From Tubulanus polymorphus (Eukaryota; Nemertea; Palaeonemertea; Tubulaniformes; Tubulanidae), in the NCBI RefSeq assembly GCF_964204645.1, contig NC_134034.1, positions 434,001 through 498,000 on the forward strand: 64,000 nucleotides of DNA, given 5' to 3'. Positions 1 through 64,000 of this stretch are shown here, in pieces. Every line of letters starts with the position of its first letter. Positions within the stretch are counted from its first letter, which is position 1. Position numbers and translations under genes: made by a program. The notes under the pieces are model-generated. The model made no database searches, was not told the origin of the DNA, and saw nothing but the letters and a program-made list of their open reading frames with translations.

Positions 1-486
1 TTGCGACAACAGATTCTTGATTCAGAGATGATCTTACTGTAATGCTATCTGCTATTAGAGTGCCTGCTACAATTTCCACCTAAAGCTCAATCATCTATCA
101 TTTTCTAAATGATTCATTTTGCGCACTAGTGACGTTTTGTAAATGGTGAAATCAATTTCAAACTGCCGATGATTATTTGAAATCATCCTCTACCGGTTGA
201 GGGCAGACATAAAAATATCAGACACTCGTAACGGTCTTATGTCTATATTTCTACTTGTTTGAAAAGATTTTGTCGGGGCCGCAACTCATTGAATTCTGAC
301 CTGACATCGCGTCGAACCAGCACGGACGATGGGCAGCCGAACTAAAACATAGGGATATTTTTCGGTGTTTTGTGGTTTGAATAACCTGTAGTACCCTGAT
401 TTGAAACCCTGCGAAAAGCTGCAATCAGTCGATCTGTGACGTAACGATTCATGTTGCTATATCGAGCTAGTTGATTAAGTTCAACA
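1..486. other. No gene recognised
   Basis: AT-rich sequence without a convincing exon, RNA gene or repeat array. The only long frame on the minus strand (342-662) is the antisense of the acidic ORF that follows and has no ATG at its reported start. Confidence 0.4.
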
Positions 487-1026
487 ATGTTTTCTGTTAA
501 ATGCTCAAAAATGTTGATGCGCGTGGATGTTATTAAACACGACTCGGATGAAGATGAAATCATCAACGTTGTTGATGATGATGATGATGATGACGATGCC
601 AGTGGTCCAGCAGCAGCAGCCGCTACAAAGCGGCAACTGGTCTCGGGTCCTAGCATCCACACGTCACCGGCAAAACCTACACCTCATAGGCCCGATACAG
701 GCCTAAACCGTCACCAAAACTTTCGACGATATCTAGCGCCCCCTAGTGGTGATCGCGTATGTCGTCTGTTGAAGTTAGCGCGCGATCTCGGTCGATTACG
801 TCATCAAACTACACCACGTGACGGAACTACGGCGCAAATGACTGATAACCTTCACCTTCCAAACTTGCAGGACGAAGCCAGGAGCGGAGCCTCGGGAATT
901 CCAGATGCAAAAAGGCCCGAAACTACTGATAGAACTACCGTCTGCGGAAGGAGGAAGGTCTACAGCGTCGCAGAGAAGTTGGATATTGATGTCGACCATT
1001 CAGTTTTCAAAGGTGATGAAATTTAA
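487..1026 (+). CDS. Hypothetical acidic/basic low-complexity protein (doubtful ORF)
   Basis: This open frame of 179 codons starts at an ATG, with an in-frame stop just upstream at 472-474, and ends with TAA. The N-terminal third is acidic, with an eight-residue aspartate run from a GAT repeat near residues 32-39, followed by a short alanine run. The rest is basic and polar, without predicted membrane segments or recognisable domains. There is no signal peptide. A CTCF-like motif lies inside the frame (736-749). It could be a single-exon gene, the last exon of a gene, or a chance frame; the simple-sequence start argues for caution. I do not recognise a family. It is convergent with the MFSD6-like gene on the other strand. 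Confidence 0.3.
   Translation: MFSVKCSKMLMRVDVIKHDSDEDEIINVVDDDDDDDDASGPAAAAATKRQLVSGPSIHTSPAKPTPHRPDTGLNRHQNFRRYLAPPSGDRVCRLLKLARDLGRLRHQTTPRDGTTAQMTDNLHLPNLQDEARSGASGIPDAKRPETTDRTTVCGRRKVYSVAEKLDIDVDHSVFKGDEI
736..749 (-). promoter_or_regulatory. CTCF-core-like motif
   Basis: Read on the minus strand the sequence is CCACTAGGGGGCGC, identical to the conserved core of the animal CTCF binding consensus. A motif match alone does not show binding; it also lies inside a possible ORF. Confidence 0.35.
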
Positions 1027-1752
1027 GTCAAACTTTCAACACGGTATTCGTGGGGAATGAACCTAAGGTCTGAAGAATCACGTCTACAATTTATCAAAAA
1101 AAGTCGTCCTAAATCTATTTGCAGAAAATCTGGGAATTCCTTTTCACATGAATTTAGAGAATATCATCGCTGCTGATTCCATTCCGGCAGTGCAGGTTTA
1201 GACCTACTGACACTGACCCTGGGGATTGACAGCCTGTCAACGGAATATATCAGGCCCGAGAATGATTCCAGTGCAACCCTAGTGACCCGGGGGGTTCGGA
1301 GAAATTTGAATCACATCTTACGCAGTGTTTGCAACAAAAACTTCAGACAAAATTTACATTTATTTTGTAAAAAAAAGAACAATAAAATCATAATCATTTA
1401 TTTCTACTGTAATGTGATAAAATGTAACTAATAGATTATAACAAAATATCAATTTCAGGACGAAATTTTCGTCCCGACTTCTCTGAGATATAGACGAGTA
1501 TGTCGAGATCTGAAACTCATTAGAGATAAAATCTCAATATGTAAATCAGCTCGTCATTTGCATAAAACAAAATGTAACATAAATAATTCGATATTTGAAT
1601 AATACAAATGTGAATCAACTTTTTGCGATTTCGTTCATTTGTTTCAAGCACTAATACAAACTTTACAATACAATTAAAATTCAAATCAGAATATTAATGA
1701 ATCATGTTTTCTAATGTAGCTGGGTTAATTTCATTGCAAATGAATTTTTCCA
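1027..1752. other. Region 3' of the MFSD6-like gene; putative 3' UTR on minus strand
   Basis: AT-rich and free of coding potential. On the minus strand it directly follows the MFSD6-like stop codon and holds several AATAAA-type hexamers (TTTATT on the plus strand near 1359 and 1397), so part of it is probably that gene's 3' UTR. Confidence 0.4.
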
Positions 1753-4387
1753 TCAAGAGTCTGACGTATAATCTTCGTCTGCCGTTGCCTCGCTTTCGAT
1801 CTCAGCCTCGTTATCATCTCCTCCTCTCACGTACTTCCGGTGTTTCGACAGGACCTTCAATCGACAAAATACGAACGTAATGAATAAAATCAACGATAAA
1901 GAAATTTGAAAAAAAGTTAAAGAAAAACAATAATTTGTGATAGACGTATCCTTAGTGTCAAGGTCATTCGGCAGCAGAATCTTACAAATCGTAAACAGTT
2001 GAAGCTGACGACCACGAAAACGATGACAATCGCGCAGATGAGAAAAGTGTCTTGAGCACCGAAATGAAAGACGAGAACGCCACCTACGAAGCCGCCCAAA
2101 CCTGAATTGGAAATAAATCAAAATCAGAGTGACGTCATTCACTAACATTGCCAAGGACTCCAAACAGAGAGCCTGCACGGGCTTACCTGCTCCGACGCCC
2201 CAAATAAGCCCAAACAGAATGCCCATGATGGATCCGATAGTACTCTTGGGCATACCTTCACTAACACAACATATCAAAGCTGACCAAACTGCAGCGAATG
2301 TCATGCCTGAAATAAATATAGGTTAGATAATGTATTTAAACCACCCGCGTGCCAGCAGAAATTCCGCTAGGGGGCCGTTACGTGCTGCCACCAACTATTA
2401 ATAACATACCGGTGAAAAATTCGGTAGGTAGCGATACCCAGTGTGACTGGACCAGGTAATACACGAATAGCCGCACAACGAAACATATCATACCAAACGA
2501 CAACAGAGCCGCGTGGCCGTCCGTAACGATTCACGAAAATTGTCGACGTCATAAACATCACAACTTCACCGACAGCAGACGACAACCCAGACAGTCCGAT
2601 CACGGTGTAAGATACCCCTAGAAATGAGGACATTTAAATCAGAAATGGCCGATAGAGGTCGTCACTCGGGTCAGACTATGTTTTTAAGTCTGTTCTAGGG
2701 CTTTAAGGTTGTTGCACATGATGACCAGTAGGGGGCGCTTCATCCCATATATCGTCACTTGTCAGACCTCGGATGAAGCCATCGGGGACACTTTTTGGAC
2801 GCAGTAACCACCAGGGGGCGCTCAGCGCTTTTGTAACTAATCGCGTCTCTGATTGGTCGATTGCTCACCTATATCATGTAAATGCCAGTTCAGAAAAGAC
2901 CACATGACTCCCATCACTATGGCAACCATAAGTGTTGATACTATATAGGAACCGTTGTCAAGGCGATACAAGATCGATAACAGTCGTTTAATTGAGTATT
3001 CTTCGAGGGAGAGGAATTTGTGAGAGTTGTGTCGACCGGTGTAGTCTGTATCGATTCCGCCGAGTTTTATAGGTATAGCGATGAAACAGGCCAATACGAA
3101 TAGAACAGAAGCGACAATAAACGCTGGTCGAAATGTAGGGTCGAACCCGGGACCGCCTGTCGCTGGAGTCAGAGCCGTATTAGATAACATCAATCCGACA
3201 GTGCAATAACTGAAAAACAAAACATAAATTGGTAGAAAATTCTGATATCGATATAGATTTATATAGATGTATATTCTATGATGTCATAGGAGAATCATGG
3301 AGGAAGCCATCATTATTATATGTATCGACTATTGAGGTTGTGTTTCATCAAGGGGATATGTGCAGGAGCATGGAGACAGAAGCAGCAATCTTTTCCAGGA
3401 GAGTCTTTAGATCAAATTACTTTGTAGGCAATTTGATGATGTCATAGGGGGATTTATGGAGGCAGACATCTTTTCTAGAAGTGTCTATAGATAAAATAGT
3501 AGACAATTTGATGATGTCATAGTGGGATTTATGGGGACAGAAATCTGTTATAGAAGTGTCTATTGATGGAAAGGTAGACAATTTGATGATGTCATAGTGG
3601 GATTTATCTAGAAGATAGATACCTGAGGCCGTATCCGCATGTACCGAGCATCCGGTATCCTCCATATTGCCTTCTCGAGTCGCTGGAGTCGTGTATAACC
3701 TCCAGAGTTGCGGTATCCACTAACGGCACACACGGACTCGAGAATAACGTCGTCACAAATATCATAGCAACGAGAATCGTAAATTTCACTTCTAAACTGA
3801 TTGGTGGTGATGAAAGAATGTTTGCACTCGGCTCCGAGTTTAATGAGGAAATATTTGAATTTCGACCGTTATTTTCTGGCGGTTTAACACGTTTTGATTG
3901 GTTCGAGCTTATCGTCATATTCAAATTAGTATATCCAGACGAATGATGATTGGTGGAATTATCTGTATCACGTGCCGCCATTCTTGTAATCGATTGGTTC
4001 GCCGCGCCTTGCGTCGACGTCACGTGTGAGAAGCCGAAGAAAGTGGTCGCCAACAGTAAACTAGTCAACACGATCCAACCAGTGAGCGACACGAACAGAA
4101 TTAGTTTACGACAGCGGAAGTAGTCGGCCACACAACCCCAAACGGGGCAGACTACCGCGAATATAAATGTGCGTCCTCCTGTTAGAATACCGATCTGTTT
4201 CGCGTCCATTCCATAACTTTTATAGAAAATCGATAAGTAAGGGATGACAGCGCCAATAGCGGCGAAAACGAGAAAATATAACATTTTAGGCAGCGCCCTC
4301 TCGCGGGCAGTCGTCTTCGACTTCCGGTTCTCTTTCAATATCGCTACGTCCTTCATCTTGCGATCCTGGTACCTATATAGGGGCTAC
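1753..4387 (-). CDS. MFSD6-like: MFSD6-like major facilitator superfamily transporter (apparent frameshift in exon 3)
   Basis: A multi-pass membrane protein of the MFSD6 branch of the major facilitator superfamily; the transported substrate is unknown. Coding exons in transcript order are 4356-3623, 3209-2869, 2617-2410, 2306-2187, 2101-1986 and 1854-1753, all GT-AG with matching phases. The 4357-4387 stretch after the acceptor is 5' UTR. The start is the ATG at 4356 (MKDVAIL). Exon 1 encodes the first helices with PYLSIFYKSYGM and GRTFIFAVVCPVWGCVADY, then a long Asn/Ser-rich loop with several N-glycosylation sequons, typical of the family. Later exons encode family-like LPTEFFTGMTFAAVWSA and a C-terminal acidic tail. 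About 538 residues are expected. Exon 3 contains a 4-nt tandem duplication (2517-2524) that breaks the frame; without it the phases close exactly. This is therefore an assembly error, an allele, or an incipient pseudogene. A possible upstream non-coding exon has a donor near 5366, which is uncertain. Confidence 0.85.
2517..2524 (-). other. 4-nt tandem duplication causing a frameshift in the MFSD6-like gene
   Basis: The minus strand reads ACGGACGG where one ACGG would keep the frame. Upstream the frame ends at VNRYG; downstream the family-like frame resumes one phase over as GHAALLSFGMICF. Exon 3 is 208 nt, and 204 nt would satisfy both flanking phases. Confidence 0.75.
2725..2739 (+). promoter_or_regulatory. 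CTCF-core-like motif in MFSD6-like intron
   Basis: The sequence CCAGTAGGGGGCGCT closely matches the animal CTCF core. It lies 83 bp from a second match in the same orientation, both within the second intron of the MFSD6-like gene. Confidence 0.35.
2808..2822 (+). promoter_or_regulatory. CTCF-core-like motif in MFSD6-like intron
   Basis: The sequence CCACCAGGGGGCGCT is a full match to the CTCF core consensus. It is intronic and in the same orientation as the match at 2725-2739. Confidence 0.4.
3410..3612. repeat. 79-bp-family (R79) repeat array in MFSD6-like intron 1
   Basis: About three copies carry the core ATTTGATGATGTCATAGNGG followed by a segment ending in tagaagtgtctatagat. The array reaches to within about 10 bp of the donor site of coding exon 1 and fills roughly half of that intron. 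Confidence 0.85.
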
Positions 4388-6924
4388 CTGCAAAATAGAG
4401 CAGAAAAATGCACTAAATCATTTTCATTTCGAATGCGCCATGGTTTACGTTTACGGTTACGTTTAGCTATTGCTCGCCAAGAACCACTGATGCACTTTTA
4501 ATGATTAATCAGATATCATCCATGTATTGATGTCTATTGAATTGAGAAGCGACATCGCTACAGCTGTTAGTGAAATATAATGGGTAACATTCGGCGTGGA
4601 GTTCATGAACTAGAAAATTATCGTTTTGGCGTCCAATCAATATCGTACATACAACATAGGTCTGAGATATAACCTCGGGTGCCATACACGACCCACGCTT
4701 CAGACGGGCAAACTCGACTTAAAACCTAACTATAACCGTATAACCCTGATCACACGGAGTCAAATTTGGCCCGATTGAAATTTGGTCCGTACCCAATTAG
4801 AGAGCGGGTTCACGCGCAAACTACTCACTCGATACTAAACAATGCTTAAACAAAGCGAAGCGAGTCACTTCCGGAACCATTTGCAATTCAAACGCTGATT
4901 ATTCCGGTGTTAAATTTGGCTCTGACCTGGTCCGCCATTTCTGGTCAGGCCAAACAGGCACTAGTCAATTTGGCACCCGTGTGAACAGTTGTTCCGGGCC
5001 ATATTTGGCCCGTGCCAAACACGCGCGTGTGATCGCGGCTTGTGAAACTCTGTTGACAGCAGCACATTCGTTAGAATATCTCTACGAAATTTGATACAAT
5101 ATTGATAATTGGACCTTACATGGAGTATTAATATCTAATTAAATGGACACAATTAAAACCAAAGTAAAGTGAGTCAATAATACCGATATATAACGACAAA
5201 GATGGAATCCAAGAAAGTTTGATTTAAACTTATAATCTATAGATTCGATGTTAGTCATCCTTATGAATACTGATTTCCTAGTTCTTTCACATCATTCTCT
5301 CGGCGTTTCACCATTGTTAACAAAGAAAGGATTGTGTCATGTAGAAAGTTCAGTCAAACCACGTACCTGGAATAACAATCGCATGAAGTCGATTATCACA
5401 TGTTCATTTACTGTTTTTCCTCTCTGAATTCGGCCGTTATTTTTGTAATTGACGGAGCAGACGATCGACTATCACGAACCGCCGACATGCGGTGACTTGT
5501 AAAACATCGGGGACACATCTCGCGCATCTGTTCTTCACACAAGTAATCAATACATGACAAATGACGATACTAATTAACCAATCAATACTCGATCGTTTCG
5601 TAAACAACTTACATAAATGATTTCTCTCGTGACGTCACTGTGTTGTTGTGTTCAAATTGTTTTATTTAAAAGGTAGTTCCGGAAATTTCGACACTTCGAC
5701 CATTTCAACACTTTCCATAATACCTCGCTGGTAACTGTAATATGTACAAGTCGTTCAACAATAGCGTATCCGGCAACAGGTGTATTGTGGGTATTGTCCC
5801 AGGTGGTCGATGGGAATCATTTTGAATTTGAAGAAAGTTTGGGTTATTACATCATCCTCACTTGCCAGGGTTTGTGCTGGATAACCTTCGAAGACAGTTG
5901 ACCGCCCAGCAGAGGCTACACTCCTCTCATCCCTCTCTCCTCTCCTCTCTCTCCTTCTTCCTCTCTCCTCTTTCCAACCCAGACTTTGAACCAATAAATC
6001 AAAAATAAAAACATCTAATTTCAAACAAATCATTTATAAACTAAATCTGCATTTATTTATCTATTCTTAGCGCTTTGATTTTATCATCTTTTAGAATCAG
6101 TTTAAAACTGGAAATAAAAATTCAATTTCCAATGAATTCTTGGAACAACTTGTTAAATATGAATACTCAAAACTATGCCTATAAGCTCATAATGTAAAGG
6201 TAAAGGAAAGTATCTGAGAGAAGGGTACCGGAATATATAATTGGGTGCAGTTGCACAGTCGTTAATCAAGTCCAAAAGTCGTCTTAAACCTGGCTGAGGG
6301 GTCGGTACAAGTTTTAAAGGTATAGCGCAGAAAAATGTTAAAATCATTTCTAGTGATGCGGTCTTCGGGACTAATTAGAGCAAAACATAATAACTAAACA
6401 TAATTTTATTGAATCGTTGAAGTCATTGAGAATTAGAAGGTCGTCATTAGTAATTATTTTACTGGCTTTGATCATAATGATTCCTATATTGTAGATATAT
6501 ATAATACATGTGATATGATATTTATTCAATTTTCAAAAACATCAGCAAATGTAAGTGCAGCAATAAAGCCGTGCTTCACATTTCGGCTTCATCCCAAACA
6601 CTGACACCCGAAACCAGTGATCAGTTTAACAGAATCGACTTTTAAATCGATTCTGTGAAACGATTATAATTTGTAATCGGTTATTATGCAATTAACACCT
6701 TTTACTTTATCCCGACATTGACCGAATTGAACCAGTAGACCTTGTGAGAAATCAGCCCTTTCAAATTCGGATTCTGAAAATGCATGAGCTTTAGACTCCT
6801 TAAAACTGATCAGCTGAACAACCATTGGTCAGGAAGTTGGGCGGAGAGACAAGCAGTAGGTCTGAGAGCTATTACACTGCATACATGGCTCGGTAAAAAC
6901 TGATCCGATGATTCATCGGGCAGA

Positions 6925-7085
6925 CAGACAGACTTGTACACAAATAGACAGACATACAGACAGACAGCAGCTAGACAATAGGCTAGACAGTTACACATAC
7001 CGGTACATAAATTACAGACAACGAGATAGACAGACATTACATACAGCAAGAAAGACAGCAGACAATTAGACAGGCAGACAGTTCA
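6925..7085. repeat. CAGA-rich microsatellite
   Basis: Degenerate runs of cagacaga and tagacagac interrupted by unique bases. Frames read through it are low-complexity artefacts. Confidence 0.7.
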
Positions 7086-7761
7086 GACACACGAGTTCAT
7101 TAAGCTGTGTACACAATGCTGCATCGCAGCTAACAGGTAGAACAAAGTACACTGAACAGGTAGAAGGCTCTGGTCCAGTAATGATTCAACTACAACCAAT
7201 TAAACAGTACAATGTTAATATTCAAGGCTTTTAAGAGAAAGTTTGAGACTAAACCAGCCTCACTGAAATTATAAACAGTTAATCGCAGGACATCAACGAT
7301 TTTTATGATTAGTTACTTATGACGACCTTCTCATTCTCGATGACTTCTATGATTCAGTAAAATTATGATTAGTAACTAATGATCACCTAATCATTGTCAA
7401 GACTTAAACGATTCAAGAACAGTTACATATTAGAGAAAGCGTGAATTAAATCTTTGTTAAAACCGTCCAATATTTTGTATTTTCAGCTCCGAGACAAAGG
7501 AAATCAATATTCTCTACAGCTGCCTAATTTCAATGTAATGCGATATTATTTGACAGTCGTCTGAGTGGTTGTGAGAATTAAAACCAATTGAAACCGTTCT
7601 ATTGATTTAAAACCGCTATAATCAATTTGTATTCGTACATGCAGTAAAACATATTTTTAATATCGACTTCACAAACACGGGACCTGAAATCTACAGAATC
7701 GTCGGAGCAGAATGTTGTCATCAAAGGTAATTTGTTAATAGTTCTCTTCTGTTAAACTGTT

Positions 7762-7927
7762 GAATCCTCTATTGTCGCAGTAGTTGATGTCCTAGTGCAC
7801 ATAAGTGACACCTGGGTATTAGCGACACCTGGTGGATCCTCACACAATTAGAATCATCTATTATTGCCGCAGTAGTTGTGGTCCTACACTGCACACGAGT
7901 GACACCTGGTGGATCCTCAATTACTTT
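7762..7927 (+). repeat. About 80-bp repeat, two copies, related to 56908-57095
   Basis: Two copies contain cctctattgtcgcagtagtt, a gatgtccta/gcac segment and gacacctggtggatcctca. The same unit occurs in a PPIP5K intron at 56908-57095, so it is a dispersed repeat family with local tandem copies. Confidence 0.8.
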
Positions 7928-8076
7928 AGGTGCCCGGGCGACTACATAGTCCTCAGTTGGAATGCCGTGGGCTGATTTCTTTTCTTATTTCCACAAGATC
8001 ACTTTGAATCTAGTTTTTGTAGAAATAATGGTTGAAAATACAGAGCTTTCATATCGAGATACTTTCCTTTCAGCAT

Positions 8077-8301
8077 ATGGTCGTTTTAGTTCTGATGATG
8101 GTCGCTAGCGGCGCTTATTCCAAATTCCAATTCCTTGTTCGCTTGTGTATAGAATGTGTTGAAAAATGTATTTCTCAATGTGCTCTTCAATTTGAAAACA
8201 CTGAGCAGCGTAAATGTATTGACGACTGTAGTAACAGTCGTTGTCGAAATCTAAACTGCGGTCTTGTGAAGTATGTGGTCAGGTTCCCTGGTGGTGTGTA
8301 G
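8077..8301 (+). CDS. Small secreted cysteine-rich peptide (74 aa, 8 Cys)
   Basis: The ATG at 8077 lies three bases after a good acceptor (tttcctttcag, ending 8073), so an upstream non-coding exon is likely. The product begins with a hydrophobic signal peptide (MVVLVLMMVASGAYS). The mature part holds eight cysteines in the order C-x2-C-x3-C-x3-C-x10-C-x3-C-x4-C-x4-C. The inner C-x3-C-x10-C-x3-C resembles a disulfide-linked helical hairpin. A polyadenylation hexamer follows the stop by 12 bases. The function is unknown; secreted peptides of this size include hormones, antimicrobial or defence peptides and other hairpin peptides, and nothing here decides between them. The frame is small and no family is recognised, but signal peptide, cysteine spacing, acceptor and poly(A) signal together support a real gene. 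Confidence 0.6.
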   Translation: MVVLVLMMVASGAYSKFQFLVRLCIECVEKCISQCALQFENTEQRKCIDDCSNSRCRNLNCGLVKYVVRFPGGV

Positions 8302-8312
8302 AGATGAATACA

Positions 8313-8318
8313 AATAAA
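8313..8318 (+). terminator. Polyadenylation signal AATAAA
   Basis: A canonical AATAAA begins 12 bases after the stop codon of the secreted peptide gene, consistent with a very short 3' UTR. Confidence 0.5.
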
Positions 8319-8429
8319 TAGCACCTAACGTAAATTCGTTTCGTTTGGTAGTTTTTCAATTTATGCTGGAAATTAGATCGATACGCCCTTTAGTGGTAGA
8401 TAAATCGATGGAAAACAATGATGACGTCA

Positions 8430-8632
8430 CTCGTTCTTAGTTGAAGATTGGTTTTAGACCTAAAATGAGCTTAAACCGGTCTTAGTTGTTAGATTGACCA
8501 TAGACCAAATTGAGCTTAGACCACCGGTCTTAAATTGTTAGATTGGTTATAAAAACAAAATGAGCTTAAACTGGTTTAAAGTTGTTAGATTGGTTATAGA
8601 AATATAGGAAAGTGTTAGACTGGTTTTAAACA
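8430..8632. repeat. Degenerate family C palindromic-element sequence
   Basis: Repeated fragments of gttagattggttatagaaN and gagcttagactggtctta match the interior of the family C palindromic elements at 32728-33007, 56222-56352 and 58560-58720. They immediately precede the stop codon of the GPCR on the other strand. Confidence 0.6.
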
Positions 8633-8633
8633 C

Positions 8634-13449
<4,816 letters not shown>

Positions 13450-14327
13450 GACGACAACGGATAATAGCAGAAACAATTAAACTTAATAGACACAATGCGA
13501 GTTACATATTCCAGTTTGGACCGACTATCTCCTCGATCCTCAGTTCATCCCACTCACTGTCATACGAAGGCATGAGCCCTGCAGTCCAAGGGCTTTTCTT
13601 TGAACAGTACTTTAAAGCTTGACCGCCTTGCTCTCAGACCCTATAGGCAGGGATTACTTGATCAATAAGTTGCTGCGATGGTACCAGCTCTTCACTCTGT
13701 GGAGGGAAGATCGATCAGTTCGGACACTCACGCCTCGCTCCCGGTTCCGTCGTGAGAGTCCAGTCAAGTTACCATTACACACCCTGTTTATAATTTCACT
13801 TTCTATAATTTTCTCCTATGCGTGATATTCACTATAGTGTCAGTACTATTCCCCTGTTCTGTGTCTGGGGATGATGAATGCTGTTTGTACCGATACGGGT
13901 TCTGTGTGTGCGGTGTGTCTATCTGAATAGCTCGTTTATGATATGAAGCATCATTCATTATGTACTCTACACTAACAGTGGCAGTACACAGTACACACTC
14001 ACTCATACCGATAGCTCTACGTGCAGCAGTTTGTTTGCCTTTTTTTCTGCAATTATAGAATGTGGCGGTGCGGTAGAACAAGTCACGTGATAAAGCGGCC
14101 AGTAACAAGCGCGGAAGACACTCATTCTACCAGTAGTAGTGTTTTGTACTATAGCGAATGGAACCCAATTTTGACAAACCTCTGGCACCAAAATATTTTA
14201 CTGTCTGATAAGGCCGATACTACTATTGAAGTCGGCGAACTACTGAACAATTAGTACTGTAATTAATGAATTATTGACAACTGATTTTTATCGCAGATTT
14301 TAGCCGCACGACAGATCTGGACCGGCA

Positions 14328-14459
14328 AGTGCTGCCCCTATGTTTATCGTTAACGGTAAACACGTAAACTAACTAATCTGCACGATATTCCTACTGCGGC
14401 ACGCGAGTAATAAGTTAGTTCACACATTCACCGTCAACGATATGTATAGGGGCAGCACT
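14328..14459. mobile_element. MITE-like element with about 45-bp terminal inverted repeats
   Basis: The left end begins AGTGCTGCCCCTATGTTTAT and the right end is its imperfect reverse complement (ATAGGGGCAGCACT at 14446-14459). Inner arms (acgtaaactaact / agttagttcacac) continue the match with a short unpaired centre. It has no coding capacity. Other copies were not seen in the window. Confidence 0.7.
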
Positions 14460-14818
14460 AGACGGTTGAGATTTCACATGGCTCAATATTCCTTCTGTGG
14501 CATGCGAATAAAACAAAATTTTTGAAATGTATGAATTCTTTCATTGATATTCATGAATACTATTTTTTTTCTAAATTAGTTTCAGCCTCTATAGAACTCT
14601 TACACGAGGCCCTATGCAGGCTTTTCGGACCACGGAATATATATTTATATTTATAAGCACCATCAGATTCTAACAGCAGCAACAGCAGCAGCTCCAGCAC
14701 CAGCAGCAGCTCCGGCGACAGTGGATGAGACAAAAATAACTCACAACAAAATCAATAATATTTAGTATTGAGGAATATTATATTTCAATAGAACCGGTTT
14801 TTATATTCATATTGTACA

Positions 14819-14908
14819 TATTACATGTACATGTACATATTACATGTACATGTACATATTACATGTACATGTACATATTACATTTACATATTAAATGTAC
14901 ATGTACAA
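14819..14908. repeat. ACATGTACATGT-type microsatellite
   Basis: Alternating tacatgtacatgtacatat units of about 25 bp, with partial self-complementarity. Confidence 0.85.
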
Positions 14909-15390
14909 TGTACATGTATAGACAATGGAATCATTGTATCAATCACCACATTACAATATAGGGTTTATAATTATACTAAATCGTTGAAGTCATTGACATT
15001 TTCTTTTTGAAGTCATTAAGAATGAGAAGGTCGTCATTAGTAACTATATAGTCATACTTTTACTGAATCTTTGAAATCAGTGAGAATGAGAAGGACTTAG
15101 ATTTATAGTTACTTCAAACCCTGATCAATATAAATCAGTTAAAGCTATTATTTTGTGACACCCGGACACCTTTGTGAATAGTAAATTTGCTGCTTATTTC
15201 TGGTGAATTTATTTAAAACACCCAGTGTTCAATTTATAACTAAAATAAATATATCTATTTTTGACATCGCACTTTCACCATTTCCTATCACAGAACTTAT
15301 AATTGATCAAACCCTCAACAAAAAAATGTTTATTTTACCAGTGTATAATATTCAAGTATATAATTTTTTCCAGAATAAATGAATGCCTCC

Positions 15391-15690
15391 CCCTATGACA
15401 TCATCAAATCTTAATGGATCTTATAAATCCCCCTATGACATCATCAGATGTTAATGGATCTTATAAATCCCACTATGACATCGTCAAATCTAAATGGATC
15501 TTATAAATCCACCTATGACATCATCAAATATTAATGGATCTTATAAATCCACCTATGACATCATCAAATCTTAATGGATCTTATATATCGCCCTATGACA
15601 TCATCAAATCTTAATGGATCTTATAAATCCACCTATGACATCATCAAATCTGAATGGATCTTATAAATCAACCTTAAGACATCATCAGAT
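15391..15690. repeat. 40-bp tandem repeat, eight copies
   Basis: The period is exactly 40 bp, with a ccctatgacatcatcaaat core followed by cttaatggatcttataaat. The core is the reverse complement of the conserved part of the 79-bp family, so the two repeats are related, with different flanking halves. Confidence 0.9.
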
Positions 15691-16397
15691 GTAAATGAAT
15701 CTAAAGGGATGACAATATAGGGGGATTTACTGAATTAGTCATCAGGTTCTAGAGTAAAGACCGATATAGTCACCGTGTAAACTGTCTGTTTGAAGTGTTG
15801 AGGTTTAAAAATCCCAGTTGCCAGATTCATTTAACATAATTACATATCTTTAGGGCCCAGTTCACTGGATCCAAATTAAAAACTCGTACCCAAGTTAAAC
15901 TGGATTCAAATTGATTACATAATATACATTGAACCATATCATATACAATTTACAATGCTGCAGACCCAGGCATACCCGACACAAACCCCGGGGTAGGTCG
16001 TTTAACCGTTGAAACCGGGTTCACTATTTCTGTTCAGGTATTTCTTCAATCAAATCAACAACAATAATAAACTATTTATAACATTATGAATTATTTACAA
16101 TATATATATTTATAATGTTTTATACCCGGCACTGAGTAATATTTATATAGGTAACAATAACGAATGAACCATCGATGATCAGAGACCAAAACAACTGCCG
16201 TACTTACAGACTCAAAACATGTATTAGTTTGGAATATATGTTTGACCCTCAGATAAAGAGCATGCAATAATACAGAACTGAACGTAGTTTTATCTGACTC
16301 GCGTTCTTAAAGCAGGAAAAAAAACAATGAAATAAAGAAGAATTCTCGAATAAAGTTAAATGAACTGAAAATAGTGAATCTTTCATCTCTATACTAT

Positions 16398-17040
16398 ACA
16401 GCTTATAACCCACTATTTACACCTTCCCCTGCCTGACACAGCTTTTAACTACTTACACCTCCCCCTGCCTGACACAACTAACTACTTACACCTCCCCCTG
16501 CCCTACCCTACACAGCTCCTAACCCACTACATCTTCCCCTGCCTGACACAGCTAACTACTTACACCTTCCCCTGCCTGACACAGCTAACTACTTACACCT
16601 TCCCCTGCCCTACCCTACACAGCTCCTAACCCACTACATCTTCCCCTGCCTGACACAGCTAACTACTTACACCTTCCCCTGCCCTACCCTACACAGCTCC
16701 TAACCCACTACATCTTCCCCTGCCTGACACAGCTAACTACTTACACCTTCCCCTGCCCTACCCTACACAGCTCCTAACCCACTACATCTTCCCCTGCCTG
16801 ACACAGCTTTTAACTACTTACACCTCCCCCTGCCTGACACAACTAACTACTTACACCTCCCCCTGCCTTACACTACACAGCCCCTAACCCACTACACCTT
16901 CCCCTGCCAAGCTCCTAACTCACTATTTACACCTCCCCTGCCTGACACAGCTTACTGCTTACACCTCCCTCTGCCCTACACAGCTCCTAACTCCTAGACA
17001 GCTCCTAACTACTTACCCCCTACTGCCCCACCCTAGACCC
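16398..17040. repeat. Pyrimidine-rich minisatellite downstream of MON2
   Basis: Nested units built from ttcccctgcctgacacag, ctaactacttacacc and ccctacacagctcctaaccc form a higher-order repeat of roughly 70-75 bp. It lies 170 bp beyond the MON2 stop codon and may fall in its 3' UTR. Confidence 0.9.
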
Positions 17041-17208
17041 CAACTCACCACTTATCATTATATATGCCCCTTAATTATATAATAGACTACAAAGTATTTG
17101 ACCGACGTAAAGCTAGAATTCTCCCCAGCTCTAGACCCCCAAATAATTCAGCTCTACACTTAACGCTACGACAGTCAATTCTAACATCACATTTGTTCGC
17201 GGTAATTT

Positions 17209-19075
17209 TTATCGTCCGTTTTGAATTTCGAATTTTCCCGGTTGCATCAGATCTTTATATTCGTGAAGAGCTTCTCGTAACGCGCGACACACCTGCGGAC
17301 TGGTCGACGTGATACAATCAACCAGATACGGATATAAATCGATCACCTGATACCAGATCTGTTTATCGATATTCTTCTGCGGAGCTTTCTTCAACGATTG
17401 GATCAACGTAGCGATCGCTTTCAGAACGAACGCCATCTCGGACATACGTGGTCGAGGTAGCGGACACTTTCCGCTCAGTTTCTCATCCTCGACGTATTTA
17501 CGTAAAACGTCTTGACAACGTTTCAACAATGAGTTGACGGCTAGTTTAGTGATGGAGCCCTCCGGCGACGACGAGCTGTTGTTCGTGATGAAGCTGAATT
17601 TCAGCAACGTTTCGAAGCAAGTTTTCGCGAATTCCTCGCGTAGTTTTTTACTGGAATCGGCGTCAATGAAACTCTCGCTGGTCGCCGAATGAATCGAACC
17701 ACGATTCAAAATATTCATAATCATCTCGACGAACTCGCGAGGGGTATTCCCTGCGTGAGGGAGGATATCCTCGCCGATTACGCGCACCAGACGACAGTCG
17801 ATATTCTCGTCTCGTTGGCAATCCTCGACGGTCATCGTCGGCGGCGGGGGATTCCCCGAAAACAGGAATTCCTCGATCGCCGAGGCCAACTCCGTCCACA
17901 TCCCGTCGAACGCGGCGCGGTGTTTCCTAGCGACCGGTAATCCGATTGTTAGAGTTTGAAAGAGAACGGTAACGGCGAGGTTCCACGTCGTCTGCGACAT
18001 ACAGCCGTATTTCATCGCGAGCGGAACTCGTAGCGTAGTTATAATATCCTGCATGACGTGATCGTGGATCACAGCCGGATGTCGCGCCGTTCTCTCGTAC
18101 ATCGCGATCACGAGATTCAACGATTTCTCGGCGAACGGAACGAAATTCATCAACACGTAATCGACCGACGGACCTCGAACGGCGTTGATACTTTTCGCGT
18201 CGATTATACCGTATTTAGGAGATTTAACGGCGTATTCGGCAAACGTGAGCAACTGATTGAATAATTCCGGATACATCGACTGCATCGACTCGGGTCCGTT
18301 CATGACGGCGTTCTGTAGAACGTCGACGGCGTTCAGAACAGCTTCCTGCAACGCCGTCACGTTCGTTTCGTTTATCGCCGGTAGAATAAACGGTGACGCG
18401 TCGCCTTGAACCGGAGCCGACAGCGCCCCCTTTAAAACGGCCGATAATTTCTGTAAGTCCGCCGCGACGAACCGATGTTTTATGTGCTCGAATAACGGCG
18501 GAAATATCTGTATGAGAGCGGTGAGGAACGGTTGAGACGGCACGTAGATATCGGTCGATGATTTCGAGTCCGGGGGTAACGTAACCTTACCGCCGATACT
18601 GAGCCAGACGCGCCACGCGTTCGACCACAGCTGAACCGAGTCTATTTTAATATCGTCGTTCTTCGTCGATATCATATCCTGCAACGAACGAAACATTTTC
18701 TCCTCGCTAGGCGCGGCTAGATCGGTACCGGTGGCGCCACCCGTCGCCGCGCGTGAATTACGCCTCGTATCCGTGTCGTTGCCGCTGGAACTGCCGCCAC
18801 TGCTGCGGTTGATCTGTAGAATCTCCTGGAAACTTTTCAACGCTGCGAGCGTTACCTCGGCGTTACGACATAAAGCAGACGCCTCGATGAATTCTAAAAG
18901 TAGCGCCCACGCTCGCGGGAAATCCCCGAGTTGTTCGAGAATGAATCGTTTAGCGTTGAAGACTCGCGCGACTCCGGCCAGCGTTAGAACCTGTGTCTCG
19001 GCCCATTGTTTCTCAGCAGTATCACGTGAGTGATGAATCAGAATATTCACCTGTAATTATAATAATAATAATAAT

Positions 19076-19132
<57 letters not shown>

Positions 19133-22100
19133 TCAATAAAAGCGCTTTACATTAAAAGAACGATCTCAAATCTCTTTAGGGATCAGTCATTAGGTATAGC
19201 TCGAAGCCATAGGTAGAAACTCAATGTCAAAAGTCTAGTATAATCTGCGTATACATCCAAACTAGGGCAGCTACAGTATCTAAACAAACCATAAGTAATT
19301 CAATGAAGACTTTTGCCACCCTGGGTCCAGTTCCACAGTTGTGAGTTAAGATTTAACTCAAGAGTTAACTCATTGAAAATGAACTAACTTTAACTCAGAG
19401 TTAACTCTAACTCACAACCGTGGAACTGGATCCTGTATGTTCATCTACGTCCACAGGAATGACACAGCCTTAAAAACAAATGCTCTATTTTCTGTGTGAC
19501 ACATACTTTTGAGTCCCTTATCTTAAAACAATCTACACCAAGATCAAAATTAATGATGCAGATAAAATCAATGATTATAGAAATCCCGAAATGAAACTGT
19601 TTGTTTATTACTGACCTGACCAGATTCGACCTTCGTGGTCGGAGCGCTACTCGATAACTTCTTCACCTTGTCCAACAACGGGAACAACACTTGCCACAGT
19701 ACGATCTGCCAGGTTTTCTGTTGTAACAATGATCCGTGCGCGCCGATCGTCGAGAACAACGTCTGCCCGGCGCTCTTACGAACGGGAGGTCGAGGATCGA
19801 CGCATAAATCGCCGAGCTTCGAAAACAAACACATCCACAGCGAATCGAACGGCTTCATTTCACCGACAGCGGTGGCGCCATCTTTTTTCTTATCGTCATC
19901 CGCGGCTGCCTCTGATTCGTCTTTCTCGAGGTCAATCTGAATTTGTTGTTGATTCTGATAGAAATAATCGGATATATTCCACATGAGACCGATCGCCGTC
20001 AGACTGATATTAACGTCCTGATTCTGCAGGCCGAACTTCGCCGCCACGGCAACCACCGATTGTAGGCAAGCAGATGGCATTAACGGCAGGAAATCTGTGA
20101 CGACTAACTGTAAACACTGGAACGCGATACGGATCAGATTCTCACCCTGATCGTTATTAACGGCTCCGATCACGGTGAGTATCAGCGCCCAACCGTGACC
20201 CAGACGATCTCCGTTATTGTGCAATATCTGCAGCACGCATTCGAGTTGTTTCTGTCGTATATCGGAGTGTTGTATCGCGGAGAGCTCCTGTAACGGGTTT
20301 AACAACATACCCTGGCGAGCGGGGTCGGCGTCTAAAGCCGGTTCGAACGCGTGCATCAACGCCGCTTTAATCAACGAGGTCAACGCCTCCGCGCCCCAAC
20401 CTCTCATACCGGCGTGCGGGTGCTGGCAAACTTCCAATAAATGAGCGGTCAGCGGTTTCCAGAGAACGCCGACGCGCGGTAAATTAACGAGTCCCGTCTC
20501 GAGGAGTTTCGCGACGGCGAACAACGACGGTTCACGATTGGAATACGCGAGTTCCATCGATTCGGCGGAGAGTTTACAGAGCGCGTCGATCAGATGATGT
20601 AACGCGACGTCGTCGAGATATTGAGAACTCTCGAATAATCGAGATAACATCGACGATAAAACCGGTAAATCAGCCATAACCGCCGTCGTTATAACCGCGT
20701 TTGAACCGTCGCTAGCCTGTTTCGAAGCTCTCATACTCCCGCCGGCCGCCGGCTTCAAACCTAAAATCCAAACCAGATGCTGAAGCGTCGTCAGTACGAG
20801 GTGCCACGCGTTGCCTAGGATACCGCCGTGACAATGAGCGACGCTGAGAATCGAGCGCATGCACTGAATGTTTTTCGCGGTGAGCATCACCGGATTCTGA
20901 TGAGCGCCGACCGGCGATGAAGCGGTCGGTAAAGCCGTACCGACCGCGACCACCTGACTCCTCTCGATCGCGTCCGGGTTAAAGAAGTCGTTTCCGCTCG
21001 GTGTTTTTTGATGCCCTTTCGGATGATGAACGGCGACCATGTTGAGAACGGTGAGAGCGTAGTGAGGAGGTAACGACGCTTTACACAGAGCTGTAATAAA
21101 CGCGTCGCGTGGAATATTCTGACCCAGTCGACCGGCGAGACTCGCGAACGTCTGCTCGGATTTCAGGATGGCCTCGGTGGCACTCTCGTCGGTACTCGCG
21201 TCGAGTAACAGCGACATCGCCGCGAGTACCCCGCACCACGACGAATTCAACAGTTCCTCGACGAGGGGTCGATTCTCCTCGTCTATTTCCAACGTCGACA
21301 TCGTTTCGTGCGCCGACGAATTTCTACGTTCCGTCGGTTTCGCTTTCGTCGTCACGGCGACGCTATCTACAATCTGTTGCACGGCTCGGATGACGTCGAG
21401 GAGGCACGCGAACGCGACCGAGATTCCGTAACCCTCCGAGATAACGGGTGGCTCCGTTTTATCGATCATCTCTAGATAAATCTGTTTAGAGTTACCGAGC
21501 GGGATGTTAGTCATTAACGGGATCCAGATACCGCGGTAGATGAACGCGGGCTGCGGGGAAACCCCGCCCCCGACGGGCATACCGGCGACTAACGCGGGAG
21601 GGGTACCCGTCGTATCGGGTACCCGCGCGCCCGGCTGATTCCCGCCCGTACCCACGCTAGACGTCGAGTTGAGAAACAGCGATTGGATGAACGCACCTAA
21701 CGCGTTAACGATATCTCGGAATATCTTCGTCGAATGCGGTTTCATATCGTAGCTGATGCAAAACGATCGCAGGTGCGCGGCAGATGCGCAGAACAGGTGC
21801 AGTACCTCTAACGCTAGCGCCCTCTGCCACATCGGTTTATCGCAATCGAGAAACTTGACGAGCAACGAGAGGAAAATCTCGCATTCGGTAACGAGTAGCG
21901 AGTAGTAGGATCGCACGAGGACGGCGACCATTCTGAGCAGACGCATCACAATCGGGAAGTGAGGTTTCTCGACCGGTGTCGGAGACGCCGGAGCCGGTAA
22001 CCCCTGACGATATTTCAAACTCGGCGAAAACAATTTAATTACGAGCGGACAAACTTGTTCTTTAACGAGGAAACTGAACTCGGAGTGACGTCGGAATATT

Positions 22101-22933
22101 TCGGGGAAAGCGGTGAGAACGGATTCCATCAATTCGAGACCGAACGTACGAGTCATCTCGTTAATCCCGTGCAGCCAGTGAGGCTGATCGGCGTTCACTA
22201 ACTGACACAGATCCTGAAACAACATGAACGCGTCTTGAGCGCACGGTCTCAAGGTCGGCGGAGGTTGTTTACCGAACGATTTCAACTGTTCGCACGTGGT
22301 GGTCGTCGCGAGCGCGTCGTCGTGGTCGGTGAACGCTCGATCCTCGGTTACGGCTCGTTCGAACACGCAGCTGACCAGCTGCCGTACGGTAGCTGCAGCT
22401 GTGTTTATCGTCGTGTTGTCCTTCGCGAAGTGAAGACGGAAACATAAAACGATCGCTTTAGAAAGAGCCTCGTGTTGGACGATCGAATTCGTCGTTAGCA
22501 ACAGAATCGTCGTCTGCAACAATTTCAATTCCTCGATTCCCGATTCCATTAACGACCACAGCGTACTGATCACGCTAGTGGCGCCACCTTTAGAGAGAAC
22601 CTCGTGAGATATGAGGCGTTGAATCGCTTGTAAACTCAACTGAACGAGTTTCGTGTTTTTCGTGTCGCAGCCGAGGACGAGAGGTTGTAAAATCTCCGCG
22701 TTGTGTTTCGATAGATTCGCCGGGATTTCTTCCGGTTTCGTCGAAATCGTCCGCAGTTTTAGCATACCCGATTCGGCTGCGTCTTTAACCGGTCCGTATT
22801 TACGTCGCGACTCGCTACTCAACTGTCTCAGATCCGTCAGCAGATTATCGATCAGTTTTTTCGAGATGATCAATTTCTGATCGACGCTCAACGAGCCTCC
22901 GCTCAATCTCGGGTTATTCTTGTTCGACGCCAT
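17209..22933 (-). CDS. MON2: MON2 homolog, regulator of endosome-to-Golgi trafficking
   Basis: MON2 is a large HEAT/armadillo-like peripheral membrane protein related to the non-catalytic parts of Golgi-type Arf GEFs; it acts at the trans-Golgi/endosome with P4-ATPase and DOPEY partners. Two coding exons are seen, 22933-19616 and 19050-17209, joined in phase 0 at [23 protein letters not shown], which is nearly identical to vertebrate MON2. The product is 1719 residues, the usual family length. The start chosen is ATG 22933 ([13 protein letters not shown]); an upstream in-frame start would add 27 residues. N-terminal DCB-like sequence ([20 protein letters not shown]) is followed by HUS-like and HDS repeats and a conserved C-terminus ending in [15 protein letters not shown]. 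There is no Sec7 catalytic domain, as expected. Having only one intron over 5.2 kb of coding sequence is odd for MON2 and unlike its intron-dense neighbours. Confidence 0.96.
19054..19134. repeat. (AAT)n microsatellite in the MON2 intron
   Basis: A run of about 25 ATT/AAT triplets sits almost next to the acceptor of MON2 exon 2. Confidence 0.95.
19323..19433. mobile_element. Family A palindromic MITE-like element in the MON2 intron
   Basis: It begins GGGTCCAGTTCCACAGTTGT and ends with the inverted counterpart ACAACCGTGGAACTGGATCC. Arms of about 36 bp continue through gagttaa motifs around a short centre with gaaaatgaac. It is the cleanest example of the family; others lie at 25132-25263, 42944-43036 and 44885-45001. 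Confidence 0.8.
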
Positions 22934-24342
22934 GGCGACCGCGACAGCAACCGTCAGTATTGTTGAAGTATTTCTTTTAAAAATTCGACTCAAATTGTAC
23001 TGATTTCGACGCAAAGTCGAAATTATATGAATTTATTCACCCGATATAGGAATAATTATCTAGGCTAAAAAATAAGTCCGTTTTCGGAAGCATTATCGAT
23101 TTTTGACAACTGTCACCGGAACCCGGAAGTGATTTCGACACATTTAAAAAATCGAATTTCGACCGTTTATAACCGATTAATCGTCGTTATATCAAACGGA
23201 ATACTGTTTGCTGAACAGTCCACCAGATGTTCTCACGTTTAAACGGGTCGACGCCGCTTTTAAACCGTGATATCTACGTCAGAATTCGTGATTAGACAAC
23301 ACCCCAGATTACGTGGCCGCCATCTTTAAACACACTTGCCGCAGTCGCTGCAATACAATTCAAATGAAATATTGCTACTCGAGTTCCTCGCCTGCCGCAG
23401 ACCATATTGAGCTATATAGAATCGAAATAACGTAAACAAATATCGGTGTTTAATAGAATTATGATTTCATATTTATTCACATCCAAATTTTACAAATAAT
23501 TTAACTTTGTTTTTGGCGACTGGTCTGGTGGCTTTGGTCACTGTTGTAATTCGATCTGCTGATTCAGTTTTGGTCTCCTATAACAAACTCATTATCTCAC
23601 TCTGAGGTGTGCAAGGACAGTCCAATAATATCTAGAATAAAAATTGTATAAAAACACAGAAATGTTCATTTTTATATGTATCGCGTGTGGCGCGTCAGGT
23701 CTAGGGCTGCTGAGTGTGATACACGGATCCTGGTTCCGCCGCGACTGTATCTGCCGTTGTTTAGAATGATAGCTGTGTACATTTTTCAGGTGTCGATACT
23801 GGAGATGTTTTAAAACATGTTGAAATCTGGTGGTGAAGATCGCAGTAACGAGCCAGTGGTTATAGATTGATGCCGTTAGTCGGGGTTGGTGGGGTCGAGC
23901 AGGAACGACAACAGCTCACGACCACAGCAGCGGCGGCAGGCTCTGTTTTAAACTGTTGTTGTGCAGCAGACAAACTGTCAAAAAAACATTCATCATCGGT
24001 TAGTGGTCTGTTCTGCGTCAACCAGAATCGAAATTTGGGAATCCCCCAGCAGATCCCCTTTCTAAATGATAACCCTGCCTCTAGGCCCCATGAAATGACC
24101 CCCTTGCCTTGTATCCCTACCTGGGCCCCTCTGTGAATTGACCCCCTTGCCTTCTTGTATTGTTTATACCTGGCTCTGCAGATAAATTTGTTTGTTTTCA
24201 TTCTCTTTTTGAGTCTTCGTTTGCTTTGATCGGCGTCCGTTTGACTGTCCCTGAAATATAGAAAATAAAAGTGACATCGTTAATTTCAGCAGATGTCCTT
24301 AAAGGCTTAGCTGGTTAAGATGTCGGTCCGGTTTATTTTCAG
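22934..24342. other. Divergent MON2/SNX13 promoter region
   Basis: Head-to-head intergenic space. MON2 5' UTR lies near 22934-23330, bounded by a YY1-like motif. The SNX13 side must hold at least one non-coding exon because its first coding exon follows acceptor-like sequence. A degenerate copy of the 42-bp repeat is at 24291-24342. No extra coding exon was recognised. Confidence 0.55.
23315..23326 (-). promoter_or_regulatory. YY1-like motif near MON2 start
   Basis: The minus strand reads AAGATGGCGGCC, the core YY1 consensus commonly found at housekeeping promoters. It lies about 390 bp upstream of the MON2 ATG, between the divergent MON2 and SNX13 genes. Confidence 0.4.
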
Positions 24343-24678
24343 ATGTCCTCAGCTGGTTTAGATGTCGGTCTGGTTTATTTTCAGATGTCCTCAGCTGGTT
24401 TAGATGTCGGTCTGGTTTATTTTCAGATGTCCTCAGCTGGTTTAGATGTCGGTCCGGTTTATTTTCAGATGTCCTCAGCTGGTTTAGATGTCGGTCTGGT
24501 TTATTTTCAGATGTCCTCAGCTGGTTTAGATGTCGGTCCGGTTTATTTTCAGATGTCCTCAGCTGGTTTAGATGTCGGTCCGGTTTATTTTCAGATGTCC
24601 TCAGCTGGTTTAGATGTCGGTCTGGTTTATTTTCAGATGTCCTCAGCTGGTTTAGATGTCGGTCTGGTTTGTTGGTTT
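24343..24678 (+). repeat. 42-bp repeat array carrying ATG and acceptor-like sequence at the SNX13 start
   Basis: Seven full units and one partial unit, each reading ttattttcag/atgtcctcagctgg and gtttagatgtcggt. Because 42 is a multiple of three, the whole array is open in the SNX13 frame and would add 14 residues per unit. Every unit also offers a pyrimidine-rich AG followed by ATG. A degenerate unit precedes it at 24291. Confidence 0.95.
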
Positions 24679-27600
24679 ACTCTAGGATTAGGATTATGTG
24701 GTGCGACGTTTGGATTAACAGGAATAACGTTCATTATTGTAATGAGCGTTACTTTCATTGTTGGGTGAGTTATTCTGTGATGTCATAGGGGGATTTATAG
24801 AGGCAGACATCTTTTCTAGAAGTGTCTATAGATCAAATCACTAGTAGTCAATTTGATGATGTCATAGGGGGATTTATGGAGGCAGACGTCTTTTCTAGAA
24901 GTGTCTATAGATCAAATCACTAGTAGACAATTTGGTGATGGGGGATTAATGTAATCAGTATTTGATGATGTCATAAGGTGATTTAATGAAGGTAGACATG
25001 TTGTTTTGGTGATATTTTACAGAATGTTGACAAGTATTTATCACTACAGCTCCGAGCGTTGTGACCAAGTGGATCAATCTCCGAGGAGACATCCACCTAA
25101 ACCACAACCGGGATTTAAAAAGGTAAACTTACACTCCTCAACCCGGTTCCAGTGAGTTGTGAGTTAACTCCTCGACCCAGTTGTGAGTTAAGATTTGAAT
25201 CACTGAAAATGAACGAATTTTAACTTGCAGTCACAATTCACAATTGTGGGCGGAACTGGATCCTGCCGCAGTGGTTTATATTAGTTAAACTCTTATTTTT
25301 GTAGTTGATCGATGAAGTGACTGCGAAGAAACCGATTTATAAAACAGATAAACGTTTGACAGGAGCGAATATGATCGATGAAGTTTTACAAGATGTAAGT
25401 TAAACATTCAAAAAAATATTTATATTAAATTCCTGAACCCAACCGCCTGAACCCAACAGCCTGAACCAAGTAGTCTTGAGCCCAACAGCCTGAACCCAAC
25501 AGCCTGAACCCAGTAGCCCGAATCTGGTAGCCCTGAACCCAGTAGCTTGAGCTAGGTAGCATGAACTCGGTTTTAAGCTTGTGTTAATCCGCAGACTGGT
25601 ATCAACTTTAACCCGGGTTCCACTCAATTCATAGTCAATTAGTTCCATAAAATGTAAACCAGTGTTTAAGTTAATACCAGTATTACACGGGTTGGTTATG
25701 TGTATTTGTAGGTTTTACAATACGCGTTCCGTGATTTCATTAATTCCTGGTATCGACGAATCAGCGAGAACGAAATATTCCTGAACGAAGTCCGACAAAC
25801 TACCCAACAAATAGTGGTAGCGTTCGCCGAGCGGTCGAAACAGGTGGATTGGGTGTCGTTCACGACGAGGAAAGCTGTCGACGACGTCGCTTCGCATTTA
25901 AAACTTTATCGCAAATCGTGCGAAAAAATAAACGAATTGAAAAAAGACGGTAAATATTCAAATTTCGAATTTAGCCGACGTTTTAAACTGTTGATATTAT
26001 TGACGACGTTGTCGTGTAGGGTTGAAACCGTTGCCCGATTTGGAGGCGATATTTTTCGATTTGGAAACTGATATGGAGGACAATATGTGTCGGGATCATA
26101 TCTGTCTCAATCGCGACAAAGAACAACGTAAGTTACCGTAGCAACAACTCGAACATCAGCGTCTGTTTCTAGCGGACAATTGTAGATGTAACGCTGTTTG
26201 TTCTATTTTTAGAATATTTGGCTGATTTGTCCGAATTATTGTTGTTTCTGCTGTTGCCTAGAGATGATTTCAATAATAAACCATTCCGTTATATTTTAAA
26301 GGTACGTTTAAAGCGGGGCAGGAATTCAAGGGTGTTAATTTCCGGGTCCTGCACCCCTTCTAGATCTGTCCTTAGAACTGTTGCGCCCCAGAGTCAAACT
26401 GGTCAAACATATTCTCTGGTTATTTCTTTTTGCAGGAAGTTTTAGTGACTAAAGTATTTTTACCGACTATAGATATGTTATCAGATCCGGACTACGTTAA
26501 TCAGACTATATCATGGCTTGTAAGTAGTTAACCACACAATGATAGGAGTTTCTGTATCCATGGATCCTGTTTCCATGGGTCCTGTATCCATGGTTTCCCT
26601 GTCTGCGGTTGAATCTGATTTGTTCTATATTTCTAAGTGTAAAGATTTCGCGATCAGCACCGAGATGTTCATGACTGTGATTAAAATGACCGATTGCGTC
26701 GACGAGTTGACAGCCGTTAAAGAGAAAGTTGACGCGGACATCGTGCGTCAACGTTCGAAGGATACGGGCGGAGATGATGGTAAGAGATACTAGAGGGTGC
26801 TTGAATTCCGGGCTACACTAAACCTCGCAGCCTAACTCCGACTACTGGATACTCTGGCTACAATGAAGTATAAATCAGACACATAACTCAGAGCGGCAGA
26901 GACCGGCGCTAGATTTGGTGCATCAGAATTTGTTACTTAAAACATTCAAGAATGTCTATAAAGCCAGGTCCAGGATCCAGTCACGAAGTCGTCACTTCCA
27001 AAAACTGTCTTTACGCTTGTCTTAACTTGTTTGATTGACCATAGAACTGAGATTCATCTTCAATTTTAAATCTAAGCCATGACTATAGAACGAGCCCCTG
27101 ATTATTTTCATTTGAATGAATTGAAAGTTGATACTTCTAGGAAGGATGAAACTTCTAGGAAGGATGAAACCAGGGCCTGGTTTCATTGACCGGTAATAAC
27201 TTTAACCTGTGGGCTAACTCAATTCATTTCCAGTTGAGTTAACCCCCGGGTTAAAGATGATACCAGTCTATAAAACTGGGCCCAGGGCAGGGAGAGGTAT
27301 GAAACCCGGGCAGCATGCAAGAGAAGAGAGAGAGGGATATAACTAATTGTCAAGTTGTATATGTGTATTTGTAGATATACTCATTAAAGCTCAACTCAGT
27401 TCATTGCATCACGTGAAAGAAGTTTGTGAATATAAGATACAGAGATTACGAGATGGAAATGAAGACACTTTAGAATCGGTAATTCCATTAATTACTCTTA
27501 TTCTATTTTCCTGTTAAACCAGAATTTCAAAATCTTCACCACATATTTAATGTAGTTTGATGTCATGATTATCGAGTTTGTAAATATGTTGAAATTCTAC

Positions 27601-30600
27601 TTACTGATAAACTGCAGAGGAGAGGTTGTTGGTAATCCTAATCCTTTAATCTCGTATATCTGAAGTATTAATCCTAATCTTGTAGCTCAATTAATCCAGG
27701 TTCGATTGATTTTTCAAGTAAATGTGGTTTTGATCAGGCAGTAATGCAGGCCGGTGGGTACACTGTACTAACTGCTGGTATATACTGTCTATGGGTCTGT
27801 AGATCACTGTGTAGTGGACCATGGTCAGTCAGTGATTGAGTAACTAACTGACTGACTCTCAGTCACCTGACACCTCCACCTGTCAATTAGGGTTAGCCAG
27901 TGGCCAATCTAGCCCTAAGGTTAGGGTTAGCTCCTCCCACCAGTAACCCTAGGTTTCTGATTGGCTGACAACTGGGTGGGACACCTATTCATTGCCCAAT
28001 GCTGAATATTCAATGTAGGTTTTGATGAAAATGAAGCAATTTAGAGTGAAAGTCCTTGTGCTATATTTCATTTGAAAGGTCCAGGGAGAGTTTTGAAGGG
28101 TCCTAGGAAAGTCTAGAGGGGTCCTGGGAGTCTTGAAGGTTCTAGGAGAGTCTTGAAGGGTCCTGGGTGGGACCAACAAGACTCTAGAACAACTTTGAGA
28201 AGGATTGTAATATAACCAATGATGAAACACTTAGAGTTGAATGAAAATATAAAATTCCACATAATGAATAAAAAAAGATTAGTTTGTAACAGTTTCGCTG
28301 TTTCGCCCTGAGTCTGTTTTACTTGATGAGTCTCTATGTTCTGGATTGTAAATATAGTGTTATAACTCTGGATTCACTGGATAAATGTGAATTTTGATTA
28401 ATATTTTTCAGCTTGATTTTACGAAGTTGATCGTTCCCGGTCAGAAGTTGTATTCGTTACCGTTTGATGCCGTTTTACGCAACAATGTCGCGTTAGATTG
28501 TTACATGGGTGCGTGTTACCGGGCGTGGATTATACTCCGTTCATTCAAACACTCGTCGTACTCTACTCTAGTTTATATAATATTCACTAACATTACAGTC
28601 AAACTGTGGAACTAGGTTCAGGAATTTAAAGAGGCCAGTTGCACCATTCTTAGTAGGGGATCATTCATTTATTACGTTTAAAATTTGAATTTTTCAACCC
28701 CCCACCCCCTCTGTACGCAAAATCGGCCATTTTCTCATATACATTAAGCATTACAGTACGCAATTGCACTGACCCCTCCCCCCTCCCCTAATGCGCACGT
28801 AATAAATGAATGACCCCTAGTCAGTAACCTGTTTGTGGTTTAGTTTCACGACCGGATATTTTCACAAACCACATTGGTGGGTATAAGCCCATCCAATTAT
28901 AAAAAGCTAACCACCAATGATTAGGTAACTAACTACATTCTTGGCTGAGTTAGATTCAAACAGTTAAAATCAGTTTGTTTCAAATTCAAACAGCTCTCAG
29001 AACTGCGAAATTGTAGTCGTGTTGTTTAGAATATTTTAAGAACAATTTCGAATAAATTCTATTTTCTAATTTCAGAGTTTCTCACGACTATCGGCGCACA
29101 GGGTTATCTATTCTTCTGTTTTCATTGCGATGTAAGTACGCCCCCTATCCACCTGCCGCGTCTGCTCCCAACAGTTGACAGTTGAATTTGAATTTTAAAC
29201 CGATGTTTTATATTTGTATGATTTTGAACGTTAGGGTTTTCGTTCGATGGTTGAACAGCAAATGTCCGACGTTCATCAAAAACGTTTAAATAACGTTCAC
29301 ACAGAAATAGACGTGGAAAGCATTCGTAACATGGCTTTCTCAATCTATGAGCAATATCTCTCTGACAAGGTAAATCATCCATCCCTCCCTCTAAGCAATT
29401 ACTTATCCCTAAATCATCCATCCCTCTACACAATACTTATCCCTTTACTACTGAAAACTTACAAAGACACATGTCCTGAAATTCCACCCTAATCTACCTA
29501 ATCTAAGGAACCTGTCCTCAGGTTTCTTCCTTCTAGGGAACCTGCTCCCAGATTTCAGCTAGCACTTAAAGGTTGTTGTGTATTTCTGCATCTAACAGTT
29601 CCAAAAGAGGGGTGCAATGTATTCAAAGGAACAACATCTTAGTAAATAGAGCCCTTCGTGGTAACTTTCAATAGATAGCTGGTCACCATTCACACAGTTA
29701 AATGTATACCTTTCTAGGGTACCCACCGGCTAACTCACACAGTTAGTGATATCTCTCTAGGGTACCCACCGGCCGACCGGCCACACAGTTAGTGATATAT
29801 ATATCTCTCTCATTATTTTCAGTCATCTCAAAGAATCAATGTCGATGACGCGCTGATTAAACGAACGTACGAACGAATTAAAAACGGAAATTCTTACGTG
29901 GATGTTTTTGATGAAGTCCAAGCGAGGGTAAGGGTTACAGCTCTAACCACCACCGTCAAACTTAAACCACAATAAGTGTACACAAAAAGTAGTTTTAAAT
30001 CATAAAATTAGTCGTAAACTGTAAGATTGAGTATAGAATTGAGAAGATCTTACACTGGACTTTAAGCCATAACTATACATATAACCACTGATCTCATCAC
30101 CTCACTAACTGAAATATTTGTTGTTTTTTTTTCCCTCGGGGACGCGACAGGTTTACGACAAATTACAAGAAGATCATTTGTTCGTCGCGTTTAAAAAGAG
30201 TCAGAAATACATAGAACTTCTCGCTGAGTTGGATCTGTTGGAAGAAACGAGTAATTCAGATAATGAGATAGGTACGTGTGAACTCAGGGGCAGACGGGCG
30301 AAACATGGCTGACCTCTATAATCACCCTATAACATCATTAAATTTATCTATGAATGAAGCCTAGAAAGAAGTCTCCTCCTAAAAATCCCTCTTTGATATC
30401 ATCAAATTGTCTACTATTGATTTCATCTATATAAGGTTCTAGAAAAGATGTCTGCCTTCATAAATCCCCCTATGACATCATCAAATTGTAAATTGTATTT
30501 TGTAGAAGATTTCCCGTCTATACCGAGCAGTGTTAATGTAAGTATACTGAGTCGGACCGAGTCTAAACCGTGTTTAAACTCTCTTTACATTTTGTTCTAA

Positions 30601-33600
30601 ACAAAAAGAATTGAAATAATCTATAAAATCACTGTGCGATAACGAATGTTGCTATGGTTAACGGTTTCGTGTGTTGTGTGTGTTGTATTTTTAGTCAGTT
30701 GAAGATTTGAATTCATCGAAGGAAAGCATTTCATCGAATGAGTTACAGAAAAATAACATGAATAACACAATGATGAGTTCAACGAGTGCAGCAGCTTTAA
30801 CCTTTACACTGAAGGCTAAAATAACTCAATCTGGTAAAATATCCCTCTACCCCTCCCCTGGCTGGCCCTCTCCCATACCCCCCTCCCTCGGGCCTGACCT
30901 TCTCCTCTACCCCCTCCCCTTGGCTGGCCTCCCTCACTATCTCCTATACCCCCCTCCCTGACTCTCTCTACTGACTTTTAACGTTAACACTGAAGACTAG
31001 AATCACTTAATTCAGTAATATTGCCTATATTCTCAGACCGCGATCACTGATCACTGATAGTCTCAGACCGCGATCACTGATCACTGATCACTGATATTCT
31101 CAGACCGCGATCACTGATCACTGATAGTCTCAGACGGCGATCACTGATCTCTGATAGTCTCAGACCGCGATCATTGATCACTGATATTCTCAGACCGCGA
31201 TCACTGATCACTGATAGTCTCAGACCACGATCACTGATCACTGATAGTCTCAGACTGCGATCACTGATCACTGATATTCTCAGACCGCGATCACTGATCA
31301 CTGATATTCTCAGACTGCGATCACTGATCTCTGATAGTCTCAGACCGCGATCACTGATCTCTGATATTCTCAGACCGCGATCACTGATCACTGATATTCT
31401 CAGACCGCGATCACTGATCTCTGATAGTCTCAGACCGCGATCACAGATCTCTGATAGTCTCAGACCGCGATCACTGATCACTGATATTCTCAGACCGCGA
31501 TCACTGATCTCTGATATTCTCAGACCGCGATCACTGATCTCTGATAGTCTCAGACCGCGATCACTGATCTCTGATATTCTCAGACCGCGATCACTGATCT
31601 CTGATAGTCTCAGACCGCGATCACTGATCTCTGATAGTCTCAGACCGCGATCACTGATCACTGATTTCCTCGTACTATTGTTGTAGGTATCGCTCATGAT
31701 GAATCTAGTCAGAGAAAAGAGTACGCGTTGTACGCAGTGAATGTGATGAGAATAAACTATGATGGAACAGAAGAGGAGTGGCCTGTTTATCGGCGATATA
31801 GCGATTTCCATGACCTTCATATGACTATCAAAAACCAGGTATGTAACACCACAGACCCTACTGGCTGAAACTTTACACTAAGATTCCACAGTTGACTCTG
31901 AACCCAGTTCCACAACTCTGAACCCAGTTCCACAATTGACTCTGAACCCAGTTCCACAACTCTGAACTCAGTTCCACAACTCTGAACCCAGTTCAGCAAC
32001 TCTGAACTCAGTTCCACAACTCTGAACCCAGTTCCACAACTCTGAACTCAGTTCCAAAACTCTGAACCCAGTTCAACAACTCTGAACTCAGTTCCACAAC
32101 TCTGAACCCAGTTCCACAGTTGACTCTGAACCCAGTTCCACAGTTGACTCTGAACTCAATTCCACAACTCTGAACCCAGTTCCACTACTCTAAACCCAGT
32201 TCCACAGTTAACTCAGAACTCAGTTCCACAGTTAACTCTGAACCCAGTTCCACAGTTAACTCTGAACCCAGTTCCACAGTTAACTCTGAACCCAGTTCCA
32301 CAGTTAACTCTGAATCCAGTTCCACAGTTGTGTTAGTTTAGAGTTAACAATTCATTGCGATTAGTTAATTTCCAATGTTTTAAATGTAAACTCTGTCAGT
32401 CATAGAAAACTAATTATTCTAAAAACTCCACGATCCGCCATGTTTGATTATGTTGTAGTTTGAAGATCTCGCTGGGCTGCATTTTCCCGGTAAAAAAGCT
32501 TTCAATAACATGAGTAAAGAATTCGTGGAGAAACGTCGCAAGGATTTAGATTTATATTTACAATCATTACTACAACCGAATACACTGCTTCAACATAAAG
32601 GTCTCACGGACGTTTTGTTGAATTTTTTCGAGCCCGGACAGTGGGAAAAATGTCGCGGCAATTTAGTCCAAAGGGTGAGTTTACGTGGTTTAATGAAATT
32701 GTCTACAGTAGACTCCGCTCAAGTCCAGGGGCCAGTCGCACGGTCATGACTCAAGTCCAAAAGTGGTCTTAAATCTTAAGACTGGTCTTATGCTGTTAGA
32801 TTGGCTATAGAACTAAGTGGTCTTAAACTGGTCTTAAGTCTAAGCCATGACTATGCAACTGGCTCCAGGGACCGGTTGCATAGTCATGGCTTAGACTTAA
32901 GACCTGGCTAAGACCGACTTAGTTCTATAGCCAATCTAACAACTTAAGACCAGTCTTAAGACTTAAGACCACTATTGGACTTAAGTCACGACTGTGCAAC
33001 TGGCCCCAGGTCTTGTGACTTGTTGAAAGTGATATAGATGACATGACTTATCTGATGACTTAGATGAAGACTTTAAGCGAGTGAGAATAAGTTTCTGTTT
33101 GTTTTACAGATGAATAGTTCAATAATGAACCCGTTTAAGAATTCTGTACGCAGTGTAAGCAATGCCGTCAAATCCGTCCCTGAGAATTTAGTAGATGGCG
33201 TTGTTAAAGTAGGTGGCGGTATCAGTCGTCTGCCCGGGAACGTCGTGGACGGCTTCGGAAAACTGTTTACATCAGGAAAAACGGTAAGTGGGTGGCTCCG
33301 TGTGAATAACTATTAGAGGGTGGCTCCCAGAGTATTCACATCAACCATCATAGGGTGGCTCCCAGAATGCTCAAATCATAACATCTGCAACCATCATAGG
33401 GTGGCTCCCACAATGTTCAAATCATAACATCGACCATCATAGGGTGGCTCCCAGAGTATTCAAATCAACCATCATAGGGTGGCTCCCAGAATGTTCAAAT
33501 CATAACATCTGCGACCATCAAAGGGTGGCTCCCAGAGTATTCAAATCAACCACCATAGGGTGGCTCCCAGAATGCTCAAATCATTGCGTCTGCAACCATC

Positions 33601-35947
33601 AGAGGGTGGCTCCCAGAATGTTCAAATCATTGTGTATTATTGTGTAGATGAATTCAACAATACCAAATGAGATGAAAGACTCCGCGTCTGATGTGATATG
33701 TGATAGCAGTAAAGTAGGAGCGAGTTTAGATGAAGACGATGATGACAATATTCCTCTACGTATCATGTTACTGATGATGGATGAAGTCTTTGATCTGCGT
33801 AATAAAAATCAATGGTTGCGCAGACGCATTGTGGCCATCTTACGTCAGATCATTAAAGCTACGTTCGGGGATCGGATTAACAGGTACGTGCTGCCCCCTA
33901 CTGAACCATGATTGTCAGGAACAGTCTCTGAAAATGGTTGACTGTCCCCTGATTGTCAGGAACAGTCTCTGAAAATGGTTTACTGTCCCCTGATTGTCGG
34001 GAACATTCTCTGAAAATGGTTTGCTGTCCCCTGATTGTCAGGAACAGTCTCTGAAAATGGTTTACTGTCCTCTGATTGTTAGGAACAGTCTCTGAAAATG
34101 GTTTACTGTCCCCTGATTGTCAGGAACAGTGTGTGGGTTTACTGTCCCCTGATTGTCGGGAACAGTCTCTGAAAATGGTTTACTGTCCCCTGATTGTCAG
34201 GAACAGTCTCTGAAAATGGTTGACTGTCCCCTGGTTGTCGGGAACAGTCTCTGAAAATGGTTTACTGTCCCCTGATTGTCAGGAACAGTCTCTGAAAATC
34301 GTTTAATGTCCCCTGATTGTCAGGAACAGTCTCTGAAAATGGTTTACTGTCCTCTGATTGTCAGGAACAGTCTCTGAAAATGGTTTGCTGTCCCCTGATT
34401 GTCAGGAACAGTCTCTGAAAATGGTTGACTGTCCCCTGGTTGTCGGGAACAGTCTCTGAAAATGGTTTACTGTCCCCTGATTGTCAGGAACAGTGTGTGG
34501 GTTAACTGTCCCCTGATTGTCGGGAACAGTCTCTGAAAATGGTTTACTGTCCCCTGATTGTCAGGAACAGTCTCTGAAAATGGTTGACTGTCCCCTGGTT
34601 GTCGGGAACAGTCTCTGAAAATGGTTTACTGTCCTCTGATTGTCAGGAACAGTCTCTGAAAATGGTTTACTGTCCTCTGATTGTCAGGAACAGTCTCTGA
34701 AAATGGTTTACTGTCCTCTGATTGTCAGGAACAGTCTCTGAAAATGGTTTGCTGTCCCCTGATTGTCAGGAACAGTCTCTGAAAATGGTTTACTGTCCCC
34801 TGATTGTCAGGAACAGTCTCTGAAAATGGTTTACTGTCCTCTGATTGTCAGGAACAGTCTCTGAAAATGGTTTACTGTCCCCTGATTGTCGGGAACAGTC
34901 TCTGAAAATGGTTTACTGTCCTCTGATTGTTAGGAACAGTCTCTGAAAATGGTTTACTGTCCCCTGATTGTCAGGAACAGTCTCTGAAAATGGTTTACTG
35001 TCCCCTGGTTGTCGGGAAGAGTCTCTGAAAACGGTTTACTGTCCTCTGATTGTCAGGAACAGTCTCTGAAAATGTTTTACTGTCCTCTGATTGTCAGGAA
35101 CAATCTCTGAAATCTTTTCTGTATGAAATTGTAGGAAAATTGTCGATCAGGTCGAGTGGTTGACGTCTGCCGAACAGATGGCTGAATACGTGAAATCATT
35201 CAGGGATAACATGTGGCCTTGTGGAATATTAACAGACGTTAAACCGACCAGAGATTTAAATACGTGTATGAGGACGCGGGTAGCTTGTAAAACGAGGATG
35301 TTAGCCACGCTATCAGGTGAGTCCTCTCTTCCCTCTCTCTCTTCCCTCGCCCTCTTCCCTCGCCCTCTCTCTCTCTTCCCTCGCCCTCTCTCTTCCCTAG
35401 CCCTCCCTACCCTTGCTGTCTGATGAGCTGGCCCTCTCTCCTCTCCCTCCTCTCTACTCTCTCAGCCACACTATGAGGTGAGCTCTCTCTTCCCCCTCCC
35501 TCTCTTCCCTCGTCCCTCTCTCTTTACTCTCCCTCTCCCCTTGTTGTCTGATGAGCTGCTGAGCCCTGTCTCAATACTTCTCCTCTCTCTCTTTCCTCTT
35601 TAACCTAATTTGAAATCAATCTCTCTCCTCTCTCTCCCCCCTCCCTCTCTCTTTCTCCTTGTCTCTCACTCTCATCTCTCTTTCTTCATCTCAGTATTAT
35701 CTCGTGTACAGTAAGTGTTGATATATTTACAGATGAGATAAAGACACTGATGGGAACCGATACGACGAGACTCGGAGTTCATCGAGTATTTAACATGTTT
35801 CAACACGAATGCCTCAATCGACGTTTGGTTTACGTTTTTCTCGAGGGATTCCTCGAAACTTTATTCCCAGATAACAAATTCCGTGATGTTTTCCGTAAAA
35901 TACATTCTCAATCAGGTCGTGTGAAACCGGACGCCGGGATTTCCTGA
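24637..35947 (+). CDS. SNX13: Sorting nexin 13 (PXA-RGS-PX-Nexin_C)
   Basis: An endosomal membrane-anchored protein with phosphoinositide-binding PX and an RGS domain; vertebrate SNX13 is reported to act on G-alpha-s and in endolysosomal lipid balance. Coding exons: 24637-24764, 25023-25122, 25305-25394, 25712-25949, 26020-26127, 26213-26301, 26436-26519, 26638-26779, 27375-27478, 28412-28508, 29076-29131, 29235-29369, 29823-29927, 30151-30271, 30506-30537, 30695-30833, 31687-31838, 32459-32674, 33110-33283, 33648-33883, 35135-35316, 35733-35947. All phases close to 980 residues, the family's length. An N-terminal membrane hairpin is followed by PXA (about 85-280; DKRLTGANMIDEVLQ), RGS (about 365-505; IYEQYLSDK), PX (about 580-715; YRRYSDFHDLH) and Nexin_C (about 800-930; IPLRIMLLMMDEVFDLRNKN). 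The start is ambiguous: using the first ATG of the 42-bp array would add 98 residues. Confidence 0.95.
24776..24995. repeat. R79 repeats in SNX13 intron 1
   Basis: Two full units and partial copies (tgatgtcatagggggattta...ctagaagtgtctatagatca). The array starts about 10 bp after the first SNX13 donor site. Confidence 0.85.
25132..25263. mobile_element. Family A palindromic MITE-like element, degenerate
   Basis: It contains ttgtgagttaa arms, the gaaaatgaac centre and a right end acaattgtgggcggaactggatcc. The left end is partly duplicated. Confidence 0.6.
27173..27283. mobile_element. Family B-like palindromic element in SNX13 intron
   Basis: Ends GGGCCTGGTTTCAT and TAAAACTGGGCCC are near inverted copies, with inner ttaacc/ggttaa arms around a short centre. 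It is non-coding, and its termini are close to those of 39812-39920. Confidence 0.6.
28075..28172. repeat. Short tandem repeat in SNX13 intron
   Basis: About five copies of a 20-22 bp ggtcctaggagagtcttgaa-like unit. Confidence 0.75.
31031..31667. repeat. 30-bp tandem repeat in SNX13 intron
   Basis: About 21 copies of a unit containing gcgatcactgatcactgata and gtctcagacc, with period exactly 30 bp. The period is a multiple of three, so spurious long frames are open on both strands (31174-31686 plus, 31074-31820 minus). Confidence 0.95.
31880..32345. repeat. About 20-bp tandem repeat (ctgaacccagttccacaac) in SNX13 intron
   Basis: More than 20 copies, with the last ones gaining the gttaactctgaa arm of the family A palindromic elements. 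It looks like an amplified element end. Confidence 0.9.
32728..32866. mobile_element. Family C palindromic MITE-like element, first copy
   Basis: It begins GGGGCCAGTCGCACGGTCAT and ends with the inverted counterpart ATGACTATGCAACTGGCTCC. The interior has gttagattggctatagaac. It is followed at once by a second copy in the opposite orientation. Confidence 0.8.
32868..33007. mobile_element. Family C palindromic MITE-like element, second copy, opposite orientation
   Basis: It begins GGGACCGGTTGCATAGTCAT and ends CACGACTGTGCAACTGGCCCC. The interior gttctatagccaatctaac is the reverse complement of the first copy, so the two lie end to end, inverted, one base apart. Confidence 0.8.
33300..33640. 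repeat. Tandem repeat (agggtggctcccagaat) in SNX13 intron
   Basis: About eight copies of a 36-46 bp unit with agggtggctcccagaatgtt and caaatca, alternating long and short forms. It fills nearly the whole 364-bp intron and begins close to the donor, whose own sequence (gtgggtggctccgtg) resembles the unit. Confidence 0.9.
33905..35112. repeat. 41-bp tandem repeat filling an SNX13 intron
   Basis: About 29 copies of a 41-bp unit with gattgtcaggaacagtctct and gaaaatggtttactgtcccc. It occupies nearly all of the 1251-bp intron between exons 33648-33883 and 35135-35316. Confidence 0.95.
35317..35725. repeat. Pyrimidine-rich intron with a duplicated donor region
   Basis: CT-rich sequence. At 35461-35493 it contains a second copy of the preceding exon end plus donor (agccacactatgaggtgag, compare agccacgctatcaggtgag at 35303-35321). 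Confidence 0.75.
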
Positions 35948-35948
35948 A

Positions 35949-36135
35949 ACTTGCTGAGCGTGGGGATTCCCTGAGCACGGGGATTCCCTGAGACTCACTG
36001 AGCACGGGGATTTCCAGAGACTGAGCGCGGGGATTCCCTGAGCGTGAGGATTCCCTGAGCACGGGGATTCCCTGAGACTCACTGAGCGCGGGGATTCCCT
36101 GAGACTCACTGAGAGTGGGGATTCCTTGAGACTCA
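35949..36135. repeat. Tandem repeat just after the SNX13 stop
   Basis: About nine copies of a unit containing ggggattccctgagcacg and tgagactcactgag. It starts within the last codons (GISstop region), so the 3' end of the coding sequence borders the array. Confidence 0.85.
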
Positions 36136-39100
36136 GCCATTGGTGAAAATGTAGATATCTTTAATCGGCCTGTGTCTTAAAAACTGATATTCACTTGTAG
36201 CAGAAACCATTGGGGGGAATGGGGGGTCGGTCGGGAGGATGGGGGGTCGGGGGATATCTCGGGAAAGGAAATTCTCAAAAACAACATTCATTCCGCGGTA
36301 ATTATTTTAATAAGAAAAATGAACCAACTGTAAAAACGACAACAATTGTAAAACATATTTTAGCTGATGTTTTTAATGTATAGTTTTATTGCATATCAAT
36401 CTGTAAATCGTTGAATTATGTGATTATTAATATTAATATTAATATTATTTGTGGCCAGTTTTGTAGGTGCTTTGAGAAATGTCCGCTGGGTTTGGTTTCA
36501 CTAAAAAAAGGTTAAATTCGAATTTTTGTCGTAATCGCTATTGGTTACTTCATTTTGTCGATGAGGACAACAATTCATACTTAAACTGTTTTAAGTTGAA
36601 AGGTTTTTGCGAAACGAGACCCTAAACGAGAGAAGCTCCGGTTTAGAATGTTTTAGCTTCTGTTTTATTGTATTTATACAAGATATTCAATAGTTTTCAA
36701 TACGTGATGAATTTCAACTCATTTCGGGATTGTCGATATTTATCTTTAATCGCGTTGGCGAAACTCAGGGTTTTTACAGATCAGGGGATTCCAGATTCAT
36801 TTTTCCCTGTTGGTAAAACTGGGGAAATCTGACTTTTCTTGAAACTCTAAGAAAAGTCAAGGAACTTAAATTTTTGTTAAAAAAACCCCCCTGAAAATAT
36901 CTTATAATTCGAACAGGGAATTTTGGTCAAGAATCAGAAATATCGGGACATTTTAAGATTCTCTGATCTGTAAGAAGCCTGGTAATTCGTCTGGTTGGTT
37001 GCTATGGTTATTACTGTGATACGTGCGTCTGCCAGTTCGAAAACGATGATAACATATAAGAATCGTCGTCATAGCAACATTTATTTGATTTTAGATATTA
37101 TTCGGGTCGTTGATGTCGGTTGAATTCAAATATCGCGATGAATTTCGATTCAATTAATTTTTTTTTCTGAAAATCGATTTTAAAAGATCTTCGTTGATAT
37201 TGTTCGTCGGTGTTGTGCATGTAGAAACCTCGTCTAGAAGAGATATGTCCGCCTCCTTATAATCACCCTATGACATCATTTTATCGGTAACCAATTCGAT
37301 CAATCCACGTAGATGATATGATGATGTCATAGGTGGAATCACGGAGGCAGACATATTTTTCGGGCAGGGATTGTGTATGATTAAGTTTTTCAGAGTATTT
37401 TATTTTTGCATAATATATGAAATTGTGTAAGGATAGGGGGGAGTAGGGAGTAGGGGGGAGTGAGGCCGAGGGGGGGTTACATGCGTTAGTATGTATAACC
37501 AGCCAGTATGACCTACCAGATAGAAGCTTACACGAATTCATGACTTAAATTAATTCAATCATTTTGATTATGAAGTACTTATAATTAATAGGAAGCTTAC
37601 AGTGGCAAGTGAGTAATATTGTTCAGTTTCCACGAGTGATATTTGTATGATACGTGTATTTTATTCATTTCCTTCCATGACGTAGAAATTTTCTCACTGA
37701 ACGTGAATTAATTGTTCTTAAAATGGAAGCATTTTGAGTTTTGTTAATGTGGGGAGATATTCAACAGCAGTTTCAGGGGGGAGTGAGGGAGCTGTGTGTA
37801 CTAATGTATAAAACCATATGGATGGAAGGGAGGAAACACCGGGGGGGGGGGGGTGAAGATTAGAATAATGTGATAAATCGAAGACCTTTTAAAACTTATG
37901 ATTGTTTTTAGAATTCTGTTAGGTTAACTATAGCTTTAAACACAAATTGAGATTGTCTTGGCCTTAGTATTTGTTTATTGTAAGGTTTGTAATTTGTTTG
38001 GCTTTACGTGAATCTAATTAACCCTTTCCATGCGGCTACCTATCATTAGTGGCTATTTAAAATATATGTACTTAGAGAAACACAGAGTCATCTATCAGGG
38101 GTCCTGTGGGGGTTACAATTCCAGAGTCAGGGGGTCCTGTGGGGGTTACAATTCCAGAGTCAGGGGGTCCTGTGGGGTTACAATTCCAGAGTCAGGGGGT
38201 CCTGTGGATTTACAATTCCAGAGAATCAGTTGGTTAACTTCAGTCCACGTGTCTGGAAACTAGGAACTACCTGCTGCCATGTTTTGTCATACGGTGCACC
38301 ATTAGGTAGTACAGTGTACGGTGTACCATAAGGTAGTACAGTGTACGGTGTACCATTAGGTAGTACAGTGTATGGTGTACCATTAGGTAGTACAGTGTAC
38401 GGTGTACCAGTTTTGAGAGTACCGGGTATAAATATATGTATGGGTATTTTGTGAGGGGGGGGGGAGGTAAACTGGCTGGAATTATTTGTTATAAGAAAAT
38501 ACATGTTTACTGCACACATACTGTAGTCAAAAATGTTACAAATAAAAAATTACTATTTCATGTAGGTTAGTCTCATTGTTTCCTTCGTGGTACCGATATA
38601 CACCAGCTGCACGATTTCTGGCCTTTTCGGACACCAGTGCCGTGGATAAAGCCTCTCAGGACACTGGCACCCCTCAGCTCAGGACACCATCAGCCCCCTG
38701 GACTTAAACCCATTGAAAAGAAGCATGAGGCACCACAGTCAATAGGGCGTTAAAAGGTTCCACAGCAGGTCAACGAGCTCTTCAACAGCAACCCTTCCTC
38801 GATATAAAACCCTAAACCGACGTTACAAACAGTCTCTGTTGTATTTACACAATTTATTCGGATTCTTATAAACAAATATCACAACAGCTCAAAAACGGTT
38901 CACAATATTACGTACAATACTTCTATATATATTTACATCTGAGTTATAAAGCTTTCGTTCGTTTTTCAGTTTGTGAGCGAATTTAAAACAAAAATATATT
39001 CTCACAAAAAATACTGTCTCTCTTAAACGATATCGACGGGTATTCAAAATAACAAATGATTTCATTCACGAGAATCTCGACTAGATTATCGATATCTAAT

Positions 39101-39430
39101 TCATATTTTGATTTTTCTGATTTGAATCAAATGCTTTGAAGTACAATCCGGGTTAAGTAAACAATAAAGGAGGTCACATAGAAATAGATAAAGCCTTTCT
39201 CGAGGACGTCAGATAGAAATAGCTTCCTTCACCTCGCCTCATAATTATCTGAAATAGAATTAGGAATCTGTCCGACTCGCTGCGAGGTCAGAGAAATAGC
39301 TTCCTCTTCTTTACAGAGAGGTTGCTGACAAAAACATACCTCCCTTTTTACTCCCGGGGAACGTAGAAAGAATTAAGCGGAGCCAACCTCGGTATAAATC
39401 ATGAGGGCAAGAACACAATCAGGGGTGAAA
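36136..39430. other. Region between convergent SNX13 and GPR155 genes
   Basis: It holds SNX13 3' UTR sequence on the left and GPR155 3' UTR on the right (a TTTATT hexamer near 38850 could be the GPR155 poly(A) signal). R79 fragments lie at 37220-37350, and G-rich tracts near 36215-36255 and 37435-37475. Small tandem repeats are at 38092-38215 and 38290-38411. No coding exon is supported. Confidence 0.55.
38290..38411. repeat. 27-bp tandem repeat, four copies
   Basis: The unit contains ggtgtaccattaggtagtac and agtgtac. A separate repeat with cagggggtcctgtgggggtt lies just left at 38092-38215. Confidence 0.85.
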
Positions 39431-42400
39431 CTATACAGTATTACCGGAGAGTATTTGCTGACGACATCCACCGACCGTAACCGTGCGAGGACACTCAATA
39501 ATGTCGACCGTTTCGTTGTCGAGGTCGCCGTATTCGGCGAATCGGTAAAAATACGGTAAATCGTAAAATAAATGTTCGCGGGTGACGTGATGTAGAACAC
39601 GCGATAGAAGCAGACGTCGTCCGTACGCGATCGCTTCCATTCGTCCGGACGCCAGTCCAACACGCAGTAACCAGTCCACTAAATCAGTACCAGTGAAAAC
39701 ATTCCTATACAACCGAAATCTATACCTACAAAATATATATATATATATATATCAATTCATTCTAAACATTGTTCACACACAATGACATCACAGGACCTAG
39801 TCACAACACCTGGGTCCAGTTTCACAAAAAAGATTAAGGCCTAAATCGATTTTAGATGAACTGAATTAATGAAGAAAATAAATCGATTTAAGAGTTAAAC
39901 CTTTTTGTGAAACTGGGCCCAGGGCTCAGACCTTGGGCAACAACACCTGGGCTCAGACCTTGGGCAACAACACCTGGCCACAGGACTAAGTTCTTGGTTA
40001 AAATTTGGCTCTCACCGCGGAACTGGGTCCCAGAGCCAGTCCACTGTGGAACTGACTCGGGTCCCCAGTTCACTGTGAAACTGGGTCTTGGGTCCCCAGT
40101 CCACTGTGGAATTACTGGGTCCCAGAGTCAGTTCCACAGTTACTGGTATAGATTTGACCTTTGAGTTATAACATTGGGAATGAACTAATTCTCGTAGCAC
40201 ATCTCAAATATAACAGACACTCGTCAGAATCTGGAGTCACATTTTAGTTTTGGTTTTTCATGTACTGTAGTGTGTGTTTTAAGTGTATAAGTCGTTTGTT
40301 GAAGCAAAAAATAGAAATTGAACCAAACATAATAAATCTAGGAGCAACATAAGAATTTAGACACCTTGTTTGATATATGGAACCTGATATAATAATAAAG
40401 CAAGGATGAACCGCAGTGAACCGCTGTTAACCGCAGTGAACCGCAGTGAACCACAGTGAACCGCAGTGAACCGCATACCCCAAACATTTAAACCCTTTAC
40501 AAATCATCCATTTATTACACAGGCCCCCAATTACACCGTGGGTTTACTCTCAACCTAGTTCCACAGTTGTGTGGGTTTACTCTTGACCAAGTTCCACAGT
40601 TCAGATGTGGATTCGACCCCAAAGTTCCACAGTTCAATCGTGGATATTTCTCCACCCGACCTTGCACGTCTCTACGTACCGGTAATAAATGGATGATGCT
40701 TAAACCAGAAACATAGAGGAGTTTTTTTTAGTTGCGTTTAAAACATTTACCAAAATATCGTTTCTCAATTTTGTATCTCAGTCATCTCAATAACTGCAGT
40801 TTCCCTAGTTTAAAATATATTCATTGAGAATAACTCGATCTGAGCAGACGTTGTTACGGTATCGTCAACAGTCGCGTCGGTTGAATTTAAATTTTACCTT
40901 TTATCGGCGACGATTTCCGCTTGACAATTGCTCAGATGATATTTCTTAAACTGATCTCGCGTTTGCGTAATCTCCGAGTCCAAATCTTCTTCCTGCGGTA
41001 AATGTATCTCTTCGACTCCGTACCAGAACCTGCGCCACCTGGTGACGAATACGAGAATTATTAAAATTGTCTTTCCGTGCGTCTTACTTTCTAAATTCTC
41101 CCAAATAGTTATGTAATGAACATATAATAACATCAAGTTTTAAGATAATTCTGTAAATTCGACCACCGATCACCCAACTATATCTTAACTTCAAATCAAA
41201 TGACCTGTTTCACTCCTGGCAGGTGCGGTGCTTCCAACCAAACTAAGTAACAGGTTCAATTATTATTTCAAGATAATATCTAAAGAAACTCCTATTCCCC
41301 TGCCAACACTTAGTGACCTTGACAATGAAGAAGGGAACTCACCGTTTAACGAATGGAAGAATAATTAAATCGGTGTCCAGACCAAACGTCACAAATACAA
41401 AACAACTCTACAATAAACACATGTGAAATATAGCATCCAATCAAATTATAATTGAGCTATCTTAATCACAGGTCATTAATTACTGATTGTTAATTACCTG
41501 CCCAAAATTAAAAGCGGCATCTAGAAATTCTAATTCTACATAAACTCCACCCATCACTTCATTAGACATTCTCCATATACACAACACTATACCCTGTAAA
41601 ACATATATACAATGATGTCATAGGGGGATCTATGGAGGCAGACATCTTTTCTAGAAGTGTCTATAGATCAAATCACTAGTTGGTATAATTTGATGATATC
41701 ATAGGGGGATCTATAGAGGCAGACATCTTTTCTGGAAGTGTCTATAGATCAAATCACTTAGTAGACAATTTGATGATGTCATAGGGGGATTTAGGGAGGC
41801 AGAGATCTTTTCTAGTAGTGTCTATAGATCAAATCACTAGTTGGTAATTTGATGATGTCATAGGGGGATTTAGGGAGGCAGAAATCTTTTCTAGTAGTGT
41901 CTATAGATCAAATCACTAGTTTGAAATTTGATGATGTCATAGGAGGATTTATGGAGGCAGAGAGAACACTTACTATAAACATGGACAGTATAAGCAGTAG
42001 TATAAGTACTAAATGTCTGGTGAGTTGATATTCAGAGATTCGTTGTGTGACTAACTCATCTCCCAGAATTCCACCAACAGACGTCTGCAGGTTATATCGC
42101 CTCAATCTCATTATACACAGACGTCGCTGTTCCTGCGAACAGTTCGTTTCTAATAAACACGTCTGCTCCTCGAGCGTCTGCCCGTTTACACTAACGACGC
42201 CGAATTCAGAACTACACGACGAACATTCGCTACTGCTGCCACCTGGTGTTAGTTTACACTCCACGCTGGTAGACGACGACGGCGGTATTGTTGCGGATGT
42301 CGCCGTGGACGCGGCAGCTCCGTACGTTTGTCGTTTGACGCCGCGGGATTTCGGAAGTGTCGTATCAGGAACTAAATCTTCGATACTTTTTACTGAAATA

Positions 42401-45400
42401 AAGTTAAAACGATTTTCGATAAATACCGGTAATAAAGAAACTGGATCCAGAACTGTGGAAGTGGATTTAGAGTGGAAGTAATCTGTGAATAATTATCTTA
42501 TAACTCACTTGGACTTTCACAGTTATCACAGTCATTACAATCACCGGCGCCATCTACTGGACTATTGATAGCAGACGGACAATTTCTCCCGGCGGGAGAT
42601 CGGATCAGTTTCGTCGAATCGAAAAATTCGTCATTGTCGTCGTGGTGATGATGTAATTTATTGCGGTCGTGACGATGTTGTATGACGAGGCAACTGATAG
42701 CGGTAACCGTACAGATAATCAATATCACCAGGGATACTATACTCTATAGTAGATACAGATAGATATCATCATTGATTAACATAAATTTGCATAATTAAAC
42801 AACCAATATCGATAGCACATCCATAAGATAATGAGAATCCCGTAACCTCAGATATTAGTCGCAGCAAACACATGAATCAGCCGCCCCTTAACCTGGCACC
42901 AGCTGGATGAAAGTACTGTCCAGGAAAATTGTAAGCCCAGTACCCGGTCCCACAGTTGTTAGAGTTAAAATTAGTTCTTTTTCAATGAGTTAAAACTCTG
43001 AGTCAAATCTTAACTCACAACTGTGGAACTGGGTCCTGATGATCAAAAGCTCCCCCTTCTATTAACAGCCCCCCTCCCTCTGAGACACATACCTGAACTT
43101 CTCCATATTGGAAGAGCATATCACCTAAATCTTCATCTTTCCTCACAAACATCAACATTACTCCAGTTATTATAGTCGGCAATCTGTAATCAATCAAACA
43201 AGTATTCGTAGAAATTGAATATTCAAGTCACTGTTGTTTCGTTAGTCGGTTATGATTTTAGTTTTACCCGAATCCGAAGAACATCATCCAAACTCGCAGA
43301 CGCAGAACGCAACAGAGACTGCGTACGCGCAACAAACAAACGGCCATAGCAACCATCGCCGTCCAGCAACGAGCACTCATTGTTCCGATGAAGAACAGTA
43401 TGAATTGTATATAGTGCTGCCACATAACGGTGGAATCAATCGCGAATACTAGAATCATTCCTATACACGACACCCCCTATAACAGATACAAACAACCAAA
43501 CTGATAAATCAGTGTATTCCTTACTAGAGAGGGGAGGGGAGGGGAGGTGAGAGGGGGTGAGAGGGGAGGGGAGAGGGGTGAGAGGGGAGGTGAGAGGGGT
43601 GAGAGAGAAAGGGGAGAGAGATGGAACGGAGAAGGAGGAAGATATTGGGAGAGGGAGAGGTGGGAGGGGAGAGAGGAATACATGAAGATTGAGAAGGCAA
43701 GAGAGGAAGAGAAGATATGAAGACTGAGATGGGATAGAAAGAGAAGAGAGGGTGATAGATAGAAAGAGAGATGGAAGAGAGAGGAGGAGAGCAGGAAACT
43801 TACCTGAGCAATAACTAAACAGAAAGTCATTTGATGTGGAATATTCTTAAAACGTCTGTTTAAAGTTAAAACAATTATCACCCAAAACTGAAATCAATAA
43901 AGTATCGATATCAATACACACAGTTGTATAATAGAGGAACTATCCCTGGCATGCGTGGGAGAGACCGACTTACGCAACAAATCAATCCTAGAATGCTGAT
44001 GTCGAATGAAGTAGTTTTGATGGTTTGAGTGTATTCCTCGGAGGATTTCTGAGATAACGTTACCATATTCGCTGAGAGGAACATGAACGGTGCCGAGATA
44101 AACGTACAAACAACCATTCCAGACGCTATCTATAAATAAAATACAAACAACCATTCCAGACGCTATCTATAAAACACAAACTAATACTCACTGTTCGCTA
44201 CAACTAATAGTGCTCACGGGCCTGAGACTTCTGGATCCAGTTCTACAGTTCTGGATCCAGTTCCACAGTTCTGGATCCAGTTCTACAGTTCTGGATCCAG
44301 TTCCACAGTTCTGGATCCAGTTCTACAGTTCTGGACTCAGTTCCACAGTTCTGGATCCAGTTCCACAGTTCTGGATCCAGTTCTACAGTTCTGGACTCAG
44401 TTCCACAGTTCTGGACTCAGTTCCACATTCCTGGACTCAGTTCCACAGTTCTGGATCCAGTTCCACAGTTCTGGATCCAGTTCTACAGTTCTGGATCCAG
44501 TTCTACAGTTCTGGACTCAGTTCCACAGTTCTGGACTCAGTTACACAGTTCTGGACTCAGTTCCACAGTTCTGGACTCAGTTACACAGTTCTGGACTCAG
44601 TTCCACAGTTCTGGATCCAGTTCCACAGTTCTGGATCCAGTTCTACAGTTCTGGACTCAGTTCCACAGTTCTGGAGCCAGTTCCACAGTTCTGGATCCAG
44701 TTCCACAGTACAGGATCCAGTTCCTCAGTTCTGGATCCAGTTCAACAGTTCTGGATCCAGTTCCACAGTTCTGGATCCAGTTCCACAGTTCTGGATCCAG
44801 TTCCACAGTTCTGGATCCAGTTCCACAGTTCTGGACTCAGTTCCACAGTTCTGAACTCAGTCCCACAGAATTGGACCCAGTTCTACGGTTCTGGGTTCAG
44901 TTCCACAGTTGAAAGTAAACTTAACTCTGAGTTAAAATCAGTTCATTTTCATTGAACTAACTCTGAGTTAATTCTTTACTCACAACTGTGGAACTGGGTT
45001 CTGGACTCAGTTCCACGGTTTAGACAAACATATCTATATATTGACTCACCAGGTCAGTAACGATGTTATACTGCGTTGCGTATATAAACACAGTCGGAGC
45101 AGACGGAATCGTACCGTACAGAAATCCAAACGAACTCAACTCATCGGTGATCGTGGAATTCGCTCCGGCGTCAAATACAATCACAAACTCACGGATTATA
45201 AATGGTAGTAATACTCTGTGTGAAAATATCAAATAGAAAATACAAATTTACGATCAGGGAATTGACGATCAAAGGGATAAAATCAGAGCGTTCTTCGCGT
45301 GAGGTCAGCGGAGGAAGACTGCTACCCCATTAATTTAACATCCATCACTTTAAAAACCTGCTGCCCCAATAGATGAGTTGATGTCAATATTCTATCATTG

Positions 45401-47737
45401 CTTACAACAACAATTGCATTTGAAGCTTAATTTTCAATATATCAGAAGCTTAGCTTTAGACATCCGATCTTACGCGCCCCATAAAATCCCAGCATATGGA
45501 GAAAACAGCGTATGAGCAACGGACAGGGATTGAATGAGGTACTTACAGTTTAGCGAATATGAGTAAACTAGGTGTAATAAGAGCTGTACCGAGTTGAGTC
45601 TGAACTTTACCAACAAGTGACAAACCAAGAAAGAACAGAGCTGTAGCGCTGAACGAATTAGCTGCAAAACAAATGTGAAATCTGATGATGTCATAGGGGG
45701 ATTTATAGAGTCTGACATCTTTATATCAGTGAATATAGATGAAATCAATGGATGATGTCATAGGGGGATTTATAGTCGGACATCTTTTTCTAGTAGTGAA
45801 TATAGATGAAATCAATGGATGATGTCATAGGGGGATTTATGGAGGCAGACATCTTTCATAATGGGCTTATATATCAAATGAAAAAAAAGATAATAACCAT
45901 ATGATGTAATAGGGGGATTAAAGGGAGCTCTATGAGTGTCTATAGATCAATTTGATGATGTCATAGGGTGAAACTACTAACCGAGTACAACGAGTATTCC
46001 GCTGATGATATTCGGTATGTTGTGATGGAAGATGAAATTCGCAATAATACCGACGATCGTCATGAGAACGATCGGGTTTAAAACGACTCCTCTAACGACG
46101 TGTAGAATAATCGCTCCGGTCCGTCTGCTCGTCGTAGTGGCACCATCTGACGACGACGACGCTGTTCGCTGATGATCGATCTCGAGTAACGTGAAACCAA
46201 TCGGATTTAGAATCATGAATGAGATCGGAGCAGCGAGGTAAATATACTGCAGGAAATCTGGGTTAGACTGTTCATATAGAGCTTGTACTGAAATATACCC
46301 GTGTAAACACTACTGTGATGTCATAGGGGGATCTATGGAGGCAGGCATCTTTTCTGGAAGTTCCTATAGACCAAATCACTAGTAGACAATTTGATGATGT
46401 CATAGGGGGATTTATGGAGGCAGATATCTTTTCTAGAAGAGTCTATAGATCTAATCACTAGTACACAATTTGATGATGTCATAGGGGGATTTATGGAGGT
46501 AGACATCTTTTCTGGAAGTGCCTATAGATCTAATCACTAGTAGACAATTTGATGATGTCATAGGGGGATTTATGGAGGCAGACATCTTTTCTAGAAGGGT
46601 CTATAGATGAAATCACTAGTAGACAATTTGATGATGTCATAGGGGAATTTATGGAGGCAGACATCTTTTCTAGAAGGGTCTGTAGATGAAATCACTAGTA
46701 AACAATTTGGTGATGTCATAGGAGGATTTATGGAGGAAGACATCTTTGCTAGAAGTGTCTATAGATCAAATAACTAGTAGACAATTTGATGACGTCATAG
46801 GGGGATTTATAGAGGCAGACATCTTTTCTAGAAGTGTTTATGAGATAAAATTATTAGTAGACAATTTGATGATGTCATAGGGTGATGTAATGAAGGTACT
46901 CACTGATTGGATAACCGAGTGCGAAGTCGTTGCTTTGCGTGGCGAATATCGCGAATATTCCAGCTTTCCCCAAACGGTTCAAACGCGTTAAAATTAACGT
47001 GAAAATAATCACTAGGAAAAATACGATTGATTTACCGATCAGTAAACTAGACAGGAACTTCCAGTTTACAGCTGAAAACATAATACAACATCATCATCAG
47101 CATTTCATCAGTTCAATCTGGAACCAGTTTCACAGTTTAATCTGGAACCAGTTTCACAGGGTGGCGCCCCTTTCCGCCCATTTATAAATACCCTTGGGCC
47201 GGTTGTATAGTCATGGCTTACATTTGAGACCAGTCCAAGACCAACTTAGTTCTATAACCAATCTAACAACCAGTCATAAGATTTAAGACCACTTTTGGAC
47301 TGGATGCATTGACATGGCTTAGATTTAAGACAAGTCTAAGACCAACTTAGTTCAATAGCATTATTTCCAGGTTTTTGGTAAAATTTGTCACATTCCCTTA
47401 AAGTTTTCTGCTATTTCTCTGATTCACTTAGTTTTTCCAGGTCAATGGTCTCCCCGCGACGACTTAATGCCAAATTCACTAAATTGCGGATTCCGGACTT
47501 ACTTTCAAACTTCAATTCGATCATACTCTTCAGGACTAAAGCCGGTAGAGCGAACTTTGAGATAAACGTTCCGATGCCTTTCGATTGGTTGCTGGAAATG
47601 AGGTTGAACCTGCCGGCGATGTAACCGGCGAGAATAATGAAGAAACACTGCACGATCGCCGGGTAAAGATTCTCGTACGCGTGGCCGCCTGATCGGTCGT
47701 GGTGATGACCGTGAGATGGCTTAGCAACCGAATCCAT
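39431..47737 (-). CDS. GPR155: GPR155 / LYCHOS, lysosomal cholesterol-sensing transporter-GPCR-DEP protein
   Basis: A lysosomal multi-pass protein combining a PIN (auxin-carrier-like) transporter fold, a GPCR-like helical region and a C-terminal DEP domain; the vertebrate protein senses cholesterol and signals to mTORC1. Coding exons in transcript order: 47737-47503, 47071-46904, 46287-45982, 45661-45547, 45215-45050, 44129-43974, 43887-43804, 43476-43268, 43183-43093, 42743-42509, 42392-41974, 41593-41498, 41407-41343, 41038-40898 and 39725-39431. All phases close to 926 residues. Residues 1-400 form the transporter part (GTFISKFALPALVLKSMIEL; SNDFALGYPI). Residues 400-780 hold further helices, with a Ser/Cys-rich loop before DLIILPFVKR. 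DEP lies at about 829-905 (FTGTDLVDWLLRVGLASGR). The start ATG follows a 5' UTR piece ending at an acceptor (47759). Three introns consist mainly of 79-bp repeats. Confidence 0.95.
39812..39920. mobile_element. Family B palindromic MITE-like element
   Basis: It begins GGGTCCAGTTTCACAAAAAA and ends with the inverted CTTTTTGTGAAACTGGGCCC. Inner arms are aatcgattt/aaatcgatt. It is followed by a 32-bp direct duplication (gctcagaccttgggcaacaa). Confidence 0.8.
40408..40475. repeat. 10-bp tandem repeat (gaaccgcagt)
   Basis: Six to seven copies of aaccgcagtg in a GPR155 intron. Confidence 0.8.
41605..41965. repeat. R79 array making up a GPR155 intron
   Basis: Four to five units of 76-79 bp fill nearly the full 380-bp intron (41594-41973). 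The last unit stops within 10 bp of the minus-strand donor. Confidence 0.92.
42944..43036. mobile_element. Family A palindromic MITE-like element
   Basis: Ends GGTCCCACAGTTGTTAGAGT and CTCACAACTGTGGAACTGGG are inverted, with gttaaa arms and a ttcaatgagt centre. It lies in a GPR155 intron. Confidence 0.75.
43525..43800. repeat. GA-rich low-complexity tract
   Basis: Purine-rich (gaggggagggg, agagagagg) intron sequence on the plus strand, hence pyrimidine-rich on the GPR155 sense strand directly after a donor. Confidence 0.85.
44104..44175 (-). repeat. Duplicated acceptor and exon edge in GPR155
   Basis: The first bases of exon 44129-43974 with their acceptor (ttatag/atagcgtctggaatgg) are repeated 37 bp upstream. 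The duplicate would add 37 nt and shift the frame if used. Confidence 0.85.
44228..44880. repeat. 20-bp tandem repeat (ggatccagttccacagttct), GPR155 intron
   Basis: About 33 copies with period exactly 20 bp, varying mainly as gactcag/gatccag and ttccac/ttctac. It abuts a family A element (44885-45001) whose end has the same sequence. The long plus-strand frame through it is an artefact. Confidence 0.95.
44885..45001. mobile_element. Family A palindromic MITE-like element beside its derived satellite
   Basis: It contains gttcagttccacagttga, ttaactctgagtta, cattttcattgaact and the closing ctcacaactgtggaactggg. The left end merges into the 20-bp array. Confidence 0.7.
45676..45972. repeat. R79 array making up a GPR155 intron
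   Basis: Four degenerate units in the 320-bp intron 45662-45981. The array begins about 15 bp from the acceptor and ends about 10 bp from the donor. Confidence 0.88.
46313..46892. repeat. R79 array making up a GPR155 intron
   Basis: Seven to eight units with period exactly 79 bp (cores at 46393, 46472, 46551, 46630, 46709) fill the 616-bp intron 46288-46903. This is the most regular array and defines the consensus. Confidence 0.95.
47196..47350. mobile_element. Family C palindromic element, degenerate
   Basis: It starts GGGCCGGTTGTATAGTCATG, followed by gttctataaccaatctaac and gaccacttttggac. The right end is partly duplicated. Confidence 0.6.
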
Positions 47738-49421
47738 TGTTGCAGCAGATTTCTCTAAGCTGAAAATATCAATCTTAATGTCATTTGTGATCGGTGTCAG
47801 AGTTTAGAAGTTGAATTCGTCTAGGTCCTTGGCCCAGGGGCCGCCCTGCCCGTACAACTATACAATGTCGCCTGGATCTGGCTTTATTAAGCAAATGTTT
47901 AAGTCGCACCTCAAAAAGTAAATTCCAATCGAGGCAGGCTGTAGGCCTACCAGGTTTTAGTCCGCCTGCCGTGGAAGCACCCTTGGCCTTACCAAGCCCA
48001 AGACTTGCGCACCTAGGCTAGGCCTACCATATGGCACTGTCAAATTACGTAATAAACCGGATTATCCAGGACAATCCAATCAACACGAGTAACACCGATC
48101 AACTCAGCATATAAACACAGTGTGTGTTAACTTTGAACTTTATCATTTGAAAATGTCAAATTGGAGTCGAGCTTTTCAGATCAAATATAAATAAATGTCA
48201 CGTTATTCATTTGTTTATGAAATTATGACTTCGAACAAGAACAGGCCTAAATTAGGCTATCAAATCACCTTTTGTCCGTCAAACCGGTCAATAAATACTG
48301 GTTTTTAGTTTATTGTTCGCGAGGTCGATAAACTCGAATGACATAACACAACAGCGACTGATAAACCCCGGTTCATAGTCCACTTTCACGCGCTTATCTT
48401 CTCAATCGGCGGCCATCTTACCGCTGGTCAGCTGCTCGCTACTGAGAGATGTCGAGTGAGGATTCCGGGTCGTACGATCCATCTCGACTCATCCTAACCC
48501 TAACCCTAGGGTTAAGACTAGAATCTGCATGGATTGATGAGATGAAACGATGGACAATATTTGCTGTTGGTTCTCTTTTAAGATTTCTCTTTTAAGGTTT
48601 TTTTTTCATCTAAACCACCAATAATCCAATATATAGGATATAGTGACTGTTAGAAATGACTCCCTATGATTTTTTTATTAAGTTCCAACTTCAATATTCA
48701 TCGTCGTTCCGTCCTACTGGTACACTATGATTAGTCGTTTATGAATCTCCCATTCGTCTATGCTTGACATGCTCATAACCCTAACCCTAGCTCTGACGCC
48801 GCGGAGACCTTCGGAACAACCCTAAATCGGATCTGTTTTGGTATACACGATATTTTCGGAGCTACCCCCAAATAATTCAAATTTAATGTGGTTTGATAAT
48901 TTATGCTAAAATCACCGATTCTTATCAGTGACAACTCATAAAACTGAGGTAAGTGGATTCTAGAGGTTATATTCGAAGTACTAAGGTTAATTTCAGCTGG
49001 TTTATCGTGCATTAAATCTGTTCAATATCGATCGAAAGTTTACTGTCCCCAATCAAATTCAATTCAACAACTTTATTATTCCCAACTGACTGAATCAGGG
49101 GGTAAGCAAGTAATTTTATTTAATACAGGTTGTTGTTAACTTGTCCAGGTCTCGTTGTTTAGTTAGGCTTCGTATTGAGTAGGCCTACAGCTACACTGTA
49201 GCTCTTAGTCTTAGTCCTGAAGTTGAAAGAGCTGATACCAGAGTAAAAAGCTTCTCGCTATTTAGGAATTTCATGCAGTGCTGAATGAATAAAGCTTAAG
49301 AAAGAGTCGACCTGTTATGTAAATTCATCATTGTTGAATTTTGTTGTTTGATTTGAAGGTTGAAACTAGATGGCGCCTGTTGTTGTCTGATAGAAGCCGA
49401 GGAGGAGGCGGTACTCGTATT
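47738..49421. other. Divergent GPR155/PPIP5K promoter region
   Basis: Positions 47738-47759 are GPR155 5' UTR. A probable non-coding GPR155 first exon begins at 48422 on the minus strand (donor CCAGCG/GTAAGA). Two short telomere-like CCCTAA clusters lie at 48492-48513 and 48776-48790. PPIP5K transcription should start between about 48500 and 49400. No other coding exon was seen. Confidence 0.5.
48407..48421 (-). promoter_or_regulatory. YY1-like motif overlapping a likely 5' UTR donor of GPR155
   Basis: The minus strand reads GTAAGATGGCCGCCG: a donor (GTAAGA) merged with an AAGATGGCCGCC YY1-type motif. YY1 sites just inside the first intron are common in animal housekeeping genes. Confidence 0.4.
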
Positions 49422-52400
49422 ATGATTGACGGACAGGAAGTAGCCGGTGGTCTCGCCGGTGACCAGGCTTCCTTTTACATCGGAGGTGGAGAGGTAAGTG
49501 TTGCAGGGTGTGGGTTGAGAGGGGGTTGCACAGTCCACAGACTGAGAGGGGTACAGGATGAACGGCTGATGTAGATCCTGGTTTAGGGGGCTGAGTGGAT
49601 CCCGGTTTAGGGGGCTGAGTAGATCCCGGTTGAGGGGCTGAGTGGATCCCGGTTTAGGGGGCTGAGTAGATCCCGGTTGAGGGGCGGAGTGGATCCCAGT
49701 TGAGGGGCTGAGTAGATCCCGGTTGAGGGGCTGAGTAGATCCCGGTTGAGGGGCTGAGTAGATCCCGGTTTAGGGGCTGAGTAGATCCCGGTTGAGGGGC
49801 TGAGTAGATCCCGGTTGAGGGGCTGAGTAGATCCCGGTTGAGGGGGCTGATGTAGATCCCGGTTGAGGGGCTGAGTAGATCCCGGTTGAGGGGGCTGATG
49901 TAGATCCCGGTTGAGGGGCTGAGTAGATCCCGGTTGAGGGGGCTGATGTAGATCCCGGTTGAGGGGCTGAGTAGATCCCGGTTGAGGGGTCCAATCAATA
50001 TTTTATTCTGTATATTTATTTTAAGGATCAAGATGATGATTGTAAACGTAAAGTTGTTATCGGAATTTGTGCAATGGCTAAAAAATCTCATTCTCAACCG
50101 ATGCGCGAGATTCTCGAACGTCTCGAGAGGTTTCCGTACATATCGATACTGGTATTCGATGAACAGGTCGTTTTGAGTGAACCGGTCGACCGGTGGCCGG
50201 TCGTCGACTGTTTAATATCGTTCTATTCGAAAGGGTTCTGTTTGGATAAAGCTATAGAATACGAGAGACATTGTAAACCATACGTTATCAATGATTTACC
50301 GATGCAGTATCAAATCATGGACAGGTAAGTTTGTATTAGATCAGTTTTAAAAGTGTTCGCGGTGATGAGAGAGTGTTGTCGAGATATTAGTTTTAAAAGT
50401 GTCCCCGGTGATGAGAGAGTGTTGTCGAGATATTAGTTTTAAAAGTGTCCCCGGTGATGAGAGAGTGTTGTCGAGATATTAGTTTTAAAAGTGTCCCCGG
50501 TGATGAGAGTGTGTTGTCGAGATATTAGTTTTTAAAGTGTCCCCGGTGATGAGAGAGTGTTGTCGAGATATCAGTTTTAAAAGTGTCCCCGGTGATGAGA
50601 GAGTGTTGTCGAGATATTAGTTTTTAAAGTGTCCCCGGTGATGAGAGAGTGTTGTCGAGATATCAGTTTTAAAAGTGTCCCCGGTGATGAGAGAGTGTTG
50701 TCGAGATATCAGTTTTAAAAGTGTCCCCGGTGATGAGAGATTGTTGTCGAGATATCAGTTTTAAAAGTGTCCCCGGTGATGAGAGAGTGTTGTCGAGATA
50801 TCAGTTTTAAAAGTGTCCCCGGTGATGAGAGAGTGTTGTCGAGATATCAGTTTTAAAAGTGTCCCCGGTGAGGAGAGAGTGTTGTCGAGATATCAGTTTT
50901 AAAAGTGTCCCCGGTGAGGAGAGAGTGTTGTCGAGATATCAGTTTTAAAAGTTCCGGGTGATGAGAGAGTGTTGTCGAGATATCAGTTTTAAAAGTGTCC
51001 CCGGTGATGAGAGAGTGTTGTCGAGATATCAGTTTTAAAAGTGTCCCCGGTGATGAGAGAGTGTTGTCGAGATATCAGTTTTAAAAGTGTCCCCGGTGAT
51101 GAGAGAGTGTTGTCGAGATATCAGTTTTAAAAGTGTCCCCGGTGATGAGAGAGTGTTGTCGAGATATCAGTTTTAAAAGTGTCCCCGGTGATGAGAGAGT
51201 GTTGTCGAGATATCAGTTTTAAAAGTGTCCCCGGTGATGAGAGAGTGTTGTCGAGATATCAGTTTTAAAAGTGTCCCCGGTGATGAGAGAGTGTTGTCGA
51301 GATATCAGTTTTAAAAGTGTCCCCGGTGATGAGAGAGTGTTGTCGAGATATCAGTTTTAAAAGTGTCCCCGGTGATGAGAGAGTGTTGTCGAGATATCAG
51401 TTTTAAAAGTGTCCCCGGTGATGAGAGAGTGTTGTCGAGATATCAGTTTTAAAAGTGTCCCCGGTGATGAGAGAGTGTTGTCGAGATATCAGTTTTAAAA
51501 GTGTCCCCGGTGATGAGAGAGTGTTGTCGAGATATCAGTTTTAAAAGTGTCCCTGGTGATGAGAGAGTGTTGTCAGTTTGATTTAATTGTATTCTCTGCA
51601 GACGGACGGTTTATAAGATTCTACGACGAAACGGAATCCCGCATCCTCGATTCGAAATTCTGAATCGTCGCGAAGACCAACCAGGAAGTGAGTACACTGA
51701 TCTAGTAGTACCCTAATACATCCTCAGAGTACCCTAATACATCCTCAGAGTACCCTAATACATCCTCAGAGTACCCTAATACATCCTCAGAGTACCCTTA
51801 TACATCCTCAGAGTACCCTTATACATCCTCAGAGTACCCTAATACATCCTCAGAGTACCCTAATACATCCTCAGAGTACCCTTATACATCCTCAGAGTAC
51901 CCTTATACATCCTCAGAGTACCCTTATACATCCTCAGAGTACCCTAATACATCCTCAGAGTACCCTAATACATCCTCAGAGTACCCTAATACATCCTCAG
52001 AGTACCCTAATACATCCTCAGAGTACCCTTATACATCCTCAGAGTACCCTAATACATCCTCAGAGTAGCCTAATACATCCTCAGAGTACCCTAATACATC
52101 CTCAGAGTACCCTTATACTCCCCTCACTGAAGATCTGTATTATTTTCAGCTTGCATTCCCGGATGTTCATTGGTTGAATCCGATGATCATATCGAGGTCA
52201 ATGGCGTCGTGTTTCACAAACCGTTTGTTGAGAAACCGGTTTCCGCTGAGGATCATAATGTATTTATATATTTCCCGACAAGCGCTGGTGGCGGCAGTCA
52301 GAGATTATTCAGAAAGGTGCGTGCACGAACAACCAAACACCTGAATAGGGACACTTTAAAGTTAACGTAAAGTTTTTGAAAAGTTATTAATCCTTGTAGA

Positions 52401-55400
52401 AAAGATGTCTACCTCCATAAATCCCCCTATGACATCATCTAATTGTCTACTACTGATTTGATCTATAGACCCTTCTAGTGTCTGCCTTCATAAATCCCCC
52501 TATGACATCATCAAATTGTCTACTACTGATTTGATCTATAGACACTTCTAGAAAAGATGTCTGTCTAAATAAATCCCCCTATGACATCATCTAATTGTCT
52601 TCTAGTGATAAGATCTATAGATACTTCTAGAAAAGATGTCTGCCTCTATAGATCCCCCTATGACATCATAATGGTTGTAAGTTATCTATTACAGATTGGT
52701 AGTAGAAGCAGTGTTTATTCACCGGTCAGTCGAGTCAGGAAAACTGGGTCGTTCATTTACGAGGATTTCATGCCGACAGACGGAACCGACGTAAAGGTAA
52801 AAACCGGATTCGGACTTCATCTCTCGTACTAGAGCCAGTTCTACAGTCCAGTACCAAGTTCTAGTGATTGAACTGCAGTAGCTGTTGAAGCTGGTAATAA
52901 TTGAACGGTTTCTCGGTTACAGGTATATACAGTAGGACCGGAATACGCTCACGCCGAGGCTCGTAAATCTCCGGCCCTCGACGGTAAAGTCGAACGCGAC
53001 CACAACGGGAAAGAGGTTCGTTACCCGGTGATACTCAGCGGACCGGAGAAAACAATGGCGCGTAAAGTCAGCCTCGCTTTCACTGTAAGTACTACGACAT
53101 CTAGGGAAGGGTTGATTAAGAGCAAGTGTCTATATATGTCTCTCTCTCTCTGCGTTTCAGCAAACAGTTTGTGGTTTTGATTTACTACGAGCGAACGGAG
53201 AATCGTTTGTCTGCGACGTCAACGGTTTCAGCTTCGTTAAAAACAGTCAGAAATATTACGACGACTGCGCAAAAATTCTCGGGTGAGTTGAACATTCTCA
53301 AGTGAGAGTTTAACATTAATCAGGTGAGAGTTGAACATTAATCAGAGGAGAGTTGATGATTCTTGGGTGAGAGTTGAAAATTCTCGGCTGAGTTTCACTT
53401 TGATTAAGCCACTAGTAGAACTGTTATTGTTAAGGCATTGATTTGATTTTTAGGAATATGGCAATGCGTAAAATGGCGCCACAATTATCGATACCATGGT
53501 CAATAACGTTTCAGCCGGAGGATATACCTATAGTACCGACTACTTACGGCACAATGTACGTCTCAAATATCAATATCGAATCTCAAAATGTGACGAGTAG
53601 TTTTAAGAATTTGATATTTTACCCGTTACATTGTGGTGATATTTCAGGATGGAATTGCGTTGCGTAATCGCTGTTATACGTCACGGAGATCGAACCCCGA
53701 AACAGAAAATGAAAATGGAGGTCAAGCATAAAAAGTGAGTGAAATATAACACGATGGCGCCACTTACCCGGTGATCAGGGAGAAGTTCGGGAATCTTTCT
53801 TTTCATTAATTAAAGTCTGGGAATTTTGTAGAAAAGCTGAAAATCAGAGAAATTTGTTGAAATCATGGGTGAAATCAAACAGTATCCATTTATGTTTTTA
53901 TATTTGTGTTAATTGATTGGATTCTGAGTAGATCAGGGAAAACAATGTGGATGTCAGGGAATAATCGAGTCGAAATAAAGTGGCCCCCAAACCGGGTCCT
54001 ACTGGTCGTGATTGTTGATGTTTTGTAATTTTTGCTTTTTCTCGATAGATTTTTCGAACTATTCGAAAAATATGACGGCTACAAGAACGGCCATCTTAAA
54101 CTGAAACGGCCGCGTCAGTTACAGGAAGTACTCGATATCGCTCGGTCGTTGCTAGCGGAGATCGATCAGAACTCGGCTCCGGAGATTGAAGAGAAACGAT
54201 CGAAACTCGAACAGTTAAAGGCCGTTCTAGAAATGTACGGACATTTCTCCGGAATCAATCGTAAGGTGCAGTTAAAATATCAACCACAAGGTCGTCCGCG
54301 AAGGTCATCCAGTGACGACGGTACGTTGTATTTCACATGAATCCCCCTATGACATCATCGAACTGATACTAGCCTTTGTACTATTTATCCATCTAGAAAA
54401 GATGTCTGCCTTCATGAATCCCCCTATGACATCATCAAATTGACTAATAATGATTTGATCTGCCCTTCTAGGAAAGATGTCTGCTAGCATACATCCCCCT
54501 ATGACATCATTAACAAATAGGCAACTTTGCAATTTGATTTATACTGGTGTAGTAGATCTTTAGACCCATACCGGTCTATCGATGATGTCATAGGGGGTAT
54601 TTAATGCCGGATTTTAGTGTATTCTACTATTTTACAGACAACACTATTTGGTGGAGCAGTACTAGTGATGATGGTATGTCTATTGTCTCCGCTGCAATCA
54701 ATCAAAACTCAACCGAATAAACAACAATCACTTTTTTTCGATCTTCGCTTTGCGTGCTTTTTATTTTATCGATCCTAAAAATTCAGTCAATTTTCTTTCT
54801 TAAATCTAGACCTGGTTTTAGAGAGATTTTACGGACAGTAGCCTAACTAAAATAGATCTAAATTCAAGAGCTTTGTACCCCCTCCTCTGATCATCATTAT
54901 CACAGGATTTGATCTTTCTTGTAGTGGAACTAGTGTTCTACTGTTGAGCTCAGTATGGGCCAGTCGTCAATAACTAGAATATGCTTAAACTGGTCTTCAA
55001 TCTAAACCTGACTGTGCAACTGATGTGAAATTCAGATACTTAGATTAAATCTTGACTTCCGAACCCGAGTCAATTGCTCAAAAGTTGCTTAACCATCAGA
55101 CCGAAGTTACCCCTTGGAGTAAACCCTTTAACCAGGGCCAATTTTTCATAACTCAATCTTGAGTGAGTTCCACAAATACCATTGTTGCAATGCTATTTCA
55201 ATCATTACTATGGCATTTATACACTTGTTAAATTTAACCAACTTTTGAGCAACTGCAGCGCCCCCTGCGTGACAACCACAAACACCGTAGCGTAACAATG
55301 ATAAACTATGGTTATAATTGATGATTCCCAGAGATTATTTTGGCCAGATATCCATTCAGTTTTAATCAGTTTTATCCCCTGGTTTAATTCGAACCCGTTT

Positions 55401-58400
55401 TTGAGAGTAACTGATTCTAATTTCGAGAGTGATATTTCTATGTATTTCAGATTCTCCTCGTGAGCCGTCGTTGGTATTGATATTGAAATGGGGCGGTGAA
55501 TTAACGCCGGCCGGACGCGTACAAGCTGAAGAACTGGGCAAAGCGTTTCGTTGCATGTACCCTGGCGGTGAGGGTAAGAATTAATAGACATATATCATAC
55601 CGTTTACGCATTGCCACATTGTTATCGCTACGGCAACCGGCATATTTATTTAAACGGAAAGTTGCGGTCCACGGCACACGAGAGTACAAGAGGTCAGTTT
55701 CACCTTGGAATTATCAAATGATTACTCCAAGGCTTCACAGACGAGATTTAACACCGGTTTAAGCTCATTTTAGTTCTACGGCCAGTCTAACGACGTTAAG
55801 ACCAGTCTAAACATAGTTTTCTTACTAATCTTACAAATTCAGACCAGTGAAACATGTGTTGGACTGTGAATCGACCCCTCTCCGTTGTGCTGTGGGTTTT
55901 TTGAAGTTCCTCTATGCCGGTTGTCGTCTAATAAAGCACTTTCTACTAGTGTGTGATGATTTCTCTAATAAGCACTGCCGCCGGAGATGATGATGGCTGA
56001 CATCTTGTTTTTGAAGTTTTGCCCCATTACACTAAGACTTCACCAGTCTTTTCTGCAATGCAACTAATAGTCACATCTTCCTTACTAGATCTGTTGCTTT
56101 CTATTCAAATATTTGACTGGGGGGGGGGGGGGTAAGGGTAAGGGGAGAGGTAGTAGCATCACTAAGTGAAGACTTAGATTTAAGACTAGTCGTAGTCTGT
56201 CATGATCTAATGTGGCACTTAGGGCCTAGTTGCACAGTCTTGACTTAAAGTCCAAAATGGTCTTGAAATCTTAAGACCTGTCTTAAGTTCCTAGATTAGG
56301 TATAGAAGTAAGACTGTCTTAGACTGGAGTTAAATCCCGTACAGCTGAGCCCCTGAATTCAAGATTTTAAGTCTATTCAAAATCTGAAACCAGAACTAGA
56401 AATGAGAAATGCAGAAACAGTTTGGCAATGTTCAAGAATTGATATTGTCTGTTAAAATTCTTTTGAAAAAAGTGTTTCTTTTATTCGAAATGTTTTGCAT
56501 GAATTACGCTATCGTTGTTACTCGCTGCTCCCTGGCAAACTGAAACTATTAAATACTCGCTGCTCCCTGATACTTATATTAATGAAAGTGTTATTGGTGG
56601 AATGGAATAGTTTGAATTTAAAATCTTTAGATTCTGCCGATGAATTGATAGCTGGACGTATTTAAAAAAAAGTTTTTTTTTGGGAGCGCGGCCTTCAGTT
56701 ATCCATGATTTAGTGTTGGATTTATCGTTTTATCACAGGCGACTACGGACATTCTCCGGGACTCGGGTTGCTACGGTTACACAGTACGTATCGTCACGAT
56801 CTGAAGATTTACGCGTCCGACGAAGGTCGTGTTCAGATGACCGCAGCAGCATTCGCGAAGGTAATCATCATCATTTCTCCGCTCGCCGGGAGCGGTCAGT
56901 AGCATGCAAACTGGTGCCACCTGGTGGATCCCCACTTGCCTCAAGTGGAATCCTCTATTGCCGCAGTAGTTGATGTCCTACTGCACACTAGCGACACCTG
57001 GTGGATCCTCACTTGCCACACGTGGAATCCTCTATTGTCGCAAATGTTGATATCCTACTGCACACTAACGACACCTGGTGGATACTCTATTGCTTGATTG
57101 GTGGATCTCTCTCTGATTGGAGTGTTTGTATTATTTTGCAGGGTTTGCTCGCTCTCGAAGGTGAATTGACTCCGATTCTAGTTCAAATGGTAAAATCAGC
57201 GAACACGAATGGTTTACTGGACAACGACAATATCAGTTTATCTAAATATCAGAATCAGTAAGTTCTTCCACTAACGAGATACACAGCAGGTAGTGGACGG
57301 GAAAGTGGAAATTTGTTTAAATATGTCATCCATTTCCGGGTATTATTTCGTTTTAAGTGAATTGAGAGAAAGAAAAAGTTGCGATTTTTGGAAAAATAAA
57401 ATTGTCGTTTCTACATAAATTTGTGAATAATTTCAGAACGGATGATAATAGATTCATGTATGTATCTAGAATGCACTTGATTCTCATTAGAGATTTGTTA
57501 AGGATGTGTAGTGATAGGGGAATGGGGGAGGGGGTGTATAGATTGGGAGTGTGGGGAGTAGTGATAGGGAAGAGGAGTGTGGAGTAGTGATATGGGGAAT
57601 GGGGGAAGGGAGGATTGATGGGGAGTGGGGGAGTAGTGACAGGAGTGGGGGGAGTAGTGAAAGGGGAGCCAACACAGATCTCCTATAAGTCTCTAGTGAG
57701 GATCGTAATCTTTATAGGAATATCTCAGCAAACTGATTGATGCAATGCATGAGAAACTGGGTCCTGACAAGATGGCCGCTTCCTTAGAATCCCCCTATGA
57801 CATCATACTGGTCGAAGCAATAATTGTAATTCATAATTTCAATGGTATTCTAAGGTATTTTGATGATGATGTCATTGGGGGGATTTATGGTGGCAGTTAT
57901 CTTTTCAGGAATTTGATAATGTTGATGTCATAGGTGGATTTTATGCGGGCAGCCATCTTGTCTGGAAGGCGGGGTCTAGTGCATTTTACTTGTACCGGTA
58001 TTGTACGTCTGCGTGAAACAGAACTATTGTATTTCTACGCCAAAAAAATATCTGAGAAAAGACTTTCGAAAAATGCTAAAATGCTTGTTATTTTCTTGAT
58101 GCAGCGCGAGCAGACGTTCGTCAGCGGACGTGAAAATTGTTTCCAGAAATTTAAGATCATTCAGGCCCTTTTTAATTGTGCTCTCCTAAAATAGAAATAA
58201 TTTAATATCACTTTCAATTATACTGTGTTCGAAAGTTTTGGCCCTAAATCTTACTGTTTCTGGTCGCAACAGAAATTTCCCATGGAGAATAATCTTCTGT
58301 TCGAGCCCAATTGAAAAGTGCCTTAATTATTTGCATGTGTACAAGAAATTCTGCTTGTCTATGTGTTTCATCCATTGAGTCATGGCCCCGGGTCACGGCC

Positions 58401-61400
58401 CGCGGATCGCGATGGGCAATGATTTTCAAGGCAATTTTCTGTTTTATTCAGAGCTAAAGAAACTCTACGCGAGATGCTTCACGTTGATAGTGATTTCAGT
58501 AATAAACAGTCGTATGATAAGGTTTGTATTGTTCGAGATACACAGCTCAGTTAAACAGTCATTAAGACTTCTGTGCAAAAGATGTCTTTGAATCTTAAGA
58601 CTGGTTTCTCTAAGTTGTTAGATTAACTATAGAACTAGGTTGAGCTTAGACTGGTGTCTCTTAAGTTGTTAAATTAACTATAGAACTAAGATGAGCTTAG
58701 ACTGGTCAGAATATTAATTATTCAACCGGCAAGAGCTCCCTTTTAGATCGACAGTTCAAGTAAAGTTCATTTAGAACCGTAAGAGATTGAAATATGTGTT
58801 GTTTTGTTTTTCAGTTGGCCCCGACCGGTAGCATGGCTCTCATCAACGCTATGCAGTTCGTTAAGAATCCGTTCCAGGCTTGTAAACTGCTTTATGAGTT
58901 AATACGAAAACTGAACGCTAGAATCCGCACTTTAAAACAAGACCCAGCCAGTAGAGGTGAGTACAGGGGGCCAGCCAGTACCAGTGAGTAAGGGTTAGTA
59001 TAGGGGTCAGCCAGTAGAGGTTAGTGGGAGTGTTGGCCAGCCAGCAGGGGTTACTACACAGGGTCAGCCAGTCAGGGTAGTGGTAAGTACTGGGGGTCAG
59101 CCAACTAGTAAGGTTTAGTACTTTGGGTTTATTCAATAATTGGTAAAAAAAAGTTGAAACAATTCATCTGTTCGTTCTCTAACATTAATCTGAAAAAAAT
59201 AGATATCTCACTGTTGTCGATGTTTATTTGCACAGATCTGAAACTGTATCACGGTGAAACCTGGGAACTGATGACTCGTCGATGGAGTAAACTAGAGAAA
59301 GATTTCATGCAGAAAAACAATCGTTTTGCAATCTCTAAAATTCCCGATATTTACGATTGTATAAAATACGATCTGCAGCACAATCAATCAGTTTTACAGT
59401 TCGATCAGGCAGATGAACTACATACGTATTCTAAAGCATTAGCTGATCTTATCATTCCACAGGTACATTACTAATTCCCTCTCTCCTCCTCCCCTCCCCC
59501 TCCTCTCACTCCCCTTTCCCTCCTCTCTCCTCCCTCCTCTCATTCCCCTCCCCCCTCCTCTCCCCTTCCCCTCTCTCTCCCCTTCCCCTCTCTCTCCCCT
59601 TCCCCTCCTCTCTCCCCTCCTCTCACTCCCCTCCCCCTCCTCTCACTCCCCTCCCCCTCCTCTCACTCCCCTCCCCCTCCTCTCACTCCCCTCCCCCTCC
59701 TCTCACTCCCCTCCCCCTCCTCTCACTCCCCTCCCCCTCCTCTCACTCCCCTCCCCTCCTCTCACTCGCCTCCCCCTCCTCTCACTCCTCCCTCCTCTCA
59801 CTCCCCTCCACCTCCTCTCACTCCCCTCCCCCTCTCGCCGAAAAACTGCATGAATGTTGCCAGTTTCATAGGCAACATTTTAATAGTTAGTTTATTTTGT
59901 ATTGTTTTGATTTTCCGTACAGGAATACGGGGTCACAATGGAACAGAAAATACAAATAGCTCAAAGTATTTGTACGCCATTACTGCGTAAAATAAAGGGT
60001 GATTTACAGAGAAATATTGACGAGGAAAGCACTAGACTGGACACAAGGTAGGCTCCTAGAATATATAAATCATGGATCCGTCTCGGTATTGAGTGGTTGG
60101 CTCCGTGTGGATTTGATTTCCGCGTCTGCTCAAGTTGTTTCTATGTATTAATGTATATTTGTATGATTGTACAGGTATTCTACGAGCGTACTGACTCCCG
60201 GCAGACACGTTCGAACGCGGCTGGCGTCTGCTCAAGTTGTTACTCCAGGCAGACACGTTCGAACGCGGCTGGCGTCTGCTCAAGTTGTTTCTATGTATTA
60301 ATGTATATTTGTATGATTGTACAGGTATTCTACGAGCGTACTGACTCCCGGCAGACACGTTCGAACACGCCTATATTTCACCAGTGAATCACATATACAT
60401 TCATTACTGACTCTCATCAGATACGGAGGATTGTGCAATAACCAGGTGAGTGCTTTTAGAATTACTCGGATAAAACCTGTCTATCGGCAAACATCCACCA
60501 GCAGAGAGTGGGAGGGAGAGGGAGAGGGAGAGTCAGGAGAGGGAGAGGGAGAGTCAGGAGAGGGAGAGGGAGAGTCAGGAGAGGGAGAAAGGGATAGGTA
60601 GAGGGAGAGCCAGGAAAGGGAGGGGAGAGCGGGAAAGGGAGAGAGGGAAGAGGGGCAACAATTTGAACACTTCTCTGACTCTCCTAGTACATACTCAGGG
60701 TGGCGCCACTTACCTGGAAATTAGAGAATAGTCAGGAAATTTTATTTTCTTTAAAAAAGTCCGGGAATTTTGTTTAAAACAGCAAAAAAAACAAGTGAAA
60801 TATGTGGAGATTGACGAATCAGACGTAAACTCAAACAGTTTCCATCTATGTGTTACGTATTTGACTGCGTTAATTGTTTGGATTCTTAACAGATTGAGTC
60901 AGGGAAAAACAACATGTCAGGGAATAGTCAAATAATAGTGGCCATCCTGATGGATAATGATTAGATGGAGGTTTTCATTGACCTTCATAAACGTCCCTGA
61001 ACTTTTCGAAGATGTTTATTTATATTTGAATGTAGAATGATCCTCAGTGGTTGAGAGCTATGGATTACGTGAGTGCGACCTCAGAGTTGAACTATATGAC
61101 TCAAATTGTTATCATGATGTATGAAGATCCAAATAAGGTCGGTTTATTAAAATGATTATCTAATTATTAATTCAATTAATTAATATTTTATTTGTTTAGT
61201 AATTCTGTATTGTTTGTTTCTAGGATCCGTCGTCGGATGACCGGTTCCACGTGGAATTACACTTCAGTCCCGGAGCTCAAACTTGTGAAACGGATCCGAA
61301 ATATCCGCTCGGGTTCGGATATCGACCTCAAGGGATCGATCGCGGCAAGGTACGTCACAATTCCACTGTGGAACTCAACCCAGTTCCACTACGGAATTCA

Positions 61401-64000
61401 ACCCAGTTCCACTGTGGAACTGAGTCCAGAACTGTGGAACTGGATCCAGAACTGCAGAACTGGATCCAGAACTGTCTGACTGGGTTCAGAATTGTGGAAC
61501 TGGGTTCAGAATTGTGGAACCGGGTCCAGAACTGTGGAACTGAGCTCAGAATTGTCGAACTGGATTCAGAACTGTGGAACTGGATTCAGAACTGAGGAAC
61601 TGCTCTTAAAATAAAATTCATATCAGTTTTATTTCTGATTTTCTATAAAAAGCGAACGACATCGAAATCATCTCAATCAAATCAGAACGCTTCCACTTGT
61701 AAAGACTCATCGGATATAAAGAAAGTCCGGATAATCTCTCCGTCTGTTACTCCAGACGATGACTCCGACGTTACTAGCGCCGCTGCTGCTATAGATGATG
61801 ACGATCCAGTTGATGATGATGATAGTGATGATGATGAAGGCCCAGAGGTGGCGCCTATTGCAACCCCGCCCAGTAAGTAAAGTGTGAAACTGTGCACTCT
61901 AAATTCACCCTTTTTGGTTCATCTTAGATTTCTCAAAATTTTTTCAAAATTCAAAATCTAAATGGGTTATGCGTATTTCAGGGAGTCCGCCAGTTTTATT
62001 CTCGGAGACTAGCCGTGATATTCTACTTGGATCCGGGCCAGCTGGATCCACGGGGCCAGCTGGATCCACGGGGCCGGTGTGTCGTAGCATAGCAGAACAT
62101 TCCGAAACTAATGTCGTAAGTTATGCTTTATCAATTCCTACTTATCTCGATCAGCTTATCATTCATTTTAATATCTTATCATTCATCTTTCTGTCTTATC
62201 TCTTATCAATCAAATCTTTCTCCTATCCTCTCACAACATGGATCCAAATCTGCTCTGCTTTTATGAAGTCTTTTTCAGAAACGTTTATTTGGGAAGTTTT
62301 GTTCCTATCATTTTGCTAAAAGTTCTCAACTCAGTTCCACAGTTCTCATTGGACACACCGGGTCCTGGTTGTACGCACCGGGTCCTGGTTGTAAGCACTG
62401 AGTCCTGGGCTTTTAGTCATATTTCAGTCTTTGTTTTGAATTGAGGTTTAATCATAGATTTTCATGCGTTCAGGGAAATGTTTTATTTAGTTTTTGATTT
62501 TGACTGTTGTTTTGTTGTTGAGACTGACCACAGTTTATTGAGATTACTGACACGCATAACACAATCCCTGCCCTCCTCACTCCTCCCTGCCCACTCCACC
62601 TCCCTGCCTCCCTCCCCACTCCACCTCCCTGCCTCCCTGCCCACTCCACCTCCCTGCCTCCCTCACCGGAGGATGAGCGCAGTTAAACCATCGTCTTTCC
62701 AGGAGCCACTGAACTCAAACGTGGAATCCCCGCAGCCCGGAAATCAGATGGTTGTTGATATCGATCTCGTTCCCGATGAAGCTTTCAGAGAATTTGCACG
62801 CCTGCTCGTTGATGAATGCGTGTCAAGGTCATTGAAAAATTATGAAATGGAATCCGTCTGCCGGATGCATGTAACAAATACCAGTAGTGACAATCGAGAC
62901 GATACCGAGCTGAGTTTGAAAGCAGCTGAAATTTTTGACGTCGAAAACATAGAATTCACAGACGTGGGCTGCATTACGGACTGCGTTCCGGACTACGTTC
63001 CGGACTGCGTTTTGGATTATTTCCAGAAATCCGAAGTTCGTCTGATTCGTAGCGCATCATGTGACATCGTATTCAGCAGTTCATCATCGAATTCTTCGGG
63101 AAATCCCGCGACACGTCTGTCTACATCGGTAACCACGGTTACAGCTGACTGCTGGAGCGACGCGACTGATCGCACAAAATCAACAAAATTAAAACAATTC
63201 GCGTCGGATTTAGGTATCGTCACAACAGCATCTGGTCGTCGTAGTAACGACATGAACGTGTCTAATTCGTCGGATTTGATGGCGACTGACGGTAGAGTCG
63301 ACTCCTCGTCGCGACTCCGGGAGTCGTGGAAGGAATTCGTGGAGAAATACAACGCGACCGCCGGACGGAAATCAGAAGCAGACGACGGAGACATCAGCTG
63401 CTGCAGCGACGACTCGTTCTACGACGCTCTTCGTCCGGAGGATTGCGACTGGTTTCAGAGAATCACTCGTTTAAAAACGGCCGCGCTACGCGAGACTGAG
63501 GCTGCCGCCGCGGTCGCCGTGGCAACATCGGCGAAAAAACAACGACGATTGTTGAAGATACGAAAAAAATGTCGCTGCGAATCGACGAAAAAAATCTCCG
63601 ATTCGCAAGATTCGTTCAGCGAAGGCTTCTACGAATCATCGGTTAGTCCGAGTAGCTGCGATTGGTACCACCAGGGGGCGTTGAAACCGGCGTCCGAGTC
63701 GAGTCGTTTTAATTTCGCCGTCGATTTTCATCAACTCGGCGTCGAATTAGACATCGTCGATAGCGACCCGGAGATCGTAACCATAGCGACGGCAGATGGA
63801 CGGAGTTTACATCGAGTGAGCGCTCACGAGGAACTCATCGTCGACGATGACAGCTCCGATCCGTTATCTCTAACGAGTCTATTCCTGGACGGTGGCGCCA
63901 TCGGTGGCGGGAAAACGACGAACGACGACGGTTTCAAACTTCATAAAACGCGAAGCGTCGAAAAACTTTTCAATTTGATCGAAAACGAAACGAATTCGAA
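49422..64000 (+). CDS. PPIP5K: Inositol hexakisphosphate and diphosphoinositol-pentakisphosphate kinase (PPIP5K/VIP1), 3' end outside window
   Basis: A cytosolic bifunctional enzyme: an ATP-grasp kinase making 1-PP inositol pyrophosphates and a histidine-phosphatase-like domain. Exons: 49422-49493, 50026-50324, 51602-51687, 52150-52316, 52695-52796, 52923-53084, 53161-53282, 53454-53555, 53648-53734, 54049-54320, 54638-54673, 55451-55573, 56739-56860, 57142-57257, 58452-58521, 58815-58956, 59236-59462, 59923-60047, 60325-60445, 61036-61137, 61224-61349, 61653-61872, 61982-62115, 62703-64000 (open at the window end). Phases close; at least 1477 residues. Kinase about 30-365 ([52 protein letters not shown]). 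Phosphatase-like about 370-925, with the RHGDRTP motif near 381 and [10 protein letters not shown]. The tail is acidic/Ser-rich. The start ATG is tentative; a first exon may lie upstream. Whether the last, 1.3-kb exon belongs to this gene or an overlapping one is uncertain. Confidence 0.93.
49562..49990. repeat. 23-bp tandem repeat in PPIP5K intron
   Basis: About 18 copies of ggttgaggggctgagtagat with ccc, alternating with ctgatgtagatccc variants. Frames on the minus strand (49654-50097) are artefacts. Confidence 0.95.
50340..51575. repeat. 46-bp tandem repeat, about 27 copies, PPIP5K intron
   Basis: The unit contains gtgtccccggtgatgagaga, gtgttgtcgagatatcagtt and ttaaaa. It is highly homogeneous, with only scattered changes (ttt/ttaaaa and tga/tgagga variants), and fills nearly the whole intron 50325-51601. 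Confidence 0.97.
51706..52118. repeat. 21-bp tandem repeat (agtaccctaatacatcctcag), PPIP5K intron
   Basis: About 19 copies with a ccctaa/ccctta alternation. It fills nearly the whole intron 51688-52149. Confidence 0.96.
52395..52672. repeat. R79 repeats (reverse orientation) in PPIP5K intron
   Basis: Three to four units reading aaatccccctatgacatcat and gatctatagacacttctaga. The array ends about 20 bp before the acceptor at 52694. Confidence 0.88.
53268..53395 (+). repeat. Donor-site-seeded tandem repeat, PPIP5K
   Basis: The exon end plus donor (attctcgg/gtgagttgaac) is followed by five degraded copies, each with a gtgagagtt-like segment and an attctc or attaatc start. The unit is about 22 bp. 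Confidence 0.8.
53752..53990 (+). repeat. About 240-bp dispersed element, copy 1
   Basis: It begins atggcgccacttacccgg and ends atgtcagggaataatcga. A diverged copy in the same orientation lies in a later intron of the same gene at 60698-60955. No coding capacity or clear inverted ends were seen. Confidence 0.75.
54338..54605. repeat. R79 repeats in PPIP5K intron
   Basis: Three reverse-orientation units and one forward piece (gatgatgtcatagggggtat). The array starts about 18 bp after the donor of exon 54049-54320. Confidence 0.85.
54638..54673 (+). other. 36-nt cassette microexon of PPIP5K
   Basis: It is bounded by tattttacag and a GTATGT donor, phase 1 on both sides, and encodes [12 protein letters not shown]. 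Its end (STSDDG) echoes the end of the preceding exon (SSSDDG), so it can be skipped or included without changing frame. It falls in the linker between conserved segments of the phosphatase-like domain. Confidence 0.6.
56222..56352. mobile_element. Family C palindromic element
   Basis: It begins GGGCCTAGTTGCACAGTCTT, with a gattaggtatagaagtaaga interior and the end gtacagctgagccc. It lies in a PPIP5K intron. Confidence 0.65.
56908..57095 (+). repeat. About 80-bp repeat, two to three copies, related to 7762-7927
   Basis: Each copy has cacctggtggatcc, cacttgcc, gtggaatcctctattg and gatgtcctactgcacacta. It is shared with the region upstream of the secreted peptide gene. Confidence 0.8.
57515..57668. 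repeat. G-rich low-complexity tract
   Basis: Repeated ggggaatgggggag and gtagtgataggg motifs within a PPIP5K intron. Confidence 0.75.
57780..57960. repeat. R79-related fragments
   Basis: One reverse core (aatccccctatgacatcata) and two forward pieces (gatgatgtcattggggggat). They are degenerate. Confidence 0.65.
58560..58720. mobile_element. Family C element, degenerate
   Basis: Repeated segments cttaagttgttaaattaac, tatagaactaagatgagctt and agactggt match the interior of family C. The termini are not preserved. Confidence 0.55.
58943..59110 (+). repeat. Donor-site-seeded tandem repeat, PPIP5K
   Basis: The exon end and donor (cagccagtagag/gtgagtac) are followed by about five diverged copies (cagccagtaccagtgagta, cagccagtagaggttagtg and others). 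Some retain decoy GTGAGT donors. Confidence 0.85.
59470..59838. repeat. Pyrimidine satellite, 20-bp unit (ctcactcccctccccctcct)
   Basis: A CT-rich tract with a regular 20-bp period from about 59620, in the PPIP5K intron before exon 59923. Confidence 0.92.
60175..60324 (+). repeat. 150-bp duplication containing a decoy copy of a PPIP5K exon start
   Basis: The acceptor plus first 40 bases of exon 60325-60445 (tgtacag/gtattctacgagcgtactg) occur first at 60171 and again at 60321. The intervening block also carries a shorter inner duplication (agacacgttcgaacgcggct). Using the first acceptor leads to an in-frame TAA, so the second is the functional one. Confidence 0.88.
60698..60955 (+). repeat. 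About 240-bp dispersed element, copy 2
   Basis: It begins gtggcgccacttacctgg and ends atgtcagggaatagtcaa, matching 53752-53990 along its length with substitutions and small gaps. Confidence 0.75.
61358..61605. repeat. 20-bp-type repeat (gaactgNNtccagaactgtg) in PPIP5K intron
   Basis: About 12 copies. The unit is the reverse complement of the 44228-44880 satellite and of the family A element end. It starts right after the donor at 61350. Confidence 0.9.
62560..62668. repeat. Pyrimidine-rich repeat before the last PPIP5K exon
   Basis: Four copies of a ctgcctccctgcccactcca-type unit within the intron before the acceptor at 62702. Confidence 0.8.

Follow-up and report, generated by a model that had tools for sequence, protein, structure and literature searches.

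The window analysed here is a stretch of 64,000 nucleotides (C10:434001-498000 in a 268-Mb assembly) that carries, among others, a GPR155 and a PPIP5K gene. One GPR155 intron is made almost entirely of a tandem array with a 79-bp unit [Table 1]. The intron is of the GT-AG type, with the donor A/GTGAGT at 46903 and the acceptor TTTCAG/ at 46288, and the peptide across the junction (GYPI-I-Q-ALYEQ) aligns without gaps with the solved human GPR155 (GYPI-V-E-ALYQ). On the strength of these splice sites and this alignment, the boundaries proposed in an earlier note on this DNA are exact. TRF assigns the array a period of 79 with 7.2 copies and 90% matches. Eight cores are present between 46315 and 46868, spaced by 78, 79, 79, 79, 79, 79, and 80 bp, in agreement with the seven to eight copies at 79-bp spacing given in the earlier note. 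Self-identity of the array is 0.80 at lag 79, far above the other lags (median 0.27, maximum 0.33), and the periodicity is therefore not due to chance. What remains of the intron outside the array amounts to 17 + 26 nt. The units are arranged head-to-tail and are of constant length, and the family hence falls within the definition of a minisatellite (units of 10-100 bp).

All intron calls are computational predictions. Human PPIP5K2 and GPR155 sequences were used only as guides for locating exons; the exons themselves rest on open frames, splice sites, and matches to Pfam (PPIP5K2_N, DEP) and PDB (GPR155).

Table 1. Introns and repeat arrays of the window. Slashes mark predicted splice junctions.
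Feature	Position	Strand	Description
GPR155 (lysosomal cholesterol signaling protein) intron	46288..46903	-	phase 1, 616 nt, nearly all 79-bp array
79-bp tandem array	46316..46886	+	consensus TTTGATGATGTCATAGGGGGATTTATGGAGGCAGACATCTTTTCTAGAAGTGTCTATAGATCAAATCACTAGTAGACAA; antisense to GPR155; TRF, core scan, lag identity
Terminal core, antisense reading CCCTATGACATCAC	46315..46333	-	candidate branch point TGAC upstream of 3′ splice site
Second GPR155 intron	45662..45981	-	filled by 79-bp family, 67-bp and variant units; TCG/GTTAGT ... TTTTGCAG/C; score 34.3
Third GPR155 intron	41594..41973	-	filled by 79-bp family; ATA/GTAAGT ... TTTTACAG/G
PPIP5K intron	52317..52694	+	filled by 79-bp family, antisense to gene
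Intron of gene first read as MFSD6-like	24765..25022	+	filled by 79-bp family, sense; score 30.6
Intron of gene first read as SNX13	30272..30505	+	filled by 79-bp family, antisense; score 12.5
79-bp family copies including inverted core pair	54341..54598	.	inside PPIP5K intron 54321-55450
PPIP5K intron, unrelated 46-bp minisatellite	50325..51601	+	96% filled; array 15 and 27 nt from splice sites
PPIP5K intron, unrelated 21-bp array	51688..52149	+	89% filled; array 19 and 31 nt from splice sites

The same repeat had been reported from two more introns of GPR155 and from introns of the PPIP5K, MFSD6-like, and SNX13 genes, in both orientations, and it was recovered in all of them; the names MFSD6-like and SNX13 come from reading the translations, and a Pfam search with the SNX13 peptide gave no match. 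The PPIP5K intron at 57190-58814 likewise contains the family. Two relatives or neighbors of these arrays should be mentioned. At 15388-15702, an array with a 40-bp period has kept the 20-bp core of the 79-bp unit but nothing else of it, the spacer being a different one. Immediately upstream of an exon, a 42-bp array (24309-24670) is open in the frame of that exon (repeated SAGLDVGPVYFQM), and each of its units also has a 3′ splice-like TTTATTTTCAG; this array could be coding or could represent a row of duplicate acceptors.

Other tandem repeats of the window fill introns as well. The 46-bp repeat in PPIP5K occurs at one genomic locus only. The array-filled PPIP5K introns measure 171-1277 bp, and the array-free introns of this gene include ones of 76, 86, 92, and 126 bp. 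Moreover, the other tandem arrays of the window also keep close to splice sites (33% at score 12, compared with 12% for random placement). Since unrelated, local arrays are equally tight, close apposition to splice sites is a general habit of tandem arrays in this region and not the mark of an introner.

Genome-wide, a 39-bp piece of the 79-bp unit has at least 554 matches with three or fewer mismatches, and the reversed control has none. Among the approximately 100 of these 554 places that were listed, the family is found on C6, C8, C9, C10, and C11, mostly no more than a few Mb from a contig end (an exception is C8:9.98 Mb), and on this basis it classifies as a chromosome-end minisatellite. 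An unrelated 20-bp family (TTCTGGATCCAGTTCCACAG and relatives) is present in the window at 44229-44910, 31895-32326, and 61411-61602; it has 1022 near matches genome-wide, and those listed are near the ends of nearly all large contigs. Tandem repeats make up 19% of the window, 0.9-14% of four other distal samples, and 0-9% of eight mid-chromosome samples save two that are rich in satellite. These two 10-kb samples (C5:12.00 Mb and C3:14.00 Mb) consist of 100% and 69% tandem repeats, respectively, and their repeats are candidate centromeric satellites.

To what extent, then, does the 79-bp family make up whole introns? The sample comprised 40 strong array loci, 28 loci drawn from the pattern list irrespective of array length, and 12 sites with inverted pairs. 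An array of at least three cores was counted as a whole-intron array if splice sites of one orientation were present on both sides; the scoring model combined donor and acceptor scores with the requirement that the flanks be open and codon-typical. By this measure, 37 of 78 arrays are whole-intron arrays, compared with 9.0% when the same intervals are moved by 120-200 bp and 13.6% when they are placed at random in the same loci (Fisher p 1e-14 against the shifted intervals). The codon model was trained on the exons of the window, followed by a single round on confident array flanks, which slightly favors the scores of the first set; in the loci not selected by array length the excess is replicated (38% vs 9.8% at score 12), and a scan made before any codon training yielded 44% vs 4.3%. 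The introns belong to different, non-homologous genes. Pfam domains at them include MFS transporter, kinesin, IBR, cytochrome b561, sterol-sensing, and CCDC47, among others, and finer names such as KIF5, SLC17, and SCAP (for a SCAP-like sterol-sensing gene) come from reading the sequence. About half of the sampled arrays have no flanking splice sites. The orientation of the array introns shows no significant bias (22 antisense, 15 sense, p 0.32).

The edges of the arrays are informative. The distance from array to splice site is 6-60 nt on the 5′ side and 15-74 nt on the 3′ side. A search for TSDs at the splice junctions and array edges found shared repeats no more often than in shuffled pairs; neither element ends at the splice sites nor TSDs, as expected for some introners, are seen. 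Inspection by eye revealed no evident homology among copies in the sequences between array and splice site; homology among copies begins near the first core and fades within approximately 20 bp past the last one. The leftover outside the arrays has a median of 48 nt and often totals 24-48 nt, which is too little for an intron unless sequence disappeared later. Leftovers as small as 24-27 nt imply a loss of intron DNA. Small leftovers alone, however, do not require that the array created the intron because an SLC17-like intron that is shown below to be old has just 68 nt outside its array.

The 3′ gap depends on orientation, with a median of 22 nt for antisense and 37 nt for sense arrays (p 0.009). 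Moreover, the TGAC of the terminal core lies 23-45 nt ahead of the 3′ AG in 19 of 22 antisense introns, and TGAC was seen at this distance in none of the 15 sense and none of the 5 array-free introns. This contrast is in part a matter of orientation alone, since only antisense arrays can supply the motif; its informative part is the short and narrow spacing of TGAC. Taken together, the spacing and the motif suggest that the terminal core probably acts as the branch point in antisense arrays.

GPR155 is present in a single copy in the genome and thus offers no paralogs for comparison. The age of an array intron was addressed in other genes. In an SLC17-like gene (Pfam MFS_1), the array intron is 721 bp long, carries nine cores, and interrupts, in phase 1, the codon of the bracketed glycine in SITYS[G]AHMG. 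Twelve diverged paralogs on C2, C3, C6, C7, and C8, whose matched parts are roughly 43-64% identical, share an intron at this residue and in this phase; it is 71-118 bp long in 11 of them and 242 bp in one, and no 79-bp core was found in the six of the 12 that were scored. Two further paralogs were ambiguous (L068) and uninformative (L062), respectively. Because the intron is common to the 12 paralogs, it is older than the expansion of the family, and the array arrived later; in terms of this paralog comparison, the SLC17-like array intron predates its array, which makes it the one intron dated. Absence of the intron at the same position in relatives, as expected for an introner, is therefore not what is seen at this site. 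At the kinesin (KIF5) and IBR junctions, the paralogs are continuous through the site, but these paralogs represent distant families. For the cytochrome b561 junction the genome holds no paralogs, and for an acid-phosphatase-like junction it holds two weak matches only.

Comparison of individual units suggests how the family spreads. Identity is 86.3% within arrays and 83.7-84.2% between arrays, whether on the same or on other contigs, and the nearest neighbor of a unit lies in the same array in 40% of cases (2% after shuffling). These values indicate that units have moved between chromosomes and have also been duplicated locally. Block transposition of several units was considered and rejected: in just 3 of 242 cases did the nearest relatives of neighboring units also follow one another in some other array. 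The core is also found as an inverted pair at 14 genomic sites, some with longer arms that have AAGATGGC-like ends, which hints at a palindromic ancestor. With respect to the combination of TIR and TSD that defines a MITE, there are inverted pairs at these sites and array edges without a TSD signal. In the window, inverted-pair cores at 37262-37337 and 57789-57939 have longer arms (AAGATGGC...ATGACATCAT) and resemble a degraded palindromic element. A duplicated gene pair elsewhere on the contig (C10:12591336-12591882 and 12594636-12595182; loci L090 and L091) has an inverted core pair at the equal place in both copies, just 3′ of the 5′ splice site in what is apparently the same intron.

Which process produced the GPR155 intron? 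We consider it likely that an older spliceosomal intron was overtaken by an array of a dispersed chromosome-end minisatellite. The age of the GPR155 intron itself would follow by analogy with the SLC17-like one. The main competing idea takes up the introner candidate of the earlier note. Here, the 79-bp family would be a mobile element, or the descendant of one, that created these introns by inserting into exons and that supplied or recruited splice sites. Several observations speak for an introner: introns resemble one another across many unrelated genes, array edges adjoin splice sites, leftovers are often below the minimal size of an intron, cores lie at branch-point distance in antisense copies, the KIF5 intron is not common to other kinesins, and some copies have MITE-like inverted cores. 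Against it stand the SLC17-like intron that is older than its array, junctions and array edges without a TSD signal, sequences between array and splice site without evident homology among copies, and the locus-unique 46-bp array that is equally tight. We therefore regard this origin as rather improbable. What stands of the introner suspicion is that one dispersed family makes up whole introns, which is well supported; the part concerning intron creation is not supported, given the old SLC17-like intron, the missing TSD signal, and the equally tight local minisatellites. Repeat-filled introns at old positions, the observation that the earlier note itself had set against introners, are found at the one locus that can be dated, and the alternative it offered, expansion within older introns, is the better fit. 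A variant deserves mention, in which a tandem-repeat family acts as an animal introner: insertion made some of the introns, the core served as branch point in one orientation, and later growth hid the event. We give this variant a similarly small chance.

Finally, a dispersed satellite might insert at random into non-coding DNA, the whole-intron cases being short introns hit by chance. This reading accords with the roughly one-half of sampled arrays that lack flanking splice sites and with the general enrichment of tandem repeats toward chromosome ends. In the same loci, however, whole-intron arrays are 3-5 times commoner than whole-intron cases among equally long intervals that were shifted or placed at random, and the excess is also seen in the loci not selected by length; of the explanations considered here, random insertion is the least probable. 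The strength of the link between one dispersed family and whole introns also counts against a pure takeover of older introns, since a certain preference for introns, or a degree of intron creation, may contribute to it.

A takeover of older introns could have proceeded as follows. The starting point would be the array-free introns of this genome, which are often tiny (about 70-126 bp). The 79-bp family would enter such an intron and expand through unequal exchange or slippage. Meanwhile, dispensable intron DNA would be lost until hardly more is left than the 5′ splice site together with the final tens of bases ahead of the 3′ splice site. In antisense arrays, the terminal core (CCCTATGACATCATC) probably also stands in for the original branch point; the array could then lie approximately 20 nt from the AG. 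Dispersal might occur through re-insertion or gene conversion between loci, or it might go back to an old palindromic, MITE-like source whose arms hold the core.

In this scenario, a sequence common to the introns of unrelated genes need not be what created them: a dispersed minisatellite overtakes old, tiny introns, and the takeover leaves mainly the splice signals, with even the branch point possibly replaced. Screens for introners that are based on similarity could count such cases as intron gains. Moreover, the array introns constitute a natural series bearing on how little of an intron must remain and on the ability of a repeat to provide a branch point.

Introners, or introner-like elements, create introns, and their animal hosts include copepods; TSDs and TIRs are not universal among them (Gozashti et al. 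2022, PMC9860276). The word "tandem" is absent from the main text of that study (PMC9860276), and a similarity screen could therefore pick up arrays such as those described here. As in introners (PMC9860276), one repeated sequence forms nearly the whole intron in many unrelated genes; unlike them, the 79-bp element is a tandem array with gaps of 6-74 nt to the splice sites and no TSD signal, and paralogs show one of its introns to be old. The inverted core pairs at 14 sites recall MITEs with terminal inverted repeats, but no consistent ends or TSDs were found and most copies of the 79-bp unit are direct tandem arrays. Dispersed euchromatic satellites, for example Drosophila 1.688, may re-insert from circles. 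The present family resembles 1.688 in that short arrays of one family are scattered in gene-rich DNA on several chromosomes and in that identity within arrays barely exceeds that between arrays; it differs in that its arrays have the core at their boundaries and lie within introns. Subtelomeric minisatellites, or VNTRs, have units of 20-80 bp arranged head-to-tail in variable copy number near chromosome ends. The 79-bp family is like them in unit size, head-to-tail order, variable copy number, and clustering at chromosome ends, and it is unlike them in being dispersed over hundreds of sites, in sharing one consensus, and in being tied to whole introns.
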